Shown one piece after another: positions 1-64,000 of a DNA stretch of 64,000 nucleotides. The notes under the pieces are model-generated. The model ran no database searches. It was not told the origin of the DNA and worked only from the letters and a program-made list of their open reading frames with translations. The stretch is taken from the NCBI RefSeq assembly GCF_903866365.1, contig NZ_CAIPNF010000352.1, positions 1 through 64,000 of the forward strand, in the 5' to 3' direction. The stretch is from an uncultured Thiocystis sp. (lineage in GTDB: Bacteria > Pseudomonadota > Gammaproteobacteria > Chromatiales > Chromatiaceae). Each line of letters opens with the position of its first letter. Position 1 is the stretch's first letter. Made by a program: the position numbers and the translations under genes.

Positions 1-851
1 GACTCCGCCGCCAGCGTCTCCGGCTCGACCAGGGCGTGTCGCACTCTCTCGGGCAGTTGTCCCAATAGTCGCCGAGGAGGCGGCGCGGGGATCTCCTCCG
101 CGGATTCGGGCCATCGAGAAGTCGATGACGGAGGGTCGATGAGGTTCAGTTCGCTGGGCAAACCGCTCGGAGCACCATCGGTTTCCGCCGCGCCCCGGCC
201 ATGGGCGAACGCGAGACGCGCGGCCGCGCCGGACAGCCCGGACCAGACCGCGCGCAAGCCCTGGAGGACGACAGCGCCCAGGCCATCCAGCAGCTTCAGC
301 CAGGAGATGCCGGAAAACAGCGTCGCGCTAACCAGCAAGGCGCCGCCCAAGAGTAAATCGGTGCCTGCAACGTTGAAGTTGTCCTGCATCCGGCGACTGA
401 CCATCAGGCCGAGTCCCCCGCCGGCGCCATTGGGAAGATTGAAGCCGAAGGTTCCGATATGGATCGAGGCGTAGCCGCAACCCGCGGCCAGCGTGACCAG
501 GAAACCGACCCAGCGCAGCGAGAGCAACCAAGCCCTCTGAGAAGGATCCTCGCCGCGTCCGCGGAACACCAGCCAGGCGCTCCAGACCACCATGAAGGGC
601 AGTAAATAGGCAAAAAACCCAAACAGATAGAGGACGACATCCGCGAACCAGGCACCAGCGCGACCGCCGGCATTGGTCACCAGACTGGTCTCGCCCACGT
701 AGGACCAGCCGGGATCCGCCGGCGAATAACTCGCCAGCGAAATCGCTAGATAAATCGCCCCGCACATGAGCGACCACATGGCACCCTCGCGCAACGCGCG
801 CTCCACGTAATCGCTGAACGTCAACTGACCGTAGCGTGTTGCCTGTGCCAT
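1..851 (-). CDS. ftsK: DNA translocase FtsK, N-terminal part (cut by window edge)
   Basis: The open frame begins at the ATG at 849-851 and runs off the start of the window without a stop (283 codons seen). GGAGAG lies five bases upstream of the ATG. The translation starts MAQATRYGQLTFSDYVERAL and holds four hydrophobic segments in the first 190 residues (for example AMWSLMCGAIYLAISLASY and YLFGFFAYLLPFMVVWSAW), then a Pro/Ser/Glu-rich linker. This is the layout of the FtsK 4TM membrane domain and linker. FtsK is a septal, ATP-driven DNA pump that helps resolve and segregate chromosome termini at division. The motor and gamma domains lie outside the window, so the call rests on the 4TM region only. 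Confidence 0.85.
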   Translation of the reverse strand, partial: MAQATRYGQLTFSDYVERALREGAMWSLMCGAIYLAISLASYSPADPGWSYVGETSLVTNAGGRAGAWFADVVLYLFGFFAYLLPFMVVWSAWLVFRGRGEDPSQRAWLLSLRWVGFLVTLAAGCGYASIHIGTFGFNLPNGAGGGLGLMVSRRMQDNFNVAGTDLLLGGALLVSATLFSGISWLKLLDGLGAVVLQGLRAVWSGLSGAAARLAFAHGRGAAETDGAPSGLPSELNLIDPPSSTSRWPESAEEIPAPPPRRLLGQLPERVRHALVEPETLAAE

Positions 852-1123
852 GTGTCTCTCCAAAATTGATTGAGGTATTCTAGCCTTACCGATGATTTTT
901 CGCGCGGTTTCCACGCAACTTGCCGCTTGTGGCCGGGATGCGCGCGGCGCCAGAATCACATGACAATTCCGCGGTTTTCGATCCAGATCACTGACTGCCG
1001 GGCGCAAGCGAATGTTATGATTCCAACTTTTCCAGGGTGACAGGGGCGTGTCGCATCGATCGCCGCTGGCGGCCGCGCGGCCGGGGTCACTCGACCCTCC
1101 CTTTGCTCGGGGCGCGATTTGGC

Positions 1124-3835
1124 ATGAAAATTCACATCACAAGCAAGCTACTGATCATCTTGATCCTCACCGCGCTCGTTCCGCTGTCGATCGTCGGCTG
1201 GGTCGGGTATCGCAGTACCCTCAATATCAGCCAGATCGCCTCGCAGGCGAATCGGGAGGTCGCGGAACTGGCGATGTCCGACAGTAGCGCGGCCCTGTCC
1301 GCCGAACTCAAAACCCGCTTGCTGGCCCTCACCGAACGCCATGCCGGCGATGTCAACGAAATCCTGAAGCAGGTGCAGGGCGATACGGTGAAGCTGGCCG
1401 ATTTCGGCACCTATCTCTACAACCATGCCGAGACCCTGAAACGCTACGCCTTGCCAAGTACCTACGAACCCGCGCCGGAACACAACTCCTTCGGCAGCCG
1501 ACAGGAAAACCGCAATTCCTGGCTCGCGGTCTTCGGGAATGGGGTTGACGGGAAGGGGCAGGTCAGCAAGGAAACGCTGAAGGAAATCCAACTCACCGAG
1601 TATATGGACATCCTCTTTAACAGCATCGCCGCGACCAACCCCTACGCGGTGCAGATGTACATCAATACCGCCGGACAGTTGTCGCGCGGCATGCCGTTCG
1701 TCAACGGCGAATTCTCATGGGTCGACGGTCCGAAGCAATTCAGCCAGGCACCGGATGTCACGGCGTTCGATTTCTATTATCTGGCCGACGCCGCGCACAA
1801 CCCGGATCGCGGCCCCGAGTGGACGGAGCTTTACTGGGATCCGGCGGGGCTCGGCTGGATGGTTTCCAGTATCGCGCCGGTCTATCGGGGGGAAAAGCTG
1901 GTCGCCGTCACCGGTATCGACATTACCCTGGATCAAATCGTCAAGGGCATCCTGAACCTCCAGGTCGAAGAGAGCGGTTTCGCCTTTCTGATGTCGCGCG
2001 CGGGTCAGGCCATCGCGTTCCCGGAACGGGCGTCCGAGTTTCTCGAATTCCAGGGCAGTTTCGAGGGCGAATTCAAGCGCAATGAGGCCTTTGCCCATCA
2101 GTTGACCAAGGTGCGCGATCCGGCCTTTCAGCGGATTGTCGCGGCCATGAGCCAGGGCGCGCACGAACTGACCACCTATACCGATGCCAAGACCGGCAAG
2201 GAATATTTTCTCGCCTATCACCCGATCCCGGTCACGGGCTGGAGCGTCGCCATCGCGGTGCCCGTGCAGGAGGTGATCGCACCGGCGCTGCTGACCAATC
2301 AGAAGATCGAGCAGAGCCGCGAGCGCACCGCCACCATGCTGAACGCGCGCGCGCAGTCGCTGGTCGAGACCTTTTTGTGGCTGCTGTTCGGGATCGTGCT
2401 GGCCTTGATTCCGGTCGCGCTGGTCTTCGCGCGCAGTATTTCGCGACCGATCCATCAGCTGGCCGAGGGGTCGCGGCGGGTCGGTGCGGGAGAACTCGAT
2501 CATCGGATCCAACTGCATTCCGGCGACGAGATCGAGGATCTGGCGGTGACCTTCAATCAGATGGCGGACGATTTGCAGGCCAAGATCGACGAGATCGAGA
2601 CCGCCAACCTGGAATTGCTGGAACTCGATCAGCTCAAGTCCAAATTTATCTCGATGGCCTCGCACGAACTGCGCACGCCGCTGATCGCGATCCAGGGGTA
2701 TGTGGATCTGATTCGCGAGGGGAAAGGGGGGGAGATTTCGCCGGCCCAGCACAAGATGCTGGATACCGTCTCGCGCAACGCGACCCGGCTGGCCCGCATC
2801 GTCGCCGAACTGCTCGACATTTCGCGCATCGAGGAGAACAAACTGGTGCTGGAACGCATGCCGGTTTCGTTGAGCCGGATCGTCCGGGAGATTGCCGACG
2901 AACAGCAGCCCTATCTCGACAGTCGGGGCCACACGCTGACCCTGGAACTCGCCGAGGACCTGCCGCTGGTCAACGGCGATCTGGATCGTCTGTCCCAGGT
3001 GGTGATCAACCTGCTGGGGAATGCGGTGAAATACACCCCCGATGGGGGGCAAATCAAGATCGCTGTCCAGGCGCGGGACGGGCAGGTGCATCTGGAGGTG
3101 AGCGATAACGGCATCGGGATTCGCCAGGAGGATCTCGGGAAACTCTTCAAGCGGTTCTCGACGCTCGGCGATATCACCAAGCACCGCACCGGCAAGAACG
3201 AATTCATGGCGGGCGGCACCGGTCTTGGGCTCTCCATCGTCCAGGGCATCGTGCAGGCCCACGAGGGCGAGATCCAGGTGGAGAGCGAATACGGCCAGGG
3301 CAGCACCTTCCGGGTGATCCTGCCGATCGCCGCGGATCAGACGCCGCTCAGCGACGACTCCGTCGTCAGGCCGCCGCGCGTGCGCACAGCGGACGAGAGT
3401 GCGCCCGCGTTCAAGGTCATTCATTTCGAGCAACCGGAGGAGCCCCAGATCGATCTGCCCGAGGACCAGCGTCTTTCCATCCTGGTGGTCGATGACGAGG
3501 CGGATGTGATCACGTTCACGCGCGATCTGCTCGAAGAGCGCTATACGATTCTCAGCGCGCTGACCAGCGCGACCGCCATCCGGGAGGCGATCAGCCGCAA
3601 GCCGGATCTGGTGCTGCTGGACGCCTGGATCCCCGGCATTTCCGGCTACGATATCTGTCGTACCCTCAAGCGCAACAGCAACACGCGGGATACGCCGATC
3701 ATCATCTTCACCGCCGCCACCCAGCAGATCGACGAGCAGCGCGCGCGCGAGGCCGGCGCGGACGGCTTTGTCACCAAGCCCTTCCGCCGCGAGCAGATGA
3801 TCGAGCTGATCGAGAGCTTCCGGGGCCGCGCCTAA
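1124..3835 (+). CDS. Membrane hybrid sensor histidine kinase (Cache-HAMP-HisKA-HATPase-REC)
   Basis: A sensor kinase of 903 residues. A transmembrane helix follows the start ([20 protein letters not shown]). A long periplasmic region of the dCache type comes next, then a second membrane helix ([17 protein letters not shown]) and a HAMP segment. The H-box SHELRTP has the phospho-acceptor at His514. The N-box (NLLGNAVKY), G1 (DNGIGI) and G2 (GTGLGLS) follow, and a C-terminal receiver has the acceptor Asp833 (LLDAWIPG) and Lys in VTKPF. The frame is open from 1037, but the ATG at 1124 is preferred because it puts the membrane helix at the N-terminus. The ligand cannot be told from sequence. The stop overlaps the next start (TAATG), so the two kinases are translationally coupled. 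Confidence 0.9.
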
Positions 3836-5532
3836 TGGTTCAGCGCCCGACACTGCTGATCGTGGATGACGAGCAGAGTATTCGCGAATTTATCCACGAA
3901 ATCTTCAAGGACCAATACGACATCCTGCAAGCGGCCGATGGCACGGACGCGCTGGTGATGCTGGAATCCGAGGAGACGATCGATGTCGTCCTGCTCGACA
4001 TCATGATGCCCGGTCTGGATGGCTTCGAGGTGCTGGAGATTCTCCAATCCAATCCGCACCTGGCGCATCTGCGCGTCATCATGCTCAGCGCCAAGAGCGA
4101 TGTCGACAGCAAGGTCAGGGCCTTCGCGGCGGGCGCGGTGGACTTCGTCAACAAACCCTTCGAGGTAGGCGAGCTGGCGGCCCGCCTGAACACCCAGGCC
4201 CGCCTGAGCCGCGCCGATGCCGAACTCAAACAGGCCAAGTCGGACGCGGAGTCGGCGAATCGCGCGAAGAGCGAGTTTCTGGCGAACATGAGCCATGAAA
4301 TCCGCACCCCGCTCAACGCCATCATCGGCATGAGCGAACTGCTGACGACGACCCCACTGGACGTGACCCAGCGCGACTATGTCGACATCATCGAGACCAG
4401 CGGCAATGCACTGCTGTTTCTGATTAACGATATCCTCGATTACTCGAAGATCGAGGCAGGGATGCTCGAACTGCATCCCCTCCGCTTCGTCCTCCAGGAG
4501 TGCGTGCAAGGCGCGCTGGATCTCGTCAAGAACAAGGCGTGGGAAAAGCAGCTCCGGCTGACGGTCGAACTGGACCCGAGCCTGCCGCGCGAATTCGTCG
4601 GGGACGACCATCGTCTGAGACAGATCATCGTCAATCTGGTCAGCAACGCGGTGAAGTTCACCGAGCGCGGGAGTATCGCCCTCGCGCTGACCGGACAGGA
4701 GGCGTCTTCCTCGCCTGCCTTGCTCGGCGGCGCGACGGCAGCGGGCGGCCTGGAGGCGGAGCGCGTCTATCGGCTGGTCTTGACGGTGCGGGATACCGGC
4801 GTCGGCATTCCCCGGGAGGCGCAGTCGCGGCTGTTCCAAAAATTCACCCAGGTCGACGCCTCCACGACCCGACGTTATGGCGGAACCGGTCTGGGTCTGG
4901 CGATCTGCCGGCGTTTGTCCGAGTTGATGGGCGGAAGCATCGATGTCGAGAGTGCCGGCGTGCCAGGGCTGGGCAGCACCTTTCGCTGCACCTGGTCGAT
5001 GCCGGCCGTCCGACAGGGGCAGGCGACTGAGTCAGGCTCCGACAGCGTGAGCAGTGGACGCGCGTTGGTCGTCGAGGATCGCGCGGTCAGGGATCCAGCG
5101 GTCACGCCCGCATTGGATCTGGACCCGCCGACCGACCCGCCGCCGAGGTTGCGCATCCTGCTGGCCGAGGACAACCCGATCAACCAGATGGTGGCCCTGA
5201 AGCTCTTAAAGCATCTGGGTCTTCAGGCCGACATTGTCAATAATGGCGCGGAGGCCGTCGAGGCTGTCAGACAAAATGTCTACGATGTGATTCTGATGGA
5301 TGTCCAGATGCCGGAACTCGATGGCATCAGCGCCAGTCGCCAGATTCGACAACTGCCTCCAAGCCATCGTCAGCCAAGGATCATTGCACTGACCGCCAAT
5401 GCGACGGCGGATGATCGCCAAGCCTGTCTGGACGCTGGCATGAATGACTTTGCAACCAAACCGATACGCATGGAAAAGCTGGTCGAGTTATTGCACCAGG
5501 GAGCATTCGGGGATCCTGTGCGTAGCGCCTGA
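3835..5532 (+). CDS. Soluble hybrid histidine kinase (REC-HisKA-HATPase-REC)
   Basis: A protein of 565 residues with no membrane segment. An N-terminal receiver (acceptor Asp55 in LLDIMMPG) is followed by a short coiled linker, the H-box MSHEIRTP (His154), an N-box (NLVSNAVKF), G boxes (DTGVGIP, GTGLGLA) and a C-terminal receiver (acceptor Asp489 in LMDVQMPE). It starts inside the stop of the upstream kinase. A front receiver suggests it takes phosphate from another kinase, plausibly the upstream membrane protein, and passes it on. There is no Hpt domain or DNA-binding output domain in the pair, so the final response regulator must be encoded elsewhere. The output is unknown. Confidence 0.9.
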
Positions 5533-5633
5533 ATCAGGTCGCGCAAGGCGCGAGCCGATGCGTGCCCGCGCGCGTCTGGACTGTCGTGCGAGAAAGGCGG
5601 GGGATTTGGTCGGCGCGTTCTTTGAGCAAGAAA

Positions 5634-5661
5634 CCGCGGGATCCACCATCGGATCCCGCGG
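5634..5661 (-). terminator. Hairpin terminator behind the cold-shock gene
   Basis: A perfect 11-bp inverted repeat (CCGCGGGATCC and its complement) encloses a six-base loop. Read on the minus strand, the stem is followed by TTTCTTG. It lies about 45 bases past the stop of the cold-shock gene. The tract is not a pure T run, so this is a probable rather than a textbook intrinsic terminator. Confidence 0.6.
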
Positions 5662-5707
5662 ATGTCACTCATGGGACGATGTTACCGGTAACCGGTCAAA
5701 CCGCCGA

Positions 5708-5920
5708 TCAGTTCGGAGTGACATTCTCTGCTTGCGGCCCCTTGGGACCCTGGGTCACTTCCATCGTCACTCGCTGACCTTCGAGCAGGGTTTTCCGCCC
5801 CGCGCCATTGATGGCACTGTGATGGACGAACACGTCCTTGCCACCTTCCCGTTCGATGAAACCGTAGCCCTTCTCGTCATTGAACCACTTGACCGTACCG
5901 GAAACCAATTCGCCTGCCAT
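5708..5920 (-). CDS. Cold-shock domain protein (CspA family)
   Basis: Seventy residues, the usual length for a single cold-shock domain. Both RNA-binding motifs are present: RNP1 as KGYGFIE and RNP2 as VFVHHS. The N-terminal GTVKWFND is also typical. Members bind single-stranded RNA or DNA and melt RNA secondary structure. A Shine-Dalgarno-like GAGGT sits just upstream of the start. The gene is monocistronic between its own hairpin terminator and a long leader with a stem-loop at 6001-6018, as is common for csp genes that are controlled after transcription. Which paralogue it is (CspA, CspD, CspE type) cannot be decided. Confidence 0.93.
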
Positions 5921-6000
5921 ATCGACCTCATCACTTTAGACGTACCAACTTGCGTTGGCATTACTCAAACCGGATCTCTTCTTGAGACCAGTTTCACTGC

Positions 6001-6018
6001 CCACTCGAACACGAGTGG
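6001..6018 (-). promoter_or_regulatory. Stem-loop in the cold-shock gene leader
   Basis: CCACTCG, four bases, then CGAGTGG form a perfect seven-bp stem about 80 bases upstream of the csp start. Structured long leaders are known for csp genes, so a role in temperature-dependent translation is an inference. The rest of 5921-6370 shows no gene that I can support. Confidence 0.35.
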
Positions 6019-6370
6019 AATTCACCGCGAGCATCATCCGTTTGTTGAATCGTTCGTTTCAATCGGCACCGGACGCTCAAGACCCGAGGAAAACTCAAGT
6101 CGAGCAGGTGGCGAAGGGTCACGGATGGGTCATGCATACTAGACAAAAAAGAAGGAAATCAGGTTACTGTAATGAAGATGTTGAATGACGGCACGCGGTA
6201 CCGGATAGCACACAAAGAGTCATGGCTTGAAGGCTGTCGAACCGTCTTGGGATACGCATGAGCCGATTTTCGCTGCATCCGTTGCTTCATGGAAGAGTAG
6301 TGTACATCGAAACTCCAAAAAGTCTCCCGAATAAATGAAATTTCAGGACGAAAACCCCAACCGCGCCGAG

Positions 6371-6420
6371 CCGACGCGCATCCCGAGACGCGCCCCTCAA
6401 CGGGGCGGGGCGCGCGTCGG
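6371..6420 (-). terminator. Strong nested hairpin behind the DUF2061 gene
   Basis: An outer nine-bp inverted repeat (CCGACGCGC at 6371-6379, its complement at 6412-6420) encloses an inner CGCCCC/GGGGCG stem with a five-base loop. It lies 12 bases past the stop of the small membrane protein gene on the minus strand. A T-rich GGGGTTTTCG follows only after some distance. It may end transcription or protect the 3' end of the message. Confidence 0.4.
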
Positions 6421-6432
6421 GAGCCGGGCAGA

Positions 6433-6627
6433 TTATGCAGGGAGAGGGTGTTGGCGTGCGTGACGCACGCGCTCCCACATTTTTTCGTGGAAGAAGTAGG
6501 CGACCGTGTTGACCGCCGGTTCCACGAAGGCAATGGCGCCTCCGACCACGACGCTCCCCGTCATCAGATAGGCCACGGTGAAAGCCACGGTCATGTGGAC
6601 TGCGCCGAAAGTGAGTGTTTTTGTCAT
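6433..6627 (-). CDS. DUF2061 small membrane protein
   Basis: Sixty-four residues with two hydrophobic stretches (VHMTVAFTVAYLMTGSVVVG and GAIAFVEPAVNTVAYFF) ending in FHEKMWER. The motif EPAVNTVAYFFHEK is characteristic of the DUF2061 family of small inner-membrane proteins. A clear ribosome site (GGAGGAAAGG) precedes the ATG. The function of the family is not known. It stands alone, ending before the strong hairpin at 6371-6420. Confidence 0.85.
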   Translation of the reverse strand: MTKTLTFGAVHMTVAFTVAYLMTGSVVVGGAIAFVEPAVNTVAYFFHEKMWERVRHARQHPLPA

Positions 6628-6675
6628 GGCCCTTTCCTCCGTTTTGCTGTTGGGAAGGAGTGTAGCCTGGAGCAG

Positions 6676-7368
6676 TCAAGACGCTCCTGTCGCCGACGTT
6701 TGCGTGACCCGATCCCGGAGATAAACCGGGGCCGCCAGTTCTGGCGAGACCTGCCGACCCGCGCGCCATTGCGCGGCCGCCATGACGACAATGTCGCGGG
6801 CCTCGCACCGAGGGTCCGGATTGACGCCGGCCAGGGCGTCGCCGACGCGGACCGTCAAACTTGCTGCGTGGGCCGCCCATCCCGGTCCAACCCCGTACCA
6901 GCCCTGACCGGCCGGCAACTCGACGCGATCCGGCGGGCAGACCGCTTCCTCGCCGCAGGGCGCGGCAAGTCCGTCCTCGCCCACCTCGAAGCAGCCCCAG
7001 TACACCTCGCCCATGCGGGCGTCGAGCGCCGTCAGCAGACGCCGTTGTCCGCCACGGCGAAACTGACCCTGAGCCAGGGCGCCCAGTGTCGAGACCGGCA
7101 CGACCGGGAGATCGGCGCCGAATGCCGCGCCCTGGATGACCGCGGCCGCGATCCGCACCCCGGTAAACGAACCGGGACCGCAGCCGAAGGCCATGGCATC
7201 CAGCGCATTGACGCGCAGACCGGCCCGCTCCAGCAAGTTCTGCATCATGGGCAGGATGCGTTCGCCGTGTCGACGGGGAGCGATTTCAAACACTTGCTCG
7301 ATCATTCCATCAATCAGAAGCGCGGCGGAGCAGGCATCGCCGGAGGTATCGATCGCAAGCAGTTTCAT
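6676..7368 (-). CDS. tsaB: tRNA t6A37 biosynthesis protein TsaB
   Basis: A protein of 230 residues that opens MKLLAIDTSGDACSAALL, carries RRHGERILP and has the conserved GPGSFTGVRI stretch, all hallmarks of TsaB (YeaZ) in the ASKHA fold. TsaB is the non-catalytic partner that dimerises with TsaD and, with TsaE, transfers threonylcarbamoyl to adenosine 37 of ANN-decoding tRNAs in the cytoplasm. It lies 24 bases downstream of an unidentified gene on the same strand, so the two are probably cotranscribed. TrmO, which methylates the t6A product, is encoded at 21017-21730. Confidence 0.93.
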   Translation of the reverse strand: MKLLAIDTSGDACSAALLIDGMIEQVFEIAPRRHGERILPMMQNLLERAGLRVNALDAMAFGCGPGSFTGVRIAAAVIQGAAFGADLPVVPVSTLGALAQGQFRRGGQRRLLTALDARMGEVYWGCFEVGEDGLAAPCGEEAVCPPDRVELPAGQGWYGVGPGWAAHAASLTVRVGDALAGVNPDPRCEARDIVVMAAAQWRAGRQVSPELAAPVYLRDRVTQTSATGAS

Positions 7369-7392
7369 GAAGGCCTGAAGATGAAGACGAGT

Positions 7393-8304
7393 TCACGCGA
7401 ATGGACTCCGAGGGGAATCGATCTTATACCCGATCCCGTCGATCCGATGGATAAAAGAGTAGGGTGGCTGCAACACCCAGCCGCGAAAGGCGGCATGCAG
7501 CGGACCGGCCAGTTGGCGAGGCGGTTCGTCTTCGAGCATGGGCACCAGAAACAGCCTGATTCGGCCCAACATCCGTTGCGGGTCCTCCAGCAGGGTTTGC
7601 GTGGCCCAGCCGGCCAGTCCCTCCAGGAAAACGTCGGTGCGGACCAGGGACGGATGCAGATGCGCGGCCAGTCCAAACAAGAGGAGCTGTTTGTATTCCA
7701 GTTCGGGGTCGGTCCAACCGGTTCCGCTGTCCACTGGCGCGATAGCCGACATCGGCATCACGCGCTGGGCCAGGAGATAGACATGGAGTGCGTGAAGATC
7801 GAGCCAGGTTTTTTCTGGAAGAGGGGTGTTCCAGAGCGCCGCGTAGCGAATCTGTCGCTTGGCGAACCGGAACAGATTCCGCATCGTCCAATCGCGTCTG
7901 CGGAATTCCCGGTTGGACAGGAGACAACCCTGCCGGTCGATCTGGCGCAGCGTCTGGTTCAGGTTCACGAACATGAGTCGGTCGAGACGCTGTTCGAGGG
8001 TGACGCCGGACATGAGCGAGACGGCTTTGCCGATGGCCAACCCCGGTTTCGGCAGACCGGCGCAGGTCTTGAGCAGGGGCCTTTTCAGGGCGGACAGGGC
8101 GGCGAGTCGCCGGCTGGTGGAAAGCTCCGATCGGCGCAATTTTTCCAAGGCCAGAATCAGCGCTGGCCCGGACTGGCGTATCCCGGCGGCGCGCAGATCG
8201 GTCAGCCAGTCGCCCAATTTCTCCAGACTGCCGTCGAAGCGCGGCCGCGTGCATTCCCGGATGGCGAGCGGGGATGGCAGTGAAGGGGCATCGAAGGTCA
8301 GCAT
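7393..8304 (-). CDS. Conserved-looking protein of unknown function upstream of tsaB
   Basis: A protein of 303 residues starting at an ATG with GGAG eight bases upstream. The frame stays open much further 5', but that part runs antiparallel through the PfkB gene and is not real. The sequence is mostly helical, rich in Leu and Arg, with no signal peptide and no membrane segment. It contains LEKLGDWLTDLRAAG near the start and RRDWTMRNLFRFAKRQIRY in the middle. The N-terminal part reminds me of helical regions in some proteobacterial PilZ-type proteins, but no PilZ RxxxR motif is visible, so I do not name a function. It is followed closely by tsaB. Confidence 0.65.
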   Translation of the reverse strand: MLTFDAPSLPSPLAIRECTRPRFDGSLEKLGDWLTDLRAAGIRQSGPALILALEKLRRSELSTSRRLAALSALKRPLLKTCAGLPKPGLAIGKAVSLMSGVTLEQRLDRLMFVNLNQTLRQIDRQGCLLSNREFRRRDWTMRNLFRFAKRQIRYAALWNTPLPEKTWLDLHALHVYLLAQRVMPMSAIAPVDSGTGWTDPELEYKQLLLFGLAAHLHPSLVRTDVFLEGLAGWATQTLLEDPQRMLGRIRLFLVPMLEDEPPRQLAGPLHAAFRGWVLQPPYSFIHRIDGIGYKIDSPRSPFA

Positions 8305-8489
8305 GACGCATACTCCGATCACGAATCGACGGACAGCCGCGCGCATCCGGATGTGGGCCGCGGTCCGTCGGTTGCTGGACGATGGATTCGGTGTGGTTAC
8401 CTGAAAGGCTACCCTCAAGCGGCGAATGGGGATGACGATGGGTGCGCAATTCGGCGGATTCGTTGGGAACGAATTCGCCGTTTTGAGAC

Positions 8490-9479
8490 TTACCGAAAGG
8501 ATTTTAGGATCGATTGGGTTTCCGTGGCCGAGATTCGCGGTCCGAGACTCGTGACCAATTTGGCCGAGGCGGCGGAGGCGAGATCGCCCGCGCGCTGGTG
8601 GTCCCAGCCCTGGCTCAGACCGAAGAGGAAGGCCCCGGCGAACATGTCTCCGGCGCCGACCGTGTCCACGGCATCCACCTTGACCGGGGCAATCTCGATC
8701 AGCGTTGTGCCATCCCAGACCAGTGCGCCCTCGGGACCGCGGGTGATGGCAAAGCTCCTGCTGACGGTTTTGAGATAGTCCACCGCGCGCGACAGATCCT
8801 CGCTGCCGGCCATGCCCATGGCCTCGAATTCGTTGGCGAACAGCAGATCGACGCCGGAGCCGATCATCTCCAGCAATCCGTGTTTGAAGAACTTGACCAT
8901 GTTGGGATCGGACAGCGAGATGGCGGTCTTGACGCCGGCCGCGTCCGCGATCCGCTTGGCCGCGATGGAGGCGTCGCGCGCGGCATCCGAGGTCACCAGA
9001 TAGCCTTCGGTGTAGAACCAGTCGGAATCCCGCAGCGCGTCTTCCACCAATTCCTGGGCGGAGAGATCGCCGCTGACGCCGAGGAAGGTGCACATGGTGC
9101 GGTCGCTGTCCGGAGTCACCAGTACCACGCAGCGCCCGGTGTGGCCCTGGGCCTTCTCGGTATGGTGGTTGGTGTCGACCCCGCCATCGAGAAGATCCCG
9201 CATGTAGAAATGGCCTAGCTCGTCGTCGGCGACCTTGCAGGAGTAAAAGCCTTTCCCGCCGAACTGGCTGAAGGCGATGATCGAATTGGCCGCCGATCCG
9301 CCGGAGCCGCGTTGATGATGGTGGTCTTTGAGATGGTGCATGATGCCCGTCTGCTGGGCCTCGTCGACCAGGGTCATGACCCCTTTGTCGATCCCGAGAA
9401 TGCCCAGATCATGGGGCTCCACCTCATACTCCAGATCGACCAGCGCGTTGCCGATTCCGTAGATGTGATATTTCGACAT
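8490..9479 (-). CDS. PfkB-family carbohydrate/nucleoside kinase (adenosine kinase-like)
   Basis: A protein of 329 residues of the ribokinase/PfkB fold. The N-terminal GIGNALVDLEYEV and the glycine-rich RGSGGSAANSIIAF (residues 58-70) bind the sugar. DTVGAGD at residues 272-278 holds the catalytic Asp and anion hole. The family phosphorylates sugars or nucleosides with ATP in the cytoplasm. The overall pattern resembles proteobacterial proteins labelled adenosine kinase, but the substrate cannot be fixed by sequence. The gene stands alone on the minus strand; 8305-8489 holds no supported gene. Confidence 0.85.
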   Translation of the reverse strand: MSKYHIYGIGNALVDLEYEVEPHDLGILGIDKGVMTLVDEAQQTGIMHHLKDHHHQRGSGGSAANSIIAFSQFGGKGFYSCKVADDELGHFYMRDLLDGGVDTNHHTEKAQGHTGRCVVLVTPDSDRTMCTFLGVSGDLSAQELVEDALRDSDWFYTEGYLVTSDAARDASIAAKRIADAAGVKTAISLSDPNMVKFFKHGLLEMIGSGVDLLFANEFEAMGMAGSEDLSRAVDYLKTVSRSFAITRGPEGALVWDGTTLIEIAPVKVDAVDTVGAGDMFAGAFLFGLSQGWDHQRAGDLASAASAKLVTSLGPRISATETQSILKSFR

Positions 9480-9779
9480 GCTTGCTCCGTGGGGAAGTCG
9501 GTGAAAGGGAGCAATTGTACAGGCTGGCGCCAGGCGATCCGACTTCGTTGATCGGTTGGCGTGACCCAGCCAGCCAAGCGTCTAGCAGATCCCCCTTCCG
9601 CTTTGCCTTATCGCCGCATCGGAACTATCTTTTTCCGCAAGATTGACCAGTTTTACTGGACGTCTCCATCCCTCGGTGTCAAAGCTTGTACAAACGCGAC
9701 CAGTGTTTGGAAGGAATCCGGCCGTCCTTTCTACAATGTGGTCGAGATATCGCCGTCGCATGGAGCAAAAGGGTGTCGC

Positions 9780-10105
9780 GTGCACACTGGGTTATTTTAG
9801 GCCGACGACGAGAGCGTCTGACGGGCCGGGCATCCGAAGCGGCGGTTGCAACCCACGATGCGCCATTGGCGCGCGAGGCGCTTAGCCGTCTGCTGCGTTC
9901 GGGCACGGACTGCGAGCTGGAGTTGCTTTGCGGGCTGCCGCGCCGTGCCTCGCTGGCCGTGGCGCGCGAACTTGGCGTGCCGGTTCGCCTTTACATACCC
10001 TTTGGCGCGGCGTGGCTCCCTTATGCCTTGGGACAGGTGGCGCGGAACCCACGGATGTTGTCGTGGGTGGTACGCGACACCTTCAATGCACTGTTCAGGG
10101 CGTGA
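9780..10105 (+). pseudogene. C-terminal remnant of a proline dehydrogenase-family gene
   Basis: The frame ending at 10105 encodes VATHDAPLAREALSRLL, then ELELLCGLPRRASLAVAREL, then VPVRLYIPFGAAWLPYALGQ. This is the order of motifs at the end of the FAD barrel of proline dehydrogenases: the VATHD strand, the E-x-x-x-G-L segment and the R-x-Y-x-P-x-G loop. The N-terminal two thirds are absent, and upstream sequence in the frame looks random. I therefore read it as a decayed gene fragment. The boundary at 9780 is approximate. The rest of 9480-10233 shows only a short palindrome at 9647-9659. Confidence 0.6.
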
Positions 10106-10233
10106 TCGGACGAGGCGCGTTGCCGGTTCTGTTCTGGCGGCTCACCGCGGTCGAGTCTATTCCGGTGACTGGGCGAGGGATGGCCTTCTCGACCGTCGGC
10201 GTCTGAGTCTATCGGTTGTGCGCGATGGCTCCA

Positions 10234-11991
10234 TCAAGCGTCGCGCTCGGTTACATGACGAGGCTCTACCGTCGGTCCGACCGCGAGCAGCGCGGCTTGC
10301 GTCGCCTGCGGGACCACGGAGACATCGCCGTGGGCCAGCTCGCGGCCCTGATCGAGCACCAGCACCTGATCGACCCAGTCCAGTCCGGCCGGACGGTGGG
10401 TGATCAACAGGACCGTGCGCCCGACCATCAGCCGGTCAAGCGCCCGCATCAGATCGCGCTCGGTGGCGGCGTCCAGCCCCTCGGTGGGTTCGTCGAGCAG
10501 CAGAATGGGCGCGTCCTTGAGCAGCGCGCGCGCCACGGCGATCCGTCGCCCCTGTCCGCCGGACATCCGCACGCCGGTTTCGCCGACCCAGGTGTCGTAG
10601 CCTTCGGGGAGTTCGGCGATGAAGTCGTGGATCTGGGCCACCCGGCACGCCTGTTCGATGGCGCCCTGGGAGGCGTCGGGATTGGCGATCAGCAGGTTCT
10701 CGCGGATGGTGGCGTCGAACAGATGGGTATGCTGGCTGACCACGGCGATATGACGGCGCAGATCGTCGCCATGAAAATCGGCGATGTCCTGTCCGCCGAT
10801 CCGAATCGCCCCGGAATCCGGCGCCCAGAAACGCAGCAGCAGGTTGAACAGCGTACTCTTACCCGAGCCGGTGGCGCCGATGACGGCGGCCCGGGTTCCC
10901 TCGGGGATATGCAGGACGATGTCGGCGACAGCCGGGCGTGCCGCGTTCGGATAGCCGAAGGTGACGCGGTCGAAGGCGATGTCGAAGTGTGCGATCTGGG
11001 GCGAGAGTCCCGGCGGCTCGCGCACCGCCGGTTCGGTGTCGACGATGTCGAAGAGCCTGCGCGCGGCGGTGAGCGTGCGGCCAAGCAATTGAAAGGCTTG
11101 CGGCAGCGGCGCGACCGCCTCGAAGCTGGCGAGCGTGAACAGGGCCAGCATGGCGAGCAGGGGCGGCAGGAGCTGGCCGTCGCGCACCAGCGGAATCGCC
11201 AGCCAAAGCAGCACCCAGAGACTCAGGCTGGCGCAGAGGCCGACCGCCGCCAGGGTCAGCCCGTGGTCGCTGCTCAGTCGCGCCTGATCGGCGACCAGGC
11301 GGCGACTCAGGTCGTCGATGCGTTGGGCTTGGCGTTCCGTCACGCCGTAGACAGTGAGTTCGGCCATCCCCTGAATGCCGTCGATGACGGCGGTCCGCAG
11401 TTCGCTGTCGTCCTCGGTGATCCGCCGTCCGGGCGCCTGTCCGCGCGCCTGGGACCAGAGCGGCAGGACGACGCCCGCGAGCGACAGAAAGAGCAGCCCG
11501 GTCAGGGCCAGAACCGGGGCGAAGAGAAAGAGAAAGACGCCGAAGATCAGGGTGCTCGCGAGGGCGACGACGACCGGCACCAGCACCCGCACATAAAGAT
11601 TATCGAGCGCGTCGATGTCGGCGCGGATGCGGCTGAGCAGATCGCCGCTGTGATACTGCTGGAGCCGCGCGGGCGCGAGCGGTTCCAGGTGGCTGTAGAA
11701 CCAGACCCGCAGGCTGGCGATCAGACGAAAGGTCGCCTCGTGATTGACCAGCCGCTCGGCGTAGCGTCCGCCGGTGCGCAACATGGCGCTGCCCCGGATC
11801 ATGGCCGCCGGAGTGAAATAGTTCATGGCAACCCCGGCGGCGCCGGCCGTCGCCATCGCGGCGAGGAACCAGCCGGAGGCGGCCATCAGCATGACATTGG
11901 CGAGCAGGGTGAGGATCGCGGCCAGGGTGCCGAGCAGCATCCAGCCCCGATAGGGCCGGAAAAGGTCCAATAGACGCAGAATGTCCTTCAT
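10234..11991 (-). CDS. cydC: Thiol reductant ABC exporter subunit CydC
   Basis: A half-transporter of 585 residues. Six hydrophobic helices occupy the first 310 residues. The nucleotide-binding domain has Walker A GATGSGKST, the signature MSGGQGRR, Walker B ILLLDEPTEGLD and the switch His in ITHR. The N-terminal start (ILRLLDLFRPYRGWMLLGTL) and ANVMLMAASGWFLAAMA are typical of CydC. CydDC is a heterodimer that exports glutathione and cysteine to the periplasm and is needed for cytochrome bd and c assembly. The start overlaps the cydD stop by four bases (ATGA). In a sulfur oxidiser with periplasmic haem proteins (DsrJ here), a thiol exporter fits. Confidence 0.93.
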   Translation of the reverse strand: MKDILRLLDLFRPYRGWMLLGTLAAILTLLANVMLMAASGWFLAAMATAGAAGVAMNYFTPAAMIRGSAMLRTGGRYAERLVNHEATFRLIASLRVWFYSHLEPLAPARLQQYHSGDLLSRIRADIDALDNLYVRVLVPVVVALASTLIFGVFLFLFAPVLALTGLLFLSLAGVVLPLWSQARGQAPGRRITEDDSELRTAVIDGIQGMAELTVYGVTERQAQRIDDLSRRLVADQARLSSDHGLTLAAVGLCASLSLWVLLWLAIPLVRDGQLLPPLLAMLALFTLASFEAVAPLPQAFQLLGRTLTAARRLFDIVDTEPAVREPPGLSPQIAHFDIAFDRVTFGYPNAARPAVADIVLHIPEGTRAAVIGATGSGKSTLFNLLLRFWAPDSGAIRIGGQDIADFHGDDLRRHIAVVSQHTHLFDATIRENLLIANPDASQGAIEQACRVAQIHDFIAELPEGYDTWVGETGVRMSGGQGRRIAVARALLKDAPILLLDEPTEGLDAATERDLMRALDRLMVGRTVLLITHRPAGLDWVDQVLVLDQGRELAHGDVSVVPQATQAALLAVGPTVEPRHVTERDA

Positions 11992-13787
11992 GAGCCTTTA
12001 CTCCTGTCCTGAATGTCGGCAACCCCTTGGCCGGCATCTCCATAGGCCGCGATCATGCGGGCGTAGAGTCCGTGCGCCGCGGCCAGCGTGGCATGGTCGC
12101 CCTGTTCGACGATTTGGCCCCGGTCCAGCACCAGGATACGATCGGCCCGGCGCACCGTCGCCAGCCGGTGAGCGACCACCAGCAGGGTGCGGTCGCGGGC
12201 GAGATCGTCGATGCCTTCCTGGACGAGACGCTCGCTCTCCGGGTCGAGATTGGCCGTCGCCTCGTCGAGGATGACGAGCGGGGCGTCTCGCAGAAAGGCG
12301 CGCGCCAGGGCGATGCGCTGAATCTGCCCGCCGGACAGACCCGCGCCGCGCTCGCCGACTCGGCTGTCGTAGCCGTCGGGCAGCGCCGCGATGAACTGGT
12401 CGGCGCGCGCGCGCCGCGCCGACTCGCGCACGGCGTCCAGACTCGCCTCCGGCACGCCGAGCCGTATATTGTCGGCGATGCTCCCCTGGAACAGTCGCGG
12501 CTGTTGGGGCACCCAGGCCAGATGCCGCCGCCAGTCCTCCAGATCGATGCGCGACAGTTCCTGAGCGCCGATCAGGATGCGCCCTCCGGTCGGCGTCAGG
12601 AAACCGAGCAGCAGGTTGACAACCGTGGTCTTGCCGGCGCCGCTGGTGCCGACCAGCGCGATTCGCTGACCCGGCGGAATCTCGATGTCCAGCCCCTGAA
12701 GCGCGTCCCGGCCTTCCTCGTAGCGGAAGCGCACCGACTCGAACCGCACCCCGAGCGGGCGCCGGGCGGCCAGCGGTTCGGTGCCGGGGACGGATTGCGC
12801 GGGTTCGGCCTCCAGCACCTGAATCAGTTGTTCGGCCGCGGCCACCGCCGCCAGACGGGCGTGATACTGGGTGCCTAGATTGCGCAGCGGCGCATAAAAC
12901 TCCGGGGCCAGCATGAGGACGAATAGACCTTGTAGAAAAGTGACATCGGGCACCGCCAGCCAGGGCGGAACCGGCAGGGCCAGACCATAGAGCCGGAAAC
13001 CGATGAAGACGGCCACGATGGCGATGCCGACGGTGGCGAAAAACTCCAGCACCGCCGAGGACAGGAAGGCAATCCGCAGCACCTGCATGGTGCTGACCCG
13101 ATAGTCGTCCGAGATCTTCGCGACCACCTTGACCTCGCGTCGGCTGGCCCCGAACAGTTTGAGCGTGGTCAGACCCTGGATGACGTCCAGAAAATGCGCG
13201 CTCATGCGGGCCAGTTGTTTCCACTGGCGCTGGTTGCGGGCCTCGGCGCCGGAGCCGATCAAGATCATGAAGAGCGGAATCATGGGCGCCGTCACCATCA
13301 GCACCAGACCGGCCAGCCAGTCCATGGGCAGCACGGCGGTCAGGATGGCGAGCGGCAGAATCATCGTCAGGGTCATGGCCGGCAGGAAGCGGGCGTAGTA
13401 GCCTTCCAGATCGTCGATGCCCTTGGTCAGGGTCTCCACCAGCGCGCCGCTGCGCTGGTTGGCGAGATAACCGGGACCGAGCCGTTGCAGATGCCGATAG
13501 ACCCGATCGCGCAGCGCCACCCGCACGCTAGCCGCGGCGCCGAACGCGGTGCGTTCGGCGAACCAGACGACCACCGCGCGCAGCGCGAATAGACCGAGCA
13601 GCCACCACAGCCAGGACTGCACCGCGGTCAGATCCGCGCCGGCGAAGATGACGGCGTTGAGGATGACCGCCAGACACCAAGCCTGGACGATGGCGAGCAG
13701 GCCATTCGCCGTATTCAACCAGACGGTGAGCGCGAGCGCGTTTCCGGCCAGCGGCCGTTGGGATTTGAGCCAGGTATTAACGGACAT
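11988..13787 (-). CDS. cydD: Thiol reductant ABC exporter subunit CydD
   Basis: A protein of 599 residues from the preferred start. The membrane domain includes FLPAMTLTMILPLAILTAVL, and the ABC domain has GTSGAGKTT, LSGGQIQRIALARAF, LVILDEATANLD and the His switch in VAHR. The pattern is that of CydD, partner of CydC. The frame is open to 13859, but the ATG at 13785-13787 (MSVNTWLKSQ) places the first membrane helix at the usual distance; no strong ribosome site distinguishes the options. It is the first gene of the cydDC pair and is divergent from the Uma2 genes. Confidence 0.92.
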   Translation of the reverse strand: MSVNTWLKSQRPLAGNALALTVWLNTANGLLAIVQAWCLAVILNAVIFAGADLTAVQSWLWWLLGLFALRAVVVWFAERTAFGAAASVRVALRDRVYRHLQRLGPGYLANQRSGALVETLTKGIDDLEGYYARFLPAMTLTMILPLAILTAVLPMDWLAGLVLMVTAPMIPLFMILIGSGAEARNQRQWKQLARMSAHFLDVIQGLTTLKLFGASRREVKVVAKISDDYRVSTMQVLRIAFLSSAVLEFFATVGIAIVAVFIGFRLYGLALPVPPWLAVPDVTFLQGLFVLMLAPEFYAPLRNLGTQYHARLAAVAAAEQLIQVLEAEPAQSVPGTEPLAARRPLGVRFESVRFRYEEGRDALQGLDIEIPPGQRIALVGTSGAGKTTVVNLLLGFLTPTGGRILIGAQELSRIDLEDWRRHLAWVPQQPRLFQGSIADNIRLGVPEASLDAVRESARRARADQFIAALPDGYDSRVGERGAGLSGGQIQRIALARAFLRDAPLVILDEATANLDPESERLVQEGIDDLARDRTLLVVAHRLATVRRADRILVLDRGQIVEQGDHATLAAAHGLYARMIAAYGDAGQGVADIQDRSKGS

Positions 13788-13927
13788 GCGTAGTGGTTCC
13801 GAGGGTGACTCCGGCGACATCGCAACGGCGAGGATACGGAACCCGTCGATGCTGGGCAATGCCGATTCGTCAAACGCGACCCGCGAGGAATCCAGGTTCG
13901 CATCGGGCTATACTCGGCTGAGTGAAA

Positions 13928-13947
13928 GTCAGTCAATAATGACTGAC
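13928..13947. promoter_or_regulatory. Perfect palindrome in the cydD/Uma2 divergent region
   Basis: GTCAGTCA, ATAA, TGACTGAC: an eight-bp perfect inverted repeat 20 bases before the first Uma2 start and about 140 bases upstream of cydD. It has the size of an operator for a dimeric regulator and could also be the loop of a short RNA hairpin. There is no direct evidence of a binding protein. Confidence 0.4.
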
Positions 13948-13966
13948 ACCAAATGGAGCCGCCCGG

Positions 13967-14560
13967 ATGTCGCTGCAACCGAAATCCGCTTACCGTTTCG
14001 AGGATTATCTCGCGGTCGAGCGCGAAGCCGTCGACGCGAAACACGAGTATGTCGCGGGTCATGTCTATGCGATGACTGGCGCGAGCTACCATCACAACCT
14101 CATTACCCTGAATCTGGCGAGCGAACTGCGCGCGGCGCTCAAGTCCAGTCCGTGCGTGGTGCTGACGGCTGACATGCGCATCCGCGTCGAGGCCGCCGAT
14201 GCCAGCACCTATCCGGATGTCGTCGCACTCTGCGACGAACCGGCCTTCCACGACGAACGCCGGGATGTTCTGACCAATCCGATCCTGCTGATCGAGGTGC
14301 TGTCGCCGTCGACCGAGGGCTATGATCGGGGCGGCAAGTTCGCCCTCTATCGCGCGCTGCCGAGCCTGCGGCAATATATCCTGGTCGCTCAGGATCGCTA
14401 TTCGGTCGACGTGTTCACCCGTCGGGACGACAATCGCTGGGTGTTGACCGCCTATTCCGACCCGGACGACTTGATCCGCTTCGACGCCATCGCGTGCGCC
14501 GTGCCGATGGCGGAGATCTACGCCAGGGTGCGGTTCGATGCGGACCAGGGCGAGTCTTGA
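13967..14560 (+). CDS. Uma2-family (DUF820) PD-(D/E)XK endonuclease-like protein, copy 1
   Basis: A protein of 197 residues with the Uma2 pattern: SAYRFEDYLAVEREA at the N-terminus, KHEYVAGHVYAMTGAS, then YPDVVALCD and the NPILLIEVLSPST strand that carries the PD-(D/E)XK-like acidic residue, followed by DRGGKFALYRALPSLRQYI. Members share a restriction-endonuclease-like fold; their biological role is poorly defined. It is followed 22 bases later by a near duplicate. Both are read toward the XpaC/TelA pair. Confidence 0.88.
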   Translation: MSLQPKSAYRFEDYLAVEREAVDAKHEYVAGHVYAMTGASYHHNLITLNLASELRAALKSSPCVVLTADMRIRVEAADASTYPDVVALCDEPAFHDERRDVLTNPILLIEVLSPSTEGYDRGGKFALYRALPSLRQYILVAQDRYSVDVFTRRDDNRWVLTAYSDPDDLIRFDAIACAVPMAEIYARVRFDADQGES

Positions 14561-14582
14561 CACGAATCCGAGGGGGACTGAA

Positions 14583-15185
14583 ATGTCGCTGCAACCGAAA
14601 ACCGCCTACAGCTTTGATGACTATCTCGCGGTCGAGCGCGAGGCGGTCGATACAAAACACGAATATGTCGCGGGCCATGTCTATGCGATGACTGGCGCGA
14701 GCTACCATCACAATCTGATCGCCGCCAACCTGGTGCGGCGGCTGGGCAACCAACTCGACGCCGGTCCCTGCACGGTGCTCTCCAACGACATGCGCGTCCG
14801 CGTCGAGGCCGCCGATGCCAGTACCTACCCGGATGTCGTCGCGCTCTGCGACGAGCCGGCCTTCCACGATGAACGCAGCGACGTTCTGACCAATCCGATC
14901 CTGCTGATCGAGGTGCTGTCGCCGTCGACCGAGGGCTATGATCGTGGCGGCAAGTTCGCCCTCTATCGCGCGTTGCCGAGCCTGCGGCAATATGTCCTTG
15001 TCGCCCAGGATCGCTATTCGGTCGACGTGTTCACCCGTCGGGACGACAATCGCTGGGTGTTGACCGCCTATTCCGAGCCGGACGACCTGATCCGCTTCGA
15101 CGCCATCGCGTGCGCCGTGCCGATGTCGGAGATCTACGCCAGGGTGCGGTTCGAGCCAGAGGAAACGTGCAACCATGCCGGATGA
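14583..15185 (+). CDS. Uma2-family (DUF820) PD-(D/E)XK endonuclease-like protein, copy 2
   Basis: A protein of 200 residues that begins at an ATG six bases behind AGGGGG; the open frame extends further 5' but overlaps copy 1. It is almost identical to copy 1 in residues 20-46 and 72-190. The block at residues 47-71 differs at many positions, and so does the short tail. It keeps the same core (KHEYVAGHVYAM, YPDVVALCD, LLIEVLSPSTEGYDRGGKF). It arose by tandem duplication, and the divergent central block suggests separate evolution or gene conversion of the flanks. Its stop overlaps the start of a 43-codon frame. Confidence 0.88.
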   Translation: MSLQPKTAYSFDDYLAVEREAVDTKHEYVAGHVYAMTGASYHHNLIAANLVRRLGNQLDAGPCTVLSNDMRVRVEAADASTYPDVVALCDEPAFHDERSDVLTNPILLIEVLSPSTEGYDRGGKFALYRALPSLRQYVLVAQDRYSVDVFTRRDDNRWVLTAYSEPDDLIRFDAIACAVPMSEIYARVRFEPEETCNHAG

Positions 15186-15306
15186 TCTGACGCCACATCG
15201 CCCAACTCCTCCCGCCAGACCGCCGTTGGGCGCGCGGATTCTTGGTGTGGTGCTGCTCCTGTCCAGCGTCTGGCTGGTCTCCTGTCAGGCGCTGTTCACA
15301 TGGTGA
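15175..15306 (+). CDS. Possible 43-residue membrane peptide or frameshifted 5' end of the XpaC-like gene
   Basis: ATG at 15175 follows GAGGAAA. The frame gives a Pro-rich head and one hydrophobic stretch (ILGVVLLLSSVWLVSCQALF), then stops at 15304-15306. It overlaps the end of Uma2 copy 2. The next frame (from about 15302) reads ALARAPALPADWIPGARMPRLKG without a usual start codon until 15365. The peptide could be a real small membrane protein, or the original start of the XpaC-like gene cut by a frameshift. I cannot choose from sequence alone. Confidence 0.3.
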   Translation: MPDDLTPHRPTPPARPPLGARILGVVLLLSSVWLVSCQALFTW

Positions 15307-15364
15307 GCTCATCGCCCTGGCGCGCGCACCGGCCCTGCCCGCGGACTGGATTCCCGGAGCGCGG

Positions 15365-16156
15365 ATGCCCCGATTGAAAGGCGCGCTCCTCTTCCTGCTG
15401 CCGCTGCCGCTCTTGTTCGGCGCGTTGATCGGACTGGGCGCGGGTCGGCTCGATGCCTTTCTGGGCGACGGCGCCGGCTTTATCCTCTTCATGGCCGCCG
15501 CCTATCTGACCCGACGCGGCATTCTGTCCGTTCAGGCGCGGCAGACCCTGCGCTTCGCCCGTCTGGAGCGGATCCCGCTCAAGACTATCGGCGGACTGCT
15601 CACGGGGTTCGCCACGGGCCTGACCGCCTTCGTCGCGGTCGGTCATGGGCTTGCGCTCAGTCTGGCCTTCGCGGCGGTGGCGCTGCTCGGGTTCCATCTG
15701 GTCTATGGTCTCGAACCCCTGGGCCGGACGCGCCCCTTCGATCTCGGCGATGAGCGGGCCAGAAAGGTTGCCGACGCGCTCGCCGAGGCGGAACGCAAGC
15801 TCATCGAACTGGAGCGCGCGGCGGTGACCATCGCCAATCCCGAGTTGAAACTTCGGCTGCAACGCATTGGCCGTCAGGGGCGCGTCATCCTCAATCAGAT
15901 CGCGGATCGCCCGACCGATCTGTTTCGGGCGCGCAAGTTTCTGAACGTCTATCTGGACGGAGTGCAACAGGTCGCCGATGGCTATGCCCGCACCCACCGT
16001 CTGGCCGATTCGCGCGAGCTGGAGCAGAATTTCCGCACGGTCCTGGTGACGGTCGAGGAGGTCTTCGACGAACAGCATCGGCGTCTGCTGAAAACCGACC
16101 TGATGGATCTCGATGTTCAGATCGAGGTGTTGAAGAAGCAATTGACGCAACTTTGA
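15365..16156 (+). CDS. XpaC-like protein (5-bromo-4-chloroindolyl phosphate hydrolysis family)
   Basis: A protein of 263 residues from the ATG at 15365, which has GGAG just upstream. Two paired hydrophobic regions (GALLFLLPLPLLFGALIGLG and LLTGFATGLTAFVAVGHGLA with ALSLAFAAVALLGFHLVYGL) are followed by a helical cytoplasmic tail (DERARKVADALAEAERKLIE, FRARKFLNVYLDGVQQVADG). This matches the XpaC family, which is usually encoded beside TelA, as here. The exact role is unknown; the pair is linked to envelope or toxic-anion stress in other bacteria. In-frame sequence upstream of 15365 looks homologous in character, so the native start may lie further 5' behind a frameshift. Confidence 0.7.
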   Translation: MPRLKGALLFLLPLPLLFGALIGLGAGRLDAFLGDGAGFILFMAAAYLTRRGILSVQARQTLRFARLERIPLKTIGGLLTGFATGLTAFVAVGHGLALSLAFAAVALLGFHLVYGLEPLGRTRPFDLGDERARKVADALAEAERKLIELERAAVTIANPELKLRLQRIGRQGRVILNQIADRPTDLFRARKFLNVYLDGVQQVADGYARTHRLADSRELEQNFRTVLVTVEEVFDEQHRRLLKTDLMDLDVQIEVLKKQLTQL

Positions 16157-16173
16157 CACTAAAATGAGCAGGT

Positions 16174-16295
16174 GAGCCGCAAAGAACGCAAAGGTTTTTC
16201 ACATGTTGTTTAGGCGTTGGTCGTTACCCAATGGGTAAAGTTGGCATCGAAGGCAACAATTTGTTTTGCTTCGTGTCCTTTGCGCCTTTGCGGTT
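16174..16295. repeat. Inverted pair of a dispersed CGCAAAG repeat upstream of telA
   Basis: GAGCCGCAAAGAACGCAAAGG (16174-16194, plus) and the reverse-complement type CCTTTGCGCCTTTGCGGTT (within 16269-16295) bound the spacer before telA. Related copies are at 57098-57129 (minus type) and 53721-53747 (degenerate). They lie between genes, as expected for a dispersed intergenic repeat family. Confidence 0.55.
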
Positions 16296-16337
16296 CCAAT
16301 TGCCGACTTTCGATTGAGTGATTTGTGGAGGATCGCG

Positions 16338-17534
16338 ATGGTGGATGAACATGAGAGTCGGAAAGGCGTTTCCCGCGACACGCCCGAGGCGTCCGCATCG
16401 GCGCCGGGCATGGATTTGCCCGTCGTGGTTCCAGCCAACGTCCAGCCGATGATGACCCTCGACGAGTACCCTTTGGCGCCCGCCGAGGATCCCGAGGTCG
16501 CGGGCCTGCTTCAGGAACTGAATCTGGCCGATTCGCACTCGATCCTGTTCTTCGGCGCCAAGGCCCAGGAACGGCTCACCGAGATTTCGGACCAGATGCT
16601 GGAGGGCGTGCGCGCGAAGGATGTCGGTCCGGCGGGCGCGGCGCTGAGCGAGATGGTCACGACTCTCAAGGGGTTCGATGTCGAGGATCTCAATCCCAAT
16701 CGCAAGCCGGGTCTTCTGTCCCGGCTGATGGGCAAGAGCCGGCCCGTGGTCAGGTTCCTGCAGGAATACGAGGTGGTGCGCGATCAGATCGAGGACATCT
16801 CTAGGGCGCTCGAACGCCACCAAACCAAACTGCTGACGGACGTGACCGCGCTCGATCGCCTCTATGCCGCGAATCTCGATTATTTCCGCGCCCTGGAGCG
16901 CTACATCGCCGCTGGCGAACGCAAGCTGATGGAACTCGACGAGACGACGATTCCGACCCTGGCCGCCCAGGTCGAGGCGAGCAAGGACATGGTCGAGGTG
17001 CAAAAGCTCAAGGATCTGCGCGGCGTTCGCGACGAGCTGGAGCGCCGGGTTCATGACCTGAAACTGACCCGACAGGTCTCGATGCAGGGTCTGCCGAGCA
17101 TCCGGCTGGTGCAGGAGAACGATAAGGGTCTGATCAACAAGATCAATTCGACCCTGGTCAATACCGTGCCGCTGTGGCGCCAGCAACTGGCCCAGGCGGT
17201 GACCATCTATCGCTCCGCCGAGGCCGCCGACACCCTCAAGGCGGCGACCGATCTGACCAACGATCTGCTGCGCGCCAATGCCGGGAATCTCAAGTCGGCC
17301 AATGCCGAGGCGCGGCGTCAGATCGAGCGCGGAGTTTTCGATATCGAGGTGGTCAAGCAGGCCAACCGGACCCTGATCGAGACCATCGAGGAAAGCCTCG
17401 CCATCGCCGACGAGGGCAAGCGCGCCCGTGCCGCCGCCAGCCGCGAGCTGGAACAACTGGAGGCGGATCTGCGTCGGACGCTGACCTCGGCGAGCGCGCG
17501 CGGCGGGGCGGCGACCGCTGGCCGGTCGTCCTGA
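16338..17534 (+). CDS. telA: TelA-family toxic anion resistance protein
   Basis: A protein of 398 residues with a Shine-Dalgarno GGAGG ahead of the ATG at 16338. It is hydrophilic and almost wholly helical. [20 protein letters not shown] and [20 protein letters not shown], then [22 protein letters not shown], are typical of the TelA (KlaA) family. Tellurite resistance was the original phenotype; the biochemical activity is unknown. The XpaC-like gene upstream is the usual neighbour, which supports the call. About 180 bases separate them, filled mostly by a dispersed repeat pair. Confidence 0.88.
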
Positions 17535-17632
17535 GACGATTCCGTGCTTCCATTTTTCGTCAGATTCTGTATATTTGTCCGTTTACCCGCGGGCCATCCC
17601 GCGATGTCCACACGTCTCAGCCAGGACAGTCC

Positions 17633-17896
17633 ATGGTCACCATTCGCTTATCTCGGGGCGGTTCCAAGAAGAACCCCTTTTATCAGATCGTTGTCGCCGA
17701 TATTCGCGCCAAGCGCGACGGCCGTTATATCGAGCGGCTTGGATTCTTTAACCCCAATGCCAAGGGCGGCGAGATTCCGCTGCGCGTCGATCGCGAACGC
17801 GCCGATTACTGGATTCGTCAGGGCGCCCAGCCGACCGATCGCGCCAAACAGTTGCTGAAGCAGGCGGCGCGCGAGGCGACGGCGATCGCGGCCTGA
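17633..17896 (+). CDS. rpsP: 30S ribosomal protein S16
   Basis: Eighty-seven residues beginning [20 protein letters not shown], followed by [14 protein letters not shown] and [12 protein letters not shown], which identify S16. The open frame extends upstream into telA, but the ATG at 17633 with AGGA in front gives the standard N-terminus. It opens the rpsP-rimM-trmD-rplS operon conserved across proteobacteria. S16 binds 16S rRNA early in 30S assembly. Confidence 0.97.
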
Positions 17897-17915
17897 GTCT
17901 TTACGCCTCATCCCG

Positions 17916-18434
17916 ATGACCCTCACGGCCCCACGGACCGATCCTGCGCGCATCGTCGTTGGACGCATCGCGGGCGTTTACGGTCTCAAGGGTTGGGTGA
18001 AAGTGGTCTCGGAAACCGATCCGCGCGACGGCATTCTCGGTTATGCGCCCTGGCTGATTGGGCCGGATGCGACCCAGCGAAACGTCGCCGAACGCAAGCT
18101 GCACGGCAAGGGAATGATCGTCAGACTCGACGGCTGCGAAGATCGCGATGCGGCTGCAATCTTGGTCGGGCAGGAGATCGCGGTTGCCCGCGAGCAATTG
18201 CCCCCACCGCGTCCGGACGAGTTTTACTGGTTCGACCTGGAAGGGCTCGCGGTCGTCACCGTCGCCGGTGTCGAGCTCGGTCGGGTAGACCATCTTTTTT
18301 CGACCGGCGTCAACGACGTGCTGGTCGTCAAGGGCGAGCGCGAGCGTTTGCTGCCGTTTGCCTGGGGCGACGTGGTGAAGGATGTGGATTTTGCGCGCGG
18401 CCGGATCGAGGTCGATTGGGATCCTGACTTTTAA
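17916..18434 (+). CDS. rimM: Ribosome maturation factor RimM
   Basis: A protein of 172 residues. The N-terminal RimM barrel has [17 protein letters not shown], and the C-terminal PRC-barrel-like part has [10 protein letters not shown] and the late [20 protein letters not shown]. RimM binds S19 and helps mature the 3' domain of 16S rRNA. It lies 19 bases past rpsP and 35 bases before trmD, in the standard order. Confidence 0.96.
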
Positions 18435-18469
18435 CCGCAATCCGTTTCGGGCGGTTCACGCTTTCAACC

Positions 18470-19219
18470 ATGCGTTTTGATGTCGTCACCCTGTTTCCGG
18501 ATCTGTTCCGCATTCTGTCGGATCAGGGCGTCACCGGACGGGCCGTGACCCGCGGTCTGGCCGAACTTCATCTCTGGAATCCGCGGGATTACACCCAGGA
18601 TGTCCATCGCACCGTCGATGACCGGCCCTATGGCGGCGGTCCCGGCATGGTGATGAAGGTCGAGCCGCTCCGCGCTGCCATCGCTGACGCGCGCGCGGCG
18701 GCCCCGACCAGTCGGGTCGCCTATCTGTCCCCCCAGGGGCGGTTGCTCGATCAGGCCGCGATCGGCGAGATTGCCGCCCAACCTGGCTGGATTCTGGTGG
18801 CCGGTCGCTACGAAGGAATCGACGAGCGCCTGATCGCGGCTCGGGTGGACGAGGAATGGTCGATTGGCGACTACGTCCTGAGCGGCGGCGAGCTGCCGGC
18901 CATGGTGGTGATGGACGCCGCGATCCGGCTCTTGCCCGGCGCGCTCGGACACGCCGATTCGGCCCGTCAGGACTCCCATATGGACGGGCTGCTGGATTGC
19001 CCGCATTACACCCGCCCGGAACGGATCGACGGCTGTTCGGTTCCGTCCGTGCTGATCGGTGGCGATCATGCCGCCATCGAACGTTGGCGGCTGCGTCAGG
19101 CGCTTGGTCGGACCTGGTTGCGGCGCCCGGAATTGCTGAAGCGGCGTGGGTTGAGCCCGGCCGAGCAGGCGTTACTCGATGAATTTGTCCTGGCCCATCA
19201 TCAAGATGACGCCGGCTGA
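18470..19219 (+). CDS. trmD: tRNA (guanine-N1)-methyltransferase TrmD
   Basis: A protein of 249 residues with the SPOUT trefoil-knot motifs of Trm[13 protein letters not shown] at the start, [20 protein letters not shown] and [13 protein letters not shown], then [17 protein letters not shown]. It methylates N1 of G37 in tRNAs with SAM, which prevents +1 frameshifting. It sits between rimM and rplS as usual. Confidence 0.97.
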
Positions 19220-19239
19220 GAACAGGAGCTAAGGAAACC

Positions 19240-19584
<345 letters not shown>

Positions 19585-19586
19585 GT

Positions 19587-21020
19587 TTGTCGCCAACCTT
19601 CTACTGGCACGATTACGAAACCTGGGGCGCCGACCCCCGTCGTGATCGTGCCTGTCAGTTCGCCGGTCTGCGCACCGATACCGATCTGAACGAGGTCGGC
19701 GATCCGCTGGTGCTGTTCTGTCGCCCCGCGACGGATCTGCTGCCCCAGCCGGAGGCCTGTCTCATCACTGGCATCACGCCCCAACTCGCCGCGCGCGAGG
19801 GTCTGGTCGAGGCCGAATTCGCCGCACGCATCCAGGCCGCGCTGAGCGCACCCGGCACCTGCGGGGTCGGCTACAACAGCTTCCGCTTCGACGACGAAGT
19901 CACCCGCCATCTGCTGTACCGCAATCTCTACGACCCCTACGCGCGCGAATGGCGCGCCGGCAATTCGCGCTGGGATCTCATCGATACCCTGCGACTGGCC
20001 CATGCCCTGCGCCCCGAGGGTCTGGAGTGGCCCACCGGCGAGGATGGCACCATCTCGTTCAAGCTGGAGCACCTGACCGCCGCCAACGGCATCGGCCATG
20101 AGGCGCATGACGCGCTCGCCGACGTGCGCGCCACGCTCGCGCTCGCGCGCCGGCTGCGCCCGGCCCAGCCGCGACTGTTCGACTATGCGTTGACCCTGCG
20201 CGACAAGCGGCGCGTGCGCGATCTGCTCGCCACGGGAGAACCGCTGCTGCATGTCTCCGCCCGCTATCCCGCCGCCCTGGGGTGTCTCGCGCCAGTGTTC
20301 CCGGTGGCGCAACACCCGACGAACGGCAATGGCGTGATCTGCTTCGACCTGCGCGCCGACCCGGCCCAACTCCTCGATCTGTCCATTGATGAGATCCGGA
20401 CCCGACTCTTTACCCCGACCGCGCACTTGCCCGAGGGCGTGGAGCGCATCCCGCTGAAGACGGTTCATGTCAATCGCGCCCCGGTGCTGGCCACGCTGAA
20501 GACCCTGACCGCCCAGACCGCCGAGCGCTGGCGGATCGATCCCGCTCAGGTCGCCGCACGGGCGCGCTGGATCGCGGCATCCGCCGCCGATATCCAGCGC
20601 CGTGTGCAGACCGTTCATCAACTGCCGGCAGGTCCGGCCGAGACCGATCCCGACCTGATGCTCTACTCCGGCGGTTTCTTTTCCGATCGTGATCGTCGCG
20701 CCATGGATGAGATCCATCTCCTCTCCCCGGCTGAACTGGCTGACGCGCCTCCAGCCTTCGAGGATCCGCGCCTGCCCAGGATGCTGTTCCGCTATCGAGC
20801 CCGTAATTGGCCGGAGACCCTGACCGACGAGGAGCGCGAGGATTGGGATGCCGAGCGTCTGAATCGTCTCACCGATCCCGCCGGCGGTGGGAGTATCCAG
20901 ATCGACCAGTATGAACATCGTCTGATGGAGCTTGCCGAGATCCATGCCTCCGCTCCGGTGAAGCGCGGGATCCTGGATGCGCTCTCGGGCTGGGCCGAGC
21001 AGGTACTCGACGCCGGTTAG
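19587..21020 (+). CDS. sbcB: Exodeoxyribonuclease I (SbcB)
   Basis: A protein of 477 residues that starts on TTG directly behind the rplS stop; no ATG or GTG before the first motif would keep HDYETWG, the Exo I Asp/Glu motif. Further marks are TDLNEV, ITGITPQ, VGYNSFRFDDEV and the AHDALADVRATLALARRL exonuclease III motif of the DnaQ fold. The SH3-like and C-terminal regions follow. ExoI degrades single-stranded DNA 3' to 5' and works in recombination and mismatch repair. The tight position behind a ribosomal gene suggests translational coupling. The 3' end overlaps convergent trmO by four bases. Confidence 0.93.
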   Translation: MSPTFYWHDYETWGADPRRDRACQFAGLRTDTDLNEVGDPLVLFCRPATDLLPQPEACLITGITPQLAAREGLVEAEFAARIQAALSAPGTCGVGYNSFRFDDEVTRHLLYRNLYDPYAREWRAGNSRWDLIDTLRLAHALRPEGLEWPTGEDGTISFKLEHLTAANGIGHEAHDALADVRATLALARRLRPAQPRLFDYALTLRDKRRVRDLLATGEPLLHVSARYPAALGCLAPVFPVAQHPTNGNGVICFDLRADPAQLLDLSIDEIRTRLFTPTAHLPEGVERIPLKTVHVNRAPVLATLKTLTAQTAERWRIDPAQVAARARWIAASAADIQRRVQTVHQLPAGPAETDPDLMLYSGGFFSDRDRRAMDEIHLLSPAELADAPPAFEDPRLPRMLFRYRARNWPETLTDEEREDWDAERLNRLTDPAGGGSIQIDQYEHRLMELAEIHASAPVKRGILDALSGWAEQVLDAG

Positions 21021-21730
21021 ACGTGGTTTAGGGGCTCGACACTGATGACGTTGATGTCCTGTTGGTCGATTCGCCAGCGAATATTCAGATCGTAAAGCTG
21101 GATTCCGAATTCGCTGCGTTCCGGGTAACGATTCATGTAGCCGGGTCGGGGATCCTGGGCCAGAACCTGCTCGATCAATGCACGCAGTTTCCGTTCCCCG
21201 GTCGGGTCAAACAGTGCCACCTCGCGTTGAGCCTTGTCCGAGAAGGCGACTGGCCAAATCGTGTTCTCGGGTCTCGTGGCGAAACCGCTCAACGCCTCTG
21301 GCAGTGAGTCGGCGTAAGGCACATAGGGCTTGATGTCGAGCACGGGTGTCCCGTCGAGCAGATCGCCCCCGCGCAGTTTGAGCGCCAGTCCCCGCGCATC
21401 GCGTTCCATCCCTAGATGCTGCACGGCCGAGATTCCGATGGGGTTGGGTCGATAGGGCGCCCGGCTCGCGAAGACTCCAACCGTCTCGCGGCCGCCCAGG
21501 CGCGGCGGTCGCACTGTCGGGTGCCAGCCGGCGTGCAGACAATCCGCATGGAAAACAAAGACGATCCACACATGGGAAAAGCCATCGATCCCCTTGAAGG
21601 CTTCCTCGCGGGCAAACGGCGGCAGCAGTTCCAGGCGCGCCTCCGCGGCCGTCACCAACCCAGGTTGACGGGGGATACCGAATTTATCGGTATAGGGCGA
21701 ACGAATAAAACCGATGGGGTCGAAGTTCAT
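21017..21730 (-). CDS. trmO: tRNA (N6-threonylcarbamoyladenosine37-N6)-methyltransferase TrmO
   Basis: A protein of 237 residues from the first ATG; a TTG seven codons upstream is possible. Motifs are FDPIGFIRSPYTDKFGIPRQ, GFSHVWIVFVFH, FASRAPYRPNPIGIS and LDIKPYVPYAD, all typical of the TrmO/TsaA barrel. It methylates t6A37 to m6t6A37 with SAM, so it acts on the product of the pathway that TsaB (encoded at 6676-7368) belongs to. It is convergent with sbcB. Between it and rlmD (21731-21895) only a dispersed repeat is seen. Confidence 0.93.
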   Translation of the reverse strand: MNFDPIGFIRSPYTDKFGIPRQPGLVTAAEARLELLPPFAREEAFKGIDGFSHVWIVFVFHADCLHAGWHPTVRPPRLGGRETVGVFASRAPYRPNPIGISAVQHLGMERDARGLALKLRGGDLLDGTPVLDIKPYVPYADSLPEALSGFATRPENTIWPVAFSDKAQREVALFDPTGERKLRALIEQVLAQDPRPGYMNRYPERSEFGIQLYDLNIRWRIDQQDINVISVEPLNHV

Positions 21731-21815
21731 CAATAAAACCGTGTCTGTCAAGTATCCGGTGCTTGTCCATCGGCTCGCTCTTGCCTAATCAAAAGCGTTC
21801 GCGCTGACGCGATTG

Positions 21816-21870
21816 AAGGCGATTTCCGTCCGCCTGACCATCCTGAACAATCCTGTTAATCTTGTCCATT
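21816..21870 (+). repeat. Copy of a dispersed AATCCTGT / GGCGATTTCC repeat
   Basis: AGGCGATTTCCG and, further on, AATCCTGTTAATCTTGTCCATT sit just upstream of rlmD. The same elements recur at 29208-29292 and, in opposite orientation, at 53748-53802. This copy is the most diverged. Confidence 0.5.
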
Positions 21871-21895
21871 GTGCGCATTTAACCGAAGGATGCCA

Positions 21896-23218
21896 GTGTC
21901 AAGAAAACGCAAACCACTGCCCCGTGAACTCGTCGAGGCCGACATCGAATCCCTGACCCACGAGGGCAGGGGACTCGCTCACATCGACGGCAAGGCGGTC
22001 TTCGTCGATGGCGCGCTCGCGGGCGAGCGGGTGCGCTTCCGCTACACCCGTCTCCAGCGCCGTTTCGATGAGGGCACGGTTGTCGAGGTGCTGCGCGCGG
22101 CCCCCGAGCGGGTCGAACCGAAATGTCCGCATTTCGGCGTCTGCGGCGGTTGCAGCCTGCAACACCTGGACGCGACGGCGCAGATCCAGATGAAGCAGGC
22201 GAGTCTGGCGGATGTCTTCGCGCGTATCGGCAAGGTTGACCCGGAGCGCTGGCTGGATCCCCTGGTCGCCGGTCATTGGGGCTACCGGCGCAAGGCCCGG
22301 CTGGGGGTGCGTCATGTTCTCAAGAAAGGTCGGACCCTGGTCGGCTTTCGCGAGCGCGGCAATGCCTATCTCGCCGATCTGACCCGCTGCGAGGTGCTGC
22401 ATCCCACGGTCGGCGAGCGTCTCCGGATCCTCGCCGAGACGGTCGAGGCACTGAGCATCCGCGATCAGGTGCCGCAGATCGAGGTCTCGATGGGCGACGG
22501 ACCCTGCGTGCTGGTATTCCGGGCGATGGCGCCGCCGAGCGCGGCGGATATCGAGGCGCTCCTGTCACTGGCCGAGCGTGAAGGTTTTCATCTCTATCTT
22601 CAGGAGGGCGGCGTCGAGACCATCCGTCCGCTGCCGGGCCAAGGCATTGACCTTCACTACCGGCTGCCGCGCCATGAGATCCGGATCGAGTTCCAGCCAA
22701 ACGATTTCACCCAGGTCAATCTGGAACTGAACCGGCTGATGGTGGATCGCGCGCTCGAACTGCTGGACGTGCAACCGGACGACGCCGTGCTGGATTTGTT
22801 CTGCGGCCTGGGGAATTTCACCCTGCCGCTGGCGCGTCGGGCGGCGTCGGTGGTCGGCGTCGAGGGCGAGGCCGGACTGGTGGCGCGGGCGGAATCCAAC
22901 GCGGCGCGCAACGGAATCGGCAACGCGCGGTTTTACACAGCCAATCTCGATGGCGAACTGGATCTTCAGCCCTGGATGCGCGAACGCTTTACCCGCGCGC
23001 TGCTGGATCCCCCGCGCAGCGGCGCCTTGCAAGTGCTGGACTGTCTGCCGCGTCTGGGCGTCGAGCGCATCCTCTATGTCTCCTGCAACCCCGCGACCCT
23101 GGCGCGGGATGCCGATCGGCTGGTCAATGGACTTGGTTACAAGCTGCGGGCGGCGGGCGTGATGGATATGTTTCCGCACACCTCGCATATGGAATCCATG
23201 GCGCTGTTCGAGCGTTGA
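21896..23218 (+). CDS. rlmD: 23S rRNA (uracil(1939)-C5)-methyltransferase RlmD
   Basis: A protein of 440 residues if it starts on the GTG at 21896, which has GAAGGA six bases upstream; an ATG at 21890 is adjacent to that site and less well placed. A TRAM domain is followed by three cysteines of the [4Fe-4S] site (C77, C83, C86 in CPHFGVCGGC; the fourth in TRCEVL). The SAM fold has VLDLFCGLGNFTLPLA, LLDPPRSGA and the catalytic SCNPATLARD. RlmD makes m5U1939 in 23S rRNA. It stands alone on the plus strand. Confidence 0.94.
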   Translation: MSRKRKPLPRELVEADIESLTHEGRGLAHIDGKAVFVDGALAGERVRFRYTRLQRRFDEGTVVEVLRAAPERVEPKCPHFGVCGGCSLQHLDATAQIQMKQASLADVFARIGKVDPERWLDPLVAGHWGYRRKARLGVRHVLKKGRTLVGFRERGNAYLADLTRCEVLHPTVGERLRILAETVEALSIRDQVPQIEVSMGDGPCVLVFRAMAPPSAADIEALLSLAEREGFHLYLQEGGVETIRPLPGQGIDLHYRLPRHEIRIEFQPNDFTQVNLELNRLMVDRALELLDVQPDDAVLDLFCGLGNFTLPLARRAASVVGVEGEAGLVARAESNAARNGIGNARFYTANLDGELDLQPWMRERFTRALLDPPRSGALQVLDCLPRLGVERILYVSCNPATLARDADRLVNGLGYKLRAAGVMDMFPHTSHMESMALFER

Positions 23219-23297
23219 AGAATTCGGCGGAGCCGGGACTGAAAACGCGGTCGAGGACTTTGTTGGTTGTCGTTGTCGATATCGAAAATACGCGTGA

Positions 23298-23333
23298 CTA
23301 CGACAACGATTACGACAACGACAACGACAACGA
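23298..23333 (+). repeat. Short (GACAAC)-type tandem repeat
   Basis: After the rlmD stop the sequence reads ACGACAACGATTACGACAAC followed by three more GACAAC units. It is a simple-sequence tract of about six imperfect hexamers with no coding support. Confidence 0.5.
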
Positions 23334-23413
23334 AATATGTTCGAGAGATAGGACAGCGACGCTTTTCGGTTCATACCCGCTCAGCTCGGATCCCCCTGGA
23401 TATGAACGTAGTC

Positions 23414-23499
23414 TTAAACCGCGCCACCTCCGACAGTCCTGGAGGCTGCCGAGGTGGATTCAATCCAATAACATCGCATAACCACTGGGCGCGGTTTAA
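23414..23499 (+). promoter_or_regulatory. Long inverted repeat abutting the CYTH gene start
   Basis: TTAAACCGCGCC (23414-23425) and its exact complement GGCGCGGTTTAA (23488-23499) can close an 86-base structure whose last base touches the ATG at 23500. Inside is a second stem, CACCTC...CAG with CTG...GAGGTG (about 23425-23456). No Shine-Dalgarno sequence is visible before the ATG. A transcript through this region would fold up to the start codon, so a translational switch or a leaderless transcript are both possible. Confidence 0.5.
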
Positions 23500-23979
23500 A
23501 TGGGCACTGAAATCGAACGCAAATTTCTGGTGAAGGACGATTCCTGGCGGGCCAGCGCGGACGCCGGAACACGCATCCTGCAAGGCTACCTGGTCAGCGA
23601 CCCGAAGATCACGGTTCGGGTACGTATTCGAGGCGAAGCGGCCTTTCTGACCATCAAAGGCGCCACCGCCGGGATCCGGCGATCCGAATTCGAGTATCCG
23701 ATCCCCGTTGACGATGCCGAGTCCATGCTGCGCGAGATGGCCGTGTCGCCGGTGATCGAGAAGATGCGTTACCGGCTGCCGTGCGGGGCGCATGTCTGGG
23801 ATCTGGATGTCTTTGGCGGCGACAATGCCGGGCTGGTGCTGGCCGAGGTGGAACTGGATGCCGAGGAGGCCGCCTTCGAGATGCCCGACTGGGCAGGACA
23901 AGAGGTCTCGGGCGATCCGCGGTATTACAACGTCAACCTTGCCCGATCCCCCTTCCGTCACTGGTCAAGCGATGGATAG
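23500..23979 (+). CDS. CYTH domain protein (inorganic triphosphatase-like)
   Basis: A protein of 159 residues that begins MGTEIERKFLV, the ExExK signature of the CYTH (adenylate cyclase/thiamine triphosphatase) superfamily. Charged tunnel residues follow: VRVRIRG, FLTIKG, RRSEFEYPI and EKMRYRLP. It carries only the CYTH domain without a CHAD domain, like single-domain bacterial triphosphatases that cleave tripolyphosphate in a metal-dependent tunnel. The substrate is inferred. The last eight bases overlap the L,D-transpeptidase gene. Confidence 0.88.
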   Translation: MGTEIERKFLVKDDSWRASADAGTRILQGYLVSDPKITVRVRIRGEAAFLTIKGATAGIRRSEFEYPIPVDDAESMLREMAVSPVIEKMRYRLPCGAHVWDLDVFGGDNAGLVLAEVELDAEEAAFEMPDWAGQEVSGDPRYYNVNLARSPFRHWSSDG

Positions 23980-24454
23980 ACGCCTCCTCGTCGAGATTTC
24001 CCGCCAAACCCTGACGCGCTGGGAGGGCGGCCGTGCCGTGGCCCGCTATGCAGTCTCGACCGGGCGCAATGGCGCCGGCGAACGCAACGGCAGCGGCTGT
24101 ACCCCGCGCGGTCTGCATCGGGTGCGGATGCGCATCGGCGAGGGTTGTCCGATCGGGACGGTCTTCAAGGGGCGCCGTCCGACGGGCGAAATCCTCGATG
24201 ACGAGCTGGCCGCCGCCTACCCGGAACGCGACTGGATCCTGACCCGCATCCTCTGGCTCACGGGCTGCGAACCGGGCATCAATCGTGGTGGCTGCGTGGA
24301 TACCTTGCGCCGCTATATCTACATCCATGGTTGTCCGGATGCGGCGCCCATGGGCGAACCCTGTTCGCATGGCTGTATCCGGATGCGCAATCGGGATCTT
24401 CTCGAACTGTTCGAGCAGACCCCGATCAGGACGCTGGTGGAGATTCGCGCCTGA
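23972..24454 (+). CDS. L,D-transpeptidase (YkuD domain)
   Basis: A protein of 160 residues from the ATG inside the CYTH gene. The active-site pattern is complete: IHGCPD with the catalytic His, then SHGCIRMRN with the nucleophile Cys135. It has no signal peptide and starts MDRRLLVEISRQTLTRWEGG, as in the short YkuD proteins that lack a lipoprotein head. The family cross-links peptidoglycan or attaches proteins to it in the periplasm; without a visible export signal the location is uncertain. It is translationally coupled to the CYTH gene. Confidence 0.88.
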   Translation: MDRRLLVEISRQTLTRWEGGRAVARYAVSTGRNGAGERNGSGCTPRGLHRVRMRIGEGCPIGTVFKGRRPTGEILDDELAAAYPERDWILTRILWLTGCEPGINRGGCVDTLRRYIYIHGCPDAAPMGEPCSHGCIRMRNRDLLELFEQTPIRTLVEIRA

Positions 24455-24464
24455 ATTGAAAGGG

Positions 24465-25352
24465 TTATTCGGCGTAGCCGCCGCGACCCGATCCCCGATT
24501 GTCGCGCGCGAAATAGTTGACGCGCCCCATGGGGATGACCGTCACGCCGCCCTCGCTGACATGGAAACGCTGACGGTCCCTGGCGGCATCGAATCCGATC
24601 CGGTCGCCGGCCTCGATGATATTGTGGCGGTCCACGATCACCTTGCGCAGCCGCGCGCCGCGACCGATGCGCACATAGTCCATGACGATACAATCCTCCA
24701 GGACAACGTCTTCCTCGATCACCGCCTCGCGGCGGATGATCGAATTGCTGATTCTGGCGCCCTCGTGGATCATGGTCGCCGCGCCGAGCAGGCTGTTGCG
24801 GATCTCGCCGCCGAGGATGCGCGCCACCGGACCCTGATAGCCGCTGGAGAAGATCGGCCAGTCGGGATTGAACATGTCGAAGACGGGTTCATGCCCCAGC
24901 ACATCCTGATGGGCCTCGAAATAGGCGTCGATGGTCCCCAGGTCGCGCCAGTAGACGCGGTTCTCGTAGGGCAGGATTCCGGGAACCTCGTTGGTCGCGA
25001 AGTCGTAGGCGAACAGCCGGTGGGTGCGCAGCAGCCGGGGCAGCACATGCTGTCCGAAATCCGTTTCTCCGGCCTCCTGGGTCTCTTTGAGCGCCTTCAC
25101 CAGTACGTTGGCATCGAAGATGTAGTTCCCCATGGAGGCATAGGCTTGCGTCGGGTCCGAGGCCAGCGGGGTCGGGTGGGCGGGCTTTTCCTCGAAGGCC
25201 TGGATGCGTCCATCCGTGTCGGCGGCGATCACCCCGAAACCTTGCGCGTCGCGCAGCGGGACGGGCAGGGCGGCGATGGTGACATCGGCCTTGCGTTCCT
25301 TGTGGAACTCCACCATCTGGCGGATATCCATCCGATAGATATTTTTGGAAAC
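24465..25352 (-). pseudogene. glgC: 5'-truncated glucose-1-phosphate adenylyltransferase gene
   Basis: About 296 codons match the back part of GlgC: NIYRMDIRQMVEFHKERKAD, FGVIAADTDGRIQAFEEKPA, YRDL-like WRDLGTIDAYFEAH and the left-handed beta-helix with VDRHNIIEAGDRIGFD. The N-terminal 110-130 residues, with the nucleotide-binding GGxGxRL loop, are absent. Immediately 5' of the homologous part lies the leader of the divergent gpmI gene. The open frame continues 5' with unrelated sequence and ends inside gpmI. Without the catalytic head it cannot make ADP-glucose. A deletion between glgC and gpmI is the simplest reading. Confidence 0.75.
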
Positions 25353-25470
25353 CTGGCCGTCATACGCAGGTGGTCGCTCGCGCCAACATACGCATGGCCG
25401 CGCGGTCAGATGCCGGGACATTGGACCCGCGCATCCGGCTACAATAGACACTTTTCCAAGGAGCGCCGCG

Positions 25471-27018
<1,548 letters not shown>

Positions 27019-27021
27019 CCC

Positions 27022-27861
27022 ATGCGGGCCTATCTGGATCTGCTGCGCGATGTCGTCGAAAACGGACTCGACAAATCCGACCGCACCGGGGTTGGCACCC
27101 GTTCGGTGTTCGGGCGGCAGGTCCGTTTCGATCTGCGCGAGGGCTTCCCGCTGCTCACCACCAAGCGCATGCACACCAAGAGCGTGATCCACGAGCTGCT
27201 GTGGTTTCTCTCCGGCTCGACCGACAACCGGCGCTTAAACGCGCAGGGCGTCAGCATCTGGGACGAATGGGCCGCCGAGGACGGCAGCCTGGGGCCGATC
27301 TATGGCGCCCAATGGCGAAGTTGGGCCTGTCCCGACGGCCGCATGATCGACCAGCTTGCCGAACTGGTCGCCACCATTCGCACCCGTCCCGACTCGCGCC
27401 GGTTGGTGGTCTCGGCCTGGAATCCGGCGGACCTGCCGGACGAGACCATCAGTCCAAAGGACAACGCTCGCGCCGGGCGCATGGCGCTCGCCCCCTGTCA
27501 CTGTCTGTTCCAGTTCTACGTCGCCGGGGGGCGTCTGTCCTGCCAACTCTATCAACGCAGCGCCGACCTGTTCATCGGCGTGCCCTTTAACATCGCCAGC
27601 TACGCCCTGCTGACGCATCTGATCGCCCAGCAATGCGACCTGGAGGTCGGCGAGTTCATCCACAGCTTCGGCGACCTGCATCTCTATCGCAATCATCTGA
27701 CCGACGCCATCGTCTTCGAGCAACTCGCCCGCGAACCCCGTCCTCTGCCGACCTTGCGTTTAGCGCATCGTCCGGCCAGTTTGTTCGACTATCGTTGCGA
27801 GGCGATCGAGATTACCGGCTACGATCCGCATCCTGCGATCCGCGCGCCAATTGCCGTTTAA
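27022..27861 (+). CDS. thyA: Thymidylate synthase ThyA
   Basis: A protein of 279 residues. The catalytic Cys159 lies in [12 protein letters not shown]. Other conserved parts are [18 protein letters not shown]-equivalent [32 protein letters not shown] and [14 protein letters not shown]. It converts dUMP to dTMP using methylenetetrahydrofolate. It follows gpmI by three bases and is probably cotranscribed. Confidence 0.96.
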
Positions 27862-27956
27862 GGCGGTTTCCAACTTACGATCGTCTTCCGAGCAACGCTT
27901 GCCAGCGTCTTCGCGAACCGCTGACGCGGTTTTCGGACGGCGTGAACGGCCAATAA

Positions 27957-27983
27957 ACAAGGCCGACGATCCGCCGGCCTTGT
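27957..27983 (-). terminator. Hairpin terminator for the rspA-side operon
   Basis: ACAAGGCCG and its complement CGGCCTTGT enclose nine bases. On the minus strand the stem is followed by TTTATTGG, so it fits the end of the minus-strand operon whose last stop is at 28023. On the plus strand it could also reduce read-through from thyA. Confidence 0.6.
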
Positions 27984-28022
27984 GACGCTGTTGAACAGTT
28001 CTGTCGAAGCGATGAGTCGGCT

Positions 28023-28361
28023 TCAGTAGCCGCCCTTGCGCATCACCGCCGGCAATCCCGCGATCTTGGTGCCCTGCTTGGTCGGGGCGAGCGGAAAGAG
28101 GGTGTACAGATCCTTGCTGGTCGGCTTGGAGCCCCAGAGTTTTCCCATGTCCTTGAGCACGACACGTTCCATCGGCTGGTTCTGGGCGTTGTTGATATAT
28201 TCCTCGCGGAGATACTTGATCACGTCCCAGTGCTTGTCGGTCAGTTCGATCCCTTCGATTTCCGCCAGCTTGCGCGCGACATCCTCGTCCCAGTCGGCAT
28301 AATTTTCCAGATACCCGTTATCGGTCGTCGCGATGGTTTTGCCGTTGACCTCGATGGCCAT
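28023..28361 (-). CDS. rspA: Cysteine-free DsrC/TusE homologue (RspA type)
   Basis: A protein of 112 residues with the DsrC fold pattern: IEVNGKTIATTDNGYLENYA, IELTDKHWDVIKYLREEY and DLYTLFPLAPTKQGTKIAGL. True DsrC ends in a flexible arm with two redox cysteines (C100 and C111 in the dsrC product of this window). Here the arm reads GLPAVMRKGGY and the whole protein has no cysteine. Such homologues are known as RspA and are thought to be regulatory, because they cannot carry sulfur. The start at 28361 has GAGGAGAA in front; the open frame extends 5' without support. It is the last gene of the minus-strand operon that also encodes a Cas6-like protein. Confidence 0.85.
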   Translation of the reverse strand: MAIEVNGKTIATTDNGYLENYADWDEDVARKLAEIEGIELTDKHWDVIKYLREEYINNAQNQPMERVVLKDMGKLWGSKPTSKDLYTLFPLAPTKQGTKIAGLPAVMRKGGY

Positions 28362-28499
28362 GATTAGGTTCTCCTCTTCGTCATTATCATCGTCAGCGCG
28401 CCATGGCCTGCATGACCGGCGCGAATGTTTCAAGGCTTGATCAAAGCTCGCGAATTTTATGATTTTATGATGAAGCCGTCATCAAAACGATTTTGATCG

Positions 28500-29186
28500 C
28501 TATCCTTGCTTGACCGAATCGATCCCCTTGTGCGGGATGAAGATCCCGCATCCCATCAGGCGATGGCTGCCAAGTCCGGTCTGCTGGAGCCGGATCGATT
28601 CCTCCGCCGTCAGGCTCGCCAGCATCAGGCTGCGAGTCTGGAGTGGGCCGTCCGGGGTGGCGAGCGCCGTGGTTTTGCCGCAGAGCGCCTTGCGCACCGA
28701 GATCCCTATCCCGGAGAGGGCGCGCACGGCGATCTCAAGAAAGGCTTGTTCGTCCCGAGCGTCGTTGCCGGTCACCACGTAACGGGCGAAAAGGGTGGCG
28801 TCCTTGCACAACGGCTTGATCTTGCCGGCGCCCACGGTCAGCGGATGACCGTCGAGTTCGAGGCGGATGCCGGGCAGTTGCGTCAGGATGTCGTCGACCC
28901 GCGCGCGGGGCGCGCGGATGGTCAGTTTGGTGCGGCGCGAGAGCATCAATTCGGCATCGGTGCCGTGCGCGGGGCGCTCCCAACCGTTCTGGGAGCCGGC
29001 GACATGAATGGTGTGCAGCGCCATGCCCGGTTCCTCCGCGATCCAGGGCAACGCCGCCTGGAGCGCCGAGGAGAGCAGATGCGCGTGATCCACCGGGAGA
29101 CACTTGCAGTCGATCGCAAAAAGGACGTCGACGATGTCGTCGGGAACCTGGACCTCGTCGGGATTTTCGTCTTCGTTCCAGAACAT
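28500..29186 (-). CDS. Cas6/RAMP-superfamily protein (Cmx6-like), not linked to CRISPR here
   Basis: A protein of 228 residues that I recognise as like the type I-MYXAN Cas6/Cmx6 family. The marks are FAIDCKCLPVDHAHLLSSAL near the N-terminus, LHTIHVAGSQNGWERP, SRRTKLTIRAPRARVDDIL, then SVRKALCGKTTALATPDG, TRSLMLASLTAEESIRLQ and the C-terminal glycine-rich loop GLGSHRLMGCGIFIPHKGI (residues 204-222), the RNA-contacting loop of RAMP proteins. Cas6 proteins cut CRISPR precursor RNA. No repeat array and no other cas gene is visible in 64 kb. It is encoded 138 bases upstream of a DsrC-like gene and beside dsrA. Its histidines (33-36 region, H58, H61) could support catalysis, but RNA cleavage is only an inference. 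Confidence 0.75.
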   Translation of the reverse strand: MFWNEDENPDEVQVPDDIVDVLFAIDCKCLPVDHAHLLSSALQAALPWIAEEPGMALHTIHVAGSQNGWERPAHGTDAELMLSRRTKLTIRAPRARVDDILTQLPGIRLELDGHPLTVGAGKIKPLCKDATLFARYVVTGNDARDEQAFLEIAVRALSGIGISVRKALCGKTTALATPDGPLQTRSLMLASLTAEESIRLQQTGLGSHRLMGCGIFIPHKGIDSVKQG

Positions 29187-29207
29187 GGTTCGTAAAGCCC
29201 TCTTTTT

Positions 29208-29292
29208 ATCCTGTCAATCTTGAAAAATCCTGTGAATCCTGTCCATTTGACGCGTTGATTCTGTGGCAAGCTTTTCCGGAAATCGCCTTAAC
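29208..29292 (-). repeat. Copy of a dispersed TTAAGGCGATTTCCGG...AAATGGACAGGA repeat
   Basis: Read on the minus strand from 29290, TTAAGGCGATTTCCGG is followed at the same spacing by GAATCAACGC and AAATGGACAGGA, as in the copy at 53748-53802. It fills the gap between the helical-protein gene and the Cas6-like gene, and it supplies the TTA that encodes the stop codon of the former. Confidence 0.6.
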
Positions 29293-30007
29293 CGAAGGGC
29301 AGGCGCTCCTGCAACGCCTCGCGGTCGAACCACCAGGCATCCTGGACCAGGACATCGACCACATTACGCAGGCGCACCAGAAATTTCTCCGGTTCCTTGA
29401 GTTCCAGCTTCTCCATCCATTGATCCAACTGCTCGCGGGAGTCCACGCCGCTGTGGCGGCGGGCGACGTTGCCGAGCAGTTGGGTGGAGAAAAACATCAA
29501 ATCCTCGCGCTGCCGGCCCTGTGCCCGCACATCGGCGAGAAACAGCGCCGTGGTCGCCGCGACGGCCGCGCCATCGGAATCGTCCGGGGTCTCGTCGATG
29601 ACATGACTAAGGAGTTCGATGGTCAGCTCGGGGTCGATCGGGCAGGTGACCGCGAGCCAGATCCCTTGCCCGAGGGCGGCGATCGAGTCGGGTTGATTGG
29701 CTTGAAAGAGGACATCGCAGGCATCCGCCGCAAGCTCGAACTGGTCCTCGGCGATGAAATGATCCAGTGCCGCGCGCCCGAGCGGCCAGGCGTCCTCTCC
29801 GCGATCCAGGTTGACCAGCGTGCGAGCCATTTGTAGATGCAGGTCGGCCACGCGATCCAGGGACGCCCCGGTTCGCTCAAGATGCGCCATCTGTTCGGTC
29901 AGGATTTGCAGGTGGGATTCCAGTGTGGCCGTTGCGAGACCCTGGTTGACAATGGAGTCGGCGGCTTGATCGGAAAGTTGGGTGGCGAGGAGTTCGAATT
30001 GCTTCAT
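29288..30007 (-). CDS. Helical protein of unknown function in the RspA/Cas6-like operon
   Basis: A protein of 239 residues from the ATG at 30005-30007; a longer frame to 30061 has no better start. It is acidic and appears entirely alpha-helical, with repeated helix pairs (HLQILTEQMAHLERTGASLD, AWPLGRAALDHFIAEDQFEL, AADACDVLFQANQPDS) that suggest a TPR-like or HEAT-like scaffold. There is no signal peptide or membrane segment. I do not recognise the family. It sits second in a minus-strand operon (63-residue protein, this protein, Cas6-like, RspA), so a scaffold role in that system is plausible. Confidence 0.7.
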   Translation of the reverse strand: MKQFELLATQLSDQAADSIVNQGLATATLESHLQILTEQMAHLERTGASLDRVADLHLQMARTLVNLDRGEDAWPLGRAALDHFIAEDQFELAADACDVLFQANQPDSIAALGQGIWLAVTCPIDPELTIELLSHVIDETPDDSDGAAVAATTALFLADVRAQGRQREDLMFFSTQLLGNVARRHSGVDSREQLDQWMEKLELKEPEKFLVRLRNVVDVLVQDAWWFDREALQERLPFG

Positions 30008-30029
30008 GACGGCATGCCTAGGGCCGGGG

Positions 30030-30221
30030 TTAACGGATAAGTCCACTGAATGCGGCCTCAAGTCGATCTTCCCAGTTTTCGGGCGTGTCGGGGTAGGGAG
30101 GCTTCACGTCCATGCGAAAAAAGCGCTCGCCGTCGCGGGCAATGGCCTGCACGATCGGAATGAGTTCTTCGAAAGACTCGATACCTTGATTGGCGACCAG
30201 GATTTCGCTGAGCTTTAGCAT
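30030..30221 (-). CDS. 63-residue protein of unknown function, first gene of the RspA/Cas6-like operon
   Basis: A small soluble protein: MLKLSEILVANQGIESFEEL, then PIVQAIARDGERFFRMDV and a tail with PPYPDTPENWEDRLEAAF. The start is an ATG; AGGAG is visible but further upstream than usual. It ends 22 bases before the next gene on the same strand. The translation has a balanced composition and regular helix-turn pattern rather than that of a random frame, and the spacing fits an operon. No family is recognised. Confidence 0.6.
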   Translation of the reverse strand: MLKLSEILVANQGIESFEELIPIVQAIARDGERFFRMDVKPPYPDTPENWEDRLEAAFSGLIR

Positions 30222-30663
30222 GATTGACCGTCACCGCTCCTACTCGTGGTGTTGATGATTCAAAATAAACGCCGTCACCAGTCGGTTGGATCGCGGTTGG
30301 TGGGGGCAGGGTCGTGGTTTGGCGACAGGCGAGCCGCTGGCGTGTCTGGCGCACAAGCGATCCTGTCGAGATAGCGCACGCGATAGAGCAGGCGTCGTTC
30401 GCTTGTCTGTCTTCGGTGAATCCTGAGCGATTATGTAAGACGATGTGTGCGATCAGGCTTTCGCCGGAGTGCATCCTTGGATTGAATGTGAAGTCCTCTG
30501 CGTGTGAAAACAACTGCTCGAACGCCCGGCTCGCGGCATCGGTCGCGGGTGACTCACGCCAGCGCATATGGCGTCCGCGAGCCGAATACCGCGGATGCAG
30601 GCGGCCCTGTCGAAATCGGGAGAGGACTCCTGGAATATAAGAAAGCGATTATATTAGTGAACG

Positions 30664-30692
30664 TTGACTTGCCCGTCATCGGGCTGTAGCAT
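30664..30692 (+). promoter_or_regulatory. Candidate upstream promoter with palindromic spacer
   Basis: TTGACT, a 17-base spacer and TAGCAT resemble a sigma-70 promoter pointing at dsrA. The spacer contains GCCCG-TCAT-CGGGC, a perfect inverted repeat, as if an operator overlapped the promoter. It would give a leader of about 350 bases. Confidence 0.35.
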
Positions 30693-30891
30693 TCGCGCAT
30701 TCCAAATGCAAGACGTGACGACCAAGTGGGGGGACACCTACGTCGGCGTCTGACGGTTCATCCGCGCGAATCGCAAGCCATCGCAAAGGGCTATATCCCG
30801 AAAGGGATAGACAATCGGTCGGCGGCCCTCCCAATCGTGGAATAGGCGGCTGCCGGATTCATCGGTACATTGGTACTCGACGATGAAATGA

Positions 30892-30919
30892 TTGATAGGG
30901 AATGATCGCTTCTTATTAT
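30892..30919 (+). promoter_or_regulatory. dsrA: Candidate main promoter of the dsr operon
   Basis: TTGATA, 16 bases, TATTAT: five of six consensus bases in each box, in the most AT-rich part of the 830-base region between the divergent operons. A start near 30926 would leave a leader of about 128 bases before dsrA. The rest of 30222-31053 has no gene that I can support. Confidence 0.5.
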
Positions 30920-31053
30920 GGCGTTCACTCTACATACGAAGAATAACGTGACGTGATGCATCGACGTGTTGCCACGGTTCGCCCGCCGCGGCGCGAATGT
31001 GCATGCGAACTCAATCCTCCCTTTCCTGGTTAATTGATAGGAGAGAATGCGCA

Positions 31054-32307
31054 ATGGCTATCGATAAGCACATTACCCCGATGCTCGACCAGCTTGAAAC
31101 CGGCCCTTGGCCGAGTTTCATTTCGGGCATCAAACGTCTGCGCGACCAGCATCCGGACGCGCGGATCAACGAGATGACCAATGATTTGCTGGGTCAGCTT
31201 GAGCACTCCTACGAGACCCGCAAGGGCTATTGGAAAGGCGGCACGGTTTCGGTCTTCGGCTATGGCGGCGGCATCATTCCGCGCTTTTCCGAGGTCGGCA
31301 AGGCGTTTCCGAAATCCAAGGAATTCCATACCCTGCGCGTGCAGCCCCCGGCGGGCAATCACTATTCCACCGGCATGCTGCGCCAATTGGCCGATAGCTG
31401 GGAGAAATACGGTTCCGGTCTGGTGACCTTCCACGGTCAGACCGGCAATATCATGTTTATCGGGACGGATACCCAAAACACTCAGCATTTTTTCGACGAA
31501 ATCAACGAATACGGTTGGGATCTCGGCGGCGCCGGTCCCTGCGTGCGCACCGCCATGTCCTGCGTCGGCGCGGCGCGCTGCGAGATGTCCTGCACCAACG
31601 AATTGAAATCCCATCGCATGCTCGTCAATAACTTTGTCGACGACGTGCATCGCCCGGCGCTTCCCTATAAGTTCAAGTTCAAGGTCTCCGGCTGCGCCAA
31701 CGACTGTCAGAACGCGATCGAGCGTTCGGACTTCGCGGTGATCGGCACCTGGCGCGACGACATGAAGGTCGATCAGGCCGAGGTCAAGAACTATATCGCC
31801 GACAAAGGCCGTCAGTATTACATCGACAATGTGATCACGCGCTGCCCGACCCAGGCGCTGGCGTTGAATGACGACAATACGCTCGCGGTCAATAATCGCG
31901 ACTGCGTGCGCTGCATGCACTGTCTCAATGTCATGCCGAAGGCGCTGCATCCGGGCGACGACAAGGGCGTAACCATTCTGATCGGCGGCAAGCGCACCCT
32001 GAAGATCGGCGATCTGATGGGCACCGTGCTGGTTCCCTTCAAGAAGCTCGAAACCGAGGAAGACTACGAGTCCATGGTCGAACTGGCCGGGACCATCATC
32101 GACTTCTGGGCGGAGAATGGCCTGGAGCACGAGCGCTGCGGCGAGATGATCGAGCGGATCGGGCTGGCGAACTTCCTGGAAGGGATCGAGGTCGAGCCGG
32201 ATCCGAACATGCTCAGTCATCCGCGCCAGAGTTCCTATATCCGTATGGACGGCTGGGACGAGGCGGCGGAAGCGTGGTTCGAGCGTCAAGCCGAGGCTGG
32301 CAAGTAA
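31054..32307 (+). CDS. dsrA: Reverse dissimilatory sulfite reductase, alpha subunit
   Basis: A protein of 417 residues. Siroheme-[4Fe-4S] cysteines are C170 and C176 (SCVGAARC) and C214 and C218 (SGCANDC). An inserted ferredoxin part has C264, C284, C287 and C290 (CPTQAL and CVRCMHC). AGGAGAG precedes the ATG at 31054; the frame is open earlier but the standard N-terminus starts here. In sulfur oxidisers DsrAB runs in reverse and oxidises sulfur delivered by DsrC to sulfite in the cytoplasm. First gene of the dsr cluster, 830 bases from the divergent RspA operon. Confidence 0.97.
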   Translation: MAIDKHITPMLDQLETGPWPSFISGIKRLRDQHPDARINEMTNDLLGQLEHSYETRKGYWKGGTVSVFGYGGGIIPRFSEVGKAFPKSKEFHTLRVQPPAGNHYSTGMLRQLADSWEKYGSGLVTFHGQTGNIMFIGTDTQNTQHFFDEINEYGWDLGGAGPCVRTAMSCVGAARCEMSCTNELKSHRMLVNNFVDDVHRPALPYKFKFKVSGCANDCQNAIERSDFAVIGTWRDDMKVDQAEVKNYIADKGRQYYIDNVITRCPTQALALNDDNTLAVNNRDCVRCMHCLNVMPKALHPGDDKGVTILIGGKRTLKIGDLMGTVLVPFKKLETEEDYESMVELAGTIIDFWAENGLEHERCGEMIERIGLANFLEGIEVEPDPNMLSHPRQSSYIRMDGWDEAAEAWFERQAEAGK

Positions 32308-32455
32308 TTCGATTGCGTTCGTCCGTCCCGGCGGCTGATCTCGGGCGCCATCGCAACGCGAGTTTGCCGATGGCCCCGGTCAACGCCGCGACGGACCGGG
32401 CGATCCGATCCTGACGACCCTATTCAAATTTCGACAGAAAACTGGAGGACAGGCA

Positions 32456-33526
32456 ATGGCGGACATGCGCGAGCCGATCGAATCTGGCTGCCCCGATCCC
32501 TGGCAGTATCTGCATCCCACGATGCGCAAGAACTTCGGGCAGTGGAAATATCACGAACATCCGCGCCCCGGCGTGTTGTTGCATGTCGCCTACAGCGGCG
32601 ACAAGATCTGGACGGTCAAGGCCGGCACCCAGCGCATCCTGGATGTCTTCACCCTGCGCAAGCTGTGCGATATCGGCGATCAGTTCGCCGACGGCTATGT
32701 CCACTTCACCCTGCGCTCGAACATCGAGTACATGGTCAATGACGAGACCAAGGTTCAGCCCCTGATCGACGCGCTCGAAGGCGCCGGTTTCGTGGTGGGC
32801 GGCACCCAGAACTCGGTGGCCATGATCTCCCACACCCAGGGCTGGCTGCACTGCGACATCCCCGGCACCGACGCCTCGGGCGTGGTGAAGTCGATGATGG
32901 ACGAACTCATCGACGAGTTCCGCAACGCCAACATGCCCAACCGCGTGCATATCACCACCTCCTGCTGCCAGATCAACTGCGGCGGTCAGGGCGATATCGC
33001 GATCAACATCCAGCACACCAAGCCGCCCAAGATTAACCACGATCTGGTCGCCAACGTCTGCGAGCGTCCGTCGGTTGTCGCGCGCTGCCCGGTCGCGGCC
33101 ATCCGTCCGGCCATGGTCAACGGCAAGCCCTCGCTGGAAGTCGACGAGCGCAAGTGCATTTGCTGCGGCGCCTGCTATCCGCCCTGTCCGCCGATGCAGA
33201 TCAACGATGCCGAGCATTCCAAGCTGGCGATCTGGGTCGGTGGCAACCACTCCAACGCGCGCGGCAAGCCGACCTTCCAGAAGCTGGTCGCCGCCGGTAT
33301 CCCGAACAATCCGCCACGCTGGCCGGAAGCGACCGCCATCGTCAAGCGCATCCTCAAGGCATACAAGGAAGGCGCGCGCGACTGGGAGCGGGTCAACGAG
33401 TGGATCGAGCGCATCGGCTGGCCGCGCTTCTTCGAGGAAGTCGAGCTGCCGTTCACCAAGTATCACATCGATACCTGGCGCGGCGCGCGGGCGAGCTTCA
33501 ACAGCTCCACCTATATCCGCTTCTAA
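32456..33526 (+). CDS. dsrB: Reverse dissimilatory sulfite reductase, beta subunit
   Basis: A protein of 356 residues. Cluster and siroheme residues include C133 in HCDIPG and the group TSCCQINCGGQGD (C170, C171, C175). Ferredoxin cysteines are C211 and C234-C244 (CICCGACYPPC). It forms the alpha2beta2 enzyme with DsrA. A ribosome site GGAGGA precedes the ATG. The 148-base gap to dsrA holds no gene. Confidence 0.97.
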   Translation: MADMREPIESGCPDPWQYLHPTMRKNFGQWKYHEHPRPGVLLHVAYSGDKIWTVKAGTQRILDVFTLRKLCDIGDQFADGYVHFTLRSNIEYMVNDETKVQPLIDALEGAGFVVGGTQNSVAMISHTQGWLHCDIPGTDASGVVKSMMDELIDEFRNANMPNRVHITTSCCQINCGGQGDIAINIQHTKPPKINHDLVANVCERPSVVARCPVAAIRPAMVNGKPSLEVDERKCICCGACYPPCPPMQINDAEHSKLAIWVGGNHSNARGKPTFQKLVAAGIPNNPPRWPEATAIVKRILKAYKEGARDWERVNEWIERIGWPRFFEEVELPFTKYHIDTWRGARASFNSSTYIRF

Positions 33527-33662
33527 GGCGCCCGTCCGCCGCGGCCGACTGGCGCGCGGCGGGGGGTGTCAAGTAGGTCCGATCCGAAGTGGGTTCGAGC
33601 ATCCGCATTCCGACACCCGCTCCGAAGCGAAGAGCTGCGGTCGTGGCAATGTCATCCGCGAG

Positions 33663-33687
33663 CTGACCACTGAAAACTGACCACTGA
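33663..33687 (+). repeat. Short direct repeat before dsrE
   Basis: CTGACCACTGA occurs at 33663-33673 and again at 33677-33687, in the 184-base gap between dsrB and dsrE. It resembles simple tandem spacers seen between genes; no function can be assigned. Confidence 0.45.
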
Positions 33688-33710
33688 CAACTCTAAAAAA
33701 TGAGGTCGAC

Positions 33711-34103
33711 ATGAAGTTCGCACTTCAGATCAACGAGGGACCCTACCAGCATCAGGCGTCCGACTCGGCCTATCAGTTCGCCAAGGCCGCGCTGGAAAAA
33801 GGGCACGAGATCTTTCGGGTCTTTTTCTACCATGATGGGGTCAATAACTCGACGCGTCTGACGACGCCGCCCCAGGACGACCGTCATATCGTCAACCGCT
33901 GGGCCGAGCTGGCCGAACAGTACGATCTCGACATGGTCGTCTGCGTCGCCGCCGCCCAACGTCGCGGGATCGTGGACGAGGGCGAGGCGAGTCGCAACGG
34001 TAAGGACGCCACCAACATCCATCCCAAGTTCCGCATCTCGGGACTCGGGCAATTGGTCGAGGCGGCGATCCAGGCCGACCGTCTCGTCGTCTTCGGCGAT
34101 TAA
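33711..34103 (+). CDS. dsrE: Sulfurtransferase subunit DsrE
   Basis: A protein of 130 residues of the DsrE fold, with Cys78 in DMVVCVAAAQRRG, the residue that carries persulfide in the A. vinosum protein. It forms the DsrE2F2H2 hexamer, which takes sulfur from upstream carriers and passes it to DsrC. DsrE is the subunit with the active cysteine. dsrF follows after 12 bases. Confidence 0.96.
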   Translation: MKFALQINEGPYQHQASDSAYQFAKAALEKGHEIFRVFFYHDGVNNSTRLTTPPQDDRHIVNRWAELAEQYDLDMVVCVAAAQRRGIVDEGEASRNGKDATNIHPKFRISGLGQLVEAAIQADRLVVFGD

Positions 34104-34115
34104 GGGGATCCAGAC

Positions 34116-34526
34116 ATGTCGGAAGTCGTGAAGAAATTCATGTACCTCAACCGTAAGGCCCCCTACGGGACGATTTACGCCTGGGAAGCCCTGGAAGTGG
34201 TGCTGATCGGCGCCGCCTTCGATCAGGACGTGAGCGTCGTGTTTCTCGATGACGGGGTCTATCAGCTCACCAAGGGCCAGGATACGAAGGGCATCGGGAT
34301 GAAGAACTTCTCCCCGACCTATCGCACCCTGGGCGACTATGAGGTCAAGAAAATCTATGTGGATCGCGCCTCCATGGAGGCCCGCGGGCTCTCTCAGGAG
34401 GATCTGGTCGAGATCGCCTGGGAGGATTTCGAGACCGAGGAAGAGATCGACAACATCGTCGAGGTGATCGATTCGGCGCGTGTGAGCGAACTGATGAACG
34501 AATCCGATGCGATCTTCAGCTTCTGA
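34116..34526 (+). CDS. dsrF: DsrEFH complex subunit DsrF
   Basis: A protein of 136 residues of the DsrE/TusC fold (VKKFMYLNRKAPYGTIYAWE, VSVVFLDDGVYQL). It has no cysteine at all, so it is structural in the hexamer. The acidic C-terminus (EDFETEEEIDNIVEVIDS) is typical. It sits between dsrE and dsrH. Confidence 0.95.
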   Translation: MSEVVKKFMYLNRKAPYGTIYAWEALEVVLIGAAFDQDVSVVFLDDGVYQLTKGQDTKGIGMKNFSPTYRTLGDYEVKKIYVDRASMEARGLSQEDLVEIAWEDFETEEEIDNIVEVIDSARVSELMNESDAIFSF

Positions 34527-34568
34527 TCCTCTGTCTCGTGATCCTAAAGTCTCCGGGGAGTGACTCGC

Positions 34569-34877
34569 ATGGCCATTCTGCATACCGTTAATAAATCACC
34601 CTTCGAGCGGAATTCGCTAGAATCCTGTTTGAAGTTTGCCACCGATGGCGCGGCTGTCCTGCTGTTCGAGGATGGCATCTACGCGGCGCTGTCGGGCACC
34701 AGCGTGGAGGCCCAGGTGGCCGGCGCGCTCGACAAACTGAACATCCATGTGCTCGGCCCCGATTTGAAGGCGCGGGGATTTTCCGATGAGCGCGTGATCG
34801 CTGGGATCAGTGTCGTGGACTATGCGGGCTTCGTGGATCTCGCCGCGGAACACGATACGGTTCAAGCCTGGTTGTAG
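34569..34877 (+). CDS. dsrH: DsrEFH complex subunit DsrH
   Basis: A protein of 102 residues from the ATG at 34569, which has GGGGAG eight bases upstream; a GTG three codons earlier overlaps that site. The TusB-like sequence MAILHTVNKSPFERNSLESC carries Cys20, conserved in DsrH. It completes the DsrE2F2H2 hexamer. dsrC follows after 37 bases. Confidence 0.95.
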   Translation: MAILHTVNKSPFERNSLESCLKFATDGAAVLLFEDGIYAALSGTSVEAQVAGALDKLNIHVLGPDLKARGFSDERVIAGISVVDYAGFVDLAAEHDTVQAWL

Positions 34878-34914
34878 TTTTCGTTTTTACCGAAATCAAG
34901 AGAGGAATAGCGCA

Positions 34915-35253
34915 ATGTCAGACACGATCGAGGTGGACGGCAAGCAGTATGCCGTGGACGAAGAAGGCTATCTGGCCAACCTGACCGAATGGGTGCCCGG
35001 GATTGCTGGCGTCATGGCCAAGCAGGACAACCTGGAGCTCACCGACGAGCATTGGGACATCATCAACTTCCTGCGCGAGTACTACGAGGAATATCAGATT
35101 GCCCCGGCCGTGCGCGTCCTGACCAAGGCCGTCGGCAAGAAGCTGGGCAAGGACAAGGGCAACAGCAAGTATCTTTACAGCCTGTTCCCTTACGGACCCG
35201 CCAAGCAGGCGTGCCGTTTCGCCGGCCTTCCGAAGCCGACCGGCTGCGTCTAA
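34915..35253 (+). CDS. dsrC: Sulfur carrier protein DsrC
   Basis: A protein of 112 residues. The C-terminal arm AKQACRFAGLPKPTGCV has both redox cysteines, Cys100 and the penultimate Cys111. DsrC takes persulfide from DsrEFH and presents it to DsrAB as a trisulfide-type intermediate; its disulfide or thiol state is linked to DsrMKJOP. The start is the ATG at 34915 with GAGAGGAA upstream. Compare the cysteine-free homologue at 28023-28361. Confidence 0.97.
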   Translation: MSDTIEVDGKQYAVDEEGYLANLTEWVPGIAGVMAKQDNLELTDEHWDIINFLREYYEEYQIAPAVRVLTKAVGKKLGKDKGNSKYLYSLFPYGPAKQACRFAGLPKPTGCV

Positions 35254-35322
35254 GGCAGCGGTTCTCCGGGGAGCCCACGGGTTCCCCGGACCTTATTATC
35301 GATCCACCGAGGTAGCGGAGAC

Positions 35323-36054
35323 ATGGCGTTTCTGACGAATTTCTACGTCTTCCTGTTCTATTTTGCCGCTCTGGTTCTCGTCACTGGTCTGGTCTTCAAG
35401 ATCGCACAGTACACGATGACCCCCGCGCCCTTGAAGATCCCGACGACGCCGGCGCCGACCACGACCCGCGGCGTGGTCTTGCGGATGACGCGCGAAGTTG
35501 TCCTGTTCGAGAGCCTGTTTCGGGGCAACAAATGGACCTGGATCTTCGGTTGGATGTTTCACTTCGGACTGCTGCTGGTCACGCTGCGGCATCTGCGCTA
35601 TTTCATGGAGCCGGTCTGGTTCCCGATTCAGCTGGTGCAGCCCTTCGGCATTTACGGCGGCATGGCCATGATCGTGGGCCTCGGCGGTCTCTGGGCGCGT
35701 CGTTTTCTGGTCGACCGCGTGCGCTACATTTCATCGCCCTCCGATCATCTGATCCTGGCGCTGCTGGTTCTGATCGGATGCACGGGTCTGCTGATGAAAT
35801 TCGTGTTCCATACGGACGTGGTGGAAATCAAAGCCTTCTTTCTGGGGCTCTATACCTACGAGATCCAGCCGCTCCCGGCCGATCCGTTGCTGTTGCTGCA
35901 TCTTTTCCTGGTCGCGCTGCTGATGATCGTGTTCCCGTACAGCAAGCTTCTGCATGCCCCCGGACTCTTTTTCAGCCCGACCCGCAACCAGGCCGACAAC
36001 CCGCGCGAGGTTCGTCATATCGCGCCCTGGGCAAAACAACTCGAACAAAAATGA
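35323..36054 (+). CDS. dsrM: DsrM, membrane cytochrome b subunit of DsrMKJOP
   Basis: A protein of 243 residues with about five or six membrane helices (FYVFLFYFAALVLVTGLVF, WMFHFGLLLVTLRHL, LLLLHLFLVALLMIVFPYSK) and His residues in GWMFHFG, LRHL and LLHLFL placed as in NarI-type diheme cytochrome b. It passes electrons between the quinone pool and DsrK. DsrMKJOP spans the inner membrane. GGTAGCGGAG precedes the ATG. Confidence 0.95.
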   Translation: MAFLTNFYVFLFYFAALVLVTGLVFKIAQYTMTPAPLKIPTTPAPTTTRGVVLRMTREVVLFESLFRGNKWTWIFGWMFHFGLLLVTLRHLRYFMEPVWFPIQLVQPFGIYGGMAMIVGLGGLWARRFLVDRVRYISSPSDHLILALLVLIGCTGLLMKFVFHTDVVEIKAFFLGLYTYEIQPLPADPLLLLHLFLVALLMIVFPYSKLLHAPGLFFSPTRNQADNPREVRHIAPWAKQLEQK

Positions 36055-36110
36055 GTCCAACGCGAGACCCCCAGCGCGCCCAAGGCGTCGCTTGCATACG
36101 AGGTTGATCC

Positions 36111-37661
36111 ATGGCCAAGGCAACATTTGTAGTTCCGGAACTGACCCAGTACACCGAAGTCCCGGCGGTCACTCCCGGTGCGATGGCGCATAGTCTGCCG
36201 TTCGTGGCGAAGCCGGAGTTCCAGGGCGCGCTTGGTTTTCCGGGCGAACTGGTCGATGACTGGCAGGCGAAGGCCATCGACAAGATGGGCGACCTGCTGG
36301 GCAAATACCGCTCGCTGCGGGTCTATATGGACGCCTGCGTCAAGTGCGGCGCTTGTACCGACAAATGCCATTACTTCCTGGGGACCGGCGATCCGAAGAA
36401 CATGCCGGTCGGTCGTCAGGATCTGATGCGCAAGGTCTATCGGCGCTATTTTACGCTGGCGGGGCGGTTTTTCCCGACACTGGTCGGGGCCGAGGACTTC
36501 ACCAAGGAGGTGCTGGACGACTGGTACAGCTATTTCCACCAGTGCTCTCAGTGTCGCCGCTGCTCGGTCTTCTGTCCCTATGGAATCGACACGGCGGAGA
36601 TTTCCATGGCCGCGCGCGAGATCATGGACAGCATTGGCGTCGGGCAGAAATACTGCAACGAAATCATCGCCAAGGTTTACAAGATTGGTAATAATCTCGG
36701 GCTGCCCGGCCCGGCGCTGGTGGATACCCTGGAAGGACTGGAAGAAGACGTCTTCGACGACACCGGCGTCAAGGTCCGCTTTCCGATCGACGAGGAGGGG
36801 GCCGAGATCCTGCTGGTCACCCCTTCGGCGGACTTCTTTGCCGAGCCCCATGTCGACGGTCTGATCGGCTATGCCAAGGTCTTCCATGAGGCCGGGGTGT
36901 CCTGGACCATGAGTTCGCATGCCTCGGAAGCGGCCAACTTCGGCATGTTCATCGGTTCCTACGAGAACATGCGCCGCGTGTCCCAGCGCATCCGCGAAGC
37001 CGCCATCAAGCTCAAGGTCAAGCGCATCGTCTTCGGCGAGTGCGGTCATGCCTGGCGTGTCGCCTACAGTTTTCTGAACACCCTGGCCGGTCCCTGGGAT
37101 TTCCTGGATCCGCGCTATCCGGTGCCGCAGCATATCTGCGAGTTCACCCACGACCTGATCCAGCGCGGCAAGCTGACCTTCGACAAGAGCGAGAACGTCG
37201 ACAAGGTTCTGACCTATCACGATAGTTGCAACGTGGCCCGCGCCTCGCGCATGGGCGATGTGCCCGGCGGTCAGTTCGATATCCCGCGCGACATTATTCG
37301 GGCGGTCTGCAACCATTTTTACGATATGGACGAGGACACCATCCGCGACCGGACCTTCTGTTGCGGTGGCGGCGGCGGTCTGCTGACCGACGATCTGATG
37401 GAACTTCGGGTCAAGGGCGCCAAGCCCCGTCTCGATGCCCTGAACAATGTCATGCAGGAAAAAGGCGTCACCCACATGGCCGCCATCTGCGCCATCTGCA
37501 AGACCCAGTTCAGCAAGGTCTTGCCCTACTACGGCATGGAGATGGATCAGATCATCAGTCTGCATCAACTGGTGGGGGATGCCATCGTGCTGACTCCCGG
37601 ACCCGATGACGACGCCGAGGACGATGACCGCGACGACGCGGACGATCCGAACGAAGAATAA
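36111..37661 (+). CDS. dsrK: DsrK, catalytic iron-sulfur subunit (HdrD-like)
   Basis: A protein of 516 residues. Two ferredoxin motifs (CVKCGACTDKC and CSQCRRCSVFC) are followed by two CCG-type domains with YHDSCNVAR, FCCGGGGGL and AICAICKTQF, which build the noncubane cluster of heterodisulfide-reductase-like proteins. It works on the cytoplasmic side of DsrMKJOP, reacting with DsrC thiol or disulfide. The C-terminal tail is very acidic (repeated Asp and Glu), as is common in this protein. dsrL follows after 150 bases that contain a GC-rich inverted repeat. Confidence 0.96.
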   Translation: MAKATFVVPELTQYTEVPAVTPGAMAHSLPFVAKPEFQGALGFPGELVDDWQAKAIDKMGDLLGKYRSLRVYMDACVKCGACTDKCHYFLGTGDPKNMPVGRQDLMRKVYRRYFTLAGRFFPTLVGAEDFTKEVLDDWYSYFHQCSQCRRCSVFCPYGIDTAEISMAAREIMDSIGVGQKYCNEIIAKVYKIGNNLGLPGPALVDTLEGLEEDVFDDTGVKVRFPIDEEGAEILLVTPSADFFAEPHVDGLIGYAKVFHEAGVSWTMSSHASEAANFGMFIGSYENMRRVSQRIREAAIKLKVKRIVFGECGHAWRVAYSFLNTLAGPWDFLDPRYPVPQHICEFTHDLIQRGKLTFDKSENVDKVLTYHDSCNVARASRMGDVPGGQFDIPRDIIRAVCNHFYDMDEDTIRDRTFCCGGGGGLLTDDLMELRVKGAKPRLDALNNVMQEKGVTHMAAICAICKTQFSKVLPYYGMEMDQIISLHQLVGDAIVLTPGPDDDAEDDDRDDADDPNEE

Positions 37662-37698
37662 GAGACCGACGAGGCGGCCCGAACGAGGCCATCGAGCG

Positions 37699-37747
37699 GG
37701 GGCCGGGTGGCGCGACTGACGCGGTCCAACCGAGACGGCCCGGCCCC
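37699..37747 (+). promoter_or_regulatory. GC-rich stem-loop between dsrK and dsrL
   Basis: GGGGCCGGG (37699-37707) and CCCGGCCCC (37739-37747) form a perfect nine-bp stem around 31 bases. No T run follows, so it is more likely an mRNA stability or processing element than a full terminator. It lies 38 bases after the dsrK stop and 65 bases before dsrL. Confidence 0.5.
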
Positions 37748-37811
37748 GTGACCTGATACGAACCCCCTGATCCCGCGTCAGGGCATCATTTGGTAGAGGA
37801 GACTGAACACG

Positions 37812-39776
37812 ATGGCGACTTCCAGCGACGAGATGAAGACCAAGCCCTCATGGCGCCGTTTTGAAGACGGCAATCATGTTTGGGAGAAACTGACCGACAA
37901 GATCTTCAATCAGGATACCTCCCATAAGTGTCCGACCTATGTCCACAAGACGCCTCCCTGTCAGGGAAGCTGTCCCTCCGGCGAGGACATCCGCGGCTGG
38001 TTGCAGATCGTGCGTGGCATGGAGCAGCCGCCGGCGGGCATGGATCGGCATGAATACGCCTTCCGCCGCTCCACCGAGGCCAATCCCTTTCCGTCCATGA
38101 TGGGTCGGGTCTGTCCCGCGCCCTGCCAGGACGGCTGCAACCGCAACGAGCTTGAGGATTTCGTCGGCATCAACGCGGTCGAGCAATTCATCGGCGATAC
38201 CGCCATCGCCAACGGCTACAAGTTCGACGCCGCGCCGGCCGACACCGGCAAGCGCGTCGCCATCATCGGCGGCGGCCCGGCCGGTCTGGCGGCGGCCTAC
38301 AACCTGCGCCGCAAGGGTCATGCCTGCACCATTTTCGAGTCGAACGAGGGTCTGGGCGGCATGTTCCGCTTCGGCATCCCCGGCTATCGCGTGCCGCGCG
38401 ACAAACTCGACGCCGAGATTCAGCGCATCCTCGATCTGGGCCAGGTCGAGGTCAAACTCAAGACCCGCGTCGGCACCGATGTCAGCGTCGAACAGCTTGA
38501 GAAGGACTATGACGCCATCCTCTGGGCGATCGGCTGTCAATCCGGGCGCGGTCTGCCGGTGCCGGGCTGGCAGGGTACCCCGAACTGCGTCTCGGGCGTT
38601 GCCTTCCTCAAGGCGTATAACGAAGGCCGGATGAAGTTCACCGCCGACAAGGTGGTCTGCGTCGGCGGCGGCGACACCTCCATCGACGTGGTTTCGGTCG
38701 CGCGCCGGCTCGGTCACATCACCAAGACCGGCAACAGCGCTCTGCCCGAAACCGTCATCCGCGACGGTTACGTGGCGCACGATGCCGCGAACGCCGCCGC
38801 CGCCGAGGGCGCCGAGGTGACTTTGACCTCGCTGTTCACTCGCGACAAGATGACCGCCTCCGAACACGAGGTGCATGACGCCACCCGCGAGGGCGTGACC
38901 ATCCTCGACGGCGTCATGCCGCTCGAAGTCATCAAGGACGCCAACGGTCGCGCGACCGGGCTGAAGGTCGCCGACTGTGCCATGACCGATGGCCGGCCGA
39001 CGCCCGTCGATGGCACCGAGCGCGTGCTGGCCGCCGACCTGATCGTCTCCGCCATCGGGCAGGGCGGCGATCTGTCCGGGCTGGAGGCGTTCGACAATGG
39101 CCGCGGCCTGATGGACTCCGACAAGTTCTATCAGGTGCCCGGCAAGGCGGGGCATTTCGTCGCCGGCGACATCATCCGCCCGCATCTGCTGACCACCGCC
39201 ATCGGTCAAGCCTGGATCGCGGTCGAGTCCATCGACGAATATGTCAATCAGGCCGAGCACAAGCGGCGTCCCAAGGTCGACGTGCATCACTTCAATCTGC
39301 TGAACAAGATGACCGAGGCCCATCTGGCCCCGGAAGCCTTCAAGCCAGCCGAGCGCGGCGACATGCGCGGCACCTCTGACGCCAACTACGCCATCCACAA
39401 CTACGAGGATCGCTCGGGCGCCGAGGTCATCCCGCACGACGAACTCTTCCTGGGGCACTTCAACTACGTGGCGCGCAATCTGCGCAAGGAAGAGGTGCCG
39501 AGTTCCGAGGACGTGCTGGGTCATTTCCACGAGCGCGTCATCGGACTGACCGAGGAAGAGGCGGTCAACGAGGCCAAGCGCTGCATGAGTTGCGGCATGT
39601 GCTTCGAGTGCGACAACTGCGTCATCTTCTGCCCGCAGGACGCCGTCTTCCGGGTCGACAAGAACAGTCGGACAACCGGCCGTTACGTGGATACCGACTA
39701 TGCCAAGTGCATCGGTTGTCACATCTGCGCCGATGTCTGTCCGACCGGCTACATCAAGATGGGACTGGGCGAGTAA
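37812..39776 (+). CDS. dsrL: DsrL, iron-sulfur flavoprotein NAD(P)H oxidoreductase
   Basis: A protein of 654 residues. The N-terminal glutamate synthase beta-like part has cysteines in CPTYVHKTPPCQGSCPSGED and GRVCPAPCQDGCNR. FAD binding is GGGPAGLAAAYNLRRKG (near residue 155), and the NAD(P) site is VCVGGGDTSIDVVSVARRLG. Two C-terminal [4Fe-4S] motifs are CMSCGMCFECDNCVIFC and CIGCHICADVC. DsrL interacts with DsrAB and takes up the electrons of reverse sulfite reduction, passing them to NAD(P)+. The presence of dsrL supports the oxidising direction of this pathway. Confidence 0.96.
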   Translation: MATSSDEMKTKPSWRRFEDGNHVWEKLTDKIFNQDTSHKCPTYVHKTPPCQGSCPSGEDIRGWLQIVRGMEQPPAGMDRHEYAFRRSTEANPFPSMMGRVCPAPCQDGCNRNELEDFVGINAVEQFIGDTAIANGYKFDAAPADTGKRVAIIGGGPAGLAAAYNLRRKGHACTIFESNEGLGGMFRFGIPGYRVPRDKLDAEIQRILDLGQVEVKLKTRVGTDVSVEQLEKDYDAILWAIGCQSGRGLPVPGWQGTPNCVSGVAFLKAYNEGRMKFTADKVVCVGGGDTSIDVVSVARRLGHITKTGNSALPETVIRDGYVAHDAANAAAAEGAEVTLTSLFTRDKMTASEHEVHDATREGVTILDGVMPLEVIKDANGRATGLKVADCAMTDGRPTPVDGTERVLAADLIVSAIGQGGDLSGLEAFDNGRGLMDSDKFYQVPGKAGHFVAGDIIRPHLLTTAIGQAWIAVESIDEYVNQAEHKRRPKVDVHHFNLLNKMTEAHLAPEAFKPAERGDMRGTSDANYAIHNYEDRSGAEVIPHDELFLGHFNYVARNLRKEEVPSSEDVLGHFHERVIGLTEEEAVNEAKRCMSCGMCFECDNCVIFCPQDAVFRVDKNSRTTGRYVDTDYAKCIGCHICADVCPTGYIKMGLGE

Positions 39777-39793
39777 GGCCCTTGGAGGCGTCG

Positions 39794-40267
39794 ATGGCTA
39801 CAGCCGTACTCAGAGCGAGCCTCGTCGCCGTCGGATTGGTCTGGACGCTTGCCGTCCAGACCGTTCAGGCGGAGGACGTGAAGCGTTACGTGGTCGAAGG
39901 CTCGCGGGCCGCGGGGCTTGAATCCTGTGTCGAGCCAACCGAACGGATGCGCCGTCAGCACATGGAGTTCATCAAGCATCAACGCATCGCCACGGTTCAT
40001 GAAGGCATCCGAACCGAGAAATACAGCCTGTCCGGGTGTGTCGACTGTCATATCAGCTACGACCAGGAACGGGTTCCCAGGCCAATCAACGATCCGGATC
40101 AGTTCTGTGGCGCCTGCCATGCGTTCGCCGCCATCGACCTGAATTGCTTCGACTGTCACGCCGCCGTGCCCAATGGGGCGCGACTCGATGCCACGGCCAT
40201 TGCCGCGCATCGGGCGGCGGGTGTCGGGCCGTTGGTCCAGTCTCGTCGCGATGGAGAGGACCGCTGA
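39794..40267 (+). CDS. dsrJ: DsrJ, periplasmic triheme cytochrome c
   Basis: A protein of 157 residues from the ATG at 39794 with GGAGG in front. A signal peptide (AVLRASLVAVGLVWTLAVQT, cleavage after QA) is followed by three haem sites: CVDCH, CGACH and CFDCH. Cys45 in LESCVEPTE fits the unusual distal cysteine ligand reported for DsrJ. It is the periplasmic redox subunit of DsrMKJOP. Confidence 0.95.
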   Translation: MATAVLRASLVAVGLVWTLAVQTVQAEDVKRYVVEGSRAAGLESCVEPTERMRRQHMEFIKHQRIATVHEGIRTEKYSLSGCVDCHISYDQERVPRPINDPDQFCGACHAFAAIDLNCFDCHAAVPNGARLDATAIAAHRAAGVGPLVQSRRDGEDR

Positions 40268-40268
40268 G

Positions 40269-41054
40269 ATGAAAGACGAAAACGAAGCCAGCGACGCGGC
40301 GGTCGATCCCCGCCGCCGCGCCTTCATGGGCGTGGCCGCCGGCGTCACGGCCGCGGTGGTCGCCCCCGGCGTGCTGCTGCATGCGGTCGCCGCCGCGCCG
40401 CGCTCGGAGGCGGTCACCGACGATGTCCGCTGGGGCCTGCTGATCGATACCGCTAAATGCGTCGACGGTTGCTCGGCGTGCGTCGCTGCCTGCGATCGGG
40501 AGAACGGGCTCGACCTGCAGTCCAAGCCGGAGGGCCAGTCGCCGCTCAAGTGGGACAGTCAGAGGGCGGCCTGGATCCGCAAGGTCAAGCTCCAGGACAA
40601 CCAGACCGGTCGGGTCACCACGCTGCCCATGATGTGCCAGCACTGCGAACACCCGCCCTGCGTCGATGTCTGTCCCACGGGCGCCTCCTTCAAACGCGCG
40701 GACGGTATCGTCATGGTGGACCGCCACCTCTGTATCGGCTGCCGCTATTGCATGATGGCCTGTCCCTATAAGGCCAGAAGCTTTATCCACGAGGAAATGC
40801 ACGGTCAGCTCACGGCCGTCCCGCGCGGCAAGGGTTGCGTCGAGAGTTGCAACCTCTGTGTCCACCGCCGCGATTTCGGCGAGGAATCCACGGCCTGCGT
40901 CGATGCCTGTGCCGCCGAGGGCCACCATGCGATCATGTTTGGCGATCTTAAGGATCCCGCGAGCCCGATCAGCCAATTGCTCAAGGAGATGCCGAGCCGG
41001 CAGATCCGCGAGGATCTGTCCCTGAACACGGGCGTGCGCTATTCCGGTGTCTAA
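40269..41054 (+). CDS. dsrO: DsrO, periplasmic iron-sulfur protein with Tat signal
   Basis: A protein of 261 residues from the ATG at 40269. A twin-arginine signal (DPRRRAFMGVAAG) leads into four ferredoxin-type cysteine groups: CVDGCSACVAAC, CQHCEHPPCVDVC, CIGCRYCMMAC and CNLC with CVDAC. It belongs to the HybA/NrfC type and transfers electrons between DsrJ and DsrP. It begins two bases after the dsrJ stop. Confidence 0.95.
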   Translation: MKDENEASDAAVDPRRRAFMGVAAGVTAAVVAPGVLLHAVAAAPRSEAVTDDVRWGLLIDTAKCVDGCSACVAACDRENGLDLQSKPEGQSPLKWDSQRAAWIRKVKLQDNQTGRVTTLPMMCQHCEHPPCVDVCPTGASFKRADGIVMVDRHLCIGCRYCMMACPYKARSFIHEEMHGQLTAVPRGKGCVESCNLCVHRRDFGEESTACVDACAAEGHHAIMFGDLKDPASPISQLLKEMPSRQIREDLSLNTGVRYSGV

Positions 41055-41075
41055 CCAAGGCGAGTGAAACCGATT

Positions 41076-42326
41076 ATGAAACGAATCGTCTATCGCGAGT
41101 GGCGTATCTCGCCCGCTCGGTATTGGGGCATCCTCGGCATCCTGGCCGCGGTCGCGGGCATGGCCATACTCGCCTTCGGTTACATGGAGCATACCGGCCA
41201 CTGGGTCACCGGCATGAATAACTCGGTGGTGTGGGGTACCCCGCACGTCTTCGCCGTGTTCCTCATCATCGCTGCGTCCGGGGCGCTCAACATCGCCTCC
41301 ATCGGCACGGTTTTCCACAAACCGATCTATAAGCCGCTTGGACGACTCTCCGGTTTGCTGGCGGTTGCCCTGCTGATGGGCGGGCTGCTGGTGCTGGTCA
41401 TGGATCTGGGGCGTCCCGAGCGGCTCATCGTCGCCATGACTCACTACAACTTCAGCTCCATCTTTGCCTGGAACATCTTTCTCTATACCGGTTTCATGGT
41501 GATCGTCATCGCCTATCTCTGGACCATGGCGGATCGTCAGGGTGGGCCGTTCAATCAGCCGGTCGGTATCCTGGCCTTTGTGTGGCGTCTCGCGCTGACG
41601 ACCGGCACCGGCGCCATCTTCGGCTTTCTGGTCGCCCGCCAGGCCTATGACGCAGCGATTCTGGCGCCCATGTTCGTCATCATGTCCTTCGCCTACGGAC
41701 TGGCGGTTTTCATGCTGGTGCTGCTGTTCACCTTCGCCGACGAAGGCCGTCCGATCGGACCCAAGGTCATGAGACGCCTGAAAAATCTGCTGGGCGTCTT
41801 CGTGGCTGGCGTGCTCTATTTCACCCTGGTGTATCACCTGACCAATCTCTACGGCGCCAAGAACGATGGCCTGGAGCACTGGCTGCTGCTGAGCGGCGGC
41901 ATCTATACCTTCCTGTTCTGGGTCGGCTGGGTGCTGATCGGCGGTCTGCTGCCGCTCGGGATCCTCTATCATCCGGAGTTGAGCAAGGAGCGCAACTGGA
42001 TCGTGGCCGCCTGTTCCCTGGTCATCCTGGGCGGACTGGCGACCCTCTACGTGATCATCATCGGCAGTCAGGCCTATCCCATCCAGATGTTCCCCGGCCA
42101 GACCATCCTGGAGTCCGGCTTTCTCGATGGCGTGAAGGGTCAGCCTGGACCCTACAGTCCCACCATCCCCGAGGTTCTGTTGGGGCTGGGCGGGGTCGCG
42201 GTGGCCTTGATTGTCACGGTCGTGGGTGTGCGGGTGCTGCAATTCCTGCCTGAATCGCTGGCGGACGGCGTGGTCCCGGTCGACGAGGAAACCCTCAGCG
42301 AGGAGGCATTCGCCAAGCCGGCCTGA
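41076..42326 (+). CDS. dsrP: DsrP, NrfD-type membrane subunit
   Basis: A protein of 416 residues from the ATG at 41076; a GTG four codons earlier also fits. About ten membrane helices, for example YWGILGILAAVAGMAILAFG, VFLIIAASGALNIASI and LLLSGGIYTFLFWVGWVLIG. NrfD-type proteins exchange electrons with quinones. It anchors DsrO and DsrJ on the periplasmic side. dsrN follows after five bases. Confidence 0.94.
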   Translation: MKRIVYREWRISPARYWGILGILAAVAGMAILAFGYMEHTGHWVTGMNNSVVWGTPHVFAVFLIIAASGALNIASIGTVFHKPIYKPLGRLSGLLAVALLMGGLLVLVMDLGRPERLIVAMTHYNFSSIFAWNIFLYTGFMVIVIAYLWTMADRQGGPFNQPVGILAFVWRLALTTGTGAIFGFLVARQAYDAAILAPMFVIMSFAYGLAVFMLVLLFTFADEGRPIGPKVMRRLKNLLGVFVAGVLYFTLVYHLTNLYGAKNDGLEHWLLLSGGIYTFLFWVGWVLIGGLLPLGILYHPELSKERNWIVAACSLVILGGLATLYVIIIGSQAYPIQMFPGQTILESGFLDGVKGQPGPYSPTIPEVLLGLGGVAVALIVTVVGVRVLQFLPESLADGVVPVDEETLSEEAFAKPA

Positions 42327-42331
42327 GACCG

Positions 42332-43711
42332 ATGGCCCATCTCTATCTCGCCGCGCCGCAGAAATCCTCCGGCAAGACCACGCTGACGATCGGACTCTGC
42401 CGCGAATGGCGCAATCGCGGTCTGGTCGTGCAGCCTTTCAAGAAAGGCCCCGACTTCATCGACCCGCTCTGGTTGACGCAGGCTGCCGGACGCGCCTGCT
42501 TCAACCTGGATTTCCACACCATGGACCGGGCCGAGATCGCCGCCGCGTTCAGCGACGAACTCGGCACGGCCGATCTCGGCCTGATCGAGGGGAACGTCGG
42601 TCTGTTCGACAGCACCGACCTCGCCGGCGCCAACAGCAACGCCGAACTCGCCAAACAACTGCGCGCCCCGGTCATTCTGGTCGTCAACTGTCATGGCATG
42701 GCGCGCGGAATCGCGCCCCTCCTGCTCGGCTACCGGGCCTTCGATCCGCAACTCCACCTCGCCGGCGTCGTGCTCAACCGGGTCGGCGGCACCCGTCATG
42801 GGGATAATCTAGTCCGGGTCGTCGAGCACTATACGGATCTGCCCGTCCTCGGCGTGTTGCATCGCGATGACGGGATCGGCATCGAGGAACGTCATCTGGG
42901 GTTGATGCCAAGCAATGAAGCCGCTGGCGCCGAGGCTTGGATCGAGGGGATTCGTCGCCGGATCGCCGAACAGGTCGATCTGGAGCGACTGATCGCGATT
43001 GCCGAGCAGGCGCCGCGCCCCGATCCAGTCGCGCCGCCCGCGTCGAGGGTCGCGTGCGACGGCGCGCCGCTGCGTATCGGCATCGCCCGAGACGCGGCAT
43101 TCGGCTTCTACTATCCCGACGATCTACGCGCACTCGCCGCCGGCGGCGCGGAACTGGTGTCCTTCAGCCCAGTCGCCGACGCCGAACCTCCAGACGTGGA
43201 CGCGCTCTTTCTCGGTGGCGGTTTCCCCGAATGCCGCATGGCCGAACTGGAAGCCAACCGCTCGATGCGTCAGGGAATCGCCGAGTTCATCGCCGACGGC
43301 GGGCCGGTCTACGCCGAGTGCGGCGGCCTCATGTATCTTTGCGAGGGCATGAGCTGGAACGGCGAGCGCCGCGCGATGGTTGGCGCGCTCAAGGCCGAGA
43401 TCGAGATGCGCCCGCGACCGCAGGGCAGGGGCTATGTCAGATTGCGCGAGACAGCGGATTTTCCCTGGCCGCGACTCACGCCTCGACCCGCTGAGATCGC
43501 CGCCCATGAGTTCCACCACTCAGCCGTGGTGCGGCCCGATCCGTCCTGGACCTATGGTTACGACATCCTGCGTGGCACCGGGGTGGACGGAGCGCATGAC
43601 GGAATCGTGCAAGGCAACCTGTTGGCCTGCTACAGCCATCTACGCGATGTCGGCGGAAACGGCTGGACCGGTCGATTTCTCGCGCATGTCAGGCGGTGCT
43701 TGGGGGAGTGA
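42332..43711 (+). CDS. dsrN: DsrN, siroheme amidating enzyme (cobyrinate a,c-diamide synthase-like)
   Basis: A protein of 459 residues. The N-terminal P-loop APQKSSGKTTLTIGL and DLGLIEGNVGLFDS belong to the CbiA ATPase fold. The C-terminal class I glutamine amidotransferase part has LFLGGGFPE and the nucleophile Cys in YAECGGLMYL, with HEFHH near the end. It amidates siroheme for DsrAB. In A. vinosum dsrR follows directly; here 2.2 kb of unrelated DNA intervenes. Confidence 0.95.
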   Translation: MAHLYLAAPQKSSGKTTLTIGLCREWRNRGLVVQPFKKGPDFIDPLWLTQAAGRACFNLDFHTMDRAEIAAAFSDELGTADLGLIEGNVGLFDSTDLAGANSNAELAKQLRAPVILVVNCHGMARGIAPLLLGYRAFDPQLHLAGVVLNRVGGTRHGDNLVRVVEHYTDLPVLGVLHRDDGIGIEERHLGLMPSNEAAGAEAWIEGIRRRIAEQVDLERLIAIAEQAPRPDPVAPPASRVACDGAPLRIGIARDAAFGFYYPDDLRALAAGGAELVSFSPVADAEPPDVDALFLGGGFPECRMAELEANRSMRQGIAEFIADGGPVYAECGGLMYLCEGMSWNGERRAMVGALKAEIEMRPRPQGRGYVRLRETADFPWPRLTPRPAEIAAHEFHHSAVVRPDPSWTYGYDILRGTGVDGAHDGIVQGNLLACYSHLRDVGGNGWTGRFLAHVRRCLGE

Positions 43712-43814
43712 CGATAGCGTCGCAGTTGGAGATCCGTTTTTAAACCGTATCAGCTCTGTATCGCGGTGTGATATTTCGCTTCAAGTTGTGCGCCGATGCT
43801 GACGCATCTTTCCG

Positions 43815-43919
43815 GTCTAACCATTCCTCGGCTAGTTCACCTTGGAGATTAAACGGATTCTGTCTAGTCGCAAACATGGAATCTGTCTAGTACCATAAGT
43901 ACGGATTCACTGTTAGGGC
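43815..43919. other. Possible attC-like recombination site at the left end of the dsr insert
   Basis: GTCTAAC (43815-43821) has the R-Y-Y-Y-A-A-C form of an attC 5' box, and GTTAGGGC (43912-43919) is a cassette-type boundary about 100 bases on. The region between shows only weak inner pairing. ATCTGTCTAGT-like direct repeats lie inside (near 43855 and 43882). It is weaker than the site at 44200-44293. Confidence 0.3.
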
Positions 43920-43937
43920 AAACAGGAGACATCAAGC

Positions 43938-44084
43938 ATGGGGCTAATCGCCGACCTTCTGAAAGAGATTCCGAGTACAGCTCGCTACAAAGCCGAGCTT
44001 GAAGCGATGGAAAAGGAGAATGTCTCTCTTAAAGCGCAGATAGCGGTTCTTCGCTCGGAGAACGAAAATCTACTTTCATATTGA
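43938..44084 (+). CDS. 48-residue coiled-coil peptide in the dsr insert, probably truncated
   Basis: ATG at 43938 with a strong AGGAG site upstream gives MGLIADLLKEIPSTARYKAE, then a heptad-like coiled coil (LEAMEKENVSLKAQIAVLRS) that ends abruptly in NLLSY. Larger proteins with this kind of start are familiar to me from mobile DNA, and the next 30-codon frame (44104-44196, ending DGHQYCAQHGLL) looks like part of a zinc-ribbon tail of the same protein. I read the pair as one gene broken by a frameshift or deletion. Function unknown. Confidence 0.5.
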   Translation: MGLIADLLKEIPSTARYKAELEAMEKENVSLKAQIAVLRSENENLLSY

Positions 44085-44199
44085 AGACCCTCGCGTAGCA
44101 AAGATGACCGACAAAAAGAACGTCGGAGATTTGTTCGCTCAGTATTCACTAACAAAAGATGGACACCAGTATTGCGCCCAACATGGCCTGTTGTGAAAA

Positions 44200-44293
44200 G
44201 CCCTAACCATTGTCTAAACCCGAGCCCGGCATCGGCGCCGTGCTCGCCCGCTGAGTCAGTAGCAGGCCGGGCCGGATTGGGCAGGCGTTAGGC
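44200..44293. other. attC-like site (integron cassette junction) between dsrN and dsrR
   Basis: GCCCTAAC (44200-44207) at one end and G/TTAGGC (44287-44293) at the other flank an imperfect palindrome. CCGAGCCCGGC (44220-44230) pairs with GCCGGGCCGG with one extra base, like the extrahelical bases of attC arms. GCCCTAAC is the exact complement of GTTAGGGC at 43912-43919, as expected if 43913-44287 is one cassette. GTTAGGC is the complement of GCCTAAC at 45757-45763, as expected for the next cassette. No integrase gene is visible. Confidence 0.5.
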
Positions 44294-44355
44294 ATCAGGA
44301 AGGCCAGTTCCTTGTCTGTCTAAGGTGTCTAAAATCGTCTAAAAGGGAGAGATCG

Positions 44356-44973
44356 ATGGCTGTAAAGTCAGCGTCCCATGCAATAACATCTGTATGTCAG
44401 AAGCAAGTGGGACGATGCTACATAAGGCTAATACTGCTTTCACTGACGATCGTAATTGCTGGCAGTGTCGAGGCAGCTTCGTTATGTAAAGCTATCGCGG
44501 TTATAGATGTGGCAACTACATTAAACGGCACCGCGTATACGGTGAGCGCAGGAAGTTACCTAGAGCCCGTAACAACTTATAAAGTTGACAAAGGGACTAA
44601 CGATTCGTGGTTTTGCTCTCACAGCTTATGCTATCTAACTCATTTATATAGGAAGGGCAAGAAGAGTGAGGCGCTACGCCTGATAAACTGTAGGATCGGG
44701 AACGTTTTATCTGACGGCATCAATGACGTCACTTACTACCTTGATCCGATAAGAGAAAAGAATTCAGAAGATGATCTTCGTCGATTTGATGTAATTAATA
44801 GATTGTTAGATATTGGTTTGTGTGAAGTGTGCGCGGACAACGCTGTTAACTTCTATTTGAAGAAGCCATCATCCGATTGTGCTAAATTAGTTAGGCAAGC
44901 TCTAGAAGGCAATCCAACTGCGATAGTAAAACTCACAGATTCTTCTCAAAATTTCTGTCAATGGGAATATTAG
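44356..44973 (+). CDS. Secreted or membrane-anchored cysteine-rich protein of unknown function
   Basis: A protein of 205 residues. GGGAGAG precedes the ATG. A hydrophobic segment (RLILLSLTIVIAGSVEAAS) follows a 24-residue basic head, with likely signal cleavage after EAA. The mature part has eight cysteines (for example WFCSHSLC, INCR, GLCEVC, DCAK, FCQWEY), which suggests disulfide bonds in the periplasm. The codon use is much more AT-rich than the dsr genes on each side, which marks it as acquired DNA. No family is recognised. It begins 63 bases after the attC-like site, like a cassette gene. Confidence 0.7.
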   Translation: MAVKSASHAITSVCQKQVGRCYIRLILLSLTIVIAGSVEAASLCKAIAVIDVATTLNGTAYTVSAGSYLEPVTTYKVDKGTNDSWFCSHSLCYLTHLYRKGKKSEALRLINCRIGNVLSDGINDVTYYLDPIREKNSEDDLRRFDVINRLLDIGLCEVCADNAVNFYLKKPSSDCAKLVRQALEGNPTAIVKLTDSSQNFCQWEY

Positions 44974-45023
44974 CCTCTATTAAAAAGCTGGGTTTCTGCC
45001 TTTTGGCAACCAACATTCGCGAG

Positions 45024-45095
45024 GGATCGGGGTCAGGTCTCGCATCGTAGCATCTGAATTAAAGAGGATCGGAGTCAGGTCTCGCATCGTAGCAT
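45024..45095. repeat. Two 30-bp direct repeats (GGATCGGGGTCAGGTCTCGC type)
   Basis: Copies at 45024-45053 and 45066-45095 differ at one base and are set at a 42-base period. GGGGTCAGGTCT sequences of this kind are often seen near REP-associated transposases in proteobacteria, but no transposase is present here. Confidence 0.6.
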
Positions 45096-45261
45096 TTAAA
45101 AATGAGATGCTGGCCAACAGGCGCGGCAGTGACGATTAACAATCGCATAATAAGCAATTAAAGCGCGGCCCCCAGACGGTGCGGTGCTCGTTCTGCATGA
45201 TCGTGCCAGCGGGGCCGCTTCATCTTTTCGTGACCAAATAAGACAGCGAACGGGGTTCGAG

Positions 45262-45762
45262 ATGATCATCAGAAGAGAAACGGTCGATGACATTGAGGCG
45301 ATCGGCCAAGTGACAATCGCCGCCTTCAAAACGCTTCCAATCAGCAATCACACGGAACAATTTATCATCAATGCGTTACGGGCTGCGGGGGTTCTGACGA
45401 TCTCTCTCGTGGCTGAAATTGATGGGCGAGTTGTCGGACATATCGCCTTTTCGCCGGTCGAAATTTCCGATGGTTCAACGGGGTGGTACGGTCTCGGTCC
45501 CGTGTCCGTCTTGCCGGAATACCAGAAGCAGGGGATTGGGCAATCGCTTGTCAACGAAGGAATCTCCATGCTGAAAGAGTTGGGCGGCGAAGGCTGCGCG
45601 CTTGTCGGCGATCCGAATTTTTATCGGCGCGTCGGTTTCAACCATGCCCCCGAATTAAGGTATGAGGGCATTCCACAAGAATTTTTCCTGGTCTTGCCGT
45701 TTCACGAAACAGTCCCGCAAGGCATGGTTGCGTTTCATGAAGGCTTTTTCGCCAATGCCTAA
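45262..45762 (+). CDS. GNAT-family N-acetyltransferase
   Basis: A protein of 166 residues from the ATG at 45262 (MIIRRETVDDIEAIGQVTIA). The acetyl-CoA loop is YQKQGIGQSLV, preceded by the strand YGLGPVSVLPE; GDPNFYRRVGF and the C-terminal part are typical of the YhbS-like group. It transfers an acetyl group to an unknown small molecule or protein. It lies in the insert between dsrN and dsrR. Its stop codon is part of GCCTAAC (45757-45763), the type of 5' attC box expected for a cassette gene. Confidence 0.85.
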   Translation: MIIRRETVDDIEAIGQVTIAAFKTLPISNHTEQFIINALRAAGVLTISLVAEIDGRVVGHIAFSPVEISDGSTGWYGLGPVSVLPEYQKQGIGQSLVNEGISMLKELGGEGCALVGDPNFYRRVGFNHAPELRYEGIPQEFFLVLPFHETVPQGMVAFHEGFFANA

Positions 45763-45765
45763 CTG

Positions 45766-45800
45766 CCGGTTCGCTGGCTTGTTGCCTAGCGTCAACCGGG
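45766..45800 (+). other. Bulged hairpin after the acetyltransferase gene
   Basis: CCGGTTCGCTGGC, TTGTT, GCC-T-AGCG, TC, AACCGG form a stem with single-base bulges directly behind the GCCTAAC box. It could be a damaged attC arm or a terminator of the insert. No matching GTTRRRY box is found before dsrR, so the right-hand junction is unclear. Confidence 0.35.
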
Positions 45801-45926
45801 ACAGTCGACATGACCATGATCGTTGACCGAGGACATGCCGACTAAGCTGCACTGTCCAAAACCGACATCATAAGGTTTAAACTTGTGTCAGTTCCAAAGC
45901 GGATAGCCAACAAGTAAAGGTCTGAG

Positions 45927-46241
45927 ATGTTTAAACTCACAGCAGCAGCCGCCGAACAGGTTCTGAAGGCGGCGAATCAGGGCGGCACCGAGGGCATGTC
46001 TCTGCGCCTGGCCGCCGCCCAGCAGCCGGATGGCGGTATCGACTATCGCATGGGATTCGACGAACTCACCGAGGATGACATTCGGATGACCTGCGAGGGT
46101 GTCGATGTCATCATGTCGCCTGAACAGGTTCCGCTGCTGGATCAGGCGATCATGGATTTTGTCGAGATCGAACCGGGGCAGTTCCATTTCATCTTTCTTA
46201 ATCCAAAAGACCCGAATTACAAACCGCCGATCGAGGATTAG
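45927..46241 (+). CDS. dsrR: DsrR, A-type scaffold homologue without cluster cysteines
   Basis: A protein of 104 residues of the IscA fold (MFKLTAAAAEQVLKAANQGG, SLRLAAAQQPDGGIDYRMGF, FIFLNPKDPNYKPP). The three cysteines that bind iron-sulfur clusters in IscA are not there; the single Cys is in MTCEGVDV. This matches DsrR of A. vinosum, which is needed for sulfur oxidation and thought to act after transcription. It is separated from dsrN by the 2.2-kb insert. Confidence 0.93.
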   Translation: MFKLTAAAAEQVLKAANQGGTEGMSLRLAAAQQPDGGIDYRMGFDELTEDDIRMTCEGVDVIMSPEQVPLLDQAIMDFVEIEPGQFHFIFLNPKDPNYKPPIED

Positions 46242-46292
46242 CAATGCTCGTCTTCCCCTGTGCAAGGTCATCTTTCAGCAGGTTCTGATCCG

Positions 46293-47417
46293 ATGGACCT
46301 CAGTCCCGAGGACAGCCTCCGGCTCAATGTCCTGCTGGCCAACCGACCTCAGGCGATCCGTATCGACGAGAACCGGATGATCGTCCAGGGGCTTGGCCCT
46401 CGGGGCGAAGCGACCATCCGACTCAATCCCAATACCCGCCCTGATCCGTATTTGCGCCGCGTCAGGGAGTTGATCTCCGGACATGTTCTGGGGTCGCCCG
46501 GCGGCTATCCCATCTATCTGCGTCGCTGGACCCGGATGGGCCAGATGCGCGACGACAGCCTGGAACAGCTGCTGCTGCTCGGCGAGCCCGAGGCGGTGGT
46601 CGCCGCCGTTTGCGCGCCCGGACTCACCGAGGAGCTGGCGCGACGCGCCTGGTGGGCGATGGAGGATGCCGGCAATGCCCGCCGCATGCTCGCCAATCCA
46701 GTGATCGCGAGTAGTCTGATGGGGCAGGTACTCGCCGCTTATCTGATCGAGTACCTGCCCTTCGAGACCGAGAGCGAGGCGATCATGGAATCTGTCCGGT
46801 TGGTGTTGCAGCCGGGCCTGCTCGACGAGGCGCAGCGGGACGATCTCTGGCGTAAGTCCGCCCGTAAGCATGCCTATCTGGTCGGTTTTCTCCAGGCATT
46901 GCCGGACGGTTTGCCGGAACCGGCGCCCGCGCGCGTGCTGGCGGAGGCCGTGCATGACCTGGCGGGTCAGGACAATGTCGCCGCGGTTTTGCTCCAACGG
47001 GCATACTCGTGGCAGGGTCAATCGTTCATCAAGGCGGTCGCGGCCGTGCTTGCCAAGCCTCCCAGCCAGGATGTCGTGCTCGCCGCCTTCGCCTGTCTGC
47101 GCGAGTATTTCGCCCCGCTGCGCCCGGCGGGCGATCCCGATCTGGCGCTCGACGACTTGCTCCTGGACGCCGCGCGATTCGTCGATGCGGACGACCCGGA
47201 CAAGCGGGTCGCCGGGATTCTGCGGCGCATACCGGCCCTGGCCCCCGAGATCGCGGCGATGCGATTTTTTTCCGGCGTGGGGTATGGTCTGATCCGACCG
47301 ATTCTGTCCGATTCCACCACGCTGGGCAGTCTCATGCGCCGTAAGCTCGCCCCAATCATTGCTCCGATCCGCGAGCGCCTGGACCTCTTGCTTTCGTTCA
47401 ACAGGTTTTCGAGATGA
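46293..47417 (+). CDS. dsrS: DsrS, cytoplasmic protein of the dsr cluster
   Basis: A protein of 374 residues from the ATG at 46293 ([20 protein letters not shown]). It is soluble and largely helical, with [12 protein letters not shown]-like [20 protein letters not shown] in the N-terminal third. No catalytic motif is visible. Length, position after dsrR and context identify DsrS, whose function is not established. The stop overlaps the proA start by four bases (ATGA), which ties proA to the dsr transcript. Confidence 0.88.
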
Positions 47418-48688
47418 CAGACGTAAAAATCACCGACATTCCCGCGTATATGGCGGATCTTGGGCAACGCGCCCGAGCTGCCTCCCGTGCCTTGGCGCGC
47501 GCCAGCACAGGCCAGAAGAACGCTGCGCTTCTGGCCATCGCCGAGCGGCTGGATCAGGAACGCGCCGCGTTCGCGGTCGCGAATCGTAACGATCTGGAGG
47601 CCGGCGCGGCCAAGGGCCTGGACGCCGCGCTGCTGGACCGGCTCGAACTCACGCCGGGGCGCATCGACGCCATGATCGAAGGGGTGCGGCAGGTTGCCGC
47701 GCTGCCCGATCCCATCGGCGCGATCACCGATCTGAACTATCGTCCCTCGGGGATTCAGGTCGGCCGGATGCGGGTGCCCCTGGGCGTGGTGGGAATCATC
47801 TACGAATCGCGGCCCAATGTGACCGCCGATGCCGCTGCGCTCTGTCTGAAATCGGGCAATGCCACGGTGCTTCGCGGCGGTTCTGAGGCGTTCGCCTCCA
47901 ATCAGGCGATTGCGCGGTGTATCCAGCAGGGATTGGCATCAAGCTGCTTGCCCGAAGAGGGAGTTCAGGTCGTCGCGACGACTGATCGCGCGGCGGTGGG
48001 GGCGATGATCGCCATGCCCGAGTCGATCGATGTCATCATCCCGCGCGGGGGCAAGGGGCTCATCGAACGCATCAGCCGCGAGGCGAGGGTGCCGGTTATC
48101 AAGCATCTCGATGGGATCTGTCATGTCTATATCGACGAACACGCCGATCCGGACAAGGCATTCAGGATCGCCATGAACGCCAAAACCCAGCGCTACGGCA
48201 CCTGTAACACGATGGAAACGCTACTGGTGGACGCGTCCGTGGCGGCCAACATCCTGCCCGGTCTGGCGGCCGCCTACCGGGAGAAGGGGGTCGAACTGCG
48301 CGGCTGTCCGCGCACCCGCGAGATTCTGCCCGAGGCGCTGCCGGCCACCGAGACCGACTGGGATACCGAATATCTGGCGCCCGTACTCGCGATCCGGATC
48401 GTTGACGGACTCGATGCCGCCATGGATCACATCGCCCGCCACGGGTCCGCGCATACGGACGCTATCGTCACCGAGGACTACAGTCGCGCCCGCCGGTTTT
48501 TGCGCGAGGTGGATTCCAGTTCGGTCATGGTCAATGCTTCAACCCGCTTCGCCGACGGTTTCGAGTATGGATTGGGCGCCGAGATCGGGATCAGTACCGA
48601 CAAATTCCATGCCCGCGGTCCGGTTGGGCTGGAGGGGCTGACCTCGGTGAAGTTCGTCGTGCTCGGCGATGGCGAGGTGCGGGGGTAA
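47414..48688 (+). CDS. proA: Glutamate-5-semialdehyde dehydrogenase (gamma-glutamyl phosphate reductase)
   Basis: A protein of 424 residues. Family marks are [63 protein letters not shown] and the catalytic Cys region [14 protein letters not shown]. It reduces gamma-glutamyl phosphate with NADPH in proline synthesis. proB is not in the window. It starts inside the dsrS stop. Confidence 0.96.
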
Positions 48689-48746
48689 GCACGGCACCGT
48701 TCCTGCCGACCAATACCGTGAAACGTGGACAAAGTGGATTCCCATC

Positions 48747-48893
48747 ATGCCCACAGCCGAAGCTGCCCTGCCGCTTTCCGTCACGGACTATCTGGAGGGA
48801 GAACAGCAGAGCGATATCCGTCATGAATATATCGCCGGTCAGGTTTTCGCGATGGCTTGCCCGAACTCAGCGCTGCCCGGTCAACTGCTCTAG
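48747..48893 (+). pseudogene. Uma2-family gene fragment at the proA/mfd junction
   Basis: MPTAEAALPLSVTDYLEGEQ and then DIRHEYIAGQVFAMA match the first 35-40 residues of Uma2 proteins (compare KHEYVAGHVYAM in the copies at 13967-15185). After FAMA the frame runs into the mfd 3' end and stops. The remaining 150 or so residues are missing. It is a third trace of the Uma2 family in the window. Confidence 0.6.
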
Positions 48894-51800
48894 CACCGCA
48901 TTCACCTGCCGCAGCCGTTGCGCCGCGTCCGGCATCTCCCGAAAGAACTTGAGCTTGTCGCCGCCGTCGAGCCTGAATTCCTTGGGTCGGGTCTGAATCA
49001 GCCGGATCAGATTGGCGGGGTCGATCTGGGGGGCGTCGCCGAAGAGGATGCGTCCGCTCGCCGGTCCGGCCTCGATCTTGCGGATCCCGAGCGGTTGTAC
49101 CCGGAGCTTGAGTTCGGTGATCTCCAGCAGGTTTTTGGCCGGCTCCGGCAACAGGCCGAAGCGGTCGATCATCTCGACGTGGAGTTCGCGCAGTTCCTCG
49201 CGATTGCGGGCGCTGGCGATCCGCTTATACATCACCAGACGCGCCTGGACATCGGGCAGATAGTCGCTCGGCAGTAGGGCGGGTAGCCCCAGGTCGATCT
49301 CGGCGCCGTGGTCGAGCGGACGGTCGAGTTCGGGCGTGCGCCCGGCCTTGAGCGCCGCGACGGCACGTTCCAGCAGGTCCATGTAGAGCGTGAAACCGAT
49401 CTCGGTAATCTGACCCGATTGCTCGTCGCCCAGCAGTTCGCCGGCGCCGCGAATCTCCAGATCATGGGTCGCGAGCGTAAAGCCCGCGCCCAGGTCTTCC
49501 ATCGACTCGATTGCCTCCAGGCGCTTTTTGGCATCCGCGGTCATCGTCTTGGCGGGCGGGGTGATGAGATAGGCGTAGGCGCGGTGATGCGAGCGCCCGA
49601 CCCGCCCGCGCAACTGGTGCAGTTGCGCCAGCCCCAGCTTGTCGGCGCGGTTGATGACGATGGTGTTGGCGCTCGGCACGTCGATGCCGCTTTCGATGAT
49701 GGTGGTGCAGACCAGCAGGTTGAAGCGCTGATGGTAGAAGTCGCGCATGACCCGCTCCAGATCGCGTTCGCGCAACTGGCCGTGGGCGACCTGGATGCGC
49801 GCCTCGGGGATCAGCGCCTCCAGCTTCTGCGCCTGATTCTCGATGGTCTCGACCTCGTTGTGCAGGAAATAGATCTGCCCGCCGCGTTTCAGCTCGCGCA
49901 GCACCGCCTCCTGAATCAGACCGTCGTTCCAGGGGCTGACGAAGGTCTTGATCGGGTGCCGCTCGACCGGCGGGGTGGCGATGATCGAGAGATCGCGCAG
50001 CCCGGACATGGCCATGTTGAGGGTGCGCGGAATCGGGGTGGCGGTGAGCGTGAGGATGTCCACCTCGCTGCGCAGATTCTTCATCTGCTCCTTATGACGC
50101 ACCCCGAAGCGGTGTTCCTCGTCGATGATCGCCAGTCCAAGATTCTTAAACTGGATGGTCGGCTGCAACAGCTTGTGGGTGCCGACCACGATGTCGAGCG
50201 TGCCGTCGGCCAGTCCTTCCAGGATCTTTTTCTGCTCCTTGGCGGTGCGAAAGCGCGACAGGCTTTCGACCTTGACCGGCCAGTCGGCGAAGCGATCCGA
50301 AAAGTTCTCGAAATGCTGCTGGGCGAGCAGGGTGGTGGGCACCAGCACCACCACCTGACGCCCGCCATTGACCGCCATGAAGGCGGCGCGCATGGCGACC
50401 TCGGTCTTACCGAAACCGACATCGCCGCAGACCACCCGGTCCATCGGCTTGGGATCGGCCATGTCGGCGATGACCGCCTCGATGGCGCGCAGTTGGTCCG
50501 GCGTCTCCTCGAACGCGAAGGCGGCGGCGAAGGTGGCGTACTCGTCGCCCCCATCCGGGAAGGCCACGCCCTGGCGAGCGGCGCGCCGGGCATAGATGTC
50601 GAGCAATTCGGCGGCCACGTCATGGGCCTTTTGGGCGGCCTTGCGCTTAATCCGGTCCCAGTGATCGCCACCGAGCCGATGCAGCGGGGCGTGCTCGGGC
50701 GAGGCACCGGTATAGCGCGAGATCAGGTGCAGCGAGCTGACCGGGACATAGAGCTTGTCGCCGTGAGCATATTCCAGCGTCAGGAACTCGGTGGTCAGGC
50801 CGCCGACCTCCAGCGTTTGCAGGCCCAGGTAGCGACCGACGCCATGTTGCTCGTGGACCACCGGCGCGCCCTCGGTCAACTCGGTGAGGTTGCGCACGAT
50901 GGCGTCGCTGTCGCGCTCGCTGGCACGGCGGCGGCGTTCCTGACGCACCCGCTCGCCATAGAGCTGGGTCTCGGTGACGAGGGCAAGGCCGGCCTGTTCC
51001 AGCAGCAGCCCCTGTTCCAGCGGAGCGACCGTCAATCCAATCCCTTGATCGCCGTCGAGGAATGCCTGCCAGCCCGCGACCTGTCTGGCGTGGATGTCGA
51101 AACCGTGCAGATGTTCGGCCAGCATCTCGCGGCGCCCGGTGCTCTCGGCGACGAACAGCACCCGTCGCTCCGGCGTGGCGAGAAAATCCCTGAGCGCCTG
51201 CGCCGGTTGGGTGGCGCGGGCCTGGATGGCGAGCGGGGGCAAGGTGGCGGTGGCGAAGTTGCAGACGGCGGCGTACCCCTTGCGCCGGTCGGGAATCTCT
51301 GGCGACTGATAGAGCACGCCGGACAGTCGGTTGAGCGCGCCCGCCAGCTCGTCGGGCAGCAGATAGAGCCGGTTGGGCGGCAGCAGCGGGCGCTCGATGT
51401 CGTGGCACCGCTGCTCATGCCGCTGTCCAATGCCCGCGAAAAAGGTCGCGGCCGTGTCGCGGCAACCCGCCGATTCCAGCACCAGCATCCCATCGGGAAG
51501 ATAGTCGAAGAGGGTTGCCGTCTGGTCGAAAAAGAGCGGCAGATAGTATTCCAGTCCGCCGGGGGTATGGCCGTCCGAGACTTCGCGATAGATGAGACTG
51601 CGTTGCGGATCGCCCTCGAAGCTGGCCCGATAGCGTTGCCGAAAGCCGGCGATGGCCTCCTCGTTGAACGGAAATTCGCGCGCTGGCAACAGACGGATGT
51701 GTGCGAGCTTATCCTTCGATCGCTGGGTTTCCGGATCGAAAACGCGGATGCTCTCGATCTCCCGGTCGAGTAGATCGATGCGCAGAGGCACTTCGCTGCC

Positions 51801-52355
51801 CATGGGGAAGACATCCAGCAGCGCGCCGCGCACCGCGTATTCGCCATGCCCGATCACCTGGGAGACGCAGGAGTAGCCGGTCCGTTCCAGGCGTCGGCGG
51901 GTCGCGTCCAGATCGAGTTGGTCGCCGACCTGGAGCACCAGGGATTGACCGTCCACATAGTCGCGTGGCGGCAGGCGCTGCATCAGCGTGCCGATCGGCA
52001 CCACCAAGACCCCCCGAGTCAGATCCGGCAGACGATGCAGGGTGAGTAACCGCTCCGAGATCAGTTCGGGCAGCGGAGAAAAAACATCGTAGGGGAGCGT
52101 CTCCCAATCCGGAAAGCTGAGCAGGGGCAGCTCGCTACCGGCGAGGAAAAAGCCAAGTTCGGCCCGGAGACGGGCCGCCGCCTGGACATCCTCCGTCAGG
52201 GCCAGAATCAGCCCCGCATGCTGGCGGGCGGCATTGGCGATGGCGAGCCCCGCGCTGGCGCCATAGAGTCGGCCCCAGAGGAGACGCTCGCCGGGACGTT
52301 CCGGCAGCGGCGGGGCAAGCGGAGAGAAACGGGTGGACGGAACCTCCTGGCGCAT
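48867..52355 (-). CDS. mfd: Transcription-repair coupling factor Mfd
   Basis: A protein of 1162 residues from the ATG at 52355. That start fits the family N-terminus (STRFSPLAPPLPERPGERLL); the frame is open to 52454 with a GTG. The UvrB-like part has LLSFPDWETLPYDVFSPLPE, the RNA polymerase interaction domain is around VHEQHGVGRYLGLQTLEVGG, and the RecG-like translocase has GDVGFGKTEVAMRAAF, DEEHRFGVRHKEQ, TLTATPIPRTLNMA and QLRGRVGRSHHRAYAYL. Mfd removes stalled RNA polymerase and recruits UvrA. Its 3' end overlaps the Uma2 fragment. Confidence 0.96.
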   Translation of the reverse strand: MRQEVPSTRFSPLAPPLPERPGERLLWGRLYGASAGLAIANAARQHAGLILALTEDVQAAARLRAELGFFLAGSELPLLSFPDWETLPYDVFSPLPELISERLLTLHRLPDLTRGVLVVPIGTLMQRLPPRDYVDGQSLVLQVGDQLDLDATRRRLERTGYSCVSQVIGHGEYAVRGALLDVFPMGSEVPLRIDLLDREIESIRVFDPETQRSKDKLAHIRLLPAREFPFNEEAIAGFRQRYRASFEGDPQRSLIYREVSDGHTPGGLEYYLPLFFDQTATLFDYLPDGMLVLESAGCRDTAATFFAGIGQRHEQRCHDIERPLLPPNRLYLLPDELAGALNRLSGVLYQSPEIPDRRKGYAAVCNFATATLPPLAIQARATQPAQALRDFLATPERRVLFVAESTGRREMLAEHLHGFDIHARQVAGWQAFLDGDQGIGLTVAPLEQGLLLEQAGLALVTETQLYGERVRQERRRRASERDSDAIVRNLTELTEGAPVVHEQHGVGRYLGLQTLEVGGLTTEFLTLEYAHGDKLYVPVSSLHLISRYTGASPEHAPLHRLGGDHWDRIKRKAAQKAHDVAAELLDIYARRAARQGVAFPDGGDEYATFAAAFAFEETPDQLRAIEAVIADMADPKPMDRVVCGDVGFGKTEVAMRAAFMAVNGGRQVVVLVPTTLLAQQHFENFSDRFADWPVKVESLSRFRTAKEQKKILEGLADGTLDIVVGTHKLLQPTIQFKNLGLAIIDEEHRFGVRHKEQMKNLRSEVDILTLTATPIPRTLNMAMSGLRDLSIIATPPVERHPIKTFVSPWNDGLIQEAVLRELKRGGQIYFLHNEVETIENQAQKLEALIPEARIQVAHGQLRERDLERVMRDFYHQRFNLLVCTTIIESGIDVPSANTIVINRADKLGLAQLHQLRGRVGRSHHRAYAYLITPPAKTMTADAKKRLEAIESMEDLGAGFTLATHDLEIRGAGELLGDEQSGQITEIGFTLYMDLLERAVAALKAGRTPELDRPLDHGAEIDLGLPALLPSDYLPDVQARLVMYKRIASARNREELRELHVEMIDRFGLLPEPAKNLLEITELKLRVQPLGIRKIEAGPASGRILFGDAPQIDPANLIRLIQTRPKEFRLDGGDKLKFFREMPDAAQRLRQVNAVLEQLTGQR

Positions 52356-52429
52356 GGACGGCAAAACCTCGAATCGTCGGCTGGGCGGCGATTTTCGCAT
52401 AGATGGGGGGTGATCGCTGCCTTGGGGTT

Positions 52430-52609
52430 TTTGGTCATCGAGATGTAGTGGCACAGAGCTTCTTCGTCCAACCGCTGGTCCAGGAGGAATACTCAGAGGT
52501 AGCGGGCTATGGTGCCTTCATCGACGCACTCTATCGCAACATCTTCGGGCGTGGTGCCGACACCCAGGGCTACGCATACTGGCTGCGCGAATTGGAGCAA
52601 AAGCGATGA
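52430..52609 (+). pseudogene. DUF4214 domain fragment
   Basis: The plus frame ending at 52609 reads EEYSEVAGYGAFIDALYRNI, then FGRGADTQGYAYWLRELEQK. This is the DUF4214 repeat (YRNxxGRxAD...G..YW), usually found in large secreted calcium-binding or hemolysin-like proteins. Nothing of such a protein is present around it. It overlaps the leader of mfd on the other strand and is read as a remnant. Confidence 0.5.
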
Positions 52610-52637
52610 TCGCCGATGCGTCAACGGTTATCCAAAT

Positions 52638-52778
52638 TGGCTGGTCCTTGCAATCCCGTCGGACGAGACGGATCTACCTGGAATGCTCGCCGCCATGAAA
52701 CCGGGCGCGCGGCCACTGCTCTATCGCTGCCGCGGGACGCACTGCGAACCGCCGGTGGAATCGCTCGCCGAACTCTGA
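52638..52778 (+). pseudogene. C-terminal remnant of a YyaL-like thioredoxin-domain gene
   Basis: The frame ends NWLVLAIPSDETDLPGMLAA, then RPLLYRCRGTHCEPPVESLA, which resembles the last 45 residues of the large YyaL/DUF255 thioredoxin-domain proteins (typically ...Y.CRG..C..PV). The other 600 or more residues are absent. It ends 15 bases before the methyltransferase gene. Confidence 0.5.
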
Positions 52779-52793
52779 CCCGGACCGCACTCA

Positions 52794-53708
52794 ATGCCAC
52801 CATCCATTCCAACGACCGGCGCGGCGCGCGACCGCCTCGGCTATTTCAACTGGCTCTACAATCCCTTCCAGCGTCTGAAGGTCACCGAGGTGTACGACCT
52901 GTTGGGGACCGACGTGGCGACCGAGAACGCGTTCTATCTCAATCTGGGGTACTGGAGCGAGGGCGCCTTGGCGGACGACCGCTCGCTCGACGATGCCTGT
53001 CAGGCGCTGGCGGCGCTGGTGGCGGACAGCGCTGGGATGGGACCGGGCGACCGCGTGCTCGATGTCGGGTTCGGGTTTGCCGATCAGGATCTGTTCTGGC
53101 TTGACGTCTATCGTCCGGACGGCATCGTCGGCTTGAATGTCACCGCCTCTCAGGTGGAGGTGGCGCGCCGACGGGTTCGCGAGGCCGGTCTGGAGGATCG
53201 CATCGATCTGCGGTTGGGGTCGGCCACCGCGATGCCGCTGGAAGATGCTTCGGTCGATAAGGTGGTGGCGCTGGAATGCGCCTTCCATTTCGAGACCCGC
53301 GAACGCTTTTTCCAGGAGGCACGGCGGGTGCTGCGCCCCGGCGGGCGTCTGGTGCTGGCCGACATCATCCCCATGCCGGCAGAATCCGGCTGGTGGGCGC
53401 GATTGGCGCAGCGCTGGTCCTGGCGGCAGGTCGCGCGCAAATTCGCGATCCCGGCGGGCAATGTCTATCCGCTCCCCGAATATGTGGCGAAGCTTAAGGC
53501 CGCTGGATTCGAGAACGCGCGGGTGGATTCCATCCGCGAGCGGGTTTATGCACCATTGCATGAGTACCTGCGCCGTCACCCCGAAGCAGTCGCGCGTTTG
53601 CATCCGTCCGCCCGTCTGCCGATCGCGCTGGCGCTCAAGCTCGACGCGCGCACGGTTTATCGCGGGCTCGACTATGTGCTGACGGTGGCCGACAAGCCAT
53701 CGGCCTGA
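52794..53708 (+). CDS. SAM-dependent methyltransferase, class I
   Basis: A protein of 304 residues. Motif I is VLDVGFGFADQDLFW, followed by the acidic loop, GSATAMPLEDASVDKVVALE and the post-motif RRVLRPGGRLVLADII. The start (RDRLGYFNWLYNPFQRLKVT) and Trp-rich middle resemble methyltransferases of the ubiquinone/sterol-like group 11 family. The substrate is unknown. No clear ribosome site precedes the ATG at 52794. Gene remnants lie upstream, a dispersed repeat lies downstream. Confidence 0.8.
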   Translation: MPPSIPTTGAARDRLGYFNWLYNPFQRLKVTEVYDLLGTDVATENAFYLNLGYWSEGALADDRSLDDACQALAALVADSAGMGPGDRVLDVGFGFADQDLFWLDVYRPDGIVGLNVTASQVEVARRRVREAGLEDRIDLRLGSATAMPLEDASVDKVVALECAFHFETRERFFQEARRVLRPGGRLVLADIIPMPAESGWWARLAQRWSWRQVARKFAIPAGNVYPLPEYVAKLKAAGFENARVDSIRERVYAPLHEYLRRHPEAVARLHPSARLPIALALKLDARTVYRGLDYVLTVADKPSA

Positions 53709-53747
53709 AGCCAGCCGTTTGAGCCGCGAAGGCGTGAAGCACGCAAA

Positions 53748-53802
53748 TTAAGGCGATTTCCGGGAAAGCGTCTACCGGAATCAACGCTGTAAATGGACAG
53801 GA
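53748..53802 (+). repeat. Copy of the dispersed TTAAGGCGATTTCCGG...AAATGGACAGGA repeat
   Basis: TTAAGGCGATTTCCGG, then GAATCAACGC and AAATGGACAGGA in the same order and spacing as at 29208-29292. It fills the convergent gap between the methyltransferase and helicase genes. A degenerate CGCAAAG-type repeat (53721-53747) precedes it. Confidence 0.6.
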
Positions 53803-53808
53803 AATCAC

Positions 53809-55170
53809 CTAACCGCGCGTCTTCGTCGGATCGTCCGGCCGTTTGGCAAGCGGCGCATGACCGGCTTCGACGCCTTGGGCGCTGGTCGGCACGCGCCGTT
53901 TGCCGATGTTCTTGCGATCGCGCAGCCGATCCTTGACCTTGGGTGCTTCCGGTTTCTCGGCGGCCGCCCTGGCCTTGCGCATGGCCGGCGTCGGTTTTCC
54001 CGGTCCCTTGCGCTTGGTCGGCCCCTGGAATTTGGCCTTCAGACCCTCGATGGCGCGCGTCTCGGCGGTCAGGTTGAGATAACGCACGATGCTTTCCATG
54101 CGATTCCATTCGCTCTTGCCGACCAGCGACAGGGCAACGCCCTGTTCGCCCGCGCGCCCGGTGCGCCCGGTGCGGTGCAGATAATCGTCCCCCGAGCGCG
54201 GCAGATCGAAATTGATCACCCGCTGCACGCCCGGCACATCCAGCCCGCGCGCGGCCAGATCGGTCGCGATCAGGGTGCTCACCCGCCCGCTGTGCAGCAG
54301 GCTCATGACGCGATTGCGCTCGCGCTGATCCAGTTCGCCATGCAGCACCGCCACTCGTTGCTGCTGACCCATCAGAAAATTGCCGAGTTCGACCGCGCCG
54401 TCGCGGGTGTTGGTGAACACCAGCGCCTTCTCGAAGGTCTCGTGTTGCAGCAGCCAGAGCACTTGACGCTGTTTATGTTCCAGGCCATCGCTCAACAGGA
54501 GTTGATGGGCGATATCGGGATGCTGCTCGCGCACCGGATTGATCGCCAGCACCTGGGGGTCGCGCAGCAGTCGGTCGGTGATGTCTTTCAGTCCGCGATG
54601 ATGCAGGGTCGCCGAAAACAGCAGCGACTGACGGTTCGGGCGACAGTGACCGAGGATCGCCATCACGTCATCGGCGAAGCCCATGTCCAGCATCCGGTCC
54701 GCCTCGTCGAGCACCAGGATTTCCAGGTCGCGCAGATCCGCCTGGCCGCTTTGCAGCAATTCCAGCATCCGACCCGGCGTGGCGACCAGAATCTCCGGGT
54801 TCTTGCGCAGGGTGGCGATCTGATGGGCCTTGGACTCGCCGCCGGTGATCACCCCGGCGGTCAGCCGCGTAAAACTGCCCAGACGCATGAAATGGATATA
54901 GATCTGACGCGCCAGCTCGCGGGTCGGCAGCAAAATTAGCGCCCGGGTGCCGCCCGCGTGCGCCGGAATCGCGAGAAAGCGCTGCATGATCGGCAGCAGG
55001 AAGGCGGCCGTCTTGCCCGAGCCGGTGGCGGCGGAGACCAGCAGATCCACGCCGTCCATCGCGAGCGGAATGACTTGGGACTGCACCGGCGTGGGGGTCT
55101 CGTAGCCTTCGCTGGCGAGCCCGCGCAGGAGTGCGTCGGGGAGTAGAAATTCAGAGAAATTTTCGTTCAT
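53809..55170 (-). CDS. DEAD-box ATP-dependent RNA helicase
   Basis: A protein of 453 residues from the ATG at 55168-55170. Motifs in order are the Q motif (PTPVQSQVIP), I (AATGSGKT), Ia (PTRELA), GG, TPGR, II (DEAD), III (SAT), and in the second domain IV-VI (VFTNTRDGA, STLIATDLAARGLDVPGV, HRTGRTGRAG). The C-terminal 70 residues are basic (KFQGPTKRKGPGKPTPAMRK), as in SrmB- or RhlE-type helicases. It probably remodels rRNA or mRNA. The exact paralogue is not certain. Confidence 0.93.
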   Translation of the reverse strand: MNENFSEFLLPDALLRGLASEGYETPTPVQSQVIPLAMDGVDLLVSAATGSGKTAAFLLPIMQRFLAIPAHAGGTRALILLPTRELARQIYIHFMRLGSFTRLTAGVITGGESKAHQIATLRKNPEILVATPGRMLELLQSGQADLRDLEILVLDEADRMLDMGFADDVMAILGHCRPNRQSLLFSATLHHRGLKDITDRLLRDPQVLAINPVREQHPDIAHQLLLSDGLEHKQRQVLWLLQHETFEKALVFTNTRDGAVELGNFLMGQQQRVAVLHGELDQRERNRVMSLLHSGRVSTLIATDLAARGLDVPGVQRVINFDLPRSGDDYLHRTGRTGRAGEQGVALSLVGKSEWNRMESIVRYLNLTAETRAIEGLKAKFQGPTKRKGPGKPTPAMRKARAAAEKPEAPKVKDRLRDRKNIGKRRVPTSAQGVEAGHAPLAKRPDDPTKTRG

Positions 55171-55262
55171 GGCGGGCAATAGACAACAAATCGGAGTGCG
55201 GGGAGGGATTGGAATCGTACCATGGTACGCCGAGGCGTCCGGTAGGGTGCGATTGCGCCACG

Positions 55263-55451
55263 GCAATTCTCAGTATGGTTTGACGTTCGCCGTCTCCTGA
55301 CACCGTTCGTGGCGATTCTAGCGCCGTTCGCGGTGATCCTGAAGCGATCCTGAAGCCGTTCGTGGTGATCCTGAAGCGGTTCGTGGTGAGACCCTCGAAC
55401 CACGAATGGCTTCACGCTCCGAGTCCGCGGATTACCCGTTCTGAGAATTGC
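55263..55451. repeat. 189-bp element bounded by 11-bp inverted repeats, with internal direct repeats
   Basis: GCAATTCTCAG (55263-55273) and its exact complement CTGAGAATTGC (55441-55451) bound a non-coding block. Inside are three or four copies of CCGTTCGTGGTGATCCTGAAG (about 55303-55380) and a TTCGTGGTGAGACCCTCGAACCACGAA-type palindrome split over 55379-55405. Such TTCGTGGT palindromes are common dispersed repeats in proteobacteria. It could be a miniature mobile element. No gene is supported between 55171 and 55475. Confidence 0.5.
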
Positions 55452-55475
55452 TGGCCCTCGACAACGCTTTTCAGG

Positions 55476-57020
55476 TCAGCAGGTCTCCACCTCAAACCCA
55501 ACCACCGTGCGCCGCTCGCGGCTGAACTCGATCCCGATCAGATGGATCGGCTGGCCCAGGGCGCGGTATTTGTCCGCATACCCCCGATCCTTGATCTGTT
55601 GCAGCGCCCGACCCTCGGGCGCCAGTTCCACGACCTTGAACTCGAATAGCCAGACCTGGCCGTTGAATTTCAGCGTCAGGTCGATCCGCCCGCGGTGGCT
55701 GGCGTCCTCGGGCGTCAGATCCAGCCCCAGTGCGGCGAGATGGCTGTAGAAGACGCTGGCATAAAAGCCCTCGTAACGGGCCAGCGGGTGGCCATCGTGC
55801 CACTGATGGGGGATGGTCGCGAAGAGCGATTCCAGATGGGCGCGCAGCGCGGCGAAGTCGCCGGACACCAGGATGTCGTAGACCCGGCTGACGGCGCGTT
55901 CGGCCTGCATCGGATCGGCCAGCAGACCCTTGAGGAGGGCGTCGTTGAGGGCGCTTTCGACTTCCAGGTTGGGATAGCCAAGGCGATATTCCTGCCGGGC
56001 GCCGAGGCGTCGCACGCCCTGGAAGGTGAGATAGCCGGTCTGCCACAGCAGCGCCTCGGTCGCCAGATGCTCCACGTCGAAGGTCGAGAGCAGCGCCTCG
56101 GAGGCATGAAGCTCGGCCAGGTTGGGGGTGAAATAGCCGCGTTCGACGAGCAGCTCGACCAGAAAGGTCGGGGTGCCGGTCTCGAACCAGAAGGACCGGA
56201 ATTCGCGTTCCTGAAACAGCAGCAGCAGATCGAAGGGGTTATAGACGGCCTCGCCGGTCCAGTTGTAGCCGTTGTACCAGCGGCGGATCTCGTCCCGCTC
56301 CAGTCCCGGAAGTTCGGCCGCGAAGACGGTCTCGACGTCCTGTTCGGTATAGCCGCACACGGCGGAATAGTCTGCGGACACGGTAATGTCGCGCAGGTTG
56401 TTCAGCCCGGAAAAGATGCTGACCTTGCTGAATTTGCTCACCCCGGTGATGAAGACGAACCGGACGTAGGCGTCCTGATCCTTGATGACCGAGTAGAGAT
56501 TGCGCAGTCCGTCGCGCAGCTCGCGGGCAATCGCCGGCGCGGTCAGGTTGTCGAGGATGGGTTTGTCGTATTCGTCGACCAGGATGACGGTACGCTGGCC
56601 AGTGGCGGCATGGGCGAGTCGGATCAGTTCGCCGAAACAGGCCGCGACGTCGGGTTCGGTGCAGGTCACGCCCAGCGCCGACTGGTTGATGCGCAGTTGT
56701 TCGCCGATTTTGCGCGTCAGGGACGCGGCATCGTGCAGCACCCCGCCGCCGAAGCTGAGACGGATCACCGGACAGGGGGTCGACCAGTCCCAGCCCGGAT
56801 GGATCGCCAGCCCCCGGAATAGCGGCTCGTTCCCGGCGAAAAGCTCGCCGAGGGTATCGAGCAGCAGCGACTTGCCGAAGCGGCGCGGACGCGACAGAAA
56901 ATAATGGCTTCCCTGGTCGACGAGTTGCCGGATAAAACCGGTCTTGTCGACATAATAATGATCGTCCTCGCGGATCTTGGCGAAGGTCTGGATGCCGATG
57001 GGGAGTCTGCGACGGTGCAT
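55476..57020 (-). CDS. AAA-ATPase-like/PD-(D/E)XK nuclease superfamily protein
   Basis: A protein of 514 residues. The N-terminal part is the AAA-ATPase_like domain: LPIGIQTFAKIREDDHYYVD, the P-loop-like SRPRRFGKSLLLDTL and VILVDEYDKPILDN (Walker B). The C-terminal part is the PDDEXK_9 domain with HRGRIDLTLKFNGQVWLFEF and KVVE, the D...ExK nuclease core. These proteins are frequent in bacteria, often in several copies and near mobile DNA; their role is not established. It lies between a repeat-rich spacer and divergent recC. Confidence 0.9.
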   Translation of the reverse strand: MHRRRLPIGIQTFAKIREDDHYYVDKTGFIRQLVDQGSHYFLSRPRRFGKSLLLDTLGELFAGNEPLFRGLAIHPGWDWSTPCPVIRLSFGGGVLHDAASLTRKIGEQLRINQSALGVTCTEPDVAACFGELIRLAHAATGQRTVILVDEYDKPILDNLTAPAIARELRDGLRNLYSVIKDQDAYVRFVFITGVSKFSKVSIFSGLNNLRDITVSADYSAVCGYTEQDVETVFAAELPGLERDEIRRWYNGYNWTGEAVYNPFDLLLLFQEREFRSFWFETGTPTFLVELLVERGYFTPNLAELHASEALLSTFDVEHLATEALLWQTGYLTFQGVRRLGARQEYRLGYPNLEVESALNDALLKGLLADPMQAERAVSRVYDILVSGDFAALRAHLESLFATIPHQWHDGHPLARYEGFYASVFYSHLAALGLDLTPEDASHRGRIDLTLKFNGQVWLFEFKVVELAPEGRALQQIKDRGYADKYRALGQPIHLIGIEFSRERRTVVGFEVETC

Positions 57021-57097
57021 GATGGGCCTCGGTCGGTAGCGTTCCTGTCCGGCATTGTAGCGGCGTCATCGTCTGGCCGCGCGGCGCGCACTGAAAT

Positions 57098-57129
57098 CCT
57101 TTGTGTTCCTGGCGTCTTTGCGGTTCAAA
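57098..57129 (-). repeat. Dispersed CGCAAAG repeat copy upstream of recC
   Basis: CCTTTGTGTTCCTGGCGTCT, then TTGCGGTTCAAA: the reverse-oriented form of the repeat near telA (16174-16295). It lies in the 148-base divergent gap between the AAA/PD-(D/E)XK gene and recC. Confidence 0.5.
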
Positions 57130-57168
57130 TGCGCGCTCGGGATCATGGTTCTTCGAACGGAGTGAGTG

Positions 57169-60100
57169 ATGGACGCTCGGAAAGTCGCGGGCAGCGGAGA
57201 CTGGCCAACCGGTTTTATGCTGATCCAGGGCAACCGCCTGGAGGCGTTGCGCGGGCTCATGGTCGCCTGGATGCGGCGGCATCCGCTGCATCCGCTGGAG
57301 AACGAGGTGGTGCTGGTGCAGAGCAACGGCATCGCTCAATGGCTCAAGCTGGCCCTGGCCGCGAATCCCGAGGACGCGCTCACGGGCGGCTGCGGGATAG
57401 CCGCCGCGCTGGAGGTGACCCTGCCGGGGCGTTTCATCTGGCAGGCGTATCGCCGCGTGCTTGGCGATCTGCCGGAGCGTTCCGCTTTCGACAAGGCGCC
57501 CATGAGCTGGCGGCTGCATCGACTGCTGGGCGATCTCGTCCGTCCTGAGCGGAGTCGAAGGGATGGCTTGGCCGCTCAACTGCCGAATCCCGACTGTCTG
57601 GCGCCAATCCTGGGATTTCTCGACGGCGACGCCGACCCGCGTCGTCGGCATCAACTGGCCCTGCGTCTCGCCGATCTCTTCGATCAGTATCAGGTCTATC
57701 GGGCCGACTGGCTGGCCGCCTGGCAGGCCGGCGAGGATGTCCTGATCCGGCCGGACGGTCGCCGCGAGCCGCTGCCCGACGCGCAGCGCTGGCAGCCGGC
57801 CCTCTGGCGCTGTCTGCTGCGGGATGTCGCGGGGGAGGCGGGCGCCGCCGCGGGTGCGTTCGGCCATGCCAGTCGCGCCGAGATTCATCGCGCCTTCCTG
57901 GAGCGGGCCAAGACCCATCCGGACGCGCTGTTGGACGCCACCCAGGACCGCCTGCCCCGGCGGGTCATCGTCTTCGGCATCTCCTCGCTGCCGCGCCAGT
58001 CGCTGGAAGTATTGGAGGCCATCGCGCCCTTCTCGCAGGTGATGCTGTTCGTGCACAACCCCAGCCGGCATTACTGGGGCGACATCGTCGAGGGTCGGGA
58101 GTTGTTCCGGCGCGAGTATCGGCGTTATGCCGCCCGTAAGGTGCCGAGTGATGTCGACGAGACCCAGCTCCATCTGCACGGTCATCCGCTGCTGGCGGCC
58201 TGGGGCAAGCAGGGCAGGGACTATATCCGGCTGCTCGACGAGCACGACCGGCGCGAGGACTACGAGGGGCATTTTCAGGCCGCGAGCATGGACATCGATC
58301 TGTTTGAGTCTCCCATCGCATCCCCTGACGAATCCCTCGGCGAAGCCACGCTGCTGCAACAGTTACAAGATGACATCCTGGAACTGCGCCCGTTGCACGA
58401 GCGTCAGGCGTTGGCCACGGCCATCGATCCCCGGACCGATCGCAGTCTCGAATTCCTGATCGCCCACGGTCCGCAGCGCGAGGTCGAAATCCTTCACGAC
58501 CAATTGCTGGACGCCTTCGAGCAGGCGGCCCAGGCCGGCGATCCGCTGCACCCGCGCGACGTGCTGATCATGGTTCCGGACATCGATCCCTATGCCCCGC
58601 ATATCGAGGCGGTCTTCGGGCGTCTGGCGCCGGACGATCCGCGCCACATCCCGTTTCATCTCTCGGATCAGGGGCAGCGTCATCGCAATCCGCTCTTGAT
58701 CGGGCTGGAGACCCTGCTCAATCTACCGCGCTCGCGCTTTGCCGTCAGCGAGCTGTTGGATCTCCTCGATCTTCCGGCCCTGCGCGAGCGCTTCGGCATC
58801 GACGAGGTCGATCTGCCCCGGCTGCGCCAGTGGATCGGCGGCGCCAACATCCGCTGGGGGCTGGATGCGCCGCAGCGTGCCAGTCTCGGGTTGCCCGCCG
58901 GGCTGACGCAAAATACCTGGGGCTTCGGTCTGCAACGCATGCTGCTCGGCTTCGCCACGGGGCGGAGCGGTCCCTGGCAGACGATCGAGCCCTATGACGA
59001 GATCGGCGGTCTCGAAGCGGCGCTGGTCGGTCCGCTGGTGCAGTTACTGGAGACGCTGGAACGCTATTGGCACCAACTCCAGATCCCGCGCGCGCCGGAC
59101 GCCTGGACGGCGCTGATCGGCGAACTGCTCGATGACGCCTTTGCGGCGGACGGCGAGGCCGATCTGCTCGCCATTGCCCAGGTCCAGCAGGCGCTGGATC
59201 GCTGGGCGCTGGACTGTCGGCGGGGCGGCGCGCGCGCGGAGACCCTGCCGCTGGAGGTGGTGCGCGACGCGCTGCTGTCCGCGCTCGACGAGCCGACCCT
59301 GACCCAGCGCTTTCTGGCCGGCGCGGTGAATTTCGCGACCCTGATGCCGATGCGCGCCATCCCTTTTCGTCAGATCTGGCTGTTGGGCATGAACGACGGC
59401 GACTATCCACGCAACCGCCGTCCGGCCGATTTCGATCTGATGGCGAACGACTATCGACCGGGCGACCGCTCGCGCCGCGAGGACGACCGTTATCTCTTCC
59501 TGGAGGCGCTGTTGTCGGCGCGCGAGCGGCTGGTCATCAGTTGGGTGGGGCGCGGGATTCGGGACAACTCGGTCCGTCCGCCCTCGGTGCTGGTCGGTCA
59601 GTTGCGCGATCATCTCGCCGCCGGCTGGCGGCTGGCCAACCCCGAGCCCGGCGCGACGCTCCTCGACGCGCTGACCACCGAGCATCCGTTACAGCCCTTC
59701 AGCCGCCGCTATTTTCAGCCGGAGCGTCCGCCGCGTCTCTTTACCTACGCGCGCGAATGGCGGGCGGTGCATCGGGATCACGATCTCGATCCTTCGGCTT
59801 CGTCTGACACAACCCCGGAGACCCCGCCGACGCTCGCCCCGCCCGAACTGGATGCCCCCGTTCGACTGTCCGCGCTGGGGGGCTTTCTGCGTCATCCGGT
59901 CAGGACGTTTTATACCCGGCGCCTCGCGCTCTATCTCACCGAGGACGCGGATGCCGTCGAGGATGACGAGGTGTTCGATTTCGACGGCTTCGGGAGCTGG
60001 GACATGCGTAACGTCATGGTCCAGTCGGTGGAACACACCCTGGCCCAGCAGCCCGATGCCGATCCGCAAGCCTGTCTGCGCGCGACGATCCGGCAGCTCG

Positions 60101-60783
60101 CGCGCGCCGGGCGTCTGCCCCTGCCGCCCTTCGATGGCGTCTGGACCGATTCGCTGGTCAAGGATCTGGAAGCGCCGGTCGAGACCTATCGGTCGCTTCT
60201 GCAACAGTATCCGCTGGCCTGTCCCGTCCGGACGATCCGGCTGGCCTCGACCGGCATCGTCCTGGAGGACAGCCTGAACGATCTGCGCCAGGACGACGCG
60301 GGCAACCGCGTGCGGCTGCATTTGCAGGCCAGCCGATTGCATGAGGGTAAAGACTTGAAGTGGTATCACCTGGCGCGACAGTGGCCACTCCATCTGGCCG
60401 CCCAGCTTGAGGGTCCGGTCACGACGCATCTTCTCGGACCGGACACCGATTTCAGGCTACAGCCGCTGGACGCCGAGTCCGCGCGCGACCTGCTGACCCA
60501 GCTTCTGGAGTCGTCTCTGGAGGGGCTGACGACCTTGCCGCCGTTGGCCTGCAAGACCGGCTTCGCGGTGCTGCGGGCGCGCGAGGGTGGTAAGAGTTGT
60601 CCGTTTTCGACCTACGAGGGTGGCTTCAACCGCGCCGGCGAGCGGGAAGACCATCCCGGTTACGCCCGCTTCTGGCCGACCTATGCGCAACTCAGCGCGG
60701 ACGCGGGTTTCGAGCCGCTGATCGACCGGCTTTACCGGCCGCTGTTTCTCCATTGTCTGGATCAAGAGGGACCGTCATCATGA
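57169..60783 (+). CDS. recC: Exodeoxyribonuclease V subunit RecC
   Basis: A protein of 1204 residues from the ATG at 57169 (GGAG six bases upstream). Typical RecC parts are FMLIQGNRLEALRGLMVAWM, NEVVLVQSNGIAQWLKLALA, HVHNPS-like LFVHNPSRHYWGDI, MPMRAIPFRQIWLLGMNDGD, YPRNRRPADFDLM and RREDDRYLFLEALLSARERL. RecC recognises Chi and splits the duplex in RecBCD. A short repeat-derived stretch, VRPERSRRDG, lies in frame near residue 125-134 (57541-57565). The stop overlaps the recB start by four bases. Confidence 0.95.
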   Translation: MDARKVAGSGDWPTGFMLIQGNRLEALRGLMVAWMRRHPLHPLENEVVLVQSNGIAQWLKLALAANPEDALTGGCGIAAALEVTLPGRFIWQAYRRVLGDLPERSAFDKAPMSWRLHRLLGDLVRPERSRRDGLAAQLPNPDCLAPILGFLDGDADPRRRHQLALRLADLFDQYQVYRADWLAAWQAGEDVLIRPDGRREPLPDAQRWQPALWRCLLRDVAGEAGAAAGAFGHASRAEIHRAFLERAKTHPDALLDATQDRLPRRVIVFGISSLPRQSLEVLEAIAPFSQVMLFVHNPSRHYWGDIVEGRELFRREYRRYAARKVPSDVDETQLHLHGHPLLAAWGKQGRDYIRLLDEHDRREDYEGHFQAASMDIDLFESPIASPDESLGEATLLQQLQDDILELRPLHERQALATAIDPRTDRSLEFLIAHGPQREVEILHDQLLDAFEQAAQAGDPLHPRDVLIMVPDIDPYAPHIEAVFGRLAPDDPRHIPFHLSDQGQRHRNPLLIGLETLLNLPRSRFAVSELLDLLDLPALRERFGIDEVDLPRLRQWIGGANIRWGLDAPQRASLGLPAGLTQNTWGFGLQRMLLGFATGRSGPWQTIEPYDEIGGLEAALVGPLVQLLETLERYWHQLQIPRAPDAWTALIGELLDDAFAADGEADLLAIAQVQQALDRWALDCRRGGARAETLPLEVVRDALLSALDEPTLTQRFLAGAVNFATLMPMRAIPFRQIWLLGMNDGDYPRNRRPADFDLMANDYRPGDRSRREDDRYLFLEALLSARERLVISWVGRGIRDNSVRPPSVLVGQLRDHLAAGWRLANPEPGATLLDALTTEHPLQPFSRRYFQPERPPRLFTYAREWRAVHRDHDLDPSASSDTTPETPPTLAPPELDAPVRLSALGGFLRHPVRTFYTRRLALYLTEDADAVEDDEVFDFDGFGSWDMRNVMVQSVEHTLAQQPDADPQACLRATIRQLARAGRLPLPPFDGVWTDSLVKDLEAPVETYRSLLQQYPLACPVRTIRLASTGIVLEDSLNDLRQDDAGNRVRLHLQASRLHEGKDLKWYHLARQWPLHLAAQLEGPVTTHLLGPDTDFRLQPLDAESARDLLTQLLESSLEGLTTLPPLACKTGFAVLRAREGGKSCPFSTYEGGFNRAGEREDHPGYARFWPTYAQLSADAGFEPLIDRLYRPLFLHCLDQEGPSS
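57541..57565 (+). repeat. CGTCCTGAGCGGAGTCGAAG repeat carried inside recC
   Basis: CGTCCTGAGCGGAGTCGAAG plus GGATG is a repeat seen dispersed in many bacterial genomes. Here it is read in frame as RPERSRRDG in recC, between GDLV and LAAQLPN. The flanking residues align with ordinary RecC sequence, so the protein appears to tolerate it. Confidence 0.5.
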
Positions 60784-63700
60784 GCCAAAGGCTCGATCCG
60801 CTCGCCTTTCCGCTCCGGGGCAGTCGACTCGTCGAGGCCAGCGCCGGCACCGGCAAGACCTTTACGCTGGCCCTGCTCTATACCCGTTTGGTGCTTGGGC
60901 ACGGCGGGGAAGGGATGGCCTTCGACCGTCCGTTGATGCCGCCCGAGATTCTGGTCGTCACCTTCACGGACGCGGCCACGAAGGAATTGCGCGACCGGAT
61001 TCGGCAGCGTCTGGTCGAGGCGGCGGTGTGTTTCGAGGCCGCGCCCCCTCACCCCCAACCCCTCTCCCCTAAGGGAGAGGGGAGTAATCCCCTGCACGAT
61101 CTGCGCGCGACCTACGCGCCGCAAGACTGGCCTGGCTGCGCGCGCCGGCTGCGTCTGGCCGCCGAATGGATGGACGAGGCGATGATCTCGACCATTCATG
61201 GCTGGTGCTACCGCATGCTTCAGGAGCATGCCTTCGACACGCGCGGTCTGTTCGAGCGCGAACTGGTCACCGATCAGACCGATCTGCTGGCCGAGGTGAC
61301 ACGCGATTACTGGCGCGTCCATTTCTACCCGCTGCCGCCGGCGCAGGTGCGCTGCGTCCTGGACGTCGTCAAGTCACCCGATGCCCTGCGCGACAAGCTC
61401 GCCACCTGGCTCCAGCGCCGGGAAGCCGTTCTGTCCTACAAGGGCGAGCCGCTGCGCGTCGATTCGCTCGATGCGCCGCTGACCCGCCAGTGTCAGTGGT
61501 TGAACGCGAAGGAGGGCGCGGAAGCCGAACGTCAACGTCTGGACGCGGAACGCGCGGTCCTGGAGCAGGCGGCCCGGGATCTGTGGCGCGCGCACCGCGC
61601 GACGCTCGAAACGCATCTGCGGGAGTTGCGTCCTCATCTCAATGGGACCACACACGGGAGCACGCATGCGGAGCCCTTCGACGACTTGCTCGCCGAGATT
61701 GCCGCCTGGTCCGAGGGCGGCGCGGCGCCGACGAAGCTCAAGAGCTTTGTCCAGGGCGCATTCAAGTTCAAGAAGACCGCGAAAGTCACGACCGAAATGA
61801 CGCATCCAGCTTTCCAGGCGCTCGCCGACTGGCAGGCGGCGGGCGCCAAACCGTCTCTGCCGGAGGAGCCGGAACCGTCCTTCGAGGCCTGTCTGATCGC
61901 CCATGCCGCGCGCTGGGTCGGACGCGAACTGGAACGCCGTCTGCTCGTCCAGGCCGAGATGGGATTCGATGACCTGCTGCGTCAGCTTGACGCGGCACTG
62001 AGTCCCAGCGGGGCCGGGGGCGGGGCAGGGGATGGCGGTCACGCGCAACGTCTGGCCGAGACTATCCGCCGCCAGTTTCCGGTGGCCCTGATCGACGAAT
62101 TCCAGGATACGGACCCGGTCCAGTACCGCATCTTCGACCGCATTTACCAAGTGGCCGAGACGCCCGAGGACGTCGCGCTGATCATGATCGGCGACCCCAA
62201 GCAGGCGATCTATGGCTTCCGCGGGGCCGACATCCATACCTATCTCGATGCCCGCCGGGCAACCGAAGGCCGACACTACACGCTGGGCGTCAATTACCGT
62301 TCGACCGAGTCCATGGTGGACGCCTGCAACCGGCTGTTTGAGCAGGCGGAGACGCAGGCGCGCGGCGCCTTCCGTTTCAAGACCGACACCGAGCATCCGA
62401 TTCCCTATCAGGTCGTCGAGGCCAGTGGCCGCGCCGAGCGCCTGATCCTGGATGGCCAGGCGGCGACCGCGCTGACCTTCTGGACCCTGGACATCGACCT
62501 TGAGAGTGGCACCGATCCGATTTCGCCCGACGATTATCGTCGGCGGATGGCCGAGGCGACGGCGACCCGGCTCGTGATTTGGTTGCAGCAGGCGCGGGAG
62601 GGCAAGGCCGGTTTCGCGTCATCCCCCTCACCCCAACCCCTCTCCCCCAGGGGAGAGGGGCTTGTTGACGCGGTTTGGCAACCCCTGTGCCCGCAGGACA
62701 TCGCCATCCTGGTGCGCACCGGCACGGAAGCGGCCGCGATGCGCGAGGCGCTGGCGGCTCGTCGCATTCACAGCGTCTATCTTTCGGATCGGGAGTCGGT
62801 CTTTCAGACCCAGGAGGCGGGCGATCTGCTGCATTGGCTGCGGGCCTGCGCCGCGCCCACCGACGAGACTCTGGTGCGCGCGGCGCTCGGCACCAACACC
62901 CTGGCCGTGCCGCTGGAACAGCTCGCGCAACTGCAACGCGACGAACTGGCCTGGGAAGCGCGGATCGAGCGTTTTCGCGGCTATCGGCAGGTCTGGCGGC
63001 GTCAGGGCGTGCTTGCCATGCTGCGGCGCCTGATGCAGGACGTCGCGTTGCCCGCGCGGCTGCTCGGACGCGGCAACGGCGAGCGCATTCTGACCAATCT
63101 GCTGCATCTGGCCGAATGGCTGCAACAGTCGGCGACCGCGCTCGACGGTGAACAGGCGCTGATCCGGCACCTGTCCGAGCATGTCGGCGCCTCTGGCGAC
63201 GAGTTTATCCAGCGTCTGGAGAGCGATGCCGAACGGGTGCGGATCGTCACCATCCATAAAGCCAAGGGTCTGGAATATCCGCTGGTCCTGCTGCCCTTCA
63301 TCTGTTCCTGGCGGGCGGTGGATGGTCATACCCGGCAGGTTCCCTATCGCGCCGGCCCGCGAACCCTGCTCGAACTGGCGCCAAAGGCCCGTTTCGGCGA
63401 GGCGTGGGCCGCCGCCGACGACGCGCGTCTGAGCGAGGATATGCGCCTGCTCTATGTCGCCGTGACTCGCGCCCGGCATGCGCTCTGGCTCGGGATCGCG
63501 CCGCTCAAAAGCGGCAACGCGAAAAAGTCCCAGTTGGAGAAGTCGGCCATCGGTCATGTGCTCAATGGCGGCAAGCCGTTCGAGACCCCGGCGGACATCC
63601 TGGAGGCGCTGGCGCGACTGCGGGGGGATTGCGCGTCGATGCGGATCGAGTCGGCGCCATCCCCATCGATCACGCGACTGGCCCCGGCATCGGCGGTCGC

Positions 63701-64000
63701 GCTGGAGCCGGCGCGCCGGGCCCCGAAGACTCGCCCGCCGTCCTGGTGGATCGCCAGTTATTCGTCCCTGCGGATCGTGGCGTGGGAGGCGTCGGGGTCG
63801 GAGGAGGCCGCGTCGGCGCTTCCTTCCGATCAGGCGCAGGGATTCGAGTTGGTGCCGTCGGTGGAGACGGCGGTGCAGGAAACCACCCTGGAAGAAACCA
63901 AGCGGTCGATCCGGTCAGACGACGCGGATGACGTCGGTTTGGCGCGAACGGCAAAGCCCGAGAAGGACAGTCATCTTCACGCACTCCCGCGCGGCAGCCG
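60780..64000 (+). CDS. recB: Exodeoxyribonuclease V subunit RecB, N-terminal 1073 codons (cut by window edge)
   Basis: The frame opens at the ATG at 60780 (overlapping the recC stop) and stays open to the window end. Walker A is EASAGTGKTFTL (residues 20-30), then VVTFTDAATKELRDRI, Walker B region ALIDEFQDTDPVQYRIF (Asp439), GDPKQAIYGFRGADI, LGVNYRSTESMV, VRIVTIHKAKGLEYPLVLLP and LLYVAVTRARHALW. The C-terminal nuclease domain is not reached; the last residues (HLHALPRGS) lead into it. RecB is the 3'-5' helicase and nuclease of RecBCD. Two related palindromic repeats are read in frame, at 61044-61084 and 62623-62660. Confidence 0.95.
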   Translation, partial: MSQRLDPLAFPLRGSRLVEASAGTGKTFTLALLYTRLVLGHGGEGMAFDRPLMPPEILVVTFTDAATKELRDRIRQRLVEAAVCFEAAPPHPQPLSPKGEGSNPLHDLRATYAPQDWPGCARRLRLAAEWMDEAMISTIHGWCYRMLQEHAFDTRGLFERELVTDQTDLLAEVTRDYWRVHFYPLPPAQVRCVLDVVKSPDALRDKLATWLQRREAVLSYKGEPLRVDSLDAPLTRQCQWLNAKEGAEAERQRLDAERAVLEQAARDLWRAHRATLETHLRELRPHLNGTTHGSTHAEPFDDLLAEIAAWSEGGAAPTKLKSFVQGAFKFKKTAKVTTEMTHPAFQALADWQAAGAKPSLPEEPEPSFEACLIAHAARWVGRELERRLLVQAEMGFDDLLRQLDAALSPSGAGGGAGDGGHAQRLAETIRRQFPVALIDEFQDTDPVQYRIFDRIYQVAETPEDVALIMIGDPKQAIYGFRGADIHTYLDARRATEGRHYTLGVNYRSTESMVDACNRLFEQAETQARGAFRFKTDTEHPIPYQVVEASGRAERLILDGQAATALTFWTLDIDLESGTDPISPDDYRRRMAEATATRLVIWLQQAREGKAGFASSPSPQPLSPRGEGLVDAVWQPLCPQDIAILVRTGTEAAAMREALAARRIHSVYLSDRESVFQTQEAGDLLHWLRACAAPTDETLVRAALGTNTLAVPLEQLAQLQRDELAWEARIERFRGYRQVWRRQGVLAMLRRLMQDVALPARLLGRGNGERILTNLLHLAEWLQQSATALDGEQALIRHLSEHVGASGDEFIQRLESDAERVRIVTIHKAKGLEYPLVLLPFICSWRAVDGHTRQVPYRAGPRTLLELAPKARFGEAWAAADDARLSEDMRLLYVAVTRARHALWLGIAPLKSGNAKKSQLEKSAIGHVLNGGKPFETPADILEALARLRGDCASMRIESAPSPSITRLAPASAVALEPARRAPKTRPPSWWIASYSSLRIVAWEASGSEEAASALPSDQAQGFELVPSVETAVQETTLEETKRSIRSDDADDVGLARTAKPEKDSHLHALPRGS
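61044..61084 (+). repeat. CCCCTCACCCCCAACCCCTC palindromic repeat inside recB, copy 1
   Basis: CCCCTCACCCCCAACCCCTC, then TCCCCTAAGGGAGAGGGG; the inner CCCCTCTCCC and GGGAGAGGGG form a ten-bp stem. It is a well-known type of intergenic repeat in proteobacteria, but here it encodes PHPQPLSPKGEG in frame, around RecB residue 89-101. Confidence 0.7.
62623..62660 (+). repeat. CCCCTCACCCCAACCCCTCT palindromic repeat inside recB, copy 2
   Basis: The same repeat as at 61044-61084, in the same orientation and the same reading phase (PSPQPLSPRGEG), between LQQAREGKAGF and LVDAVWQPLCPQDIAILVRT. The core stem is CCCCTCTCCC and GGGAGAGGGG with slightly different loop bases. Confidence 0.7.

Follow-up and report, generated by a model that had tools for sequence, protein, structure and literature searches.

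Cas6 proteins with the same profile and predicted fold as the protein described here are known from a type I-B CAST system (8fcj_B) and as the type I-MYXAN Cas6/Cmx6 proteins, and the comparison copies have an aspartate-histidine motif and a glycine-rich loop in common with it. Unlike CRISPR Cas6/Cmx6, however, the gene lies at a locus where no array or other cas gene was found, and is tied instead to dsr. A second protein encoded at this locus matches the models of the DsrC/TusE family (PF04358 and TIGR03342) over cut-off, but differs from sulfur-carrying DsrC in that the two C-terminal cysteines are missing and in that its gene adjoins a cas6. Proteins of this type are referred to as RspA-type DsrC homologues. 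A study by Grimm et al. in 2010, cited in PMC3397948, is said to have dealt with dsr regulation. The same dsr gene cluster appears in the available sections of papers on the reverse dissimilatory sulfite reductase (rDsr) locus of Allochromatium vinosum (PMC3397948) and Thiodictyon (PMC5944118), and those sections make no mention of a Cas6-like gene at dsr; for Thiodictyon, they include an extra DsrC-like gene, THSYN_22565, which is numbered near the dsr cluster (PMC5944118). The Allochromatium loci in the present data (L131, L136 and L144) have Cas6 and two further genes, termed hel and orf63, divergent from dsrA. A literature search that covered few subscription papers returned no paper linking Cas6 with dsr, or describing a Cas6 adjoining RspA.

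The locus was found in a 64-kb stretch of DNA, which is referred to as the window. The original prediction, made from this DNA, placed four minus-strand genes divergent from dsrA, and all four are present at the coordinates listed in Table 1. An alternative, longer frame for hel starts at a TTG and extends to 30061. The same prediction had the genes ending at one shared hairpin; a hairpin 3' of rspA can be read by eye at about 27980-27955, but was not reported by the terminator scan. Reading by eye also revealed short repeats of the ACAGGAT type at 29200-29245, in the gap between hel and cas6. The region between orf63 and dsrA contains a gene for a TauD-like Fe(II)/2-oxoglutarate dioxygenase in 17 of the 19 loci in which this divergent region is long; the gene is intact in L039 (where the homologue belongs to PF02668), L042, L050, L066 and others, and is represented in the window by a remnant with no Pfam match.

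Table 1. Features of the window that belong to, or flank, the dsr-linked Cas6 module.
Feature	Coordinates	Strand	Evidence
Thymidylate synthase, convergent (facing the module)	27022..27861	+	
RspA-like cysteine-free DsrC homologue, 112 aa, ending RKGGY	28023..28361	-	PF04358
dsr-linked Cas6-family protein, 228 aa	28500..29186	-	PF09559 and TIGR02807, model, clade
hel, 239-aa TPR-like helical protein	29288..30007 (from ATG)	-	ORF list, predicted model
orf63, conserved, 63 aa, leading gene of the module	30030..30221	-	ORF list
TauD-like dioxygenase, C-terminal remnant	30412..30630	-	tblastn, 53% over 73 aa
Palindrome TATCCC-GAAA-GGGATA, probable operator, upstream of dsrA	30794..30809	.	Conservation
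dsrA, divergent neighbour	30997..32307	+	TIGR02064, E 1.2e-200
dsrA-dsrB gap with predicted hairpin, candidate lead for an RNA target	32308..32455	+	

The 228-residue protein matched PF09559 with an E-value of 1.4e-66 (224.5 bits, against a cut-off of 26.7) and the TIGR02807 Cas6/Cmx6 model with 117.1 bits (cut-off 98.85) in profile searches, and PF09559 was likewise matched by 56/56 members of a protein set (A6). Its predicted model (pLDDT 89.1) has the tandem ferredoxin-like RAMP fold and superimposes most closely on 8fcj_B (Z 25.0, rmsd 2.0, 199 residues), followed at lower Z by RNA-processing Cas6 enzymes; the match to 5yi6_A had Z 16.4. The prediction of a Cas6/Cmx6-like RAMP protein is thereby confirmed, as is that of a C-terminal glycine-rich loop, which is present in the sequence as GLGSHRLMGCGIFIP. 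The putative active-site residue His34, positioned directly ahead of the first long helix, occurs in 102/103 dsr-labelled Cas6 copies and in 9/9 comparison copies, and the glycine-rich loop is similarly well kept among the dsr-labelled proteins (G206 and G212 in 102/103, G214 in 103/103). Other features set the dsr-linked proteins apart from the comparison Cas6. An extra loop, NGW.RP, is specific to the dsr clade, with W69 present in 101/103 dsr-labelled versus 0/9 comparison copies. A quick tree of 94 PF09559 proteins placed all 85 dsr-labelled members on one side of a branch with support of 97, and the nine comparison copies on the opposite side. Finally, comparison copies are positively charged overall, 8/9 having a pI above 9, and most dsr-linked proteins have lost this charge and are largely near-neutral: the 82 from the family have a median pI of 6.2 (range 5.0-9.8) and a net charge of -3, although three of the seven class members that were read (L245, L246 and L250) are basic (pI 8.4-9.8).

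No CRISPR array was found in the 64-kb window, as had been predicted, a search for repeats of length at least 22 at a distance of up to 150 having returned one two-copy family. The window's genome does contain a type I-B-like locus on another contig (L197), with Cas8b-, Cas7b-, Cas3- and Cas1-like genes, Cmr5, Cmr6 and an array with 8 or more repeats. The window protein could thus feasibly be a regular Cas6 acting in trans, as the crRNA-processing enzyme of a CRISPR system located elsewhere, and a Cas1 match in 62/96 family genomes (weak matches counted) would be compatible with such a role. This seems highly improbable, however, since the L197 locus encodes a separate Cas6 that belongs to a different family (PADLOC Cas6, E 5e-57, also Cas6b), on which ground the window protein was rejected as the Cas6 of its own genome's CRISPR locus. 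Moreover, PF09559 is kept in 28/34 family genomes without Cas1 versus 57/62 with Cas1 (p 0.19), and CRISPR-like arrays lie near only 2/186 dsr-side loci, both on one Achromatium contig. The presence of PF09559 is independent of Cas1, and the dsr-linked Cas6 is a lineage fixed outside CRISPR. Comparison with phage gave no match. The earlier suggestion that a Cas6 had been taken over for another job is strongly supported by its linkage to dsrA and RspA, by the independence from Cas1 and by the separate CRISPR Cas6; a type I system using this protein, which would have spoken against that suggestion, was not found among the loci examined, the CRISPR locus that did come to light being equipped with its own enzyme. 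Rule-based database annotation gives such a gene the label 'type I-MYXAN CRISPR-associated protein Cas6/Cmx6', by which CRISPR surveys can be misled.

Within the window's family, PF09559 was present in 85/96 genomes, nearly always as a single copy. Flanking DNA of about 8 kb on each side was fetched for 85 of the 90 PF09559 places, the window's own locus and four short fragments being left out. The order orf63-hel-cas6-rspA with divergent dsrA was seen at 64 of these 85 loci; at a further seven, dsrA, hel and orf63 were present but rspA did not adjoin cas6, and at four, orf63, hel and rspA were present with dsrA out of reach. The remainder comprised one locus with hel and rspA, one with orf63 alone, and eight with no module gene. 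Four of these eight (L077, L079, L096 and L115) are second copies that are only distantly related (27-33% identity), and the other four (L036, L045, L067 and L072) are contig-end copies or have no adjoining module. A scan of named genomes gave at least 557 relatives; among the 80 that were kept (many of them named Chromatiaceae), the full module with divergent dsrA was present in 56/80 and all but an adjoining rspA in 10/80. PF09559 was lacking from 11 family genomes, ten of which also have no full dsrA; three of these ten are less than 85% complete, and one, G072, has a dsrA fragment at a contig end. The eleventh, G039, has dsrA without PF09559; its contig continues for 2.9 kb, a stretch in which there is no module gene. 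Genomes more than 90% complete from five family genera (g13, g35, g46, g56 and g61) have neither dsrA nor PF09559.

The linkage held across a class sample of 370 gammaproteobacterial genomes, each at least 90% complete, making the observation broader than originally noted. PF09559 occurred in 128/370 and hel in 95/370 of these genomes. Counting 123 genomes with dsrA over cut-off and two with fragments (G288 and G327), PF09559 was present in 122/125 dsrA genomes versus 6/245 others (Fisher p 5e-86, with shared descent uncorrected). In each of the three exceptions (G189, G201 and G279), the contig ends at a distance of 0.1-1.8 kb from dsrA, with orf63 still present at that edge in G201. As for the six genomes with PF09559 but no dsrA, four (G154, G205, G356 and G372) have additional module-like genes, in G175 the Cas6 gene stands alone on a contig of 3.5 kb, and the copy in G447 groups with the comparison copies. 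Wherever PF09559 and dsrA lie within 10 kb on one contig, they are divergent (90/90); they are on different contigs in 29 genomes and far apart on one contig in three. Class genomes of 1.0-1.5 Mb also keep PF09559. In G444, a single contig of 1,160,782 bp, the genes for Cas6, RspA, hel and orf63 are scattered and away from dsrA (L246, L252 and L314). A phylum sample of 219 genomes included 34 with dsrA over cut-off, among which PF09559 was found in 3/3 inside the class and in 0/31 outside the Gammaproteobacteria. In the Gammaproteobacteria sampled, the PF09559 protein thus accompanies the rDsr locus almost universally, mostly in a single copy. All 31 dsrA genomes outside the class do without the module, which counts against the RNA-based reading given below.

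Since the co-occurrence test leaves shared descent uncorrected, the Cas6-like gene might simply have been carried along beside dsr with no functional tie. This appears very unlikely given the joint absence of both genes from the five family genera, the retention of PF09559 far from dsrA in G188, G378 and G444, and evidence for purifying selection: comparison with Thiocystis minor gave a dN/dS of about 0.22 for cas6, with values of 0.07, 0.09 and 0.07 for hel, rspA and orf63, respectively.

The RspA-like protein of the window matched PF04358 (DsrC) with an E-value of 8.6e-34 (116.6 bits) and TIGR03342 with 100.3 bits, and it contains no cysteine, in agreement with the original prediction. The same is true of 67/70 module RspA proteins, and 69/70 end in RKGGY, the other one being cut by a contig end. 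The dsrC products of the same loci, conversely, have two cysteines in 61/63 cases and end in PTGCV or PTGCI in 61. The distant RspA proteins of L247 and L248 end in GKGGY, and that of L247 has one cysteine. Judged by sequence, RspA resembles DsrC but lacks both of the cysteines that carry sulfur. Its gene directly follows cas6 at 69/77 module loci, so that the pairing, which was expected to represent a new system if conserved, is indeed conserved, and its standing as such a system is strongly supported. Against the RNA-based reading given below, rspA does not lie beside cas6 at seven family loci and hel is often missing or detached. In its favour, a complete RspA that ends in RKGGY is encoded elsewhere in 6/7 family genomes where none follows Cas6. 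In the genome of G018, where Cas6 is at a contig end, no RspA with this ending was found. The presence of a Cas6 together with a cysteine-free DsrC-like protein at nearly all sampled gammaproteobacterial dsr loci probably indicates an undescribed job in sulfur metabolism. TusE, a relative of DsrC, serves tRNA thiolation, and a TusE/DsrC-like protein paired with an RNA-processing enzyme could accordingly couple sulfur supply to translation, with tRNA or some other general RNA as the target. The retained Cas6 site would suit this role, but it is considered unlikely, since presence of the gene tracks dsrA as opposed to the general sulfur relay (only 6/245 genomes without dsrA have it).

Profile searches with hel and orf63 gave no convincing family match, and orf63, which could be aligned across 29 loci, has no Pfam family. 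An apparent orf63-hel fusion in L041 was ruled out by a stop between the two frames. In the class sample, hel occurs solely with PF09559 (95/95 genomes). It is missing from 30 of the 122 genomes with both dsrA and PF09559 and, in the 92 that have all three, adjoins Cas6 in 42 and is detached in 50. The best structure matches to the hel model (pLDDT 90.7) are TPR proteins, with Z up to 13.6, a level that chance alone can produce among helical repeats. As to hel being a Cas11/Cse2 small subunit, matches to the Cse2 profile (3/40 members, best E 0.0011) and the Cas11e profile (E 0.0083) were weak. A TPR-like partner is one of several features consistent with a Cas6 fold that has been kept for binding only, either within a regulatory or assembly complex that it forms for DsrAB/DsrC with RspA, hel and orf63, or for binding RNA that is left uncut. 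The loss of net positive charge and the acidity of hel and orf63 (median pI 4.5 and 4.4) also fit, as does the Asn that a profile alignment places at the position of His34 in 8fcj_B; because this is the closest solved Cas6, His34 need not mean cutting. Binding alone is a serious possibility, rated somewhat below the RNA-cutting reading; against it stand His34 in 102/103 copies and a glycine-rich loop practically throughout, as would be expected of an active Cas6.

The palindrome TATCCC-N4-GGGATA (up to two mismatches) was found upstream of dsrA in 135/148 gammaproteobacterial regions, the family and named regions in this count coming partly from the same genomes, compared with 0/20 non-gammaproteobacterial and 4/168 shuffled regions. 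Exact copies occurred in 18/54 relatives (21 sites, of which the coordinates place 13 or more at dsrA), and the pattern read backwards had no exact copies in these 54. Stem changes among 57 unique 16-mers (up to two mismatches) comprised 17 G-U, 12 C-A and 14 others, with none compensatory. As the changes are never compensatory, the palindrome behaves like a DNA operator as opposed to a Cas6 substrate, and it was rejected as an RNA hairpin for Cas6, C-A being about as frequent as G-U. It is present at dsrA in G188 and G444 (one change), where Cas6 lies elsewhere, and no palindrome with up to one mismatch was seen at dsrA in G378. It is probably a single-site DNA operator with a dedicated reader. 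A sigma-70 promoter between palindrome and dsrA was not supported (mean best score of 7.52 versus 7.25 for shuffled sequences, 124 loci); one 10/12 match lies at 30892-30919.

With regard to RNA targets, the dsrA-dsrB gap gave a folding z below -2 at 34/60 family, 28/58 named and 7/12 class loci, versus 4/18 loci without PF09559 (p 0.015 for family loci against the latter). The hairpin is frequently strong, with a sequence that is not conserved, and is regarded only as a lead because several Cas6 loci lack it (L237, L241, L243 and L244) and because family and named loci overlap. The cas6-rspA gap had a mean z of -0.61 over 69 gaps, and an Rfam search of 27000-46000 at E up to 1 found nothing.

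The most far-reaching reading, at a probability of roughly 0.35, is that a CRISPR-derived RNA endonuclease was recruited once, in the ancestry of the gammaproteobacterial rDsr, and that Cas6 cuts dsr RNA while RspA acts as a gate that senses DsrC use. A Cas6 lineage has left CRISPR and become a companion of rDsr; its gene mostly diverges from dsrA and is accompanied by that for RspA, and orf63 and the TPR-like hel often join the two. The protein may still bind, and probably cut, a specific cellular RNA via His34 and the glycine-rich loop, the simplest source of which would be the dsr locus. RspA, being DsrC-shaped but unable to carry sulfur, could report the state of DsrC/DsrAB to the Cas6-like protein, with hel as a docking platform, and the module would then tune dsr expression post-transcriptionally, in addition to a switch of the promoter through the palindrome. 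This mechanism, in which the Cas6-like protein acts on RNA, with dsr as target and RspA as gate, is the favoured reading, with chances a little short of even. As an interpretation, the original prediction fared well on Cas6 co-option and conserved pairing. The proposed post-transcriptional control of sulfur oxidation fared less well, as the sequences searched yielded no target RNA, the palindrome is operator-like with no compensatory changes, and the charge of the dsr-linked proteins is mostly near-neutral.

A main sulfur-oxidation pathway, in purple sulfur bacteria and in small genomes also, thus gains an apparently near-universal, undescribed component, and a clear-cut example is provided of a metabolic locus in which a cas gene has become fixed away from CRISPR. 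If true, cutting of dsr RNA by Cas6 under RspA gating would amount to a new type of control through RNA processing, and a dedicated, CRISPR-derived post-transcriptional switch of core energy metabolism.

Seven of the nine comparison copies (all but L115 and L268) were checked for neighbouring cas genes, and in six of them (L077, L079, L096 and L272-L274) cas1 or cas3 is no more than about 9 kb away. No arrays were seen in the surrounding stretches examined for five comparison copies. The seventh copy checked for cas genes, L271, has no annotated cas neighbour. It is located on a Gloeobacter morelensis plasmid (3974-4765), where the gene, annotated as Cas6/Cmx6, lies near genes for hypothetical proteins and for a member of the phosphoadenosine phosphosulfate reductase family, and it is perhaps another Cas6 outside CRISPR.
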